A DNA stretch of 64,000 nt. It comes from Paramacrobiotus metropolitanus (taxonomy: Eukaryota > Tardigrada > Eutardigrada > Parachela > Macrobiotidae). Below, piece by piece: positions 1 through 64,000 of this stretch. The stretch is from positions 434,001 to 498,000 of the forward strand of contig NW_026570285.1 of the NCBI RefSeq assembly GCF_019649055.1. The letters run 5' to 3'. The position numbers were made by a program, and so were the translations under genes. Below the pieces are notes generated by a model. The model was not told the DNA's origin and searched no databases. It worked only from the letters and a program-made list of their open reading frames with translations. Within the stretch, counting starts at the first letter, position 1; the number at the start of each line of letters is the position of its first letter.

Positions 1-439
1 ATTTAAATTTTGTGCAGCACGCAGTGCAAATTGCGTTTAAAACTTTCCTACTCTTGAAATGGTTGAACGCTTAAAATCAACATTCATAGCACGTATATAG
101 TACTATGTATCTGTAGTACATTAACATAACCATTTGAAGAAATACGCAAAAGCCCACACTCCTGCTTTTATTCCATGTAATCAAGTTATGTACAGAACTC
201 AATAGAAAAAGCTCACTACTTTTTTGTATCTCTATTCACATTAATGTCTAAAATAATTTGATGCTGGAATTAAACATTTTAATTTTGATAATTATTTAAA
301 CTAACACTTTAAGTTCTTGTCTTTTGTGATCAAGTTCAAGTCAGCCGTTCCGTTAGCAAAAGTTAAAAGCTATATTTAAAAGAAATGAGGAAGCATTATA
401 TTTATAACAGTGCTTTCGTTAAGAAACAGATTATTTGTA
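1..439. other. Gene-free AT-rich flank
   Basis: AT-rich sequence with no open frame that looks like an exon and no recognisable repeat. It ends at the TA dinucleotide that flanks the MITE starting at 440. Confidence 0.6.
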
Positions 440-899
440 CAGTAAAACCCCTCGTTACATACACCCTTATACAACATTCACCTCTTTATTATATACATGC
501 GGTTGGGAACCGGACTGTCCCGTGGATTATAAAATAGGGGCAGTTCTCTATACAACATTCACCTGTCTATAAGTATAACATACACCTTGTGTGGAACGGC
601 TGACAGTAATTAACATACCGCCAACCCCCTGCGTAACATACAGCTGGCCGAATAAGCGCATTAAAATTTCGAAGAAAGTTCCGGTTTCTGTTTTAAATCT
701 GATCGGTACTGAACCTGACAGTACGAAACAGCAAAACAGCGTCACCGCTCTTAGTTACTATTGATCAATATATGGCCTACCCCCCTTGGGGGTATGTTAA
801 TAACCGCCCCTAAGGGCGGTGCCGCTATGTAACATACACCTCTTTACAGCATTCGGGGAGCTAAGAACGGAGGGTGTATGTAGTAAAAGGGTTTTACTG
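440..899. mobile_element. 460-bp Tc1/mariner- or pogo-like MITE
   Basis: The ends are inverted repeats of about 26-30 bp: the left end starts CAGTAAAACCCCTCGTTAC and continues into an ACATACACCC block, and the right end (about 870-899) is its imperfect reverse complement finishing GGGTTTTACTG. Each end is flanked by TA (438-439 and 900-901), the target duplication of Tc1/mariner and pogo elements. The interior has no transposase and repeats shorter pieces of the termini (TACAACATTCACCT twice, 471-485 and 551-565). The class call is inferred from the TA flanks and terminal sequence only. Confidence 0.7.
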
Positions 900-3800
900 T
901 ACCGTGAATCCTTTAAGCTTTGCCATTACCAAATATCATATGTACCAGCACGTATTTATGGTCACGCATCCTGCACGTGCAATACTTTTTCAGGTTTAGT
1001 GGGAATATACCAGAGTACTTTACGGTTTCTTAACGGTAAACATACAAGTAGGTTTATAAAAGAATGAGTGTAAGTTAGGTGCACCTCTTTCGTAAATGCA
1101 GTAAGAACTGCAAAGACAGCATGCACTTGAACCAAATTAGGGAAATGTAAAAAATGCGATGGTATAGTTACGTTCCTCTGCAGGTCTTCATTTCAAGAAA
1201 CGCTTAGTAAATGTGCGTTAGTAATTTAGGAACTGGCCATTATCGCTGTTGATAATTATAAAATGTCACAAATGTAAACACGCTTTGTTCACGCAACTTA
1301 CACGTGCATTACTTTTTAACTTTTATGATAATACAGCCCGATACGCTTATTTGTTGTTTGGATTTATTGGTGTGTTTTTAGTTTGGTATTTCAACATTAC
1401 GCTAAACTATAACGTAATGCCCCTTTAACGCAATTGCAACTATGAACGTTTACCAATTCCCGATGTGTGAACACGGGCTGCTCACCCACCGTGCTCATAC
1501 ACAACTACTATGCGCAGCAAATTTGTCACGCCAGAAAACCGTTTAATCGTTTCTACGGGCTTCTTAATTATAGTTTTGTTTATTGCGATATAGTTAAACA
1601 ATATTTATATTTATATTATTGTAGTATGTAAGTGCTGTTGCGTTAATAACCTCGATTGCGTAATCAGCTCGAATGCATTCTTTATTAGGGAATGATTTTT
1701 TTCAAAAATGTGTCTACAAGAAAAAGGACAGCCCGAAAAGTAATTTTCTGTTTCAAGTGCAGAATTTTTATAAGGCTGGTTCATCCTGTAATAATGACCA
1801 CACTCACCATTTGGCGCCTAAATGAGAAAAATTTAGAGACAGATATTTTGGTGATGGACTGCTATCCAATAATGCAATAGAAAATCGACTGAAGTCTTTT
1901 CTGGACTTGACGTAACCCTCAAAAAAACGTCAGTGATTTACTATTCAAAGAAATTGATTATTGTAAAACACCAACATGCAGTCTTCCATATAGCGTAATT
2001 ACAACCTGGACTGGGTAAGCAAAGTACACTTCGGATGCGAACTACACCCTCCTTATAAAATATTAAACCATGCAAGCGCACGGTACTTAAAATTAAAATT
2101 ACCGCTTTATGTACTATTCCGAGAATATACACAGACTGCAAACACAATTACTTACGCCCAATTTTTTTATTTTAAGCAAAACAGTTAAAACTCAGAGTCG
2201 CATGTGGAATGCATAATAATGGAATGATTCGCATATAATCATTCGTATTTGTGCTTAAGCATCGCACCCGCCCACTGCTTTAAACACGTTGATAACGTAA
2301 CAGATTGGGTCAATTAATTTTGCAAATCAATCTCTAGACTTTCAGCTCTATGTTAGGTTTCACTTCAGGGTTAGGTTTCTTGGTGATCTAGAAATATTCT
2401 CACGAAACAGTTAAGGCATAAATACGTACTTGCACTTTTGCTCTCGTATGCGTTGACATTTTATTTTTTATTATTGTGGCACAGTACGCTTACTTAATGT
2501 CCGCAGTTCTGAAGCTTCTTACTAATTGACTTTCTCCTTATTTCATCTGAACATGTTCGTCACTGTTATCTGGGGCTAATGCCGACAGGCCATCACATAT
2601 TGGCTTTCAAGCATTGCACACATGCTATACGTAACCAAATTTTTGCTAACGCATTACGTAAATTTTAATTATTTGAAACTTATCTGTAGATTTTAGACTT
2701 GTTATTTTGGTTCTACATTAATATGTACTAACTTCCTAAACTTGACTACTATGCGATATAAAATGCGTAAGCGCATTCTCGTTTACCCATATTGTGCTAA
2801 CATAGCACAATACGTTTTAAAGGCTCGATTGAAACTTCACTAGCCACCCGCTGTAACGTACGTCACACGTGCTGGCGTACAGACCGGGTTAACTTTCTTA
2901 GAAGGTTTATGCACCAAGCCAGTGCTAGTAGGACTGACTGCAGCCTCTGTCTGCGCTATTGTAAAGCGGCATTGACAAAGCAAAACTACGAATTAATTGA
3001 CCAATCAGGATTGTTGGGCCAGCCTTTGTAATAGTGTCAATTCATACACTTTAATTCGTTATTTCACTCGAGGTTAAGTTAACTTCAGTTTTTGCTCACT
3101 TGCTAATTGTTATAGACCGTTACGTAATATGAGAAGCATAATATGTACTGCTCATGCATCGTTAACGTGCACTGTGTCATCAACTCTCGCACGTAATGGT
3201 CTATCAGGACATAGAAGTGCAAATAAGGTTTCGGCGTTATGACAAAATTAGAAATAAATAATCCAAAAATTTCAATGGTGAATAATAGTAATAATATTAG
3301 GAAGTAATATTAGGAACAATAACGTTTTGTATTAGGGCTAGCATCTGTATTAGGAAAAATAACGTTAGCGTTAGTGATAATAATTATATATATCGATTCG
3401 AATGTCTGCCACGTAATCAGTTTTTATTACAGGCCTTATGAGCCAAACATAACTCGTGTTTTCATTAAAAAACTGCAGCCGGTAGAACTATAAAAGTTCA
3501 CAATGCTGCAGTACGTAAGTCTCGCTGACCAATATAATTCGACTTGCCGGAAAATTTTGTTCATAAGGCTTGATGAAGGAACAAATTCCACCACCCTTCG
3601 CTAACAAAATTGTACGGCTGACATGCACGTTCATGCCATTTATTTCACCAGAACATCAAAATACACTCCAAAAATTTTTTGTTTATTAAGGTGACAATGA
3701 CCTGATTACAACTGACAAGATGCTGATTAAGTTTCGGTAAACCTTATTTCCGCCGAAATGTACTGCGGTCGAAGTAAATTGCAGCCGAAATGAAAACGGC

Positions 3801-5686
3801 CAAAGTGATTGGTAGACACTGCAAATTACATATGTAACATTGAACTTCTTTCTTTTAGTTATAACTTTTGACCAAATATTAAAAGGGTAAGGCAATCTTT
3901 TTTCGGGGTATGTGATTTTGAAACAACGCAGTTAGAGCTAAAAAATTAAAAATAATTATTTGGCGATAGAAATAGGCAGCATAGCTAATAATAACAATCA
4001 TATTATAATGTCCATGATTTTTATCATTAATTTTTTACGTAGTTCTAAGTTTTGGCATTTAAAGATAACGTACAAGTATCTGAATGTATAGAACTTATGT
4101 TTGCGTGTAGCAGTCAATTCCAAAATAACCACTACTAATAATAACAACACGCTGTAGTGCCCACGGTTTTTAACTTTAAACATTTTGCCTAAATTTAAGG
4201 TTTGCCATTGCACATAACATGTGAATATTTACACGCATGGTACTGACATTTGCGTATAGCAATAGTAAGTATCACCATATAGAAATCCTTATGGCCATAT
4301 ATAAATCTATTAGCAATTCAACTAATTATTAGTAATAATATTATTCAGTTGAAAAACATTGATAACTGCAATACACAGAAATATGTAAACACTGAACACT
4401 TCATCAGCAGTGTAAAGAGGCAGAAAAGCTGTGTGGCAGGCCTGCCGCCGGTTAGCGCGGCGAGTATACTCCGGTACGGTGGCTAAATTGCGTTACCGTA
4501 ACTTTGATTTCTCCCTTCTGTATCTATGTACAGCAACGGTATCTATGTACAGCACGACTTTTATCGTTTTAGTTTTTCTTTTATGACCAGTACACCATGA
4601 TTACTTATATATTCGTATTTTAGTTTTTACATTTATTCAAATTGCTGCTGTACGTACGCACGCATATGGAAACAAGGGCACATAGATAATGTATGCGTAG
4701 CACCCTAAAGTGGAAATAAATCCTAAATTTACTTTTAATCGGTTTTAGTTTTTCTGCATGCATGTATAGGTATACCGGTAGCCGGCAGATAAAGATGACG
4801 TACGCGTAGCTCCGTAACGTATAGGTAATCTTAACCTATCAATTTTTAATAAATTTTACTTGCACCCCTAGGGGGGAATCAGTATTTAAGTGGCCAACCG
4901 CCCTCGGTACTCGTGAATCTTTGGGGTGGGTGAATTTGCCATTCAGTGAAATGGCATTTCACTCATCACACCAGAACTGCAGAGACCACAATTGGAGGTA
5001 AAAGGCCGGATCCATTATAAACCGCAATGAAAGCTTGACTTTCACCGGGTCATTACGATTTTAGCCATGTTATTGCCATAAAAACATGGTGTTCCAAGGA
5101 TCGTGGCTCTCTGACAATGTTTTATGCAACTGCTTGATGCGGAAGCATGCTGGCCTTATTATTCGCTAATTTGTTCGCTGATTCGTTGGTAGTTTTTATG
5201 CGTTCCCAATGGTAAAAGCTAAAAAACCGACCTCCCCTTACCACAAATCGCTCAATAACACATTCAGCAAAGATAGTCCAAAAAACAACAAATCTCATAA
5301 CTAATGCGCGATGCGCGCAGCTTTGTGAGAAGGTAAAGTAAATAAATCCAACACAATTGCCAGATATGATACCGAAATGCTTATTTGTCCTAAACTTTAT
5401 CCCAAAAGAAGGAAACAGTAAATCATAGAACAGCGCCCATTTAGATTAACGTTACGATTACCGTTACTCTTGCGCTCTTTATACGTATCCATTCAGGAGC
5501 TGCGCCAAACAGTACTCTTCACAGCGCAAAACCAATGCGTATGAAACTGAATACATGCATCGGCTTCGGAATTATGACACGCACAAGTTTCGTACTGCGA
5601 AATGCGATAACGGACTCGCACAGATACTGCATGAAAAAGCTTTGGTAGTTGAAGCTAATCGGTAATTCTATAAGCCTCAGTTATTA
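900..5686. other. Long gene-free stretch (4.8 kb)
   Basis: Mostly AT-rich single-copy-looking DNA. I see no exon with plausible splice sites, no RNA gene and no clear repeat array. Short open frames here (about 60-80 codons) look like chance. It could be intergenic or intronic to a gene outside the window. Confidence 0.5.
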
Positions 5687-7206
5687 TTATTTTGAAAACA
5701 TAACGGGGCATTTTTCGTGCACAGTGTTAGCCAAAACTGTCACAGAATCGTGAAGTACTCGTTTGTCGTTTTGAGCGTCAGCCATTTCCCAAACCAGAAG
5801 CATGTACGTTAACAACGCACCACCAATCTGCAACATAAAACTAAATGAACATGATGAATGTACAGTGGAATATACTTTAGATCAGTGGTCAGTATAATGA
5901 GGAACCACAAATGGCGTGACAAACCGGACAAAAACCAGAAGATAGTGTAATCACGTATGTCGGCCAAAATCATACCGTTGTCAGGTATTCTTTATTAAAG
6001 GAGAAGTAGCCTCCAGCCGTAATGGTAGTATCCGTAGCTAACACTTCTTGCTGGAGCTCGGCTATCTTTCGATGTAAATCCAAGTCCGGAGAGCTGTTCT
6101 TGGTGTTGGCTGTTACACGATCTAGTTGTTTCGTGACCGCTTGTGCCTACAGTCGTACAACTCGGATTTCAAAAAGGCGCTATATTGTTACAATAAAGGT
6201 CACGCAGAACCTACTTCCTCGTGGCAGCGAACACACGCAGTCATTCGCGCAGCAAACTGTCCAATCATTAGAGACGCTACGCAGTATAACGTTACCCTGA
6301 TCCCCTTATTCGCCATCTCCCGTTTCTCAAACAAAGCTCGTTCGGCTGCCTCGACGAGTTCACTACGGTGGATAATAGCGGCTACTGTGGCCACCCACGA
6401 CACAATTTCCAGGATGCTGTCCATTAGGTTAGCCGTAGAAAAAATGTTGCTGATTTCTGACAGTAGGAAACTCAACCGGCGAAAATGCGCCATTTCCGCA
6501 GCCGTACGCCCAATGATTTCTTGAGCAGAACGAAATTCGTCCTGTGATAGTTTTTTTAGCCAAGTATTGACACCCCGGAATTCATAATTTAGTGGAATAA
6601 TCAACGCCATCATAATTATTTGCGGTACCATGTAGGCGCTGTAATGTATAATATTACTGAAGATATTTAAAGAAGCCACCAAACCGGATGGTACATAAAC
6701 AGGCACTTTTCCAAAAAACGTAACTGGGGTGTTCAAAGGGTCGGGAAAGGTCAAGATGAACAGGATTTCCCGTTGGTAGCCACACCATGCAACAAAGCCG
6801 GCAGATACCAGCATCCAGACTGCCAACAAGACGTATGGTGTTTTTTTTTACCGTTGTAAACCATTATTATCGCGAGCATCAGATTCGGAAGTCGTTTGCT
6901 GCAGACCAGGAATGTGCAGTAGACCCAGACGTACCGGATAGCTCGTATAATTCGGTACACTACTAACAGCAATGCATAAAATTGCAGATCGGTCAACTCC
7001 GGACGGTAAAATTCAAGGAGCATCATGACGTCTCTTGCCGTCATAACATTAGTAAGCGCAAAAATGAAAAGAGACCAAATGAAACGGGCTGGAACAGCAT
7101 AGTTCCCTTGGATGGCACTGTATGACCAGGGTGATATCCCTGTCGCTTGCATTACAACATGGAACAAACGATAAACTCGACCAATAAAGGCCAGTGTTCC
7201 ATGCAT
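5687..7206 (-). CDS. Gustatory-receptor-like seven-TM protein A (one-base frame break)
   Basis: Exons on the minus strand: 7206-6215, 6146-5976, 5827-5687; both introns are phase 0 and GT-AG. The predicted product is about 434 residues, the usual insect Gr/7tm_7 length. Several hydrophobic helices occur, the penultimate exon ends with a G-Y-F-S-F-N block, and the last exon carries a T-Y-M-L-L helix, the family's TM7 region (TYxxxxxQ-like). Known members are ligand-gated cation channels for taste and other small molecules; the ligand here is unknown. Exon 1 is open in one frame from 7206 to an A9 run (T9 on plus, 6841-6849) and in another frame after it; one extra A would rejoin the frames and give exactly 331 codons. 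This may be an assembly error or a young pseudogene. Gene B at 31.6-33.4 kb has the same last two intron positions. Confidence 0.72.
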
Positions 7207-8689
7207 GATTTCGGCTATAAAACAATTCGGAATTTTTCCACGCCAAATACGTAAACTGCAACGATATTTAGTAATAATTGATAGAGTGGGACGTATGATG
7301 CGTCACCTTTGCATTCGAAACCGAGTCAATGTGACGTGATGTTTAATGTGATTAAAGTGCTGCTAAAGAATCGTAAACGTAATACGAAAGTGTCATTGTA
7401 AACACCTATTACAATTAGTAAGGGCAAGTCCCCAATGGCTAAGAGGAACATTAAAATAATAAGCCACATAACCTTAGTTTGCATTTGTTTAACGGCCTTG
7501 TGGCACTGATCGTACTACAAATACATGACATTCGAACTGAGGATTCCTGCAAGACAGCTGCAGAACCCCATTCACGAAAGTCAAATTTTTCTTAAAGCAA
7601 CATATTTTGGAAAAAGTATTCTAATAGAGCAATGTACGGCTAATAGTACGGCTGTGTTTCGCCTAAAAGGAGTCGAATGATAAAGAAAATGGATTGATAA
7701 CCTCCTATGTGCATCATACCGTTTACAGACTGCCACTATCATTAATTTTATTTCGGAATTTGTTTCTTAATTAAATAGCAAAATAAGGCTCAAATTCATC
7801 GCAATTTATTAAAGTATGTAGTGCAGATGTGGTTACTTTTATGAGTGCACATGAACAGCTGCGGCTTCGCCTCGCGTTTCTTGTAATCCTCGACGGAGAT
7901 TGAATGAATACGGAGACGTTATCCTCAACCAGTTTGAAGAAATAATTTCGTTTAATTCTTTAGTGAATGCAAGAAATTTCATTAGTAGCTATTGTAAAAT
8001 TTCCTACGCAAGCACGCAAAGTAGGGCTGTTGACTGACCATGCAGCGGACACCGATGGTTGCGGTTGCGCTGTGGATGAGAAAGGTTGGCGGGGAAAGTT
8101 AATGCTTAATGGGTGCACAGAGCAGTCGTGATTTTCTGCTTTGGTTTTTAATAAAGCACGTGTTTTGGCCCCTCAGCATTTCGTTTTTAAATTAACCGGT
8201 AACGCTGTCCCAAATATATCATAATTCATAAAGAAGTAAGATCAGATTTCAGCTTGCGGAAAACATTTCCCGTGGGAGCTTATGAGCAATAGAATACAAA
8301 TTTAGATAGTGATCGGTAAATGCAGAACGCTAAAACTGCTGCGTATAATCGATGTTCGCCTGCTTTTAAGTGTTACTGAAGTCTCTTTCTAGGGAATTTG
8401 CATCCTTGATCATTTGCAAACGATAGAGCTGTATTCGCGTGGGCACAGTTCCAGGTTTGATAAGAAAACCAGTCGACTTTTACCTTTAACCATGGATTCG
8501 GTTGCAACATAATACCCTTGGAAGGCTAAGGCAAATGCGCTCAGCTAAAAGGCGAAGTCGGCTCCTACCTAGGCGCGCCATTAGTAATTCTGCATTTGCA
8601 TCTTTTTAACATTGCGCAGGATTGTAATCAAAGGCGGCCATCTGTACAAGCTCCGTTACCTTCGCCGTTGTGCGGCAGTTTGAGTTGGC
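7207..8689. other. Intergenic, nothing recognised
   Basis: AT-rich DNA upstream of receptor gene A. No exon-like open frame, RNA gene or array was found. A promoter for gene A may lie at its left edge, but I see no convincing core motif. Confidence 0.5.
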
Positions 8690-8889
8690 ACGCATAATAA
8701 CAGTAACCAACTTGTGGTATGTATGGGTGATGTTAATAGTGCATTAGCGCTGCAACTTGTATGTGTACAAGTTACGCATGCATACATACAACTAACGTTA
8801 GAACCGCCTGAAAACTGGCTTGTATGTATGGGTCGTAACGTGTTTGAGCGAGCTGGTGTGCGGCACGCGTGTAGGTGCCAGCTGCCTCG

Positions 8890-9335
8890 CATGTACATAT
8901 ACAAGTGGCCAATCTGACTGCCCGTTGATCTCCAAAATTTTGAAAACTTCTCTTTCGTACATCTCTCAACGGATCTTCCCAATCGACATATCAGAAGATG
9001 AAGAATTAAATTTAAAACTTTTTGGTATCTAGCAAGTAGATATTTATGGCGAATCAAGAAAGTTATGGCCGTTTTGGTTTCTCGTAGACTTAGCATAGGC
9101 CCGTGAAAGGAGGCGGTGGCTTGCATCCTATGTTAAGTCTACGAGAAACCAAAACAGTCATAACTTTCTTGATTCGCCATAAATATCCACTTGCAAAATA
9201 CCAAAAAGTTTTAAATTTAATTTTCCATCTTCTGATATGTCGACTGGGAAGATCCGTTGAGAAGCAAACGAAAAACGAGCGTTTGAAATTTCGAGGTTGA
9301 CTGGCAGCTGGATCGGCTACTTGTATGTATGCATG
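8890..9335. repeat. Foldback (long inverted repeat) element
   Basis: Arms of about 200 bp (roughly 8890-9095 and 9120-9335) are reverse complements with scattered mismatches, separated by about 25 bp. Matching blocks include CTACGAGAAACCAAAAC and its complement around the centre and ACTTGTATGTAT-type sequence at the outer ends. ACTTGTATG-like short repeats extend outward to about 8700 and 9540. It encodes nothing; open frames in it are mirror images of each other. Confidence 0.8.
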
Positions 9336-9598
9336 CAAAGGGGTGGAGTTACAGGCATACACGTAAGGGCCTTACGTGGATGGATTTTTGGCACCGCCTT
9401 CACACACGCATACATCTAATTTGCGCGGCAGCGAATCGCCGCGGTGTGGGTTCGGTCATGACGTAACTTGTATAGATGGATCCTTACTTGTCGGCCATAC
9501 AAGTAACCAACGCACATGGTCTAATTTTCAAATGGCGTTAGTCTCTTTTTGGAAGTGAGGCACTGACGATAAAACAGTCAACTGGCTAGTCCACTTAA

Positions 9599-9690
9599 CC
9601 TGCTGCGACAAAATAGCTACCAAGCCCGCAGTATGCGGCAAAATAGCCAACAAGCTAACAGGCCGCAGATATTGCGACAAAATGGTCACT
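9599..9690. repeat. Short tandem repeat with GCGACAAAATAG unit
   Basis: Three diverged copies of a unit containing GC(G)ACAAAATAG followed by CTACCAAG- or CCAACAAG-like sequence occur between 9599 and 9690. The array is short and non-coding. Confidence 0.5.
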
Positions 9691-10335
9691 CTGTTTTTAT
9701 TGTCAACACCACCTAGCCAGTTACATGTGTGAGTTAACAGAAAAATCAGAAGAATTAAAAATCACACCATAATAAGCTCATTAAATTTTTCTTCCAAAAT
9801 AATGGATGAATGTTCCAGACTAATAAAATGCAGCTAACGAATACGGTCATTCAGTTCGCGGCAGACTTGATACGGCGCTACGGTGCGGCTTCGCCCAGCA
9901 CGCCGCATATCTTGTGCCACCAAAGATGATGGTCTGTTTCTCGCTGTCGTTAATTTTTGCTATGATGTTTGATTTAGTAAGCAATCTAGAGAGTTACCGC
10001 GTGAGTAAACACGTGACAAGGGTCACGCAGAGTTGGCGGTGCAAGAAGAGAGAAGAATTTTCGCGCTCTTAATCGTCTGTTAAGCGAAATAAGAAGGTGT
10101 AAAGTGTTACTGTGTTTCTTTTTTTACGTTATCTTAAGCCGCTTACACGACCGCCGAAGTCTATCGCGCAAAAACTGTAAACGAAACGTGCCATATCTAA
10201 TTACTGTAAATGATTTTCTTGCATATGGCACAAAACCGGCATACGGGTCAAGGAAGGCAAACCCAGTTATCACAGACATGCATGTGTAACACGGAAAAAT
10301 GTTATTATGTTCGGTGATCGGTCGGCAGCCGGGGA
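9691..10335. other. Downstream flank of the guanylyl cyclase gene
   Basis: Non-coding sequence 3' of the minus-strand cyclase gene. It should hold that gene's 3' UTR and poly(A) site, but no single signal stands out. No other gene seen. Confidence 0.45.
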
Positions 10336-13300
10336 TTATGGATCAATCGATAGCAGCCAAAACGTTTCGACCTTGCCTTTGCTCTGCAAAGTTCAGAGCA
10401 ATTAAGCCGAATATTAATGGTGAACTTCAAATTAAGGTGCAGTGGTATGTTATAGAATCGCTTTGCGAAGAAGACGTTCATAAGTTGTTCATTTTAAGTT
10501 CATAAGTTATTCATAAGTTATTCATTTTCAGTTTTTGCAGAATTAACATAAGCAGAAAGTAAGTAACAATAACAAGAAGAGTACCGCTTTGAATGCACTG
10601 GTAAACCGGAGCGCTGCGTGAAGCGGTGGTGGAATGTAGTTTAATGTACAGAGTCTGTAGTACGAGTACCGTAATTATCGAATTTGTGGCCCTGGGGTGC
10701 AAATAGTTCGAATGCCATGGCGGAGGGGCGCTTATTTCGGGGAGGGGGCGCAATTTCGGGGGGTGGCATTATTTTTCAAACGGTACATTTTGGAGAGGGG
10801 CATTATTTTTCAAACAACTGCACATCGTGTTCTAGCGAAACTGAACGCAGTAGTTACCGGTATTATCGGCGGTATATGCAACTGCACTACCTTGGGAGCA
10901 ATATTTTGGAGTGTATACCTCCTTATACAGCTGTTTGCCAACGAACACCGCATTATATTGATGTTTCTCATTAAATTACAACAACTTTTGCGGCTAAATT
11001 TTGCGGTATACCTATCATTTTGCGGCGCTCGACATTTATTAACGGCCCCCTGGGGCGTAATTTCGGGGGGTGGTCTTATTTTTCAAACAGGGTCGGGGAG
11101 GGGGGCTTATTACGGGGGGGGGGGGCTCTTATTGCGGGGGGCTCCAAATCCGATAATTACGGTATGTACTTACTGTCCCTTAATGGACTTTTTTCAGCGT
11201 AGGTATGTTAATGTTTTAACTAGTACTTTGCAGGTTTATTTGTGGTATACTGATAGTACATTAGCTCTTAGTACTGATGGCAATGATAATAATAATGGTA
11301 AGGATTAATGGCGAAATAAAATTATAAATGCGTACCTTACAGCTTACTCATACAGCATCCATAGCATGTAAAACAATGTAGAATACCTTTATTTCAATGC
11401 ATCCTCTGGGTTCCGTTTTATAACCACCAATTTTGTGTAGAATTTGATGACTGCTTTGACTGATGTGTATTTTTCCTCCTGCAGAATCGTGCTCGAGAAA
11501 TTTCAAGTTATCTTGAACTTCTTAAAGGTTACTGTATTCGTTGAAGATAAATAATTCGAGGCGTTTAGAAAATCAGCACAGAGATTATGGCCACTTCAGC
11601 TTAATAAACACCACTGGTGTCGATTTTCAAGCCCAACCATGTTCAGTACTACGTCAACAATACGTACGTACCCTCTCCATGGCTCTCCATTCGACTGGCC
11701 GTATTGACGGTGTCTCCAAACCTACATAAGACACCGTACATGCAAACACGCAGCATTGCCGAGTCAATGCCGACAAAAGCGACTACTGTAGTAAGGAAAG
11801 TTGGAAACTGCAAGCAGTACTTACAAACAATACCGTGGCATTCGATTTCCAACAACCCCAGCTGCACAGGGACCTGCAGAGTAAGAAAGATTGCGGTGTG
11901 AATCGTGAATACCGGTCACAAACTGTTACTGGCAGACAAGAAAGTGAAGAAACTGCACAAGTGATTTTTACCAGAGTGCATTCCTAGTCTGAGCTGAAAA
12001 TCGACGCCGGTTATTACCATCGAGGACATCGGCTGTACCGCAGCCAGCATCCGCAGAGCTAAGCTACCGATTTCTCCAGCATGGCGGAACGTACCGTTGC
12101 GCACGGGTACGCCACTGACAACCTGTTACTCCACAGAATCAACCCCTGCTGTTATGACATCTGAGAGCTTATTGCTTTTGTCAAAGTACGTACGTCATAT
12201 GTGGCAATCAACACACGCAAACCAAAAACACTGTGGGAAACAAAGAATATCATGCATGAAGAGGAAGAGTCTATAATAGGTAGTTGTTACCGATCATATG
12301 TAGTTGATAGTTCAAGCTTCGTACCATATAGGAATCCGCTATAGTTTCCACTTTATACACATCGTGCTGCTCCACGAGCCCATCCAGCGAAGTGTAAATG
12401 CGATGCAGTAAGCGAATGATAAAAAGCGGCTGGGACTGGGAGCACACATGGGCAAATTCCGGAAAATGTGTAAACAGAATGCTAGCGTCATCGAAATTTT
12501 CGGCTTCTATTGGCAGCTTGTTGCGCAGTTTGCGGACAATACTTCTACAAATATTAATTTTATATTGCAACTAAAGTAGACTATTCAATTTCCGGGCACT
12601 GGAGTGACTGGACGGAAGCTCTTTTGTTACACAATGCGGAATACACCACTTTGCTTACTCGGGTAACATATCCCGCAGCAGTTCGTTAACATTGTCCTCT
12701 TCCCTGACCAACTCCGCCGTGCGTTCGGCAATCCGTTTCTCCAGCTCTAATGAGTAATGTTCCAAGCGAGAAATAATACAATCCACAACGCTAGCCACAG
12801 TTCGTCCTAAACCTGACATCTTTCTGGTGTTTTTTCCATTTAGTACTTCAAACACATCACGTATCGAAGGGCGACGATCGGCATTATCCAGAAAACATTC
12901 TCGGAGCAGTTTTTCACCGTAAGGCGGAATTTCTTCGGCAGTTACAGCAATGCGCTGCATATTCGGAGACTTTTTCAACATGTTCAAGCGGCCTACAAGT
13001 ACACTTGGTCAAATAAGTAATGAAACTGTAAAGTGACCGCTGTTTATTTGCTAATATTTATGTGTAGGTTATGTATTTATGTGTAGGTTATATTTATGTG
13101 TAATCGTATAAATTATTTTTTGATGGTAAAGAATACATCAGTCATGTTTTTCCTTGGGTATACAGACATTACCTTGTGTGTTTAACTGATCATTGAGCGA
13201 GACGTCTAACGGGATTCTTCTGGTAAATACTTCTGCCGTTATCACACCGAAACTGTAAATGTCTGATTCTCTGCATCCAGGGTGCTTTTCATCGGCGACC

Positions 13301-16300
13301 ATTTCCGGTGCCATCCATAATTGCAGACAGTCATTTATGTCGCATAAATGGACATCCGTTAAACCGGAGACCACGCTCGTCATCCCGTAATCGGACAGCT
13401 TGATTCCGAAGCGATTATCAGCCATAACCGTCAGGCTGGAAAGAGCACCGTGGAAGCTCAATGGGCTGGAGTGGATGTATTTGAGTCCCTGTAAGAAATA
13501 ATAGGAAGTAATCGATCATGTAGTGAGTGGCGACTCCCGCAAGACCGGCAATCGATTAAGCCAATAAAAGATTACTGGTAAATCAATAAACTATGCTATA
13601 ATTATTAAGTGCATGAATTATATGAATGAATGAATGAATGAATTGCTCGGTTTGATGCAGATGAAAGTCCTTTCAAGTTGACTTAGAAAATAATTCAGTT
13701 ATTACCGAAGCCATTTCTCGAATCAGTGCCATTTGCAGGTCGCTATCCAATGGAAAACTGCCATCGTCGAGCAACATGCGCAGATTGCCTCTGGATCCAT
13801 ATTCATATAGAAGCGAGACGCTGGCCCCATCAAGGCTGACACCATAAAATCGGGCAATATTGGGATGTTGCAGGTTTCGCATCTGTGAATCAAGGACATC
13901 ATTACGTAACTGTACGTTCAATCAATTGTAGATCTGTTCTTATTTAAACGTTTATACGATTATTATGCCGAATTGCCATTATTCGCCAAGACTTACCTCT
14001 TCTGTTTTGGCTTAATCATATATCATGATATATGTGCTTAAAATTCGTAATAGTACTGGGTATGGGACAGTAAACGCATGCACAAACCGAATCTAGCGTC
14101 TGTCGAGCCAATTTAACGTTGTAGATCTGTCTGGGTGAAAGCTGGCAGGGAAAACATTCAGTCCAGACAATTTTGTTCTGGTAAAGCGATAACTTCGATA
14201 GCCATGGCAAGGACTTGGTGCTATACTGCGCATCGTCCGGCGTATATTGGCTCACTACATGGTGACCAGCATGTAAATACCACCAAGGGTTATCTGATTC
14301 CTTCTTACGCAAATGCGATCTGAAATACAGTCCCTCCATTTGAATCTCCTGAACCAGGATATATAAATCGTAAACAGTATAGTTTGCATTATATGCAGAG
14401 TGTGATGTTCTGTTTACATTGTAGTCTCAAGCTTTTGCAACATACCTGTAAAGAGCTACGACAAACATGACAACCAGCAACACCACCCCAGTAACGACTC
14501 CGGCAGCTATGATCCATGTTGAATCTATTTACGACAGCAGATACATCATACATGTAACGCTCTATACAATAATAAAGAGGGGTTCACGGCGATTACAACG
14601 CCCATTAGGTAACCTAAAATCAGTACACAGACCCTAAATATATATTTTTTTTGTATAACACACTTGGCACAGTACTTTTGTTTAGCAATGCGGTTTTGCA
14701 AAGCAATAATCCTACCAGATTTATTGCAACGATTATCAAGGTATCCGCACAAGGGTTCGTTTGGTGGCGGTCCGAATGAACTGCGCCATATATCGGCCAA
14801 TGGAGAAACTTTGACCAAACTTTTTGTCGCTGCGTAGAAGTGCCATGCTTCCTGTTCGAGAACATAGAAATAAAAAATGTATCGTATTTTTTACAGTTTC
14901 TAAACTTTTTAATGGAATTAGCATGGTTTTTACCTCCATGTCTCCACTTGTTTGATTGATTCGATAGAAGCAAACATCTCTCAAACGCATTCCATTGGAG
15001 CCAATGGTTACGTTTCGCCAAGGAAAGCTGAAGCTGCGGTTAAAGAATTGTTTGGCGAGTTCTCGCCCGCTGAGTTGCGGGGAGAGATTATCGTAGCTCT
15101 CATTGAGCACCTAACGAGCAGCAACCGCACCTGGTTAAGTATTCAAATATTGAATTGATATCGAAACGAGTAATGTTGTTTGTTCTTTAGGCTTTACCAT
15201 CGCCATCGCTGACATCATTTCGTAAGCCGACAAAGAAAAGTCATTCATCTGAAAACTGAAAACTGGTTAACAAATTGTGAATGTACATGTGCGCCATTTA
15301 CTAATCCAAATTGATTTAGTCAGTATTGCAAACACCGAGCTTAGGTTGGAACTGCAGTTGCAGCAAAATGAAGGTGGTCATGGTTGTTGAAATTAGGCAC
15401 CCATAGAATGCAATGATGTGTGCTACTGGGCGTCAGCTCAGGTGCCTTGACTGACCTTATCATCCATAGTGAAAGTCAGGTTATATTCTTTCCTTGCATA
15501 AGCAGCAGCATCATCCAAAACGTCCATAATTTGATTCCACTGTGCACGTGGGTGTTCCCAGTAAATCAAGCTGCGGAAGGCTTCGAAGGCAATCTGTAAA
15601 CATTCACAAAAAACTGTAATTTACCCGTAACCATATTATTGTCATTATGGAGGGGATATCGTACGGGGTCGTTACTGTCGTTAAACTTCCATGTCTGTTT
15701 CCCTTCACCTGGTACAGGCCCCATGCGAGAAGACAAGAAAACCTACATAATGTAATTTGTATAACCATGTAATTTAGCCCTGCTGGGTGCCTGGCGCAGT
15801 ATTTTCAGCGTCGTACTTACGTAATCGCCATTTGTCATATTCAGACGGTAAGCTGTTATCTAAAATATAAACCTATAGTGACCTTTCGTGCATGGCAGTT
15901 GTACGGAAATAGCGTCCGGTAAAGAAACACTATCCTATCCAAGCGTCGTACGAACAACCGAGTTTATGTTGATGTCACCATTATTTGTTTAAAATTATAG
16001 ATGTGATATAATCACTGTTGGCATCCAGTAATCATGAGTGTTAATTTGTTTGTGCATAAGCAAGTTTCAAGGAATTAAAGATCACATCTCACCATGATCT
16101 GTCTCACAATTTTTGGAATACTGAAAATGACGACCACTGCAACATAAGAACTATGTAAACATAACTCCGTGCAGATCCACGTCATCCTGTCGTTTGCTGT
16201 TCCAATATTGATTTCAATACCTCTTGCCCGACTTTGCACATCGATCAGAATGCTTGTGAAGTCACTGAAAGCCGGTGTGTCGAAGGAATACATATAAATA

Positions 16301-18142
16301 CTGAACTGGCCTAGTCTGGTTTCCAGCAGCCTTTTAACGCTGCGGCAGGATAGATAGAAGAAGGATCCCAAGCCTGGGTACTGATTCAGATCATCACAAA
16401 AGAACGCCACCGTCTGCCATTTGTAGCGTTGTAAGAACATTTGAGCGGCTAACGAAATGGACGAAAGGTCTGGAGGCCCACATGTTACAACCGTTGGATA
16501 TCGAGCTTTGTTACCTAAGGCTTGATCTCCAGCCGTACTGCAAGTTGGGGTACAGAGTTATATAGCATGCCCCATGATTTCCTAAACTTTTGTCGTACCT
16601 TGACATGGTTAAAACGTTCCACTCTGTAAAAACAGATAACCGTTCAGAAACCGAACTGTATTATTGCCGATTTCCATGGTCGGAAACAGTTCACTACCCA
16701 CCTCTAGCAAAGTCACCAAGGAACATCATTTCCGCACTGCAAGCTGAAAAATATTGACCGCTTTGAGCAACGTGGTTTTAAAAGTAATCATAAGTTTTGT
16801 ATTTTTCATTTGAAATTTGTCTTTGATGTGTTTATCGACCGGAGCGCAGCGAAGGTCCTCTAATTCAGACAAAGTCAAAAAGGTGAAGTCTGTCTGTCCG
16901 CTACGGAAGTAAGAAATGACGTCATACAAGGAAGTAAATGTCGTCAAATAAGGAAGTAAGAAATTATGCCATATAAGGGAGCCGGAAATGACGTCATATA
17001 AGGAAGTAAATGCCGTCATATAAGGAAGTAAAAAAATTATGCCATATAAGGGAGACCCGGAAATGACGTCATATAAGGAAGTAAATGTCGTCAATTATAG
17101 AAGTAAAGAAGTTATGCCATATAAGAGAGCCGGAAATGACGTCATATAAGGAAATAAAATGATTTCCAGAGAAGGGTCACATCAAAGACAAAAAAGGAGC
17201 ACCAGCCTTTGTCAGGTTATCGTAAAATTTGAGATCTGCAGCAAACATTTCTTTATTAGCCCAGCTAATTGCTTTTTTGAAAGGTTTAACACGGGTTTTT
17301 TGGCACTCGAGATATTGTTGCCACTACTCTGTATTTCAGAAAATTTTGAACTACTCTGTACTACTACTCTGCATTTCTACTACTCTGTATTTCTACTTTG
17401 AATTTACTACTCTGTATTTCAGAAAATTTTGGACTTTGATCAGACTAAAGAAAAAACATGTTCAAAATGAACTGTAAAGAGGTTTTGTGATATTCACAAA
17501 ACCTCTTTACAGTTCATTTTGAAATGGTTGTGCATCTTGTTTAAAATAAATAACTTCCGGTGTCAAAAAGTTTTTTTTTTCAGATAGGGTGCATTTAGTC
17601 AGAAAAATGTTCCACAGGACTTTAGCCATTTGAGCTAAACACAGCTTCGTGCTTGGAAATAATTCTTCAGAAATCTGTTTCGATTGGTATTACTTCCGCA
17701 ATATAACGACTTGCAACTGTACTTATTTAAGCGACTAAGCTGCGCTCCGGTCTGCCAATGCACGCCAAAGTGCATTTTCCTAGTATAAGGATGTTACGAT
17801 TAGATGGTAGTTACCCGGAGTTAGTATGACAGTCACTCCTTTGAGTTCGGTGAGGATCTGGCCTATTTTTCCGGACAGCGGAATCATGGCGTCAGCAGCA
17901 GCAGCACACGTGAAGCTTCCCGGAAGATACATCGTATGCGTAGATATATTTGAAAAGACATGCGGATAACGTTGTCGTAGACGGTCAAACGCTACGATGT
18001 ACATGGGGATCGTGGTCGTGTAGCCGTAAGCCGGTGTTCGCCCAATAGCGACCAGTATAATATTTAGCTGCTGGAACGCCTCTCCAAGTCCGATAAAGAT
18101 TACTACGATGACGCTCCACATCAACACCTCCTTGGCAAGCAT
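10336..18142 (-). CDS. Receptor guanylyl cyclase (natriuretic-peptide-receptor type), catalytic site altered
   Basis: Minus-strand exons: 18142-17815, 16743-16702, 16623-16599, 16537-16221, 16136-16093, 15859-15821, 15742-15665, 15593-15456, 15248-15198, 15110-14934, 14851-14716, 14524-14446, 14409-14088, 13909-13706, 13488-13173, 12992-12659, 12544-12325, 12122-11972, 11873-11825, 11721-11672, 11478-11387, 10383-10336. All phases match and give 1079 residues, normal for the family. Order: signal peptide, ANF-receptor-type ectodomain, one TM helix (exon 14524-14446), pseudokinase (LSDYG where kinases have DFG; FHGALSS at the HRD site), coiled-coil linker ending at MLPE, and cyclase domain with FDDASILF, YKVETIADSYM, GVVG, MPRYCLFGDTVNTASRMES and a KVETFWL tail. 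Members make cGMP from GTP at the plasma membrane on ligand binding. The usual FSDIVGFT metal site reads FTHFPEF, so the first metal aspartate is histidine; cyclase activity is doubtful. The intron before exon 14409 would be only 36 bp. Confidence 0.93.
10725..11150. repeat. G-rich repeat pair in the last cyclase intron
   Basis: Two G-rich blocks (about 10724-10815 and 11045-11145) share units like GGGGCTTATTTTTCAAAC or TTTCGGGGGGTGG with GGGGG runs. The second contains long G tracts (around 11099-11130) that could form G-quadruplexes on the plus strand. It lies in the final intron of the minus-strand cyclase gene (10384-11386). Confidence 0.6.
13617..13645. repeat. (TGAA)n microsatellite
   Basis: A short TGAATGAATGAATGAATGAA run in a cyclase intron. 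The same tetranucleotide ends the LINE fragment at 27189-27207, so this may be the tail of an older LINE insertion, though no reverse transcriptase remains beside it. Confidence 0.55.
16910..17160. repeat. About 73-bp tandem repeat carrying CRE-like TGACGTCA sites
   Basis: Units combine AATGACGTCAT, ACAAGGAAGTAAATG or ATAAGGAAGTAAATG, and TTATGCCATATAAG. TGACGTCA, the consensus palindrome for CREB/ATF-type bZIP factors, occurs four times at about 73-bp spacing (near 16916, 16988, 17064 and 17137), with degenerate half sites between. The array is in cyclase intron 1, about 1 kb downstream of the start codon. A regulatory role is inference. Confidence 0.75.
17325..17430. repeat. CTACTCTGTATTTC minisatellite
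   Basis: Repeats of (CTA)CTACTCTGTATTTC with a longer variant followed by AGAAAATTTTG at both ends. Non-coding, in cyclase intron 1, directly left of the perfect palindrome at 17461. Confidence 0.65.
17461..17523. repeat. Perfect 30-bp palindrome with 3-base loop
   Basis: Bases 17461-17490 and 17494-17523 are exact reverse complements (arms begin TTCAAAATGAACTG) around the loop TAT. It lies in cyclase intron 1. Confidence 0.95.
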
Positions 18143-19354
18143 AATACGCAGATTAGTGCAAAGTCTTGTGTCGTTAACAAATCCTAGCTACCACACGACA
18201 GATCGTATCCGTTGCGTACAAAATCGCCGTATCCGGCGTATAGCCAGTGTATCCGTTGTAGAAACTCGGCGCGGAAGTTGCTGTTTTTACGTATCACTGT
18301 TTTCATGAAAGCTCGTATTTTGAATATTGCTAATTACTATTCATGACTGCTCGCCAGTAGTTAATGCGAACAAGCACTGGTCTATTGCGCGCCAATGACG
18401 TAAGATGTAGGCTGCGGTAATAAGAGTAAAAGAAGACTGATTTTGCCCGTCCATGGTGTTGTAAATTCTCCATGCTTATATACCTTGATATATAGTATTA
18501 TTGATTAACACTTGACATACGGGCAATATTCCCCGGAAGAACAGTATTATTGCACTGTAAACACCAGCTTTTATCTTGGTCAGGTTAAATACAGTACAAT
18601 GCCGACCAGTTCATGTATTCGTGTCAGAGAGACGTGGCCGAAGCTCTCAAAGTATCACGCGTTCCACGGAAACGTCATGATTGTGCGTATGTACGATCTG
18701 GATAACCTCGCAGGTTGCCGAATGTGTCGGTACGATGCGCCATTTTGTTACATCCTCTGCAGGATTCTGCTCTAATCCATCGTAACCCACAACCCAGTGG
18801 GTCAGTACCAGACTTCATGCATGCTAATAGGAGCGTAAAGTAATTAACACTACCTAGGTACATTATAGTCGACTCCACGGTCTCATTTAACCAATGATTT
18901 CGAATTTCGATTGAAATTAGGTTTTTCAATATCTAAGCCGAAATATGAGTATGTGGTTGGTGCTTTCGGAGCAATAAATTAATAGCCAGCTGCATATAGC
19001 CTAACTTTTCGTATAATTATTATTACAAGGGATGCACAAAACTGATTAACAGGCGGTTGTTGCCATCATTTTTGACAAAGCGGAATCACAGGCGGATTGC
19101 ATATTAATGAGAAATTAATTAATAAAGACATTAGTTATCTAGCCACAGGGATAAAGCTTCTCTGAAGAACTCGAAGGCAAATTTCTTGAAAACTACAGCC
19201 AGCAGCTATAGACAGCTGGAGAAATTTCACAGTTTTGTATGTAAAATGAAGTTTCCAGACTAAGAACATCACTTTTTTAGCCACGGACTTAGAGAATATG
19301 TTTGGCTAATTGTTGCATGGGAACTTGTAATGCTATACGCAGCCGATTTTAAGG
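18143..19354. other. Divergent intergenic region between cyclase and GPCR genes
   Basis: About 1.2 kb between the starts of two divergent membrane-receptor genes. It should contain both promoters. No TATA box is placed convincingly at either start, and the open frames on both strands around 18512-18929 lack family resemblance. Confidence 0.45.
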
Positions 19355-21830
19355 ATGAACAATGCTACCGCAGTGCTTTTGTCGACTGCAGTTTCCAGTT
19401 GGCATGCAAATACGAGTATCAACGATAGCAACCGTGGTATGTTCAGCGGAGGCCATGTAGGCAATTCTACAGTTGGCTTTCCACCACCATTTATGGAAGG
19501 TCGTTATAGTGACAGTCAAAGGCAAGATGGTTTTGTGGCTTGTCAAGCAGTCTACTTCTGCCTGCTGATCCTGTTTACAGTGGGCAACGCCTTAAATCTG
19601 GTGGTCCTCATGCGTAGTGTGCCAGAATGGAAGACATCGGCATGCCACTATCTGATTGGAACGGCCGTTTCTGATTTGATAGCAGTGTGAGTTATTAAAA
19701 CTCAGCAGCGAATAGACCAAACTATGCATCTTTAAAACAATTTATATGATTAAAAATGTGTAGAAGTATTATCGTCAACAGAGCATTTATTGTTATCTTA
19801 ATTGTTCGTACGCAGAGTTTAAGCATTGTTCCTTGTAGATGGCTCGGCTTGCCCGATTTTTTGTCGAAACCAGAAATGAGTATTGATTTTCGGTTAACCA
19901 GCACAAAACTGCTGCGTCCGTGGTTTTCGAATACTTCGATGGGTGTTTCCGACTGGTGAGATCCTGGCTAGTTAGCAGTTTAACAATGCACCTATTTGTG
20001 TCCACTAGCATTATTATCATTTCAGGATTCTTGTTGTGTTCTCATGGGAACGTCTGCTTGTGATTTCGAGTCCGTTCCGGTTCCGATTTCTGCAATGTGT
20101 ATTAGCAGCGCGCGTTATCATGGTCGTTCTGTTCGCTTTAGCGCTATCATGTTATGCGTTCGATGTCGTAAAGGCCTACTGCTTCTCTTTCTCCGGGTAC
20201 ATGGATCCTGTAGAGTATGTTTTCAAACCTCCCGGATGGTTTCTGCCATGGGACGCAGTGCATTATAAGGCAATAGTAAGTAAGGCAGTGCATAATAAGG
20301 CAACAGTGGTTAACTAAAGCAGACTAGAACGGCGCCTGGAACTTTTGCCGCATGACCCCGTACATTATTAATCGTTTAGCAAATTTCGTGTTTATCAACA
20401 AATTCAGCATGCACGGTTACTTCCATTTCCGAATGTTTCGTAATAACACTTTTTGCATTCTCTATGACATTCTATAAACAAAAGGTACTCAAACAAAAGA
20501 TACAAAATAAGAGTCAAAAGAAAAAAAATCCAAAAAATAAAAAAGTTCATTTATATTTAAAACTCATTACATTTTAAAAGAAGTTGTGGAGATCTGGTTC
20601 GGTGTAAAAAAACCTGCATATTTGCGTACAGAACTACTAGTAAAATTTGAACAAGATTGGCCCATAACAAAATTTTGGTGCATTTAGCACATGAGCTGGT
20701 CATTGAACCCTTTAAATCCTTATGTTACCTGTAACTTCCTAGCCGGATGCTGCACTCGTAAAAGGTATGTAAGCTTATGTACATACACTATTCGACTGTA
20801 TTATCATAAGTACGAGTAACTGCGAAAACGCTTTTGAAAGTGCGAGAAAGCGAAGCTTTTCGTTCAGTTAAGATAATTACCTATAAACAATCGTTTTAAG
20901 GTGCGCGCGGTCGCATCTACCAAGGGTCCAAGGCCACCCTTTATATCATTGCAAACACTTCTGAACTGTTCCTCGGCTAGATCAATTTCGGTCATTGTTA
21001 TTTCCGGGCATGCAGAATTACACTTAATCAGGCGTCCGCGTAACGTACCTGTGACCGGACTTGATGTCAAGAGGGGGGAGTGTTTGCAGTATTAATGCAG
21101 TAGGCCAGGAGTCACGATCAGTTTTGGTTGGGTTGAGGCTGTTGATTACAAAATTTAAGTCAAAACGAAACTTTTTTTGTTGGCTGAATCTAATATATCT
21201 GATCTTTCATATTGTCTGTATTATTGGTAGCCTGCGGTTCGCATCCTGACATTTTTGCTGATCCTGGTCCCCAGTGTGATCCTGATTGTCTTCCTGGTGT
21301 GCCAACGACGGTCCGAATTTGGAAAGATGCGCCGCTTACAGAAAGTTAAAAGGGCAGCGTCCGCGACCACATCGGACAACAAGTCACAGCACGCAATCAA
21401 CATCATCCTGCTGAGCAGTGCACTACTGTATCTCGTCACGCGCACCCCAACATTTTTTGACTTGTGTGCAACAGCCTACGCGAATGACCGTGATCACACA
21501 GCGGTCCACACTAGCTTTCCTTATTTGGACGACGCCAGTGTGAATTTATTTGCGCATCCAATTATCGATGTAGTCACTTACATGGGTTATTCGTTGAATT
21601 TCTATATTTACTTGTTCACCGAGCGCCAGTATCGACGCCGTTTTATTGAGTTAGTGGCTCGTCCATTATGCTGTCCCTGCTTCCCCGCACTAGCATTGAT
21701 CACTAGCACAAGCGAAAGTAGTGACAACCGGCGAACTGAGGAAGTGCAAATGGACACAAGACGACCACTGGACACTATGCGGTCCCAAACATTTCAGTGC
21801 GAAACAAACATGAACTTCAACAATTTCTGA
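19355..21830 (+). CDS. Rhodopsin-class peptide GPCR (FMRFamide-receptor-like)
   Basis: Exons 19355-19686, 19839-19955, 20026-20275 and 21231-21830 join in phases 2, 2 and 0 to give 432 residues. An N-terminal tail with N-glycosylation motifs (NAT, NTS, NST) precedes TM1 (GNALNLVVLM). TM2 reads ISDL-like (AVSDLIAV), TM3 ends in a WER variant of the DRY motif followed by LLVISSPFR, a basic third loop (KMRRLQKVKR) precedes TM6, and TM7 ends NFYIYLFTERQYRRRF in place of NPxxY, as in FMRFamide and related neuropeptide receptors. The C-tail has a CCPC cluster likely to be palmitoylated. Role: G-protein signalling for a neuropeptide, ligand unknown. The third intron (955 bp) contains an exon-like open frame on the other strand. 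Confidence 0.87.
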
Positions 21831-22949
21831 GTTTGCCGTTGAATTTGAAAACCAGCAAGGGCAAATGTTTCTTGGAAAGAAAAGATGCTAATATAGCGTT
21901 TTGTGAGTTGTCAACTAAAAGGTGTTAGTTGATGTTTGTGGTGGTATATCCTTCTGGTTGTATAACAAAGTAAGGTGACGCTCAACCCAATTGACCTTAA
22001 TAACGATGACCTTTATCTAAACTCATTCAAGCTAACAGAGCAACAACATCAAGGCTAAGAAGATATTCCAGAGAACACTTTCCAGTCAAGATATTCCAGG
22101 GCTGCTAGCCATGCAAGATGATACTAAATCATGCACCAGAAGTTCTCTTCCCTCGAGCACTCAACAGTGATTTTTTAATACAGAATATGAAAGATGAGAG
22201 AACACGCCCTGAAGTCACAGACAAGATAGAAACCAGACAGACAGACTTATTATTGTGCCTAACTCCAATGTATTATATCGATAAAACGTTGCCACGCATG
22301 GGGGGTGGATTTTATTAACAAAATCCCTGGTGGACGAATTTGTCCACCGGAAACGAACAAACAACTGCACTGCAACCAACAACTGCATAGCACAAACGAC
22401 AAAAGAACGCCTGCACAGGGCATGTACGCCTCCGCACGAATATACACAGATCCACCACAAAACAACAATATTGTGTTTGTGAACAGCAAAATCTTGAAGA
22501 ACAAGCTAAATACATAGATTACTAGAAACGAAAGATTCCACTTGTCCGAAATCCCACGGTCTCCACGGTATCCGCATTCCTAGGGGTGGGCGGGCGGGAA
22601 AACTGCATGCAACTGGAAGTTGCCGGTATGCTGCGCTCTTTATATATGCGCCACCGATGACCGGTGGCCGGCTGAGAGGAGGAGTGGCTATCCGTGTAGG
22701 CCAATAATAAACAGATTCTCCCCAGAGAGAATCTTACTCATTTATTGATTGTTTTTTGAGGAATTAAAGTCCACTTCACACGCTTATAATTGGTTAACAC
22801 TTCCACGCCACTTCCTTGATCTTCCTCTACTCACTTTCCATAGGATAATCCCAACACTTGCTGTCTACCGTCTTTCATTGTGTACTTATGCTGATCAAGA
22901 CGAGTATGATTCATACACACTGTTCCTTTCCAACCGCATCACGCTATGA
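21831..22949. other. Intergenic; possible LTR-like promoter/poly(A) block
   Basis: Downstream of the GPCR there is no gene. At 22600-22745 a TTTATATATGCGCC TATA-like motif is followed about 70 bp later by AATAATAAACAG and an inverted repeat GATTCTC/GAGAATC, an arrangement seen in solo LTRs. I could not find both LTR ends or a duplication, so it is left unassigned. A GGTGGACGAATTTGTCCACC hairpin lies at 22330-22349. Confidence 0.35.
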
Positions 22950-24306
22950 CTGTCCATACAAGGATGCGCACAGTCAAAACGCGGACTTACATCGAGCATC
23001 TGCGACTTACATCGAAGCGAGAAATAGGCGTACCAAGTCTTAATTGGCTGGGCTTCGTTGTAAGTCGATTTTCGCTCGATGTCTGTCGGTAGGCGTCGAC
23101 GAAAACCGTTACCAACATGGGCGTACCTTGTAACGGGTCTAAGCGACGCCCAGCGACTTACAAACTTCGTGTTTCTGCGATCTTGATTGGCGGGTCTGCA
23201 TTTTGAGTTAGATCGAGGCTGCCCACCGCCAATAGCAAAATTCCAAACCACGTGATCGTTTCTCTATACTTTGAGCTTACGGCGACGGTTAAACGATAAA
23301 ATGATAGGGCTTCATATTTTTTTTGAGTTTTTGGTTCTTGCCTTCTTGTTTATTTTTGAAATTAGAATTGTAAAAACTGATAATTTGTATGGCATTATTG
23401 ATGCATCTATAGTGCAGGGATGCCTGCGGTTTGGGAATCCAGACTGGACTGCGCAGTATCAGTGTTGGGCCAGGTGCGCCCCTGTTTACTGATTACTTGT
23501 TGTCTGATAATCGCTCAATTTGTTTCTGATCCCATTACAGCTGACTAGCGTATTACAAATTGATTTCGACTTGCCAAAAGGTTCATAAATTCTTGTGGCT
23601 GTCTCTAACAATTTGTGGTATACTTGTCATGTAGAACTGCCGTCGTCTCGCAGGGAACCCTGCGCGCTGGCTACCCAGCTGCTGGTGCTGTTTACAGTAC
23701 ACCCCGTTATGAGCTTGATTTCTTAATCTAATTTAATACCGGACTTCGACCAATACTGCTGGACAGCCTTCCATCGTAAGTCAGAAATTATTTTCTGATA
23801 CCATGTTAATTTAGCGATGTATGAGTTGAATGATTTGTTGGTCGCATAAATTTAATTCTGTTTTTCGTCTGTATTTTACGAAAGAAGATTGTATACTTGC
23901 TTAACCATGTGGCGGGTTCCCGCTTTGGTCTGGCTACCCAGACGTTTTGTTAACCGCAGTCTTTTTATTCGTTTTTAACTGAAAAGAATATTGCGCAGCG
24001 ATACTCAAGTGCATATTGTTTTGATACTTGATTTTTTTCAGTGATATTGTTTTGATACTTTTCAACAGGTTATATTTTTAGAAATTCAAATGTGGTGATA
24101 CAATTTAGAAGCATACTGTCTGCGCGCATAATGTCAGTCTGTATGTCATGACATTTGTGCGCATGCGGTCGAGTTTAGCCCTTACATACATACATGCTAG
24201 ACGTGTAAACGGGCGCGGTTTTGCGTTCGATGTCTGTATGTCAAGGGTTAAAAACGTTGTAAGTAAGTCCGCGTTTGAACTTTGCGCATTTGCTGGACTG
24301 TACTTC
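22950..24306. mobile_element. 1.35-kb DNA element with terminal inverted repeats
   Basis: The left end (about 22950-22997) contains CGCACAGTCAAAACGCGGAC and the right end (about 24258-24306) its imperfect complement GTCCGCGTTTGAACTTTGCGC; the match spans about 45 bp. Subterminal TCGATGTCTGT and ACTTACA motifs recur inside. No transposase is present. A 60-codon frame with a hydrophobic start (23301-23492) could be chance. Likely a non-autonomous DNA transposon; the superfamily is not identified. Confidence 0.55.
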
Positions 24307-25432
24307 AACCAGCCCTACTCGTAACAGAGTATAAGTTTTTACAATGGACACAATATTATGACAGCAAACCGTTATAAGCGCCTCCTCCATTCCCACCCCA
24401 TTTATTATAGCCACCCCTTTTCACACCCTGTTTATTACAGGCAGCATTAGTATGGACTATTCGATAATCTATTATGTGTGCCTATTACTTAAAATTTTCA
24501 TATAAACTTCGGCGAATTTCACTGCAGTGATAGCCTTATGATCATATGAACCTACAAATCATGTTAAGTACCACAAACGTTGGTAAGCTCCTGAAAGCGG
24601 TCAGGTCATACTGCAGTCATAATAACAAAATTGGGAAAGTTAGAAAGGAAGGTAACTGAAGTCGAAGCTAAGAAATGCAAACTTCCTTCCCAGTTCCCAT
24701 CAGGCAGCTAAATGGAGCAGATCATGCAGAGAGTAGAGTTACCTCGCGCTAGCAACTGTATGCTACAAAACTTTCCAGCAACATCCCCAGCATTGCTAAA
24801 AAAATTACAGAAATGCGTATATACTGGCTACAGTCACACTTAAATACAAGTAAGTAAAATCATCCCTCATTCGTTTTCGGTATGTAGTTATCACCGGCCA
24901 GCATTGTTGATAGATACTAGATAGTAACGGAATAGCTAAAACTCATAGCCCTGGAGAAACTGATTTAAAGTGCGGTTTGCGTTCTGGCATCTTTCCATGT
25001 GAGTGCCAAAACAGACAACAAAGAAAATTCAGCAGGGCCAGGCGACATCGCTATATGTACTCTGTACACACAGAATGCCTGCCAGTCTTAAATCATTTTC
25101 GCAGTAAATAATTCCAGTAAGCCTGTATTGCAATATTTTAATATTTTTAGTAATCAATGTTTTGTGAAATTTATAAATTCATTATATAAAGTGTGCCTGC
25201 GATAAACAGGATGAAAAGGGGTGCTTGTACTCAGCAGTGGCACGCCGGTCACCCGCTCACCTAACGGGATCCCCACACTGGACAGCACCGGTAGCTTACA
25301 GCACACACACTGGAAGTACAGTATCCGCACCCTGGACAGAAGAGATAGCTCGGCCACTCGCTCACCTAACGGGCTCAACACGCTGGACAGTACTGGTAGA
25401 TCAGTCACTATAATTGTTAGCGCTTAAATGGT
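24307..25432. other. Intergenic with a small tandem duplication
   Basis: No gene. Two copies of a block running CGCTCACCTAACGGG to CTGGACAG and GGTAG lie at about 25253-25289 and 25364-25401, spaced about 111 bp. The rest is unremarkable AT-rich DNA. Confidence 0.5.
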
Positions 25433-26104
25433 TTAAGGACAATGGCCCGGTACATGGTGTCAAAAATGGGATACATACACTAAAACTTTCACTTTCGCGC
25501 ACTCCGAATCACTTTTTTGTAATACTTTATGTCATTCTAAAGCCGAATGATTTGTATACATTGTTCTGAAAACCGTTTGCACGCGCAACATCCGGTTGCC
25601 GAGATATGGCATATTACAATGGATAAAAAGTTTAAATGCATTGGTGTGCACGAAAAGTCTGGTTATTACCCGATCTTCTTGAAACTTTGCTGCAATAGAC
25701 ACAAGGCCATGAGGTCGAAAGCACAGGTTCATAGCACTTTCCCATAATTTTAAAATGAATTTTAAAATTTTTGAAATTCATTTTAAAATCGGAAAAAAAT
25801 GCTATGGATTGGTTCACTTTCGACTTTATGGCCATGTGTCTTTTACAGCAAAGTTTCAAGAAGATCGGGTAATAACCAGACTTTTCGTGCACACCAATGC
25901 ATTTAAACTTTTTATCCATTGTAATATGCCATATCTCGGCAACCGGATGTTGCGCGTGCAAACGGTTTTCAGAACAATGTATACAAGTCATTCAGCTTTA
26001 GAATGACATAAAGTATTACAAAAAAGTGATTCGGAGGGTGCGAAAGCGAAAGTTTTAGTGCATGTATCCCATTTTTGACGCCATGTACCGGTCCATTTCC
26101 CTTG
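25433..26104. repeat. Palindromic foldback element, copy 1
   Basis: Arms of about 310 bp (25433-25745 and 25790-26104) are near-perfect reverse complements around a short AT-rich centre. Termini resemble TTAAGGGAARTGGCCCGGTAC. The arms give the same frame on opposite strands, which is mirror symmetry and not a gene. A diverged second copy lies at 28837-29523. Family membership is unknown; it could be a hairpin MITE. Confidence 0.85.
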
Positions 26105-27215
26105 ATAGTTACCTGACGTCTCGAAAACAACGTGTGAAAATGTCCCAAAAAGTGTCCGACTGGCTGCCAGTGCAGTCTGGGGTTCCGCAGGGCGCACGCC
26201 TGGCCCCGGTGCTGTACACGTTATATACCAACGACATGCTGCCCGGACTTGATGCTGAATGTTTTGCGGATGACATAGTTCTGTACGGTGTTGGTACCAC
26301 GCACGAGGAGGCGGCTTTGAACCTTGGTGTCCAAGTGGACAAGGCGACCGCCTGGTTCACGGAGAATTCCCTTTGCGTCAACGAAAAGAAAAGTAAGTTG
26401 ATTTACATTTGTCTACCCTCGCGGAAAAGCCAACAAGCGCCTACAATTAGTCTGAACGGCTACCAGCTTGAAGCGGAGAAATACGTCAAGTATCTTGGCG
26501 TACATACTGACCAGAATCTGAAGTGGGAAGAGCAGTTTGACCATGTGTTGCGGAAGGTGAACTACGGCATCGCAATGATAAACGCAGCGAAGGTTGGTCT
26601 GGATATGCCACAGCGAAGAAGTCTTTACCATGCTTGCGTGCAACCACATCTTGACTATGGGTCGGATACGTGGTCACCAGCATCTTCGACTTTGCGCGGC
26701 AAGCTAGCCAGAGCCCAACGGAAAGCACTGCAGGCCATTACTGATTATAAGGAGTCGGTAACCCCCGAGCTGTATCAGCGATTACGCATCCTGCCGTTGT
26801 TCGACCGTTGGAAGCAGTTCGAAACCGTCTGGTTGTACAAGATCAACAACCATGACGTGTACCACCCACCTCCCTACTTGGTTGAAATGGTTAACTTCAA
26901 GGATTTGTCGTCCCAGTATAACCTCCGGAAACCAAAGCGAATCCAGGCCAGAGCAAAAGAAGAAAATTGGAGAAAGTACGTTGGCAATGCGTCTGATGAA
27001 CGTGTTTGAGCGGAATTCAAAAAATTAATATGGAGATACTCAATGTTAGTGGTGTTGGCTTCTTCAAGTTTGCCATGAAAACGGTCGATCTGTTCGAATA
27101 ATCTCTTTTTTTGTTGTTAACCTTTAGCTGTTTTTTACCGACCAGACGTTGAAGTTCCGTTAACCGGGTTGTCTGCTCTTGATATATGATTGAATGAATG
27201 AATGAATGCAATGTT
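26096..27215 (+). mobile_element. 5'-truncated non-LTR retrotransposon (reverse transcriptase 3' half)
   Basis: An open frame to 27009 (about 300 codons) encodes the C-terminal half of a LINE reverse transcriptase: SYLTSRKQRV, then GVPQG, then the catalytic FADD box, then KYLGV and the thumb region ending with a DRWKQFE block typical of jockey/CR1-type elements. The fingers domain and endonuclease are missing, so it cannot be autonomous. After a 3' UTR it ends in TGAATGAATGAATG (27190-27205), a simple-repeat tail as in CR1/jockey relatives. The coding start abuts the right end of the palindromic element at about 26100. The frame is still open, suggesting a fairly recent insertion. Confidence 0.85.
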
Positions 27216-27219
27216 ACGA

Positions 27220-28820
27220 AGCCATTGTGCGACGTTTCACCGCCAGACATTTCATGACCGGACGTTTTCACCGAGTGACATTTCACCACAGTAACGATTC
27301 AGATCCTGGACATTTCGCCGACGCGACTTTTCGAAACAGTAACATTTTAGATCCGCAACGTTTCAAAACCGCAACTTTTCATGACAGTAACGTTTCTCAA
27401 CCGTCAGTCTATTGAAATAACGTACAATGCGGGGTGATCTAAAGGCTTTGCGCAATGCTCTAGATCCGGATGACCGCTTGAATCCGGATGCACGTCAAAT
27501 ATTTCAATACTCTGCAGTCGAAAAGGACATAACGTCTTGGTTTCTGATGCGCAATTTTATTTTTCTCTGACAGTCGTTTGGTATTTTCTGTTTTACTGAG
27601 GGTTGTTACTGAGTTGCCTTTAAATGAATGAAAAGCGTAATCGATTCTGTGACAAATCGAGGCGGGCCACTAAAAATTTTTCAGTATTTTCAATATGTGC
27701 GAGATTAGAAGAATATCTCCAAATTCTGGCGATGTCAAAACAGCAGTTGTCATGGACTGTTGGTGCTCACTGAAGGACATCCTCCAAAGATCACGAAACA
27801 GCACGACTAACTTGGCTGACCACCTCCGTGGAATACTTAGTGAACACTGGCCGAAACCTGAAGGTGACGGAGAAAACTGGCCTGGACGCCGAGTAGCGGC
27901 ATCTAAACTTTTGATATTATTTGTTTGGTCACAATTTTTTTATTAATTTTTATTTTTCTTAGTACTATTCAGTAACATTTAATAAAGGTCAGTTAAACTT
28001 ATCGTTTCTGTGAGTCTGTGACTATTTAAAAAGGTACTTTTTAATTTAAAGCTAATGCATAGTAAAAGCATTACGATACACTAGCTTGGACATAACTAAC
28101 GCTGATATAAAATATGGTTAAATTTAAATAGAAATAATAATATAATGCGGTGTACTGGGACTTTTAATGTTATTGCGTCGAATGCGGGTGATGCATTACA
28201 GGATGGTTTTAAATTTGTTAATGTGCAGATCGAGGCATATTTCGCGCATGTGCATGTGTTGTTAATTGCGTTATTATATTTGCAAATAATCACAATGTAC
28301 GATAGTTTACCTATGTTAATAAAATCAAATTAACCTCCGTGGCCGAAACCGAAACTTTTGGCAGATACATAAGTAAAGCAGTAATAATAAAGGCTGTTTG
28401 CACTGTGAGCGGTCGATTTTTAGTTTGTTGATCGGTTTAATTAGGCATAAGGTAAACATAAACAAAATTAAGTGTTGGTTCTCGCAGCAGTCAAAAATAG
28501 ATAATTTATTAATTCGCCGCATTTGGAACCGTAACAGTCAAATCCACTTACGAAACGCCTGAATACCATTGTTGCAATGTATTGTACACATTGTCCTTTG
28601 CCCGTTGTTACGATGCGGCAATGAACGAGCCGTGAAACGATGCGGTTGCGATATGTCATGGTTGCGAAAAGTCGCCGTTGCGAAATGTTACCGCTCCGAA
28701 ACGTTACGGTTGTGAAAAGTTGCGGATGAGAATGTCGTGGTCATGAAACGTATTCGGTGAAATGTTACGATCTAAAATGTCGCGTTGCGAAATGTCGTGA
28801 TACCTTACGAAGCGACACAC
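27220..28820. mobile_element. Element A: inverted arrays of degenerate about 15-bp repeats
   Basis: The left array (27220-27415) repeats GACATTTCACCGCC-like units about every 15 bp; the right array (28605-28820) repeats the same motif in reverse complement (GTTGCGAAATGTC). Both contain an ATTTTAGATC-type variant (complement on the right), so the whole is an inverted pair about 1.6 kb long. Inside, a frame at 27695-27946 includes NSTTNLADHLR with nearby Cys and His, weakly like a BED finger of hAT-type elements. This resembles Drosophila Foldback architecture, where termini are arrays of short repeats; the homology is not claimed. Confidence 0.6.
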
Positions 28821-28836
28821 CCGAACCTGACTTGTC

Positions 28837-29523
28837 TTAAGAGAAGTGGCCCAGTACATGGTATCAAATTCGTGTATATGCAAGAAAACTTTCATTTTCG
28901 CGTTCTCCCAAACACATTTTTGTTTCGGTTTATGACATTCTGTAGCTAGAAGATATTGTATACAACTGCATGAAAACCGTTTGTACGCGCAACATCCGCT
29001 TCGGGAGCTACGGCTGTTGGGAAAGTTCCAAAAAGTTTAAATGCATTCAGGTGTACCAAAAGTCTCATTATGGGCCGATCTTCCTCAAATTTTACATGTA
29101 AATGCACATGGCCATGAAGATCGTTTTCACATGAAGATCCAGACTTCGATTATTCTTTCAAATTTTAAAATGAATTTTACAATTTTTGAAATTCATTTTA
29201 AAATTTTAAAAACATTCTAGGACAGTGGGCAGGTGTAAAACGTTTTTCGAGGTTTTGTGCATTTACGTGCAAAATCTGAAAGAGATCAACCCATAAGCAG
29301 ACTTTTAGTACACCTGAAAGCATTTAAACATTTTGGAATTTTCTAACAGCCATAACGCCCGAACCGGATAGTGTGCGCACAAACGGTTTCACGCCAGTGT
29401 ATACAAATCATCTGGCTACAGAATGTCATAAAACGAGAGAAAAAAGGTTTGTGAGTGCGCGAAAGTGAAAGATTTGGTGCATGTCCACGACTTTGGAACC
29501 ATGTACCGGGCCACTTCCCTTAA
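28837..29523. repeat. Palindromic foldback element, copy 2
   Basis: This has the same termini (AAGTGGCCCAGTACATGG left; complement ending CCACTTCCCTTAA right) and the same internal order as copy 1 at 25433-26104, but with more arm mismatches, so it is older. The centre again holds alternating AATTTTAAAAT palindromes. Two copies 3.4 kb apart support a mobile family. Confidence 0.8.
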
Positions 29524-29739
29524 TTGCTGAACGATGAACCTGTCATAACTGTCGTAACAAAATACGGTTAACACTTTGGTCGAAGCCTGGATGGTTTAAT
29601 TTGACAATTTATATCGCCATAGTCGCCAGTAACATTACTGTGAAATACACATTTTTATAAAGTGAAAGATGCATCCAGAAATGTCTTTTAAAACCGTGCA
29701 GAAGGGTTAACAAGACAACTATGAAATTCCGTGCGGCGC

Positions 29740-30480
29740 AGCGCTTTTGAGGTGCCTGTTGCGCACCCGGACGATTGGGAGTGTGACATTTTGTAGCAAC
29801 TCAAATTCGACGCGCGACTTTTCGCCGCGAAGACATTTTACCTTTGTGACATTTTGACGCAAGACGTCTGGTCGCGGACAATTCGTCTTGGGACTTTTCA
29901 AACGATGCGACTGATTACCGCAAAATAATTAACCGCGTTTAATTCTCACTAGTTTTTTAATTTTTTTTAATGTTTGTTCTTATTTTTTCTTAAGTTTCCG
30001 TGTTTAATTCTCACTAGTTTTTTAATTTTTTTTAATGTTTGTTCTTATTTTTTCTTAAGTTTCTTAATATTTCTCAGACTTTCTTAGGTTGCCTTATTTC
30101 TTCTTAGGTTTTTCAGGTTTCTTGGGTTTCCTAGGTTTCTTTGGTTTCTCAGGTTTCTTTGATTTCTTAGGTTTTAGGTTTTCTTAGGTTGTTCGTTTGG
30201 TTTTGATTTCCAGTTTTCTCTTTTCTGACTTTTTAGTCAGCTTAGTAAATCGTTTATCTGATGGGCGAAATGTCGCTTCGTCGAGATGTCCTTGCGACGA
30301 AATTTTTTTGCGTCGAAACGGCTATGCGACGGAAAGTCTCACGGCGTAAAGTCCTACCGACGAAATGTCCTGCGACGAAACGTCGCGAGACGAGATGGCC
30401 TTGCGGTGTCTGCGACCACAAGTCCTGCGACTAGTTGTCCGCGGCGAAATGTCGCGGTGCCGTTTGTTGTCTGACAGGAA
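29740..30480. mobile_element. Element B: CTTAGGTTT core flanked by inverted degenerate arrays
   Basis: The left array (29740-29905) repeats GCGACTTTTCGCCGCGAAGACATTTT-type units (15-bp spacing) and the right array (30250-30475) repeats GCGACGAAATGTCC in the opposite sense. Between them are a 62-bp direct duplication (about 29938-30063) and a run of CTTAGGTTT units (about 30075-30195). The same three-part order, reversed, forms element C at 47640-48800, so B and C are one family. Confidence 0.65.
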
Positions 30481-31612
30481 CTGCCTCCGTTCTTTTTTCC
30501 AGGCAGTACTTATTATCTTGCTGTAGCTAGCATGGGGCGGAGTCTAAACTTGAATGCACAGTGCAGTGCGGCGGCCGCCGCCGCCGAGATCAGTGCGACC
30601 GCCGTTGTTTCTAAATCGGTCGACGCCGCCGTCACGTCCCGTCCCATTCATAACTGAACAATAAGCGCTTGATTTTCTGTACAACAGCGTTCGACACAAC
30701 AGTGGCTCTAGTTGAGCCTTTGATTATTTGATTTTAAATTACAAATTCTTAGATTTATACAATTTTTCAATAATTATAAAAGCTTTTTTTGAGATGTTGC
30801 TTGCACCAGCAACTTCATGTGCTTGAAGCAATCCGCATCCGAGGCATTGTCATGTGCCTTAGCGAAGCACACTACAATTTCGCTGGTTTTCGTATAGTTT
30901 ATTAAACATATTTGATGTAAGCCGTGTTTATTTGGAACTGAAAGCGATACAGGTGATCATTCATTTATCCATTAGGTCCTCCCAAATTATTCGATTCGTG
31001 TAGATTGCCCTTGTTCACTGCGTGAGTATTGAACGGCCAGTTTTTGTGATTCCCTGCTTCTACCATGAGGCCCCGATAGCAGGCGCCGTTTAATGATGAT
31101 TATGACGTCGAAGATTAACGCGGTGTTTTCTAGGACACTTGGGATTTAAAAACGTTCCTGCTCTCATGGCATTAGGAGGCGTACAGTAGGAACTGCTCTT
31201 ACATTGTCACGGTTAAGTGGCAAGAGGTTAATCGTATAGAGGCGACCTACTTCATTCTGAATTTTTTAGGTACTTTACAAAAAGATTATCGTTGGATGGC
31301 AGAACCATCACGTTTCAAAATTCCGGCAGTTGCCACGTTTTATCGCTTGCCAGAACGCGTAGTGGCAACTGCCACTGTCAGTGGCAGTTGCCAGTGGCAG
31401 GTGCCAGTGCCACCTTTTATCCCCTGCCGTTTTGTGCATGTGTGATGTAAGTAACGGCGTTAAGCACATAGAAAGCAAGCGATTTTCTCAAAAATACGCA
31501 GTCGGCAGTATCAGTGCGTGGTAATAATTATAAAGTTATCACTCGCAGTGACAAGCGATGTATACTTCTTCCGAATTTCCGATCAGGCATACGGCATCAT
31601 TGGCTAATGTTA
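30481..31612. other. Intergenic with GC-rich block and a TGGCAGTTGCC palindrome cluster
   Basis: A GCGGCGGCCGCCGCCGCCG-containing block (30565-30640) stands out against AT-rich DNA and might be a promoter or 5' UTR. At about 31352-31425 GTGGCAACTGCCAC and GTGGCAGTTGCCAGTGGCA units form nested inverted repeats. No gene recognised. Confidence 0.45.
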
Positions 31613-33423
31613 TCAGAAATTATGGAGTAACCCCGGAAAGGTCAAGTTACACTCTGAAATGGCCGCCCAACTGGTATTCACGCATGCTGGTATCTCCAAT
31701 GGCAGACAACTGCTGTTGGGCTGCGGATCGATTTGCAATAAACCATAAAACAGGAGAATTGCCGAGAGGATCACGGCTCCGGTCTACGAGAATATTCCAG
31801 CTTGGTATCTCCTTCACAATTCCTATTTTTGCTTTGTATTATTAAGCTTAACGTTTACAGCTATGTTCTCAGAAGCTTTGACCTCAGCATGACTTCTAGA
31901 ATACTTTTGAAAACATACAGATCCCATATCTTTTAACAAAAAATGCATTTCAATTAACAAATTCAAATACACCTGTTTTAGGAGAGACCGATTGACAGCA
32001 ACCAGCTGTCCAGCGATCAGTTCAACACTTTGGTGCCGCCGAATAAACATAAGATTTTCCATTTTGTCTTCCACGCTGGCACGTGTAAAGCTTTCCCCTA
32101 CTTTTTCCGTGGTATTCCGACGGACTTTGTAGAGGAGGTCGTGAACTGCATGCCACTGCCGAAAACGAAAGGTACTTCGCTTTTTTAATTTATCATGGCT
32201 TTGTCCTATACGTTTGCTGTAACAAATTGCTATGCCTGCGCAAGTAATATCTTTTCTCAATAAGTGCAGTCAAATAGCTTTCCAATGAGCCGTTATATGC
32301 ATTTGTACTCTTTCCTATTATTTATCAAAGTTTACGCCGAAGTTCATCTGCAAAGTTCAATTACAAAACTGCTGCATGTACCTGATCCTTTGCTGTGACA
32401 ACAGGGACCAAGAAGAGTGTACAATAAGAGATACACAGAAAACCATACGATAAAATACAGCCAAGCTCCCGGCGAGTTCTCCCTGGAATAGAGGAGCGAC
32501 ACTAACCCGGCAACACACCCACATGCAGTCAGCTGATCCAAACAAATGATTACGAATACTGGCCATTCAAAGATCTCTTGACCCTTTTCAATGGCGCGGT
32601 ATACAACCACGTGAAAGCGGTGTACACTGGTAAATAATCGTGACATATTGACTTCCCTTGCACCTCCGTCGCAAATCTGTTCGGCCATGACTTTGTAGCA
32701 ATCCCTTTGAATAATCGCACAGACAATACAAATAACGAATATTTGTTGTGAAATGCCGAAAACGGGGCCGGTACCGAGACACCAAAACACGGCCTGACCT
32801 TCCTGCAGCATCATTAATTTTTGAAAAATCCAGATTTTCGTTTGACCATTTGTTACTGTCACTGTTTTAAACCAATATTTCCAGTTCACATACTCGGTTA
32901 AAAGGGACAATATCGACATAAGAACGCCTAGTGTAACTGCCCAGCGTCGCCATTTTCCGACCATCGAATTTAGCAACTCCGGCTTATCGTACGCCAAACA
33001 AATTAAATTGTTTAGCGATCGAACCATCCTGTGCAGTTTTGTGCAGGTGGAGTAAAAGACTACCACGGTGATAAACCCGCGCAGCGTGTTAGCACAGTCC
33101 GGCAACCAGGAAGCGGCACTCACCAAGCTACTTCCACCCGGTGCGTTTCTGAAGGCCACCGCATACCGAATGACGGCCGATACAGACAGAAAACTTACGA
33201 AACCGGAATAGAGAATGAGCAGAACGGTCCATAAGCGTACGATGCGATTTCGGTGGGACTTGTTGGCACTACAGCACGGGATTCCGGCCAGTTGCAACCA
33301 AAAATTTTGAAAAACTAATATGAGCGATATTATGTCGGGATTAGCATTCGAGCCAACATGTACCGTCGTCACTCTTTGTGGACTTTTCTGTGTACCGGAC
33401 AGCGCTCTGAGCGGCAGAACCAT
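31613..33423 (-). CDS. Gustatory-receptor-like seven-TM protein B
   Basis: Exons 33423-32382, 32235-31973 and 31783-31613 join in phases 1 and 0 to give 491 residues. Exon 1 has several hydrophobic helices; exon 2 is a charged intracellular segment ending AGQLVAVNRSLLKQ, matching AGGYFSFNKEYL of protein A at the same phase-0 intron; the last exon is a final helix ending in Q (LLFYGLLQ). The layout (long exon, then phase-0 penultimate and final introns) is typical of protostome Gr genes. Probable role: ligand-gated chemosensory channel; ligand unknown. Unlike A, the frame is intact. A and B are highly diverged, so this is not a recent duplication. The C-terminal tail of about 35 residues after the final helix is unusually long for the family. 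Confidence 0.72.
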
Positions 33424-34338
33424 GGTGATATAATGCTAATTAACAGTTTGTGGTGTCGCCGGCCTCCATGTGAGGTTGGTAACAATTTTAAAAATGTACT
33501 GATCTTCCAGGAATAAAGATATATATATGTTCCTGAAAGTGCAGCTCATGAAGTGGGCCATATTTAGCTTGGTTCCCTTGATGATTCCCATTCGAAGCAT
33601 TGTCAGCGTCCCAGTGGAGGGCACGCAACAGCTCGTGCGCGTCTAGTTTTGCGTTCCATAAAAACTAATCACTTCTGTAAGCCTGTGTTACCGGATATTC
33701 CTGCTGACTTACATCCCAAATTTTATTTTATCCAAAAATGTGTTAGCTTGACCGGCGAACAAGGAGAACAAAGTAGTAAAGTCACGAAAGTAATAAAGTG
33801 CGGTATTAGACATTCGCCTAACGGTCCAACCACACTTGTACTGCAGATCCCAGCAGCAGCAGATGTGCAAGCGTTTTCCGGTTCGCACAGTTAGCTTCCA
33901 TGCTATATAAATCAGAGCTATCAGTCCTGACCTGGTACCATTACTGACTGGTCAGTACTCAACTAAACAAACCCGGTTATAGAGTCGTATTTTTGTAGTA
34001 TGTTATAGAGGGCCGAAAAGCATTACATGCAGTAGATGACCGCGTTACAACTTTACGCTTGCTTGTTTTTCTGTACCGCTGTTATTATTGCATCGTTATG
34101 CTTTCGGTTTTGCGGTCTATCTTTGAGACATTGTTATACCGTAATTAATGAGCGGTATTAGTTTTCTAGCCTGAGGCTCCATGAGAATGTATCAACAATT
34201 TAAAGCATCTGCAGTTACATAACAAACCGCATGACTCTGCACCCATGCCATTGATAAAAGTAGAACTGTTTTGCCGATTACCCTGTCACTTCTAACAAAG
34301 CCGAAAGTGTAGTTTGTCATCGTAATATCCTAGCAAAA
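33424..34338. other. Divergent intergenic region
   Basis: This separates the minus-strand receptor B from the plus-strand FAS1 gene and presumably contains both promoters. A TATATAAAT motif near 33902-33910 is far from either start. Nothing else recognised. Confidence 0.45.
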
Positions 34339-35900
34339 ATGCTCCCGTTTTTTTACCTCGTTATCGTTCCCTTCGCAGTCATTAACGCGGATCATGGGAA
34401 CACCACAAGCAAGCCGACACTTAATTTGTTGGATCTGGCTAAGGAAATGGGACTGACCAGCTACCTTTCGGCTTTAAAAGACACCGGCAGCCTGAATATA
34501 CTGACCAACTCAAGTTAGTAATAAGCGCAAATATTATGTATTTCAGCAATTACATCGTTGCTTGGTACGACAACAAATGCTTGCCTTTTTTCTTAAAGGC
34601 GGTCTCACCGTTTTGCACCCACCAACGAGGCTTTTCTCGCTGTCGATCGACACACCAGGCATCACTGGGATAAAGATGCAGCTTCTTACCAGCAGCTAAT
34701 GAGGTCGGACAATTTTTTTGTAAAATTTTCCCACTTTTGATGCATTTATAAACACTCGCTTTCTGTGATTTCTTGAAAGCTAACTTGGTTTCTTAGGTAC
34801 CTCGTGTTAACTGTAGGTATCATATTTTGAATCAACGGAAGGATCGAGCAGATTTAAAGGATGAATTGGTCTTCGAGACCCTGGCCGGCCATGGACTAAC
34901 TGGCCGATTCATTAATTACGACGGATACAGTAAAAATGTAACAGGCAAAAATGGATAGTAAAGTATAAGTTCCCCCTTTAAATTTATAAGCTTGACTAAA
35001 GGAACTGCTTTAAATTCACGCAGTTAACGAACAGAGCGTCGTACGACGAGCGCTTGAATGCTACCCTCATTGGAATTCTTCTAGGTGCAACTATACAACG
35101 ATGCCGAAATAAGTTCTTTCGACCATGAAGCCACCAACGGAGTTATTCACACATTGAACAACGTTGTGGGACATATACAAAGTGGCACATTGCTCGATAT
35201 CGCCAAAGAGCGTGAAGAGTTGTCGGAAATCCTCAAAGCCATTGATGCGGCTGGCCTGACTGATTTACTCACAGGTGCAATCCCCGGTAAGCACTGACAT
35301 CTCACCTGGAAATATGCTTCACGCCCAACATTGTGCATTTGCGAGTTTTACCTTAACTTTGAGGCGCATCTTGTTTGTACTAGAATTGATAGTGCGCTAT
35401 TGGCAACCAGTTATTCTAAACTAGTGAAAATAAATGATCGATAATTACAGCATCAACGCCGCTGACCTTTGCCGCTCCTACTAACGATGCCATCAAGAAA
35501 CTGCCAGGTGGTACATGGGACGCACTTTTAAACAACCGTACGCAGCTAACCGGTAATGAAAATGCTGGTGCTTTCGGCTGATTTTTATTAACCGTCGGAT
35601 TGTCGAACAGATGTGCTGCAATATCATTTCGCAAGTGCCGGCACCTGGATGACCCGCGGACTGGTGGACAAACTGAAAGTGGAGACACTGAATAAGAAAG
35701 CCAACTGGACGGTGTCCTTCGATAGTCAGAGTACGACTAAGACATCTTTCTTCTCTTATTATAACATTTTTCATGATTGCGTTGCAGATGCTATCAAGAT
35801 CGACGATGCATCCATAGTTTTCGGTGACCTTTCCGCTACCAACGGAGTCGTTCACATAATAGACGGTGTGCTGTTGCCCCATCCGAAAACGAACCGATAA
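34339..35900 (+). CDS. Secreted two-domain fasciclin (FAS1) protein, one-base deletion
   Basis: Exons: 34339-34513, 34599-34703, 34817-34937, 35085-35286, 35451-35552, 35611-35730, 35788-35900. A signal peptide (LPFFYLVIVPFAVINA) precedes two FAS1 domains. Domain 1: LLDLAKEMGL start, a TV-FAPTNEAF H1 motif in exon 2, YHIL in exon 3, ATNGVIH-LNNVV in exon 4. Domain 2: ILKAIDAAGL start, FAAPTNDAI H1 motif, YHFASAG, ATNGVVHIIDGVLLP end. FAS1 proteins act in cell adhesion and matrix binding. Exon 2 is out of frame as written: one base is missing in the T4 run at 34611-34614; with one more T, exon 2 would leave in phase 2 as exon 3 requires. Exon 2's donor (GTCGGA) is also weak. Either a sequence error or an inactivated allele. 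Predicted length about 312 residues. The last intron is only 57 bp. Confidence 0.78.
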
Positions 35901-37012
35901 TTAGGCATCAACGGACGAGAAACCAATCGATGCCGAACTAAGCATCTCTTTTGAAACCGAAACGTGGTCGATACCAACCATACATGTCGCAGCACCACTC
36001 TCGCACCGCAGCACCACTCTGGTAGAAAAAATTACTTGGACTCTGTATTATTGTAATCTACTTATTCAGCGCGGCGAGAGCAGAAATAACGGTGCCTTCA
36101 ACACGAGAAAGAACGATTACAACCTGCGAAACGTTCGCCCAATTACCTTGCGTAAATAGCAAAAGCCACTCCCAAAATAAAGACCTTAATCCAAAATCCC
36201 TGTAAAGTAGTAGCCACTTAGGGTCACTGTTTGGTAAGCTACGGTAACCTAAGAAGTTTAAGAGTCCATAAATCCAAGAAAATACTGTAGAAAGCGCTTA
36301 TGTTAAACAACACGCTCATGACTGATTAATTCCGTGATTATTCCGCAACGAGCCGGGTTGTTCACATTATCGAGCGAGTCCCTGAGTTACACGATGGCCA
36401 GAATCCTAAAAAGAATTAATAAGGATGCTCATATAATGGTTCATATATGCTCCAAGCGTTGCAGCCGTGTAGGGTTAACGAAACGACTTATCTTGAGCGG
36501 CACATCCTGAATGTGCACTTTGCACTGGAAAGTGTTTTATGTGCTCTAGATTGGCGCACGAGCAGAAATTGCAGGATCTTCAACAAAGACAAATAGAGAA
36601 ATGATTGATACACAAGTACATAAATTGATCGGAATCCTTATTACGATTTACGACCGCATAAAAAACAAGGCACACGAAGCCACCCGGATTTCGGCTCCAC
36701 TAATAAATTCACTGCAACAGACATACCATGCGCAACCAGTACACAATTGTTCTCGCAACTGGTATGACACTAAATCACAATAATTTCACTGTCGCGAACT
36801 TCTTGAATTATGCGATATCATTAGTAAGTTAGTAACTACAGATCAGGTTCCCTAGCTACGGTACATTAGACTGTTGGTGCAGAATATTAGGGATCGTAGT
36901 ACGAGAAAATTATTCTTGTAGCTCTTAAAGTCATTCGCGAAACAACCTTATCACATGCGGATGAGCGCATCTTCAACGTTGCGTATACGGCCTGGATTTA
37001 TGCCGGTTGACA
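35901..37012. other. Intergenic, nothing recognised
   Basis: About 1.1 kb between the FAS1 stop and the first F-box gene. Short open frames only; no repeat array and no clear promoter motif. Confidence 0.45.
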
Positions 37013-39293
37013 ATGTGGAACTCACAATCTGATGGGTCCGAGCGGCGGCCCAAGTACAACCCGGCCAGAAAACAGATCTGGAGCCGTTCTGTCGTTTCGG
37101 TTGTATGCTGCATTCGTAGACGCGGGGGTATCAGCGTTACGACGGTGGATATTTTGGCTGATGGTGAACTGCTGAGTGGACAAGTCTATCGAACTTGGCT
37201 CATCGAAAATGGGCTTGAAATTGATTTTGGCCATGCGAGCACCGCTCAAATTCGTTCGGTTCGCCGGATCCCGTTCGGCAGCATCTACCTCCGTCAGAGC
37301 TCAAACTTGTTGTGCGCGGAAGGCCAAACCGGCCAACTGTACGCGCGTTCAATTGGTAGGTCAAGAGGTTACACCCCGGAGTTATACCATCAGATTTGGT
37401 ATTTACATACACTGTGCAGCCGGCTCGGTAAAGTTAGTAAAGACGTTCACCATAGGATAATTTTCATAACGTGAAAACCCACGAAAATAGATTTGTTTAG
37501 CTTAATAATTCTTCTGAGAATAATTACTGACTGAACACTTGCACGCAAGAGGCATTTGAAAATTAACATTTTTCCGAGTTACGTCGATTCAACTATTTGA
37601 AAGATTCTGGTCTTTCGAAAACATCAGTACTTTTCTATCATAAAAATGCATGATTATGTGTTGGATTGTTAAAACAGCAATCAACAACATCATCTCCAAT
37701 TATTCTATATGCAGATCAGAAGGAAGAATTCACGGCGGAAGTTGAAATGAGATTTGGAAGAAAGGAGCCGCGGAAACGTTATCCCGCCACTCTGCTGATG
37801 GGCGACTTTGCGATGCACTCTTTCGGACTGGTACGAGTGACACTTCCAAATGGGATCGTCACCACCATTGCTCGTGGAAAGCACATTCATGCACCCTTTG
37901 ATCGCAGCTCAGCAACACTCGCCAAAGATGGCGATTTCCACACTATAAGGGTATGTATAACTTGCTAGATGTTTTGCAGGTTAATTATACAAATTTTTTG
38001 CTTGATCGTAGCTAAAAGGAAATCAGACAAGTTGTTCAGAGAAATGCCGCCAACGGATACTCAAGCAAAAGATTATCGATAAACATAGGAACTGGAGTAA
38101 ACGCCGAAAAACCGACGATACAGAACCGTTGGGAAGCGGTTTGGGTATGTTGCCTATAGCCATCCTTACGGAGCTCTTCCAATATTTGAATACTGCGCAG
38201 CAGTGCCGAATCCGGGTCGTGTGCAGCGCTTGGAATGATATTATGGCGTTACCCATATTAAGTAGCCGAACCAGTCTGGAGTATGGGTATCTGTCAGCTG
38301 AAGAAGCAGCCGAAGAGGAATATCTAAACGCCGCCAGCCTCTGTCACCGCTGGAGTAAACTGGTCACCATCACGAACTCTCCGCAGCGAGTGTACTTCAA
38401 ACACAAACAGCCAACCGCCAGTGCCGGCGTCTTCCAGCGCATTATGCAGGAAAAAGGTTACCAGCCCGCTCAAAATGTCATTCTCCATAATCAGCAGTGG
38501 AATGTGTTTAGTGGAAAATTCAAAGAAAGCCCAATCTCGGAGTTCCTTTTCGACTTGTATGCGGAACTGACTGCCTTCACATCCGTTTGTGAAGCCTTGG
38601 TGATCCGCAATCTGACCGTTAATTTGCTAAGTTTGAACAAGAGCCAGCAGTTTCAGGTGCTGATCACCCAAGGGCTCATCCGAAGTGATCGGTCGCTGAA
38701 TTTGGACGATTTATGGGGTCTGATCGATGACAGTTTCCCGATCCCAACGGGCGATGATCTGGCGACTATCGCCACCTGGATTCGTGAGACCATTCAGCGG
38801 GAGGATACCTCGCGATACAGGCGCAAAATGCAGGTCAGTTTCCTGATTTCTAGCAAAGATAAATGCTGCAGTACATATCGAATTTTGAAAGTTGACACTG
38901 GAGCGATTTAACACCAGTCTTGTTTTGATGACCCCATTGCAAATCGTTTAGTAATGTATTTAGTAATGCTGATTTCCTGGAAAACAGATGAAATGAGTTG
39001 CGGATCGCTTTTCTGTTCAGCTGTATTTTCTGTTAACGGGAATGCATACCGTAACTCATCTGCACAAAGACATCGTTTAACAAACAGTTTTTTAGGTTTT
39101 GGTACAAATACAGATGCCGGACCCACGCGCTAACAACCAGTATAGTCACCTGTTGTTTCCGGCGCCGACAGAGACAAACTTCGACTTCCTATCCCACCTG
39201 GACGTGAAAAATTTGACGCATTTCACGGTGCACGCTCTGTTAAGCGAGCTGCGGTTTCGACGATTTACGCTAACCAGCGAGCTATCGTGGTGA
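37013..39293 (+). CDS. F-box protein, tandem copy 1 (intact)
   Basis: Exons 37013-37355, 37715-37950, 38012-38833 and 39096-39293 join in phases 1, 0 and 0, giving 532 residues. The N-terminal part (residues about 35-190) contains two related blocks, each with a small-residue strand pattern and an (I/L)PFGSIY or LVRVTLPNG motif; I do not recognise this domain. An F-box follows (LPIAILTELFQYLNTAQQCRIRVVCSAW), then a long region with no named repeats (starting SLEYGYLSAEEAAEEEYL). F-box proteins recruit substrates to SCF ubiquitin ligases through Skp1; the substrate module here is presumably the C-terminal region. The neighbouring copy 2 has the same exon structure, with exon 2 exactly 236 bp in both, showing tandem duplication. 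I chose ATG 37013 because it is the first methionine of the open frame. Confidence 0.8.
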
Positions 39294-39373
39294 TGACCTT
39301 CCGGCTCTCGCGAAGATCTTAACTGCTTGACTGGCAAACGCTAATTTAGAGTACACCAAACAAACAAACAAAC

Positions 39374-39443
39374 AAACAAACACCAAATAACGACTTCCTG
39401 AAACAAGTATTTGTTTCATGAAGTCGTTATTTGGTGTTTGTTT
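39374..39443. repeat. 33-bp near-perfect palindrome with 4-base loop
   Basis: Arms 39374-39406 and 39411-39443 pair with a single mismatch around GTAT; the left arm starts in a (CAAA)n run. It begins 80 bp after the stop codon of F-box copy 1, so it may lie in that gene's 3' UTR or terminator region. Confidence 0.93.
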
Positions 39444-40228
39444 ACTTGCGTTATTTTTTTACTGGTACAATTCATAATTGCAAACAGGTTCCAAACGCCC
39501 AACAGGGGGCAGATTTAGCAGCCTTTTTGATGAAAGTACCTGCATGGAGGCTGCGAACTGTTTTAACGGAATGGTGCTTCGTCTGGATACTAGATAGTAA
39601 GCACATCGGCTGTATTTTGATTGATGGTACATTAACATACGGATATTTGTGCCATTTGTAACCGTGAATTTACAAAAACGAAGATAAAGTATTGCTCTGA
39701 TATTTTCCGTACCTTTACCCGCCGTAGCATCACCACTCGAACTCTGTATCTGTGCTAGTACAAATAACATGAACCGAAAACTGATGTTTTCATTAGTGTC
39801 TATCAGCGCCGGCTTGTTGTAATGTTAACTGCATAACTGGCTTTTTCCCGAATAAAATCATTCAGTAACATAAGTAGTAAAATTAAGTCCGGACAGGTTT
39901 ATCCGGTCTTTTGTTGGTGTTTTCCGCCATAGCGTAATACATAATATACGAGTATTAATCTGCCACCGTTTATGTTGCACAGTTTATTGCACCACCAGAT
40001 ATTGATACAACAATGCAGCATTTTTGACAAATATTTCGTGAACTTAGATTATTGCAAATCAATGATATACAGTCTGTAGCCCTGACTTAAAAATCAGCAT
40101 AAATTCTACATAAGTACAGCTCAAGAGCATCGGTGTACAGTTATATGACATTCTTTATTAATAATCAACGCACAGATCAGGTGGAAGAAAAATAAAAAAA
40201 TGATATTACTCACAACAGCAAAATTAAT
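39444..40228. other. Intergenic between F-box copies
   Basis: Non-coding AT-rich DNA. No exon-like frame or repeat beyond the palindrome at its left edge. Confidence 0.45.
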
Positions 40229-40858
40229 TTATTTAAACCATCCACTTGCATTTCCGCGCTGAATTTCCAGCGATAGTCGTAGACGCAGAAATTCATGCGA
40301 TCGACGCTCTCCCGTTTGCTGCTGCAGTCTTTTGCCCAACTTTTTTACAATGGCGATAGCCGACGTACAGTTATCCGTTCCATTCCAGTTTAATCCGCTC
40401 CATTGCATTGACATTACGGTGATACGTAATGCAGAGCATCCTGAAAGCGAGGTCACTGATATTTGCAGAATGTAAAGGAAGCACAGAGCCGGATTTAGTT
40501 TCGGTCACGGTGGCACATTTTGGCATCCTGTAACCACTGAGCTGTACACCGTGCACTGCATTCTGCTTACGACGAAATCGCATTGTTTCCAGGGCCGATC
40601 GGTCAATCTCCCGGAATTCGAGAGTTTTACTTCGCTACTAGATTTATGTGGTATACACCAGTTTCTTCGCACCATTCGATTTTCTTCTTTGCATGACATT
40701 TTTACTTTGGTAATCGAGTTATGTACATAGATGGCACATCGTGCAGGTACTACTCGCAAGTTTGACAATTTATAGCCCATTTTGAAGATTTTGTACGAGC
40801 TGGTGAATCGCCCAACATCCATAATATCTTGCACCGATAGAAAAAAATGCCGAAACAT
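40229..40858 (-). CDS. Uncertain hypothetical gene, antisense to the F-box copy 2 start
   Basis: Two overlapping open frames on the minus strand could be pieces of one protein: 40583-40371 and 40456-40229, the latter ending in a charged amphipathic stretch (LRLRLSLEIQRG). Joining them needs a frame change near 40375-40385, and I find no convincing splice sites. No family recognised. It is head-to-head with F-box copy 2, and a frame on 40858-40505 even overlaps the first codons of that gene. It may be a decayed gene or chance. Confidence 0.22.
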
Positions 40859-43275
40859 TTATCTCGACGGACTTATCGACCGGAACGAGCTCGTCCATTA
40901 GCACGGAAATCGCATTGCAGCTGGCCAGTTCGTTTTCCTAAACCAATTAAATCCTTCTGTACCGTGCGACGCGGTGGAAACACTGATAATATCGTAGTAG
41001 ACATTCTGGACAACGGTGAACTGTTGAGCGGAAAAGTTTGTTATAACACCGCCACCGGGCTGCATATCGATTTCCATGAAGTAGCGTCTCCTAAGGCAGA
41101 ATCCGAGCGGTTGATCCCGTTCGGCAGCATCTATCTCCGCCGGAAGCGGAACTTGTTATGCGAACAAGGCCAAACCGACAGAATGTATGCTCGTTCAATA
41201 GGTACGATTGTTTATTCCAACATACAAGTTGAAACCCAGTAGTATTTTAAAATTAATACAGGGAACTGATAGAAAACCAAGAAAAATTACATGATTATGT
41301 ACTTGCCTATAGGTATAACCATATACATAACAATAATTATTATAAATTGTACAGTCTGTTACCTTTACTGGTACCGCACGTTCCTCAGTTTGGATCAGTT
41401 AATGTGAATGGATCAACGCGTTTTCCTAGAATGCGGAGAGCGGCTAACACTGTAACAGTGTAACTTAACTCTTATTTGCAGAGAAGAGCGAAGAGTTCAC
41501 CGCGGAAGCGTACATAAGTCCTGGAACAGGGGAGTCGCGAAAGCGATATGCTGCCAGCCTGCTAATGGGCGATTTTTCTCTGTATTCCTTCGGATTGGTC
41601 CGTGTAGCCCTTCCCAATGGAGTTATCACTACCGTACTTCGAGGAAATCAGATCCTGACACCTTTTGATCACAATGTGGCAGCACTCGCAAAACAAGGCG
41701 ATTTCAACACGAAAAAAGTAAGACCTGTTACATACTAGGGAAGTGCACCTCGTTGACTGGCAGTCTGGCACTAAGAGCCGGAAGAGAGGCGGGAAATAAA
41801 GTATGGATGCTTCTTGTCTAGACCTGAGGCAGCGGTTATATCTTTAATATTGACCTGCTACTGAGGGCGCACAAAACCAACTAAACGACAACTGTATTTT
41901 AACTGACAAAGTTCGCTATGCAGAACAGCATAATATAGTTAATCTCCCTTATTTTAAACTTGTACAAGCAAATGCCATTTTCACTTAAACTCAAATATCG
42001 AATAGCTAGAACAAGTAAACAACTCTTCAAGCTCTTTTGAACAACCAACAGTTCCGAGGACAGTGCAACTAAATATTGCAAAATAATGAATGACACTGGA
42101 CATAAAGGTAACAGAAGACAGCCATTTTGTGGCACCACACTACGCCACATCTCTAGTATTAAAAGTGCAAGATGTTTTTATTTATGTTCTGCTTTATTTC
42201 AGTTTTAATATCATTTGTGTGCGTGACCGACAAAAGCGCAGTATTCTGACGCAAATAACTCGCGTTAAGGTGCAAAAGAGTGCTCTAAGCCTCTGATCAT
42301 CGAATGATGTCCAGACACCTGCATTTGACGGTCCGCAATATTAGAGTTTTGCTATACTTCTATATCAAGAACCTAATCTTTATGCTATTTTTTCATAGCT
42401 AAAAAACAACAAAACTAGCTGCTCGGAAGCATGCCGTAAGCCGAAGCTGAAGCAGGATGGCGACATCGGGGGCGTTAAGTGTCCTAAACCCGACGATACG
42501 GAGCCGTTGGAAGGCGGTCTGCGTTTGCCGCCGGCTGAACTCTTAACACAAATTTTCGAATACTTGACTGCTGCACAACAATATCGAAGTTTGGGTTTGC
42601 TGCCGGGTGAAATTTTAACGAAGATTTTTGAATATCTGAATACTGTGCAGCAGTGCCGAATCCGCATTGTATGCAGCACTTGGAAGGATGTTCTGACGTC
42701 GCCTCTCTTACTCAGTCGAACAAGCCTGGAATACGGATTCCTGTCCGCAGAAGAAGCAGCCGAAGAGGAATACCTGAACGCCGCCAGCATCTGTCACCGC
42801 TGGAGTAAACTCGTTACCATCTCGAACTCTCCGCGATTGATACATTTCAAACACAAATTACCAACTATGAATGCCGCGGTTTTCCAGCGCATCATAAAGG
42901 AAAAAGGCTACCAACCAGCTCAAACTATTATTCTTTACAATCAACAGTGGAATGTATATAGCAGGCGATTTCAAGAAAATGTGCTCGCTGAGTTTATTGC
43001 CGACCTGCACGCGGAACTGACTGCATTTGCGTCAACGTGCAAGGCCCTCGTGATCCACAATCAGACAGTTAATTTGCTGAATTCGAGCATGACTCTACAG
43101 TTTCGAGTGGTAATTAGCCGGGGGCACGTCGGAAGTGATCGGCCTCTGACACTGAACGGTCTGTGGAGTCTGATTGTTTTCCGGGCCCAACGGACGGTGA
43201 GCTGAAGGCTATTGCGATCTGGATACGACAGACAATTCAGCGGAGAAATGTCTTGCGTTATAAACGCATAATGAA
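40847..43275 (+). pseudogene. F-box protein, tandem copy 2 (frameshifted, C-terminus lost)
   Basis: Exons 40847-41201, 41482-41717 and 42399-43275 correspond one-to-one with copy 1, with identical phases. The same N-terminal domain (IPFGSIYLRR; MGDFSLYSFGLVRV) and F-box are present. Two oddities occur. First, the N-terminal half of the F-box is duplicated in tandem (two LPPxEILTxIFEYL-type blocks, about 42520-42660). Second, relative to copy 1, seven bases are missing near 43174-43180, which puts the frame into a stop at 43203-43205; the lost frame is still readable beyond it to a donor-like site at 43275. The fourth exon is not found convincingly; a frame at 43360-43480 shows only weak similarity. 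As written the protein would end about 30 residues early, before the last exon. Likely a degenerating duplicate, though a truncated F-box protein could still bind Skp1. Confidence 0.75.
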
Positions 43276-43513
43276 GGTTAGTTTGTTACCATTTTAAGTG
43301 CCGTGGTGGTCTTGCATCACATTACTAGCCGAAAATGTTGATAATTTTGATCTACACCTATGGCACACTTCGAACACGACAATTTTTTACGGCCATCCTT
43401 AGACGATGTAGCGCACCTTTCCGTTGTAGCCTATGTATTCGCAAAGGATGTTTATACAATGGCAAAATTTTTCCGCCATGCCCGTAGTTACCAGCATTTT
43501 CATTATTTTGTGC

Positions 43514-44335
43514 GGTGGCCTGTAGTAACTTGTAGTCTCGATAGTTTGTGTAGTTGTTTCCTGTAGTCTCGGTAGTTTGCGTAGTTTGCCGTAGTCCCGG
43601 TAGTCTTGGTATTTTGTGCAGTTTTCGGTAGTCTCGGTAGTCTTGGTAGTTTGCGTAGTCTTCGGTAGTCTCGGTAGAGTCTTCGGTAGTCCCGGTAGTT
43701 TCTGCAGTTTTCAGTAGTTTCGGTAGTGTGCGTAGTTTTCTGTAGTCTCGGTAGTTTGCGTAGTTTTCTGTAGTCTCGGTAGTCTTTGTAGTTTGCGTAG
43801 TCTTCGGTAGTCTCGGTAGAGTCTTCGGTAGTCGCGGTAGTTTCTGCAGTTTTCAGTAGTTTCGGTAGTGTGCGTAGTTTTCTGTAGTCTCGGTAGTCTC
43901 GGTAGTTTGCGTAGTCTTCGGTAGTCTCGGTAGGTTGTTTAGTCTTCGGTAGTCCCGGTAGTTTCTGTAGTTTTCACTAGTCTCGGTAGTTCGTGTAGTT
44001 TACCGTAGTCCCTGTAGTCTGGGTAGTTTATGCAGTTTTCGGTGGTCTCGATAGTTTGTGTAGTTTCCTGTAGTCTCGGTAGTTTGCGTAGTTTTCTGTA
44101 GTTTCCTGTAGTCTCGGTAATTTGCATAGTTTTCTGTAGTCTCGGTAGTCTTGGTAGTTTATGTAGTTTTTGGTAGTCACCAGTAGTCTCGAAGCCTGTG
44201 CAGTTTTCTGTAATAACCCTAGCTCGTGTAGCCTGCGTAGTCGCTTGTAGTTTTGTTTTCTTTGTGGCTCCCAGTAGTGTCTATAGTCTTTGTAGTATAA
44301 GTAGGCGCCTGTAGTCTTGTAGTCGTTTATAGATA
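43514..44335. repeat. GTAGT minisatellite, left array
   Basis: About 820 bp of 9-bp units such as GTAGTCTCG, GTAGTTTGC and GTAGTTTTC in varying order, with higher-order repeats of about 120 bp. The same family in the opposite orientation lies at 54365-54545. Frames read through it (YRDYRKL-like) are repeat artefacts. Confidence 0.9.
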
Positions 44336-45626
44336 CCAATGGTCTCGGTCGTCTTTCGTTGGATATTTGTCCGTACTACGAGTCAGCCTTCTGCAGCCAC
44401 CTGTATCTGCATATCAATTGTCCCGGAAGGATTTGTAGTTTCCTTGGCAAAACATAGTTTGTAGCTCTTGTAGAAAATGTACTTAATCCAGATGCAAAGC
44501 TGATATCTAGAGGAAATCTGCGCGGGTAATTGTAATCTGACTGCACAGCTATTATGCAGTTTTTGCGTATGGCTTTTTTCTTGTTTCTGTGTTGATAAAT
44601 TATGTTTTCCTTTGAATGCACCCAGCTACATCATGAAATAAGTAGTAGTATCTAGTAATCAATGGTACCGTCGGCAGTTTATTTAAATGGCGGCAGTTTC
44701 CGTTTGTTTATCAAGTTGTCATTGTATGAAATAAGCTCACTGCAGATATTCCTTTTTTCGTTTGCCTGACGTGTCTCTTGTGTTGTTAATTCCACTTGAA
44801 CAACTTTGTGGCTGAGCTTTGCAGTGCATACAGTCCAGCGCATTAACTGTAAAACTGGTATCACACACGACACCAGTGTTCTCAATAACTTTCAGGGCAA
44901 AAATTAAGAGAATTCGGCAATTCAGTTGAAAGAAATTTCGATCGCTTTTGTTTTGATCTTAAAATTTCAGCAAAAAGGTGTATTATTTTTTCTTGTAATA
45001 AGTCCCACTATAAATGGCGTTGACCTATAAACGGTTTTCTAAGTATTACTCACTGCATAAAAAGTTGCACGGAAATGCTCTCCTTCTGTCCATGACATGT
45101 ACGCAGTTATTTGTTTTAGAACGGAATGTGTTTCTGGTAGCCAGTTTACATTCTGGTTTTCTCGAGCGTTTGATAACATTTTGTTGACTTGTCGTTTGTT
45201 TTGAAATTTTTCTCTTTGGCTGCGCTTAATTTTTTTCCGGCAATGGTCGAGAATGCAAACACGTGTGATAAGCATCGAACTTTTGATAACATTTTAGTGC
45301 CTGGTCGTTTGACTTTATTTTCTTCCTTTGGCTACGTATAATTTTTCTTCGGAAGTGGTTAGGAATGCAAACACGGAATGATAAGCAAAAAGCAGATGTG
45401 ACTTGGATTAGGATAGCTGATGCATAACATATACACATATTCTTCTTCATGCATGACAAATGTGTTAGTACTTAAGTGGGCAAGCAGTTCAGTTAGTTTG
45501 TTCAGTTTCTTCCTCTCTAGAACAACATTTTATTCGGATTCGTGGTCGTAGCACTTCATAAGCGAACATTGTCTTGACAATTTTCCAATTGAGAATTTTT
45601 ATTTTCCACTTGGTGTTGTGTGGAAA
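44336..45626. other. Intergenic with a 115-bp tandem duplication
   Basis: Two copies of a block from TTTGATAACATTTT to GGAATGCAAACAC-like sequence lie at about 45168-45280 and 45282-45390. They are diverged and give parallel lysine-rich frames on the minus strand; I read these as non-coding repeats. No gene recognised. Confidence 0.5.
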
Positions 45627-46678
45627 ATGATTAAAGTTTGCCTGTTAGTCGTATTATTTTCGCCCATTGCTGTGTCGGGTGGCTTAAACATAGGGCGACG
45701 GTTATTTGGAATGCGTCCGAAAGTAACCGGTGAGCATTGCAGTGTACAGTTGTATCAAACTGCTTAGATTAATAAAATTCGTATGATGCACCTTTTATGT
45801 AGTGGGAAACGTGTAGTGCGTAATTTTAGTTGTTGGGAATGGTCTGTTGGAAAAAAATAAATATAAATAAATTATTGTTTATTTCCTTGTTTTTTGGTAA
45901 AACTTCTAGCACTTGCCCCAGGACGATCCCCGGGCGATCGTAGTGATAGATTTTACTTGTTTCTTGTTTTAGCCTTTGTAAGGTAACTGTAAGGAATTTG
46001 TGGTTTTCTGTATTCATGATCGTTTTCGCAGGCACCGGGAACTGGCAAGGCCGGATCGTACCACAGCCAGCGCGCACTGGCTCAAACGCTGGACTGCTCA
46101 ACGAATGGTCGAGATTCTCCGAAAGCGGGTCAGTTTCCGGGAGTCGAATTTCGCTGGCGGTGCCAAAAGTGGCATAGTCACCTCTCAAGCAACGCATGCT
46201 GCATCTGTTGGGAAAAGGTGCAGACCAAGCTGCCATCGGAGCTGTAGCGATTGCCGGAGGAACCATACTGGCACAAAATCTTTCCCCAGAACATAACAGT
46301 TCCGTTGCCATAAATGTCAACTTCGTCGTGCTGGCCATCAATGAAACTGAAAACCCACTGGAAAACACTTTCATCCCTCTTTCAACCATCACGACAGCCA
46401 ATACTATGCCGACCACCCTTCTCTCCACGGTGACAGCCAGTACTACGCCGACCACTCGTCTTTCCACAGTAACATCCACATCAGGAGCTACTGACAGTGG
46501 ATCCCCAGCGACAGTTAGTCAGGCGACCGGACTTCTTACTGGCGAGTTTGGCATCATGGTGTACATTGGAATCGGGTTTGCCGGATTCATAACCGTGCTT
46601 ATCGTTTTGTTTGGTGGATGGTATCTTGTGTGCATGCGCGGGGTGAAACGCGGTAATACTGATTATGAAGTGCCATAA
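45627..46678 (+). CDS. Small Ser/Thr-rich type I membrane protein
   Basis: Exon 1 (45627-45729) encodes a signal peptide (KVCLLVVLFSPIAVSGG). The best exon 2 is 46224-46678 (acceptor GGTGCAG), phase 1 on both sides, giving 185 residues: N-glycosylation sites, a Thr/Ser-rich stalk with three LSTVT- or LSTIT-like repeats, one TM helix (MVYIGIGFAGFITVLIVLFGGWYL) and a short basic tail ending DYEVP. An alternative acceptor at 46031/46032 adds 48 in-frame residues but then meets an in-frame TAG at 46175-46177 before the same downstream frame; this could be a poison exon. No family recognised; a cell-surface glycoprotein is inferred from topology. Confidence 0.6.
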
Positions 46679-47639
46679 TTCAGCTGCATTGTGTGTCTAG
46701 TTATGAAATAATCTGTGTCTGTTCGTCGGCGCAATTTTTGATTTTAATAATATGTCTAGGCGAACAACGCATGTTATCGGCTGCTGCGCAAGGCTGCCTT
46801 TTCAACTTTGTAGCATTTTGATGTCATTCGATGTCCATTTATCATTTTTTAAAGCTGTTGTTATTACTCATTGTAAAATTATAATGGTTCACCGATAGCT
46901 AAAAAATGGTAACGCAATTAACCTATCATCGTGACAGAACGGTTAGTTTGGTATCCAATACGTGTAACAGGCTAGGGCCACAAAAAAGTGCACTGGGCTC
47001 CCGTTTGCGGTAAACTCTAAGGTCACGCAGTACGTTAACGTAGTATCAAAAATTGATGTTAAGAAAATGCCGGAAGTAACCATAGGCGACTCAAATACGC
47101 CATTTTTGTTTAGGATAATTTATTAAGTCTGTTGTACTTCAACTGCAGGCAGTAAATGGCAGAACACATTGCGTTTGGTACTTCAACATCTGGCAATGCA
47201 CGTTTCAGTTTAGCCAGTACCTGTAGCACACTGAAATCAGATGTATTTGTTACTCAAGGCGGCTGTGACTCGGCATACGGTGATTTGTTGCTGTGCGAAG
47301 TTTTTGTTTTAGTACACTACGTCAGTACGTTGGAGTAGTGCATTAAAATTTACTGCAGTTATTTAAAGATCTGGTTGTTGACTTGTACGTTTCCTTTAAT
47401 TGTTTCAAGCAAGTCGAGTATAATAATTCAAACTTTCATTTATTAGTGAGTATCTAGGCAGTTCATTTATTAGATTGAACATTTCTGTACGGTTTCGCTA
47501 CCTATGTTGGTGCTCAGAGGATTTCATGGATTTTACATTTTACGATATAAGATGGATAATGGTAGTGCATGTGAACAAAGTCGTACTGCATGCAAGATTG
47601 GTGTAGGTAACTGCATTAGATGAGTTGTGGTCGAAAAAG
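46679..47639. other. Intergenic, nothing recognised
   Basis: AT-rich, with short open frames only. It ends where the degenerate left array of element C begins. Confidence 0.45.
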
Positions 47640-48800
47640 CTGCTAAGAACTATGGGGAGACCGACATTTTGCTGACCGCTATCTTGCTGATCAACGACTT
47701 GCTGACGACTTTTTGCTGAACGACAAAATATTGACCCGATGGTTTGTTGAAACAACAAATGGCTGAACGACAGTTCGCTGAACGACCGCTTGCTTAAAAC
47801 CGACGACACCTTGTTGACCAACGAAACAATTTCCGACGCATCGCTCAAGCGAAAAATTGTTGATCGACATCTGATTGACCGACAGTTCACCTAAGTGACG
47901 CTTAGAAGCCTAATAAAAGGGGGTTAGAAAAATAAGAAAACTAAAAGCTTAAGAACCTAAAAAACATATGAAAAAATATGAACATTAAGAAACCCGAAAA
48001 CCAAAGAAAGTTGAGAGAGCTTAGCAAAACGGCAGCTCTACTTCCTGCCTTTTCGAAGAAGTTATGGTCGACGAACTAGCGGGTCACCGTTCGTTTCCAC
48101 GAAGCCACTTTTGAGCGCGTACGTTCCACGGATGTTACAAAGCAGACGAGAATACCTAAGTAAGACATTTAAGGAACCCGGAAAACCTAAGAAACCTAAG
48201 AAACCTAAGAAACCTAAGAAACCTAAGAAACCTAAGAAACCTAAAAAACCTAAGAAACCTAAGAAACCACGAATGTTACAACGCAAAAGAGAAAACCTAA
48301 GTAAGAAGTTTAAGGAACCCGAAAAACCTAAGAAACCTAAGAAACCTAAGAAACCTAAGAAACCACGAATGTTACAACGCAAAAGAGAAAACCTAAGTAA
48401 GAAATTTAAGGAACCCGAAAAAACCTAAGAAACCTAAGAAACTTAAGAAACCTAAAAAACCCAAGAAACCAAGAAATACCTAAGAAAACTGACAGCACTG
48501 GGTTGACTTCCTTCTCTGTTTGAAACAGGATTTGCGAAGCTCGTTATATTCAACTGGTAAGCAAACTGTCGATCAGCAAGATTGTATCCTCTGTAATGTG
48601 TCGGTCAGCGATTTGTCGATTACCGACCGTTGACCGAAAAGTGAGCTGTCGATCAACGACAGAGTTTTGGCAAAATGTCGACCAGCAAGTTTGCAGAAAA
48701 CAGAATTGTTGGTCTGCAATCTGTCGGTCAGCAATTGGTGTCAATCAGCAACACATCGGTCAGCAAATTGTCGGGCAGCAAAAACGAGGTCGGCAACTTG
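47640..48800. mobile_element. Element C: AAACCTAAG core flanked by inverted degenerate arrays
   Basis: The left array (47650-47885) repeats TTGCTGAACGAC-like units (GACxxxTTGCTGA, about 15-bp spacing). The right array (48555-48795) repeats the complement (GTCGGTCAGCAAxTTGTCG). The core is the 9-bp array listed separately. The arrangement mirrors element B at 29740-30480 (same core in the opposite orientation), supporting one family with about 1.1-kb and 0.75-kb members. No transposase is encoded. Confidence 0.65.
48170..48475. repeat. (AAACCTAAG)n 9-bp array with 93-bp higher-order unit
   Basis: Runs of AAACCTAAG are interrupted by a recurring spacer containing CCACGAATGTTACAACGC and GAGAAAACCTAAGTAAG. 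The spacer-plus-run unit repeats at about 48175, 48270 and 48365 with shortening runs. It reads as KPK repeats on plus and GFLGF on minus, which reflects a 9-bp period divisible by three and is not evidence of a protein. Confidence 0.9.
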
Positions 48801-49183
48801 ACGTGCAACCAGGATGGGACGGGCAAGGATGGTAAGTACGCTGATGGTTTTGCAAATCAACTGATTTTCTGCACGCTAGTTTTTAAAAGTTTCGCTTTTT
48901 AAAAGCACTGCTTTCCATTCCTTGCCACTGTTTTATACTGTATATGGTCATAAAGACGACAAGCATCAGGCAGGTATGGCAACATTACATTTTGCAGGTG
49001 CACGAACAGGGAAGCAATTCATGTGTCAAACTGCGTTGCACGTTTGTCAGCAAAAAATTCTCGCTAGAAAGGCGAGCTACATTCTCATACGTTGAGTCAA
49101 ACGTGCGCTATTGAAAGCCATTCGAATAGCAAACAAAAAACATGCGTTAATGTGAAGTCGGCATTACAAGACATAAAATAACA

Positions 49184-49723
49184 CTATTTTGCATGCATCC
49201 ATGACGCGCTTCGGAATTTTGCCGCGCCTCGTCTAAGTCTCTTTCGTTTTTTGCATTTCGTTACCTCAGAGCAAAAGTTTTTTCGAAATGTCTTCCATGT
49301 TGGGACTAGCTTTGGTATTTCCCGGTCTTTGGCACAGAACGCCTTGTAAGCATGCAGCGGATTAATGCTTGCCAATATAGCTACGCGAAGTTCGCGCAGC
49401 GCCGCTTCCTTAAGGTAAAGGAAAAAACAGTGATTGTAGTCCGGGCCGTGACAATGTGATGTTCGCTCGACTGTTGAACTGGCAGAGCGACTAACTATCA
49501 AGCGCGCTTTGCACGATCTGGCTTTGGAGTGCTGCTGCCAACAGGTATAGATCTGGTGCGATGAAGTATCCTCCCTAGATGCGCGGTAGTAAACAAAGCC
49601 CTGGTGGATCACAAACTGTCCAGGCTCGCAAATACTTATATAATCTACGCGGTCCAATTCGGCTTTGTCTGAAGAAGTGTTGATCGCATTGTCTGGTTTG
49701 TTCTCACTGCATGGCGCGCGAAA
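49184..49723 (-). CDS. FLYWCH-type zinc finger exon (3' terminal)
   Basis: A 180-codon open exon bounded upstream by a good acceptor (TTGCAG at 49724-49729 on the minus strand) and ending in a stop at 49184. There is no in-frame ATG near its start, so it is the last exon of a spliced gene whose earlier exons I could not place. It contains a FLYWCH-like module: QGFVYYRAS, then YTCW with a second Cys in SCKARL, then HCH. A basic tail (KCKKRKRLRRG) suggests DNA binding or nuclear localisation. FLYWCH modules occur in chromatin regulators and in Mutator-like transposases; here no transposase core is visible. It lies inside the segment bounded by the inverted GTAGT arrays. Confidence 0.55.
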   Translation of the reverse strand, partial: FRAPCSENKPDNAINTSSDKAELDRVDYISICEPGQFVIHQGFVYYRASREDTSSHQIYTCWQQHSKARSCKARLIVSRSASSTVERTSHCHGPDYNHCFFLYLKEAALRELRVAILASINPLHAYKAFCAKDREIPKLVPTWKTFRKNFCSEVTKCKKRKRLRRGAAKFRSASWMHAK

Positions 49724-50731
49724 CTGCAATGAGAGTGAAAATTAACTGCCTGGTGTGTCTGTTTGAGGTAATGTTTACTGTAGTTTGCGTCTACATTTTT
49801 CATGCGAATTTTCTTATGACGTGGGGCCCAAATGTAAAGATAACTACTGCATCACTTTTCACCGATCAGTTGGTAAGCAGTTGTTTAAAATGTAAGCTGC
49901 AGGTAATCAGTTGTTGAGAAATTTCGAAGCACTGATTCAGTAGGGTTCACGGAAGCGTTTCTGATTTACATTTCGTTTTTCATGGGACAAAGCCTCAAAA
50001 TGTGCAATGTTTCTCTTAGATCAGCCCAAGATTCTCACTATTACTATTAAAGTACGCAAATCTTCCCGCCGCTGAGCATGATAACGCAAATGCGAATCCG
50101 AAGTGCAAATGTTTGGAAAGGAAATCACAAAAGACGCTGAAATAAAACTCTGTTTTTTAAGGCACTTTAATGCCCACCAACCGGGGCAGCAGCAGCTACA
50201 GACCATTTGAAAAGGTTAAAAGTAAAGGGTAAACAGTAGCCTGCAAGTTGTTGACATCTGTTTTATCGGTTCGTTTTATATGCTGTTTTTATCAATTACG
50301 ACTATGAGCATTTGATTTCTTGAACTTGCATAAAAATGTTGCGTTCAGGCTAGCGGTGGAACGGCCCGCGAGAAATCGTTAACTGTACGGCGCTTACAGA
50401 GGCTTTAACGTATTTGAGCAGCTACGATTTTTGCACGAAACTTCCTGTTACAAGTTAAGCCGTTAAAAAATCTCATTTTGTTCGAATATCGTTCTATAGG
50501 AAGTGGAAGAAGCGTGCTGCATGGAAAGCTAAATTATGCAGGACCGACGTACAGAAGCCGAACAGCAGAAAAAAAACTGAAAGCTATGTTTTACCGTAAG
50601 CGATATTAACTTAAGCATATCATAAGCACCAATGGTTCAGACGAAGCAAAATGACGAACATGATATCAATTAACAGTTGCATATTTCGCCACAAATCATT
50701 ATTGCTGCGAGCAGTTAACCAGTTTTCGTTT
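49724..50731. other. Gap between FLYWCH exon and P-loop gene
   Basis: About 1 kb with no certain exon. Missing upstream exons of the FLYWCH gene should lie here or further right; a minus frame at 50206-50021 (AQRREDLRTLI) is a weak candidate. Confidence 0.4.
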
Positions 50732-53700
50732 TTATTCCAGTCTGCAAGTATTACAGACGCGATTTCGTGCGTTTAGTCGCTTATTCCACTTCTTGGCATC
50801 CCCTTCTTGGCAGGGGATATGGAACCGTCTCTCGCATTTGGTACAGATGACAGTTTTGTCAGAGCCCTTGACATCGTACTTTTGACCGCATGCGGCGCAC
50901 ACAGTTGCACTTACTGCTGCTGGCTTTGGTGTTACGACGCCACTTGTGCCTGCCACCGGGAGAGCCAATGGTCCTGAAATTTATATGGTATGCAGCATAT
51001 TGTAAAACGCCTCAACATTCGTTCCTTTAAAACTTTATTGCTTTAATCAGTTTCCTTTTACTGGATTATACGTCATGAATTCGCTGCATGCTAAACAATA
51101 CAGCGTTAAACGTTCATAATGTGACCAGATCACCCAAAATCTGGTGCGATAGTCGTTACGCGCTTACCAGAAACTCGAGGAATATGAACACTAGAAACAT
51201 TTCTTGCGGAAACCGGAATCACTGGACTGTGGTGATCACCCGATATTTCTTCTTGGGGAACGAATTCCTCTTCGGCATGTGAAGTGACTGAACTCACATT
51301 TAGCACTGGCGTTGAGCTTAGAAATTGGATTTCGGCTTGTGTGGAACTTGCCAAGGGCTGGAATCGATGTCGGCTAGGGTGACCTTTGAAAGGAGACAGC
51401 TGCGCAGACATTCCAGGACCGTTTTCAGGAATCGGCGCTACAAGAAAAATTATAGTTATCATACTTTGTGCCAATCTTCGAAAGCGAAGACATTCATGCT
51501 TTGGCTCTGTATATGGAAGACGTGAAGGTCAACTGTAGCCGCTCAAGAGGTTTTCCGAATATAAGTGATATAGAAATTACTGATAAAATAATAAGCATAC
51601 CCTCGTCGTTTTCCAATTCATCTGTTTCGCCACTCAGGAAGAGCAACTGGTTACTGGTGAACACCGATTTTAGTATACCTTTGCACCGTTTGGTTCCCGC
51701 GTGTGGCGGAAATTTTTGCGGTAGCAAGGATTCGGCATTCGCGTTTTCAAAAAACTGTTTGACATCGCACTGGCGGTCTGGAAGCTCTTGATGAAGTGCC
51801 AAAAACTCATTCACTTTCACGCACACGTGGTTTCCAATAGTCATCACCCGGAAGCAGCCGCTCAGCTGTCAAAGAACATCATAACAGCACAAAAGCAACA
51901 AATATAAAAATTACCCTTGCCTTTTCGGGATCTCTTTCTCGAATCAGGCTAACGTCGCGGCAAAACCCAAACGATTGCTGCTTAATTGTTTCTTTGGCTG
52001 CTACGCCGCGCATGCTTAGTAGCGAACTCACTGCACTTTCCCGGAAAACGTAGTACTGGGCTGCTTGTGGTAACAGTACCGTCAAGACAAATGGTTCCAC
52101 TTTTGGGCACCAATCTCCAAGGTTCACCTTCTTCAGAAACTACAAGCAAAGTTTAAAATAATTTCACAAAATTTCAATGGCTTCGGCGCTATCACAAAGG
52201 GCATACTTCAGTACTTGTACCTACTGTACTTATTCAGTTCAGTACTTCTTCAGTACTTGTACCTACTGCATGGCTAGCGCTACAGTAAAACTGAATAAAG
52301 ATTTTCGTCCGTACTACTGTAGATCTTGGCGTAAAAGACACATTTACAAGAATCAAAAAATCGCTTTAATTTGCTTTATGCATTTCAAATCACTTTTTTA
52401 TGTGAATACTACATTTATACCATGCCGAAGAAAAGCACCTGTGCACGTGCGCTATTACTCTAACGATAAAATTATTCGAGCGACCGATGCAAGCAAAAAT
52501 TTTGTATTTCTCAATACTTACAATTTCAGTTGCAGCTGTCAGAATTGCGTAATTATCAGCAATGCGGTGTTTGCTGTCTGTTACATGTTGATTGATGACG
52601 ATCGAAATCTTTTCACGAAGAGCATGCACTCGACTGCGTAACAGCTGCTTGTCAGCCTGGGTGAAGTTCAGGAGCGAGGGAAAGTGCACCGAGGCTTCGG
52701 CCATACTTTGCTTAATCTGTTCTTGTTCGTCGCTTGTCATTGGGGAAAGCTGAGCTGTCATTGGAATCACGACTGCTCGGGAAAGCGCTTCATACCTGAA
52801 AGAAAAGGTGCTGGCGTTTTCGTTACGTAAACGGGTAAGTTTAGCGAATATGTGGATAATATACATACATATACGCCTTTGTTTACATAATCGGCTTCAT
52901 TAACTCCATTACCGCACCGCTAATTCACCATATATGGTGAAAGGCTTAGCACATTACAGCTTAGGACAAAATGGTCGCATACCCAACATCTCCACATTCA
53001 GTACGAATGCAGCGCAGTGCACTGTACGACTGAGTTCAAAATATCCGTTTCGTACAAGTGCACTGCACCGCTTGCGTACAGAATGCTGGGTATGGGGCTA
53101 TGCGACCATTCAGTCCTACATTGTATGTAGTAAATCTTTGACAATTTATGTTGTACAGATAATAACTTTTTACTGCCCATAGTATGTTGATGTATAATGC
53201 TATAAAAATAGTTGCAGCCCATTAATTTTTGTGGTTAGTGTAATTGTGTTGTATTATTACAAACTAACTTGTATTACAAAGTATTACTTGTACTGATTGT
53301 AATAATAGTATTAAAAGCAATTGTATTAGTAATACTAACTTTCCTTGAAGAAACACCATCTGTCTCTCGTTGCATGTGATGCAAATGCTGCACCCAGGAA
53401 GCATTTGTTGATCGTGTTTCTTGACCGCCCTCCCCTCGTACGTTTTCTGCAGCGCAGTTGCAGCCGTGTTGTTGTCTGGCAAGTCATGCACAATCAAAGA
53501 AAAATGGTCCTCTACACAGTGATAAAATTAAGTTACGTGATTGTGCTTGGAAACTTGAAAATTTGTTTCCTTGCCTGTGTATCGAGCCCGTAGAGCTGGA
53601 AGTGTTAAGTCCTTTGCGACAAATATGTCTAAGGCGTTAACTCCAAGAAAGGATGCACCACTTTCCGCAGACAGCGTTTTTCCGGTTGCACGGGGTCCGG

Positions 53701-54085
53701 TAATGAGTATACTCGGCGCGCAGAGCACCAGCTTTAAGAATTGTTCGTAGTGCAGACTAACGAACGCCGTATGCGCCGCCACCATAAGAAATCCGATAAA
53801 TCTTTCCGTCATCTTGTCCTTCTCAAGTTTGCGGCGTATTACCTCAAGTATATTGATGGTGGTTTCTTCCTTCGCTATCACTAGCGGAACCAGATTTCCC
53901 AATTTAAGTGGAACCCATACGTACTTTGAATCTTTGGATTCTATGGACTTTACGGAGCCGGATGCGATTTCGTAGAAAAGGTCGGGAGCAAACGCAAAGG
54001 TAATTCCGTCGCGTTGTAGGTTTCGGTGCGCAACTGGGATTTTGTCGAATGAAAGCCCTCTACGGTTGCATGAGCTGAAAAACAT
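50732..54085 (-). CDS. P-loop ATPase with C-terminal PHD-like zinc finger
   Basis: Exons 54085-53537, 53509-53340, 52795-52522, 52139-51915, 51865-51601, 51437-51168 and 50973-50732 join in consistent phases (0, 2, 0, 0, 1, 1), giving at least 664 residues. The start is uncertain: an acceptor-like TTTTTCAG lies just inside the first ATG, so an upstream exon may exist. Exon 1 ends with a Walker A motif GPRATGKT; exon 2 has a Walker B-like LIVHDLPD, then KTYEGRAVKKH and a sensor-like CITCNE, an order seen in SF3 helicases and some AAA+ ATPases. Exon 3 continues with an SRAVVIPM strand. Exons 4-6 are unrecognised, with a Ser/Pro-rich linker. The last exon has CAACGQKYD, ICTKCERRFHIPC and VCNTC, a PHD/RING-like Cys4-His-Cys3 pattern. 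Likely nuclear. The family is unknown to me. Confidence 0.65.
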
Positions 54086-54364
54086 GAGTGCACAAAATAG
54101 TATAAAGATATTTGTTTTGGGTATACAGTATTAGAGAGCGATACACATTTTTACAACCAGAAAATGTGCCGGTTGCTGTTTTGGCTTGCACCCTTCTTTC
54201 TAACGAATACACCAATTCAGCTATAAAGAGCGACTACACGTAATTAGGTGATTGCTGGAGCGGCAACGAAAATGTTAAAGACTTTCAAAACAAATGTACG
54301 TCATTTTTCGATAAGGCAGAAACCATGAGTAAAACACATGAATCATAGAAAAACATTTTTTTTT

Positions 54365-54545
54365 AGATTGAGAGACTACAGAAAACTACAGAGACTACCA
54401 AACTATACTACAGGAGACTACCGAGACTACAGAAAACTACGCACTACCTACCAAGACTACAGGAAGCTTCAGAAAACTACGCAAACTACCAAGACTACAG
54501 GAAGCCACGAAAACTACGCGAACTACCGATACTATGATGAATACT
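54365..54545. repeat. GTAGT minisatellite, right array (inverted)
   Basis: About 180 bp of ACTACCGAGACTACAGAAA-type units, the reverse complement of the 43514-44335 array. Together they bracket 10 kb. The gap from the P-loop gene start is about 280 bp. Confidence 0.88.
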
Positions 54546-54579
54546 GACCATTCTGGTGTGCAAACCTACTACAGGGTGC

Positions 54580-54862
54580 TGCAGCAGATGCATGAGCGAT
54601 ACACTCCCGTCGCAGCTGTGCAGCCGTGCTGCACGCGTGCTCACCTGCACAGGCAGCTGCAGCTGCGCTGCGAGTCTCCTTGAGATTCGCACAGCACGTG
54701 TATCAGCGATACACTGGAGCCGCCGTCCAGCACGCAGCATGTGTGTTTACTCAGCAGCCATAGCAACAGACAGGCACACACACACACACACACACACAGC
54801 GTGCAGCACGCAGCACCCGTGTTCACACACACACACAAACACACACACACACACACACATAC
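54580..54862. repeat. CAGCTGCA-rich block and (CA)n microsatellite
   Basis: 54605-54735 is rich in GCAGCTG/CTGCAC palindromic pieces and has two CAGCGATACAC-like copies. Two CA runs follow (about 54776-54800 and 54824-54860). Non-coding. Confidence 0.7.
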
Positions 54863-55384
54863 CCATAAACAGGCAGGCAGATGAGCGCGCGCTCTCTTTC
54901 TCTCACTCTCTGTCTCCCTCTATCATCAGTGTAACCATCATCATTCTGCTCTTGTATGCCGAATGCACTTTCCATGCATCCACTAAGTGAACTGCGATTT
55001 ACAACGCACGCAGGATATCGCTTTCTCTCTTTCCCTCTGTCATGCAGCAGTGGAGAAAATTATTTCGAGAATAAGCGATAAGAAATCCATTTATTAGAGG
55101 TTCTCATGCCCTTAGCAGTATTATGTTGACGTTTATTTTTTGCGTGTCTTCTCCCATTACGATGGCGCCATGATGCTGTGTTGTGTGGATGTGTACGAAT
55201 AAAAACTACACTCAGCTTATCAGTAATTCTTTAGCTCATTGGCCTAACATTATCGTGTTAGTAAGGTAAGTGCAGACAGAAAGAGAGAATCAGATTGTGG
55301 ATTTCACTTTGAAAACACTTCCATGCAGGACGCCCGTCAGTTCTAAAATTTGCAATTGTCGATGACTGTACGCTGTACAAAAGC
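54863..55384. other. Upstream region of the mucin-like gene
   Basis: Pyrimidine-rich CTCTCT tracts (54890-54925 and 55020-55040) followed by AT-rich DNA to the start codon at 55385. It presumably holds the promoter; no TATA box at a typical distance stands out. Confidence 0.4.
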
Positions 55385-58300
55385 ATGTCTCAATTAATTG
55401 TAGGGATAATTATCGTGGTAGCTGGAATATCGCCGAGTGCTGCTGTTGCACTGCAGCGCCCTTTATTATCAAACGGTGCTCTCGCTGCACCCGCAACCGT
55501 TAACCGGGCTGTATCCGCTGCCTCTCTCGCTGCCACCACCTCCCTCGTTGCCTGCCCATATTTCTGTATTTGTCGGGAAACGTTTTGGAAATGCGGTGAC
55601 AGCAAGGTGAACTTGTGGCCGTTGGATAATCAGCCTGGTATTATTGTGAAGGGAGTCAGTATGCTGGATATGACCGGATCGGATGTTAATGTGCTTCCCA
55701 ATTGGCCCCCAACGCATAATTTTCCCGATCTGCAGTTAATATTCCTCTCCCTTACGGTATTTGATGGGTCCAGCCGCTGTCGAGAGTTGGAATGCCTGGA
55801 AAACCTGGGTCTGCGCGTCATTGCCAATCGTTGTCCTGCAGGTATATACTTAACGAGCTAAATAATTACTCTAAATTTAAATGCATTACGGTAAAGTAAC
55901 ATCCGCACCCAGTATGAAACTTGGCAGTGTGATATGTGCACGAGTATTATTATAGGTTTACGTAGCGGTTGTGGATATCCTCCGTGCTGTACGTGGACTA
56001 CCGCAACGACAGCCTCATTTCGACCAGGCTGGAAGCCTAGCACACCGCCGTTTACAACTGGCACCGAATCATGGTCAACAACCACTCCTTCACGTGACAA
56101 GGAGTACAGCACGCGCGCCATGACTCCCGCAGGCGGTGATGATAGCGGTAAGAATGCAACGTCAGCAACAACAGCAACACTATCACAACGTAAAGGCTTC
56201 ACTGTCAGCCCGGCTGTGGGTGTTAATCGTACTATTTCCGCTACTACTACTACTACAACTACTACTACTACTACTACCACCACTACGTTTCCTACTACTA
56301 CCGTCTCTAAGACTACTAGTACTGCTACCGTATTTATCCCGACCTTCATAACAACGATAACAGTGGAGCGAACCTCGCCAACGTTATCGTTGCCACTGTC
56401 AGCGACGACGACGACGACGACGCCGCTGTCGCCGTCGTCGCTGCCAGTCCTTACATCTTCGACGTTTCGCGGGTCTCGGCGGTCATCCGTGCAAACCAGC
56501 AGCACGGTCGGCAGTGGTATTGTGACTCATGCAGCATCATCGTCGGTGATAAATGATAATGACTCAACAACCACAACTGTCAGTCGCGCCAATAGGACAA
56601 GTACGCTAACATCATCAGAAACAACAGCCTTTACGCCGGGCACGGCGCTCACGCCATCGTCGTCGTCGTCTTCGTCGTCAACGACATTGGCGGCGGCGGC
56701 GCTCGTAACGGAAATGGCTTCTAGCTCGATAATACCAGCAGCGTTTGGAACAGCAACGCCAGCAACAGTGCCGGTGTCCAGCAATCATAACGCCACCAGT
56801 TCCGCTAGTAATCGGCTACTAACCCTCGACAATTTTCTGTCCACTACCGCCGTCACCACCACCACCATTTCATTAATGAACAGCACGTCGGCTGCGGCAA
56901 CTGCTGTATATTCTTACATCGGTATTCACGCAAGTGCACCGCGCCTGCATGGCAATTCCCCTTCACCAGTGAACACAAGTATACGCACTAATACCGCTCG
57001 GCCGGAAGTGCAGCAGGAGCCCGGAAATAACAGCATCCGCAGCAGCAGGCGTGACGGCAGCGCTACTGCTAATAATACAGTTATTCCTACGATAATTCTT
57101 AATAACGTCAGTTATGTCCATGGAGGTGGCAACCGCACCGATGGCGGTAGCGACGGAAAAAATAATAATGTTTCGGTTGTGGGCACCGCCACCTCCAGTG
57201 CGTCTTTGCTGTTGTCACCAGCGGAATTCAGCGTTGTCACGACCACCAACCCCGCCACAACCTCCGATGCTACTACCGCGGCAACCGTGTATAATTTGTC
57301 CTGTCCACCGTGTCTGCTTGTAGGTGCAGAAATACGGCGCGGGATGGCATTAGACCAGTTTGCCACAGCAGGAATCAGCGTTGGTGTTATCATCTTGGTT
57401 GCTATAATCGTGATCTGTGTCCTGTGGAAGCGCGGCTTCCGGCTAGGTCGAGTGGGCGGTGTAGGAGCAGCTAGCGGCGGTGGCGCTAACGTCAATCTCA
57501 ACAGCCGGAGCAACAACCCTCGCGTACCGCCACAGCAAGATTCTGCCTTCACTCCGATATTCAATCGAAGTCGCCCACTCCGCCCACAGCAGAATCATAG
57601 TTTCTCACCGACATTCAGCACATCCCGCCCGCGACATATGCCTACGCCTCGCTCCAGCCCACTGGCGTTCCTTTTCTCGCGGCAGCACCGCCCTCCCACC
57701 GACGCACCACCACCACCGCCACCACCGCCGCAGCAACATGAAGCCGTGATCCACTATAATCCCGAATATAACGGTCTGCCGGGGAACGAGGAGAATGGGC
57801 ACGCTGGCGGCATGGGCGGCAGCCCTGGAGACGACAGAATCTATCAGAATGTCGAGTTGAATATTGTTCCTAACCGGGAGGAATGCCGCGGTAGGCGCTG
57901 GCGATATTATGAAACGTGTTTGAATGGCAGTTGCTTTTTCTATGCAATATGTTTCTTTGATAGGATCGCGGAATCTTTTGGACTTTGGGCTCGACAGCAG
58001 CAACAACAGCAGCAACAATTTGGCTAGTAACCAAGGGATTTCTGCGGGTAAGCGCAGCAGCAGAAAAGTATTTGGTTGTTGTTGTAATTTCGCAATCCCA
58101 TTTTTGGAAGAGCTTTTTGTTGGCAGTCAGTGAAGAAGAGGAAGCAGCGAACAGACGACCTCACCGGAATTCTTCCTACTCAACATATTCCGGGTCCCCA
58201 TCGACTCCGCTCCGACACGATACATCTTATCGCGTGAGCGCTGAAGGTACTTTTTAAAGTAAAATATCCCTGCGAATACCTTATTATTACATATTGCCAT

Positions 58301-58815
58301 ATTTAAAACTTTTTTTTGCGGGAAAACAGGTTTCCGTCTGCCGTCACAGATGGCTAGATCACAAGACCGGAGCAGCATCAGTGGGGTCCATGGAATGGAA
58401 TCGATCGAGGAGCAGCAGGATGAGGCTCCCGATGTTTATCTACCATCCAGTGGTGTGGCTGATGGTGAAGAGGAAATGTGGGAGGAAGACGATGTGGGTG
58501 ATGACGATGCCGCCGATTTTGAGAGCGAAGGTAATCTCAAATATTTTCAAACTAACGCTTGGCGTGCTTTAAGTGATCGTTTTACATCTTCGTTTTAAAA
58601 ATAATAATTTTTCAGCTGGTGAGCATGGCTATGACGGCGGCAGCGGCAGTAGGGACGATGGTCGCGGCTACGATTTTCCCCCGCCACCGTCTGACGAAGT
58701 ACCCCCGCCACCTGGACGCCCAGGACGTGGGGGACGCCGACGACGAAACGGTGGAGGTGGTGTTCGGGCATGGGGGCGCGAAGCTGGACGCCGACTGGAA
58801 CGGCACGGGGAATAA
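55385..58815 (+). CDS. Mucin-like type I membrane protein with Cys-rich head
   Basis: Six exons: 55385-55841, 55956-57890, 57964-58047, 58127-58246, 58330-58530, 58616-58815. Every intron is phase 1, GT-AG and 73-114 bp; the total is 998 residues. Order: signal peptide (LIVGIIIVVAGISPSAAVA); Cys-rich domain starting CPYFCICRETFWKC, reminiscent of an LRR N-terminal cap; a Ser/Thr/Pro-rich stalk of about 430 residues with many NxS/T sites and simple ACT-type codon runs (56243-56290); two cysteines (LSCPPCLL) just before one TM helix (ISVGVIILVAIIVICVLW); then a long cytoplasmic tail rich in Pro/Arg/Ser, an acidic block (MWEEDDVGDDDAADFESE) and a GRGGRRRR end. It is likely a heavily O-glycosylated surface protein. 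Exons 3-6 could be skipped singly without breaking the frame. No named family recognised. Confidence 0.82.
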
Positions 58816-59174
58816 ATGTCATCGTAATCGATTTTTTCTCGTAAAATTTTCGGAACACTTTCGTTGGTCTTTTTGGAATTGAAAAACAGCCAAGTGTTGA
58901 CATTTTTATAGTGGAATTATTGGCAAATCTTTTAGTTTCTTTTCACAGAACTTTTTTGTTTTACTATTGCTTAAATAACATAACGGATGTTGATGTGAGC
59001 GTAAAAATTTTTTATGTGCGAATAAGACACCGTCCTATAATTAAGTGAAAGGAACGCAGCGATTCTCGTAATGGTGACTGCAGCAGCGATGACATTTTAT
59101 TATGGTGATCGTAATTAATAGCGCGGTAGCAGAACTTGTCACTCGCGTTGGCTCACATTCCGGGCGTGCATGCA

Positions 59175-60826
59175 TCAGATAACAGCTGTAGGCCTACTAT
59201 TGCCGGAAGCGGAACTAGTTCCCATGCGCTTATTTACAACCACTTGTATCTGACAGTTCAGGCAAAACATGCGCAATTTACCGCGTTTGCGAATAATTAG
59301 CGTGCAGCAGCTAGCACAACGCTGACATTGTACAAAGCTTTTAAAGTAATTTTTTAACACCTGCTGTATGTGACGGACATTGAAGTGGCGGTAGATGTCA
59401 AGATAGGTGTACTTGCGGTAAGCGTCAGGAACATAGCTGGCCGGAGGCTGCGGTTCCAGTCCCGGGCGCGGAATGGCGGTTGATCTGAGAGAAGCCTCAA
59501 AATAGGCATCCAGTGGAACAAGTGGCTGCTCCATAATATTTTGAAAATGATAGAAATTGGAAATGCGCGTCAAGCAGATGAGTGTATAGTGATGAGTGAC
59601 AACGGGCGCAGGCAACGGCTGTTGTAAAAATAAGTGTATATTATATTTTTTAATCAGTCATTTCTCTCCGAATATATGTTTAGTCATGCGACTTACCAAA
59701 ATAAGTGACAAAGCAAGGTGGCTGTTTTGAGGGGACTGTGAGCCGGTTGAGACGTTGGCGGCCAGGGAAATTATGTCGTCCCCATCGTCGTCGTCGTCGC
59801 GGTAAGCATCGGCACTGCTGTTGTTAAAGGTAGGTGTGGTTGGAGGGGCTGCTGGCGGAGTGTTTTCGCGGCAGTCATCTTCTTGGTGGGCACGGTTCGT
59901 GGAGTAAAGCACTGTTACTTCGTATTCGCGGGCTGCTGCGATCGCGGTGCCACCGCCGTCGTCGGCGTCGTTTTCATGGTTATGAATGAGCCTGGCAGAA
60001 TTTGTAGTATTATTGTACGGCGGAGGCGGTGTTGCTGGTGGTGGTGGTGGTGGTGGTGGTGGTGGTGGTCTGGAGGAGGATAACTGGCAACCATCAGTGT
60101 TTAGCCGCTGATCCCTGTCTTGAAGGGGAGCGGCTGACAGAGACCGCTGGCTGGCTAGACGAAGTGACCTTCGCGGCATTTTCTAAAATTATATGCTGGT
60201 GAGATGGTGGTGGTGGTGGTGGTGATTCTGGGGAAAGGGTAGAGGCTGAGGTGGCTTACTCGGCCGCCGCAGGCAATATTCGGAGGGCACTCCAAGATTT
60301 CCAAGATCCTCTTATAGTACCGCTGCAAGATGGTCCAGAGAAGCTGACGAGCAGCGTCGGACTTGGCTGAAAATGTAGTTAGTCCAGAACCAATTACATA
60401 AATGTCTTCGTTGGCCACTGCTGCCTGGCAGTTCCAGCGACTTGCTTCCGCAGAAGGAACGCGGCGATACTCAACGTCAAAATTTAAAACTGTTGCGATA
60501 TTGTCCAACAGATGAGTGAGGCGAATACGGTCGTAATAATCGGATTCTTGTGTCGTCCTGGGCTTTACTGGCTTCTCCAATACGGTCAACAAACACGAAT
60601 AGTAATTACGTAATATTACCGCCAATAATTTCCTAGCTCCGTCTTGTTTAGCCGTTGCGAACGATTTTCCCACACCAACCGCAAAAATTTTTTCAGATAT
60701 GACTGCCGCCTGGCATTTGCAAATGACTTCCTCGTTTCTCTTTCTAGGCAGACTTTTAAAATCGAGATCAAAGGACAAAAGTTTGCCAACAGTTCCAAGT
60801 ATCGCCGTAAAGTGACGCCGAACCAT
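59175..60826 (-). CDS. Two dsRBD-like repeats fused to an eIF2-beta/eIF5-like zinc domain
   Basis: Exons 60826-60260, 60182-59697 and 59618-59175 join at two phase-0 introns, giving 498 residues. The first in-frame ATG (60826) follows a TATA-like box by about 70 bp. Residues about 10-90 and 95-175 are two related repeats, each with a hydrophobic helix, a CQAAV strand, a GxG turn (AVGVGKSFATAKQDGARKLL; VIGSGLTTFSAKSDAARQLL) and a closing helix: the dsRNA-binding-domain pattern, with the usual KKxAK Lys pair reduced to ATAK and FSAK. Residues 190-350 are disordered (poly-Pro, acidic, NxS-rich). The C-terminal 100 residues contain YRHFNVRHIQQVLKNYFK then CQRC and CLNC (C-x2-C, spacer, C-x2-C), closely like the helix plus zinc ribbon of eIF2-beta and eIF5. 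No family with this combination is known to me. It is divergent from the integrase and could be host or element cargo. Confidence 0.66.
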
Positions 60827-60896
60827 GCCGTCTGGAATGGAAAAGTTGCCCACAAACAACCGGGCAACTGCAGAGATCTGCCGGCATACAGTTCGG

Positions 60897-60902
60897 TTTA
60901 TA
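60897..60902 (-). promoter_or_regulatory. TATA box for the dsRBD-zinc gene
   Basis: TATAAA on the minus strand (in GCTTTTATAAACC) lies about 70 bp upstream of the ATG at 60826. On the plus strand the same site reads TTTATAAAA, so it could serve either direction. Confidence 0.5.
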
Positions 60903-61094
60903 AAAGCTGTCCGTAGCTAGCCAGCCAGCCGGTAGGCGGAAACGGCGGCGTGGTCAAGAGGAGTAGCATAATAGTATAATTATCCAGATGTCCGCTTCTG
61001 CACGTGCATCCCCATGGGATACGCTTGCGCACACCCAATCCTGCCTCCCAAGTGGGCGAGACATGTGTTTGTCTGTGTGGGCGTGACTTACTGG

Positions 61095-61105
61095 TATATA
61101 TAAAT
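61095..61105 (+). promoter_or_regulatory. TATA-like element upstream of integrase
   Basis: TATATATAAAT lies about 310 bp upstream of the integrase start codon, with no other gene between. This would leave a long 5' UTR or a short leader intron. Confidence 0.35.
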
Positions 61106-61416
61106 CACCAGCGATTGACAGGCGCGCTTATTCGGACTGCTGACATTAACATACTGACGACTACCACCTGTCGTCACCACCTCCACCGTTATACGTAAAC
61201 GTTCCATTAGTACATCCGTTCATTGCTTTTATTTTGGTGTCAAAAGTGGAATCACAGTGTGCATGTGTGAGTGTGTGAGCGTGCCACAAAACGGGGATTC
61301 TAATAATCTAAGGATATCTTGCAATTACGCACGCTAATTTGGTAAGTGTTTGTACAGAGCAAGCGAGCGAGCGCTAATTGCTGATCAAAACGGCAAAAAA
61401 CCAGTAGTGCGCGAAA

Positions 61417-62490
61417 ATGCCAACAGCTGCTGAAAGTCGACGAAAATCAACCTTGCTGAAGAGACTTTATACTGATGTTGCATCTCCAGCTTATCTTGCC
61501 GGTGCTGGGGCGCTGCATAGGGCGGCCAGAGAAAAACAGAATGAGATACATTCAAAAATAACTTTGCGGGATGTAAAGGAATTTCTCTCGCGGCAAGTTA
61601 TTCACACTCTCCATAAACCTGTGCGGTTCAAGTTTCCCAAACTAAAAAATTTTTGTGTGGGAATTGATAACGTTTGGCATGCAGATCTCGTTGAACTACA
61701 GAAAATTAAAAAGTTCAACGAAAAGCACAGGTATATATTAACGACAGTGGATTGCGTCAGTCGGTATGCCTTTTCCCAGCCTCTGGCTAGCAAGTCAAGC
61801 AACAATGTTGCAAAAGCTATGGAAAAGATTTTCCAAAATAGGCGCCCGGTTGTTTTAGGTATTGTTAATGGTATTTTGTATGTAAATTTTGAACGTACAT
61901 TTTTAAAGGTTCTGTTTTTGGTTTTCTTCTCTGTAGTGACAGATGCTGGGAAAGAATTTCTAAATCACAAAGTGGAAGAAGTTTACGCAAGATACGGTAT
62001 TCGACATCAGATTTCGGCATCGCGGTTTAAAGCAGCGTTAGCGGAGCGTTTCAATCGTACTTTAAAACAACGTTGTTTCGTCATTTTACTCTCACTAAAA
62101 GCCCCAACTGGTTCTCGTCTCTCCAGAATATTGTAAACAACTATAACATGAGGGTGCATGCCGGCACAAAATGAAACCCGCTGAAACAACGGTGCAACAT
62201 CAGTCTCAGCTGTTCAAACTTGGCCAAGAGAAAAGTTCATTAAATTGCAAAAGCCCGCATTCAGGATTGGTGAAGCAGTCCGCGTAGTAATCAAAAAATC
62301 GCAATTCAGCAAAGGCTATACGCGCACATTTTCGGACGAAGTTTTCAAGATTGCTGACATAATTTACGGCCCGGTGATAACGTACCGTCTATCAGATCTT
62401 AACGGGCGAGCAGTAGGAGAAGCTCGAAATCGACCATCGCAGTTTTATAAAGAGGACTTGTCAAGTGTACGGAATCTGTCAGTCGGGTAA
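61417..62490 (+). pseudogene. Polinton/Maverick-type retroviral-like integrase, frameshifted
   Basis: Exon 1 (61417-61858) and exon 2 (from 61937) are separated by a 78-bp phase-1 GT-AG intron that removes an otherwise in-frame insert. The frame shows an N-terminal TLHKPVRFKFP segment, the core with the first catalytic Asp in WHADL, the second in TDAGKEF and the Glu in AERFNRT about 34 residues later: a DDE integrase of the Polinton/adintovirus type. A C-terminal SH3/chromo-like region (FSKGYTRTF, YRLSDLNG) lies in another frame (to 62490). Relative to the family, one-base breaks occur near 62071-62080, 62166-62172 (an A4 run) and 62228-62236, so as written it makes no full-length enzyme. Such integrases insert linear element DNA into chromosomes. 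The catalytic residues themselves are intact. Confidence 0.8.
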
Positions 62491-62523
62491 CAGATATTTT
62501 TACAGGATGCACCTGCAGCAAAA

Positions 62524-63402
62524 ATGATGGACAACGGATTTTATGTCACTCTACACAGCGCGGCCTCGCCGGCTTACGGAACGCTTATACTTCATAATAC
62601 GCCGACACATTTCACCAATAAGTTGCAATTTCCCCTTCTATCCTTTCGGGAGCAGGAAGAGCCCTGGGAAGTTGCCCTCGTCCGTGCCTATTCTTCAGCA
62701 AAACTCACTAGAATTCCACCGGAGCAGCGCCAATTGACTGTTTACCACAGTAGCCCTAATTGTGGTGACGCGTTTTTTGACGGTTTTTTGACTGAGTCGG
62801 ACTTTGAAAAAACACCAGCAGATTTTGTGTCTGCTATCAGCCGGGTAGTGGAAGCCATTATGGTTAGCTGCGGAACAACGTTATGGGCAAACGAAAAGCC
62901 ACAAATTCAGTTGGTTGATGGAAAATTTCAATGGGTCAGCGAAAAAAACGTTTTCCAGTTCGTCAACCGAGGGAACTTGCTGTCGGCCGCTCTTGGACTG
63001 ACGTACGACGAAGTGCTTGGAATTACACGACATCACGTTCTAACTAGTTATTTTCATGGACAGTCGTTTTCGAAGTATGGTGACACTCGGCTTATTCGAC
63101 ACCGCCTTCCTGTCGATCCGGCGCGTGGTCGGCGCCAGGTCATTCTACATCTTAGTCATGTTAATTCAACAGGATTTGGTGGACGTTTGGAAAACGTGCT
63201 AGCGTTGTCAACTGCAGAAGAACTCCAAAAGGGTTATGAACCAAAGAGTCGAGTTTACCTGCCCGTTCAAAACTGGTTCAGTAAAGCTAATCCGGAAGTA
63301 ACGCTGAAATCTGATTGGAAAATGGAGTGGACTGAAGACACCCTGGGAGAAACTACGGTTACTTTGCATTATCGAAAATCTAAGCCGCAAGCGGTAGGAT
63401 GA
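62524..63402 (+). CDS. Intact 292-residue Polinton-associated protein
   Basis: A single open exon. The start reads GFYVTLHSAAS, then a stretch FTNKLQFPL and PWEVALVRA; similar FYVTL-SNSS, FxTKL and WEVALVE openings are familiar to me from proteins that sit beside transposon-derived integrases in many invertebrate genomes. The function in that family is not established to my knowledge; a minor virion protein is one possibility. No TM helix or signal peptide. The rest is rich in beta-type sequence, ending with TTVTLHYRK. Its frame is undamaged although the integrase just upstream (stop 62490, 34 bp away) is broken. Confidence 0.62.
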   Translation: MMDNGFYVTLHSAASPAYGTLILHNTPTHFTNKLQFPLLSFREQEEPWEVALVRAYSSAKLTRIPPEQRQLTVYHSSPNCGDAFFDGFLTESDFEKTPADFVSAISRVVEAIMVSCGTTLWANEKPQIQLVDGKFQWVSEKNVFQFVNRGNLLSAALGLTYDEVLGITRHHVLTSYFHGQSFSKYGDTRLIRHRLPVDPARGRRQVILHLSHVNSTGFGGRLENVLALSTAEELQKGYEPKSRVYLPVQNWFSKANPEVTLKSDWKMEWTEDTLGETTVTLHYRKSKPQAVG

Positions 63403-63552
63403 TCATGATGATGATGATCTTGGCGCTCTTCACTAGGTTGAATAGTTTGTGTCGTAATTTTAATTGCTTTCTAGTTTTTTGTCTGGTCGCAGTGTTGTGG
63501 GCGTGGTTAGTTAAGTGTGGTGGTGTTTCCTGCACTTTGCAGGTTGATGATG

Positions 63553-63560
63553 TATAAAAG
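63553..63560 (+). promoter_or_regulatory. TATA box upstream of structural-type genes
   Basis: TATAAAAG, a near-consensus TATA box, lies about 330 bp before the capsid-like start codon and 110 bp before the arginine-rich frame. An AATAAA at 63652-63657 could be the poly(A) signal of the preceding gene. Confidence 0.5.
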
Positions 63561-63661
63561 GAAGGTAAAGTGTAGGTTGGAGCATTCATTAATTGTTTGC
63601 TGCGTGTAGTCTGTAAAGTGTTTTCTGACACTGCTTGCACGCTTGGTCCACAATAAATAAA

Positions 63662-63879
63662 ACGGCTAAATCTTACGGTAGAAAAAGAAGGAGGCGAGCC
63701 AACCGGTCTGTAATTAAGGCGGACAATAGTTCAGTCTACAGTAATTGGAAAATATCGGAGACGACGACGACGGCGACGACGAAGAGGAACGCGACGATCT
63801 CGACGCCGAACGATACGCACTGGTCTTTTTCAAAAAATAACGCGTGGAAAATCACTGGCATCTATTGTTTAGAAGTAAA
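63662..63879 (+). pseudogene. Arginine-rich, core-protein-like sequence in two frames
   Basis: One plus frame from 63662 contains a KRRRRA block without an ATG; a second frame contains a continuous run of nine arginines (about 63756-63784) followed by RRSRRR-type sequence to a stop near 63868. Small arginine-rich basic proteins encoded next to the capsid gene are usual in Polinton and adenovirus-like genomes, where they condense DNA in the particle. Here the two basic blocks are in different frames with no initiation codon, so the gene looks damaged, or a short intron is missed. Confidence 0.4.
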
Positions 63880-64000
63880 ATGGCTTCAGCTGCGAAAAGT
63901 CAAGCGACTATTGAAAAGTTTCCGGATGAGTTGCAATTATTCGATCCGCCAGTCAGTCAATCTACCATTGAAAGCAGTCATACAATGGAGTTCTTACCCT
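63880..64000 (+). CDS. N-terminus of a Polinton/adintovirus capsid-like protein (cut by window end)
   Basis: An open frame begins at ATG 63880 and runs off the window after 40 codons. It contains ELQLFDPPVSQSTIE then MEFLP. This matches the opening (ELxLF-x-PPTQ-SIE, then VEFxPL) that I recall for the protein paired with integrases in invertebrate Maverick elements (C. elegans F54H12.2-like), interpreted in the literature as the double jelly-roll major capsid protein. Only the first 40 residues are visible, so the call rests on this motif, gene order and the arginine-rich frame before it. Confidence 0.55.
   Translation, partial: MASAAKSQATIEKFPDELQLFDPPVSQSTIESSHTMEFLP

What the first reader, a model, noticed from the sequence alone, without database searches (positions are those of the whole stretch)
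59175..60826. Novel fusion: paired dsRNA-binding-like domains with an eIF2-beta/eIF5-type zinc domain
Seen: three phase-0 exons give one 498-residue frame with two similar dsRBD-like repeats (GxG turn, AK-x-x-A-A/G-R-x-L-L helix) and a C-terminal helix plus C-x2-C/C-x2-C ribbon resembling eIF2-beta. Known: dsRBDs sense dsRNA; the eIF2-beta C-domain binds mRNA and initiation partners. Inference: a protein coupling dsRNA recognition to translation initiation, either a host antiviral or stress factor, or element cargo that interferes with such a response. I know of no family with this architecture.
Basis: partly seen in the sequence, partly recalled or inferred. Interest (0 to 1): 0.82.

Follow-up and report, generated by a model that had tools for sequence, protein, structure and literature searches.

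The report
Two overlapping genes, not a fusion
A virus-like element repeated in a tardigrade genome carries two overlapping genes, one for a double-stranded-RNA-binding-type protein and one borrowing a piece of a translation factor; the claimed single fused protein is not supported, but the pair looks new and appears to be read from one message by ribosomes that skip the first start.

Summary
The domains are real; the fusion is not. On the minus strand, ORF A (60826-60155) encodes two dsRBD folds (AlphaFold pLDDT 86; PF00035 at E<=1 in 16 of 16 aligned copies). ORF B (start 60179, one intron) ends in an eIF2-beta-type zinc ribbon (PF01873, 16 of 16). They are cargo of a Polinton/Maverick-like provirus in a tardigrade genome (Paramacrobiotus metropolitanus, by an identical NCBI protein): A at 25 loci, B at 26, one integrase clade beside A at 24. 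Intron 2 is conserved, and NCBI's model of B starts at B's own ATG. In 24 copies B's ATG lies from 86 nt inside A to 2 nt after A's stop. ORF A is stripped of ATGs: 0 internal Met in 1317 codons versus 47 in 2727 control codons; out-of-frame ATG 11 observed, 32.2 expected; controls 89 versus 92.9. This is the signature of leaky scanning on a two-gene mRNA. Likely role (inferred): A interferes with Dicer/dsRNA sensing, B acts on translation initiation. No RNA evidence was available.

The parts
60155..60826 (-). ORF A: 223-aa tandem dsRBD protein (dsRBD1 about residues 1-84, dsRBD2 about 92-178), own stop at 60157-60155
59697..60179 (-). ORF B exon 1: starts ATG 60179-60177, 161 codons, Pro/Ser/acidic linker without lysine, with motif RENTPP and donor-side LSLIL; overlaps ORF A by 25 nt
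   Evidence: NCBI model P0001, identical to copy C361, starts at the equivalent ATG
59619..59696 (-).
   Evidence: exact junction in P0001
59178..59618 (-). ORF B exon 2: 147 codons, eIF2-beta-like helix plus zinc ribbon about 59250-59396; stop 59177-59175
60183..60259 (-).
61417..62490 (+). Integrase (rve, PF00665 E 3.2e-11), divergent from ORF A, apparently with an intron near 61860-61940 (read by eye); the frame is interrupted further on in this copy
62491..63402 (+). 303-aa ORF of the element, no Pfam match
54552..64000 (.). Portion of the provirus inside the window; left limit of homology with copies C32 and C74 at about 54552-54582, right part continues beyond the window (L072, L075)
55313..58816 (+). 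Thr/Ser-rich transmembrane ORF and downstream exons in the left arm of the element
   Evidence: position; nature read by eye from the translation

Best explanation
The locus is a two-gene accessory module of a Polinton/Maverick-like provirus lineage in a tardigrade. Shown by sequence: ORF A encodes a protein of two dsRBD folds; the overlapping ORF B encodes a separate protein of a Pro/acidic linker plus an eIF2-beta-like zinc ribbon, with one conserved intron; A is almost free of ATG in all frames while B is not; both genes evolved under purifying selection. Inferred from that: one mRNA carries both; some scanning ribosomes start at A's ATG (mostly G at -3), the others pass on to B's ATG (mostly A at -3), so A and B are made together in a set ratio. 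Inferred with less certainty: A acts as a decoy or partner in the Dicer pathway (its nearest structures are Loqs, TRBP and R2D2), and B engages the 40S/48S initiation complex through the ribbon, so the pair dampens dsRNA-triggered defence and adjusts host translation early in the element's cycle.
For: Separate ORFs: own stop of A and an ATG at B's start in 24 of 24 copies inspected, B exon 1 open from it to the intron in 17 of 24; would-be fusion out of frame in 3 of 5 copies that have the donor; NCBI model LOC129602211 (251 aa) is exactly B of copy C361 without dsRBDs. Conserved intron of B: acceptor at PLP in 23 of 24 copies, GTRAG donor in 15 of 24, and GTA after LSLIL in the other 8 non-inverted ones. 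Leaky scanning: out-of-frame ATG in A of 7 lineages 11 versus 32.2 expected (0 of 2000 synonymous randomisations as low), 10 control ORFs or exons 89 versus 92.9; internal Met 0 of 1317 versus 47 of 2727 codons, Fisher 1.2e-8; B exon 2 of 7 lineages 33 versus 29.7; 0-4 ATG in the 535-775 nt between the two starts of 21 copies. Selection: dN/dS 0.05-0.19 in 10 of the 13 pairs with a finite estimate. Provirus: integrase, PolB, A32-like ATPase, thymidylate kinase, RNR small subunit in the same copy; integrase of at least 50% identity beside A at 24 of 25 A loci (list of 11 is capped). Folds.
Against: No transcript, ribosome or protein data were available, so a shared mRNA is inferred. A's ATG is not in a plainly weak context (G at -3 in 20 of 21, G at +4 in 21 of 21). 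The 7 lineages are related, so the depletion counts are not fully independent; six of twelve copies are not individually significant (P 0.11 to 0.42). TGA is also below expectation out of frame, in A (39 versus 54.1) and in controls (110 versus 130.0), so composition or codon context plays some part; CTG and GTG are in excess in A (53 versus 39.0, 33 versus 21.8). Several copies keep 2-4 intervening ATGs. B exon 1 is broken in 6 of 24 copies. dsRBDs lack the canonical lysine pair. The ribbon model is of low confidence (pLDDT 40). No homologue of A was found in the collections searched.
Confidence: 0.72

Rival explanations
1. One spliced gene makes the fused 498-residue protein.
For: GT...AG and phase 0 on both sides in the window copy; A and B adjacent and in the same order in the copies compared, apart from one inverted copy.
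Against: Intron-1 donor only in the window's own subgroup, and out of frame in three of its five members; no room in five distant copies; the one NCBI model found has B alone; an ATG at B's start in all 24 copies inspected. ATG depletion of A has no reason under a single-start gene.
Confidence: 0.06
2. B is made from A's mRNA by stop-start coupled reinitiation rather than by leaky scanning.
For: ATGA overlap in six copies, TGA-A-ATG in two, TAA plus two bases then ATG in three; an overlapping stop/start is used by influenza B segment 7 (PMC3035654, start of abstract in the listing).
Against: Overlap reaches 71-86 nt in eight copies; coupling gives no reason for A to lose ATGs. It may act together with leaky scanning.
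Confidence: 0.15
3. A and B have separate promoters and transcripts and are neighbours only by layout.
For: Viral genes often overlap (general knowledge); NCBI annotated B alone in the one model found.
Against: Strong ATG depletion in A that is absent from B exon 2.
Confidence: 0.1
4. The pair serves the element's own replication or transcription rather than host interference: A as an RNA- or protein-binding scaffold, B as a zinc-ribbon nucleic-acid protein.
For: Lysine pair missing from both dsRBDs; ribbon lacks the rest of eIF2-beta.
Against: The ribbon profile matches eIF2-beta chains (11 of the 12 solved sequences listed at E<=1; the twelfth is another zinc finger) and A's fold matches Dicer-partner dsRBDs among other dsRBDs.
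Confidence: 0.3

Closest known systems
Loquacious/TRBP/R2D2 tandem dsRBD proteins
   Different: 14-19% identity in those two alignments, KKxAK lysine pair absent, encoded by a provirus, no sequence homologue found outside this genome
dsRBD proteins of invertebrate DNA viruses (IIV-6 340R; DRBM proteins of a baculovirus, a nudivirus and an iridovirus)
   Same: Viral dsRBD proteins; 340R suppresses RNAi (PMC4231766, abstract and passages read); BFVD fold matches to DRBM proteins
   Different: Different virus type, no eIF2-beta-like partner gene known to me, canonical lysine pair not kept here
eIF2-beta / aIF2-beta C-terminal domain (PF01873)
   Same: Helix plus C-x2-C...C-x2-C ribbon; copy profile matches archaeal IF2-beta 6.8e-7 and a eukaryotic eIF2 subunit 2 (28zu_F) 1.1e-6
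   Different: In the window copy only positions 67-115 of 117 of the profile match; no central alpha/beta domain, no lysine in the first exon
Bicistronic leaky-scanning genes of green algae (PMC11291117, preprint, passages read)
   Same: Second ORF reached by scanning past the first; an added upstream ATG lowers the second product; some loci have overlapping stop and start codons
   Different: Algal host genes with reporter experiments; here a provirus of an animal, by sequence only
Polinton/Maverick elements and adintoviruses
   Same: Integrase, PolB, A32-like ATPase
   Different: Introns in B and apparently in the integrase (vertebrate Mavericks: none observed in intact elements, PMC8097293 passage), extra thymidylate kinase, RNR small subunit and OTU ORFs, and the A/B pair

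Membership tests
dsRBD (PF00035) | alpha-beta-beta-beta-alpha fold and profile match | tested here: met
   Two such folds at pLDDT 86; PF00035 in 16 of 16 copies at E<=1, best 8.2e-10, window copy 0.0012 and under the curated cut-off; PKR dsRBD pair 1.5e-4 by profile. A genome search with PF00035 did not list the element copies at E 0.001
dsRBD (PF00035) | KKxAK lysine pair that contacts dsRNA (motif recalled) | tested here: not met
   No row of 16 has both lysines in either domain; one row has one in dsRBD2; the AK pair is kept
dsRBD (PF00035) | Binds dsRNA | not testable with these tools
   Needs an assay
eIF2-beta / eIF5 (PF01873) | C-terminal helix and zinc ribbon | tested here: met
   PF01873 in 16 of 16 copies at E<=1; profile to eIF2-beta structures; C-x2-C and C-x2-C kept, the first Cys lost in one of 16 rows
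eIF2-beta / eIF5 (PF01873) | Central alpha/beta domain (profile positions 1-66) | tested here: not met
   Match in the window copy covers 67-115 of 117 only
eIF2-beta / eIF5 (PF01873) | Lysine-rich N-terminal blocks (feature recalled) | tested here: not met
   No lysine in the 161 codons of B exon 1 of the window copy
Single fused dsRBD-eIF2-beta protein | Conserved splice junction joining A to B in frame | tested here: not met
Bicistronic gene read by leaky scanning | Upstream ORF depleted of ATG up to the second start | tested here: met
Bicistronic gene read by leaky scanning | Both ORFs on one mRNA; B output depends on A's start | not testable with these tools
   No RNA data or reporter
Polinton/Maverick | rve integrase, PolB and A32/FtsK-type packaging ATPase together | tested here: met
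   PF00665 3.2e-11, PF03175 1e-26, PF04665 3.8e-6
Polinton/Maverick | Double jelly-roll capsid protein and adenain-type protease | tested here: inconclusive
   A capsid-like ORF in L072 (my reading) gave no Pfam match; no protease of that type among the ORFs scanned
Polinton/Maverick | Terminal inverted repeats and element ends | tested here: inconclusive
   Left homology limit near 54552; right end not reached, no match of 80 nt or more between window 44001-64000 and L072 or L075 in either direction

The most novel reading that the evidence does not exclude
A virus-like element of an animal makes, from one AUG-poor two-gene message, a Dicer-partner mimic and an eIF2-beta-ribbon mimic; the ribbon protein itself lowers or tunes start-codon stringency, so that the second protein of a leaky-scanning pair regulates the scanning that produces it.
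Probability: 0.1. Interest if true: 0.88.

Novelty: new variant of a known kind. Interest (0 to 1): 0.6.

Why it matters
It replaces an apparent new protein architecture with a testable gene-expression device: a conserved overlapping gene pair in animal proviruses in which the first gene has lost nearly all start codons so that ribosomes can reach the second. It also gives a Polinton-like lineage in tardigrades an accessory set (dsRBD pair, eIF2-beta-like ribbon, nucleotide-metabolism genes) for which I saw no report in the listings (open-licence PubMed Central text only), and it offers an entry point to how such elements meet RNAi and translation control in a phylum where, as far as I know, this is little studied.

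Tried and rejected
Fusion by splicing: rejected. Fusion by ribosomal frameshift: rejected as a general rule, because B's frame relative to A is +1 in some subgroups and +2 in others. Host gene: rejected, since both genes are dispersed in 25-26 copies with a provirus integrase. Relatives elsewhere: IMG/VR by single sequences of ribbon, dsRBD, ORF 62491 and integrase and by alignments, phage records, protein database (one hit: none: none); apart from that one hit all were empty. PF00035 over the own genome listed 17 matches at E 0.001, none at the 25 A loci, so copy counts rest. The ribbon structure model is too poor to use; its weak Foldseek matches begin with eIF2-beta or aIF2-beta in initiation complexes (best E 0.015, none under 0.001). 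Beside two distant integrases (39 and 40% identity) of the same genome, 3.0 kb upstream each, no A or B was found (2 of many such matches in the capped list). PHROGs gave nothing decisive; NCBIfam IF-2 beta models match the ribbon far below their cut-offs.

Mended on checking: one control (thymidylate kinase) was read one base out of frame and two RNR pieces overlapped; one search repeats the test with these put right, and the report uses its figures (one search had 11 versus 31.8, controls 92 versus 97.7, Met 44 of 2753). Two control pieces (ORF 62527 and the capsid-like one) end with or hold one stop codon.

Dropped rows: copies C10 (no dsRBD match) and C186 (partial) were left out of the 24-copy tables; the 7 lineages are one copy per subgroup; one search used 12 copies; one search used 21 copies (C111, C127, C13 lack A's start in the match used). 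The B test used C11 and C95 where the A test used C55b and C99. In the dN/dS table (15 pairs) two have no finite dS and three lie outside the quoted range: A C361-C17 0.46 and B C11-C127 0.59 above it, B C361-C17 0.02 below it.

Full report
What was checked. The finding lies on the minus strand. Three open segments are there as stated: 60916-60155, 60182-59658 and 59657-59175. The question was whether that is one gene.

Where it is. A protein search with the ribbon exon returned one relative, NCBI LOC129602211 of the tardigrade Paramacrobiotus metropolitanus (251 aa). Both its parts, before and after LSLIL, are letter for letter in copy C361 of this genome, so the window comes from that species or one very near it. 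In the 170 Mb genome ORF A has 33 matches at 25 loci, the ribbon 28 matches at 26 loci, and searches with two other, distant copies found the same loci and no more (one search also lists the host eIF2-beta-like locus C154 at E 0.0014). An integrase of at least 50% identity lies beside A, divergently, at 24 of the 25 A loci (the list is capped). The other listed integrase matches, at about 40% identity or less, lie elsewhere; 3.0 kb upstream of two of them was read and holds neither gene. The same copy carries PolB (PF03175, 1e-26), an A32-like ATPase (3.8e-6), thymidylate kinase (5.3e-22), ribonucleotide reductase small chain (5.3e-50) and, further on, an OTU-like protease (4.9e-6). This is a Polinton/Maverick-like provirus; its left limit of homology is near window 54552, its right end was not reached.

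Not a fusion. (1) In the 24 copies inspected A's frame runs to its own stop, and an ATG stands from 86 nt before the end of that stop to 2 nt after it: ATGA in six copies, TGA-A-ATG in two, TAA-AA-ATG or TAA-GA-ATG in three, 11 nt overlap in four, 71-77 nt in five, 86 nt in three, 25 nt in the window. From it B exon 1 is open, in frame, to the intron in 17 of 24; it is broken in C148, C222, C11, C57, C95 and C13, and in C55b the rest of B is inverted. Five copies have just 34-35 nt from the first base of A's conserved ILD codons to that ATG. (3) The NCBI model begins at B's ATG and uses exactly the second junction, LSLIL|PLP. That intron has its acceptor in 23 of 24 copies and a GTRAG donor in 15 of 24, with GTA after LSLIL in the other eight non-inverted ones; its length is no multiple of three in several copies. 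(4) A length-suited search (172-547 aa) found no annotated protein with these dsRBDs, fused or not (one search was also negative). That is no proof of absence.

A sign of leaky scanning. Between A's start and B's start (535-775 nt) 21 copies have 0-4 ATGs in any frame; apart from two in C95 they are out of frame and open 1-45 codons. With proteins held fixed and codons redrawn by the usage of control ORFs, seven lineages of A have 11 out-of-frame ATGs against 32.2 expected (0 of 2000 draws as low); ten control ORFs or exons of the same provirus copy have 89 against 92.9. Internal methionine codons: 0 of 1317 in A, 47 of 2727 in controls (Fisher 1.2e-8, which corrects a control frame). In B exon 2 of seven lineages it is 33 against 29.7: the depletion is absent after B's start. 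Against this: lineages are related; six of twelve copies are not significant alone; TGA is also below expectation in A (39 versus 54.1) and in controls (110 versus 130.0), CTG and GTG are above it in A; and A's ATG has G at -3 in 20 of 21 copies and G at +4 in all 21, which is not a plainly weak context, while B's has A at -3 in 17 of 21 (the ranking of contexts is recalled). A preprint on green algae reports by reporter mutation that the second ORF of such pairs depends on the first ORF's start context, falls when an extra ATG is put upstream, and that some loci have overlapping stop and start codons (PMC11291117, passages read).

What it most likely does. Viral dsRBD proteins of invertebrate DNA viruses can suppress RNAi; 340R of IIV-6 binds long dsRNA and siRNAs (PMC4231766, abstract and passages read). 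I propose that A blocks or diverts a Dicer complex and that B acts on the initiation complex; both are inferred. That eIF2-beta zinc-finger mutants relax start-codon choice is recalled, and is the ground for the bold reading that B tunes the scanning that makes it. I saw no description of this pair in the listings, nor in the passages sought in PMC11071193, PMC11071296 and PMC8363768; these searches cover open-licence PubMed Central text only. One tardigrade transposon paper mentions Maverick once and this genus not at all (PMC11071193, passage).

Verdict. Domains right, element cargo right, fusion wrong. A new accessory gene pair of a known kind of element, with an unusual and directly testable mode of expression.

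Noticed in passing
L072:1737-2528 (-), L072:4448-5568 (+), L075:6202-6930 (-): Thymidylate kinase, ribonucleotide reductase small chain and OTU-like protease ORFs in or next to the Polinton-like provirus, to my knowledge unusual cargo for such elements.
   Followed up: partly
window 55313-58816 (+): Long Thr/Ser-rich ORF with a transmembrane stretch and downstream exons in the left arm of the provirus; looks like a mucin-type glycoprotein (read by eye).
   Followed up: partly
L023:591-1611 (+) against L023:1504-2037 (-): In copy C55b gene B lies inverted relative to gene A, so a small inversion happened inside the module.
   Followed up: partly
L014, L015, L016 (copies C21b, C222, C27), about 114-123 nt upstream of the ribbon exon: A second partial copy of the start of the ribbon exon with its own acceptor lies inside the intron.
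   Followed up: no
window 38012-38911 and 42399-43205 (+): Two paralogous F-box-like ORFs in tandem, probably host genes (reading of the translation only).
   Followed up: no
window 26059-27009 (+): Reverse-transcriptase-like ORF of a non-LTR element (reading of the translation only).
   Followed up: no
window 6200-7302 and 32344-33435 (-): Multi-pass membrane ORFs that resemble chemoreceptors (reading of the translation only).
   Followed up: no
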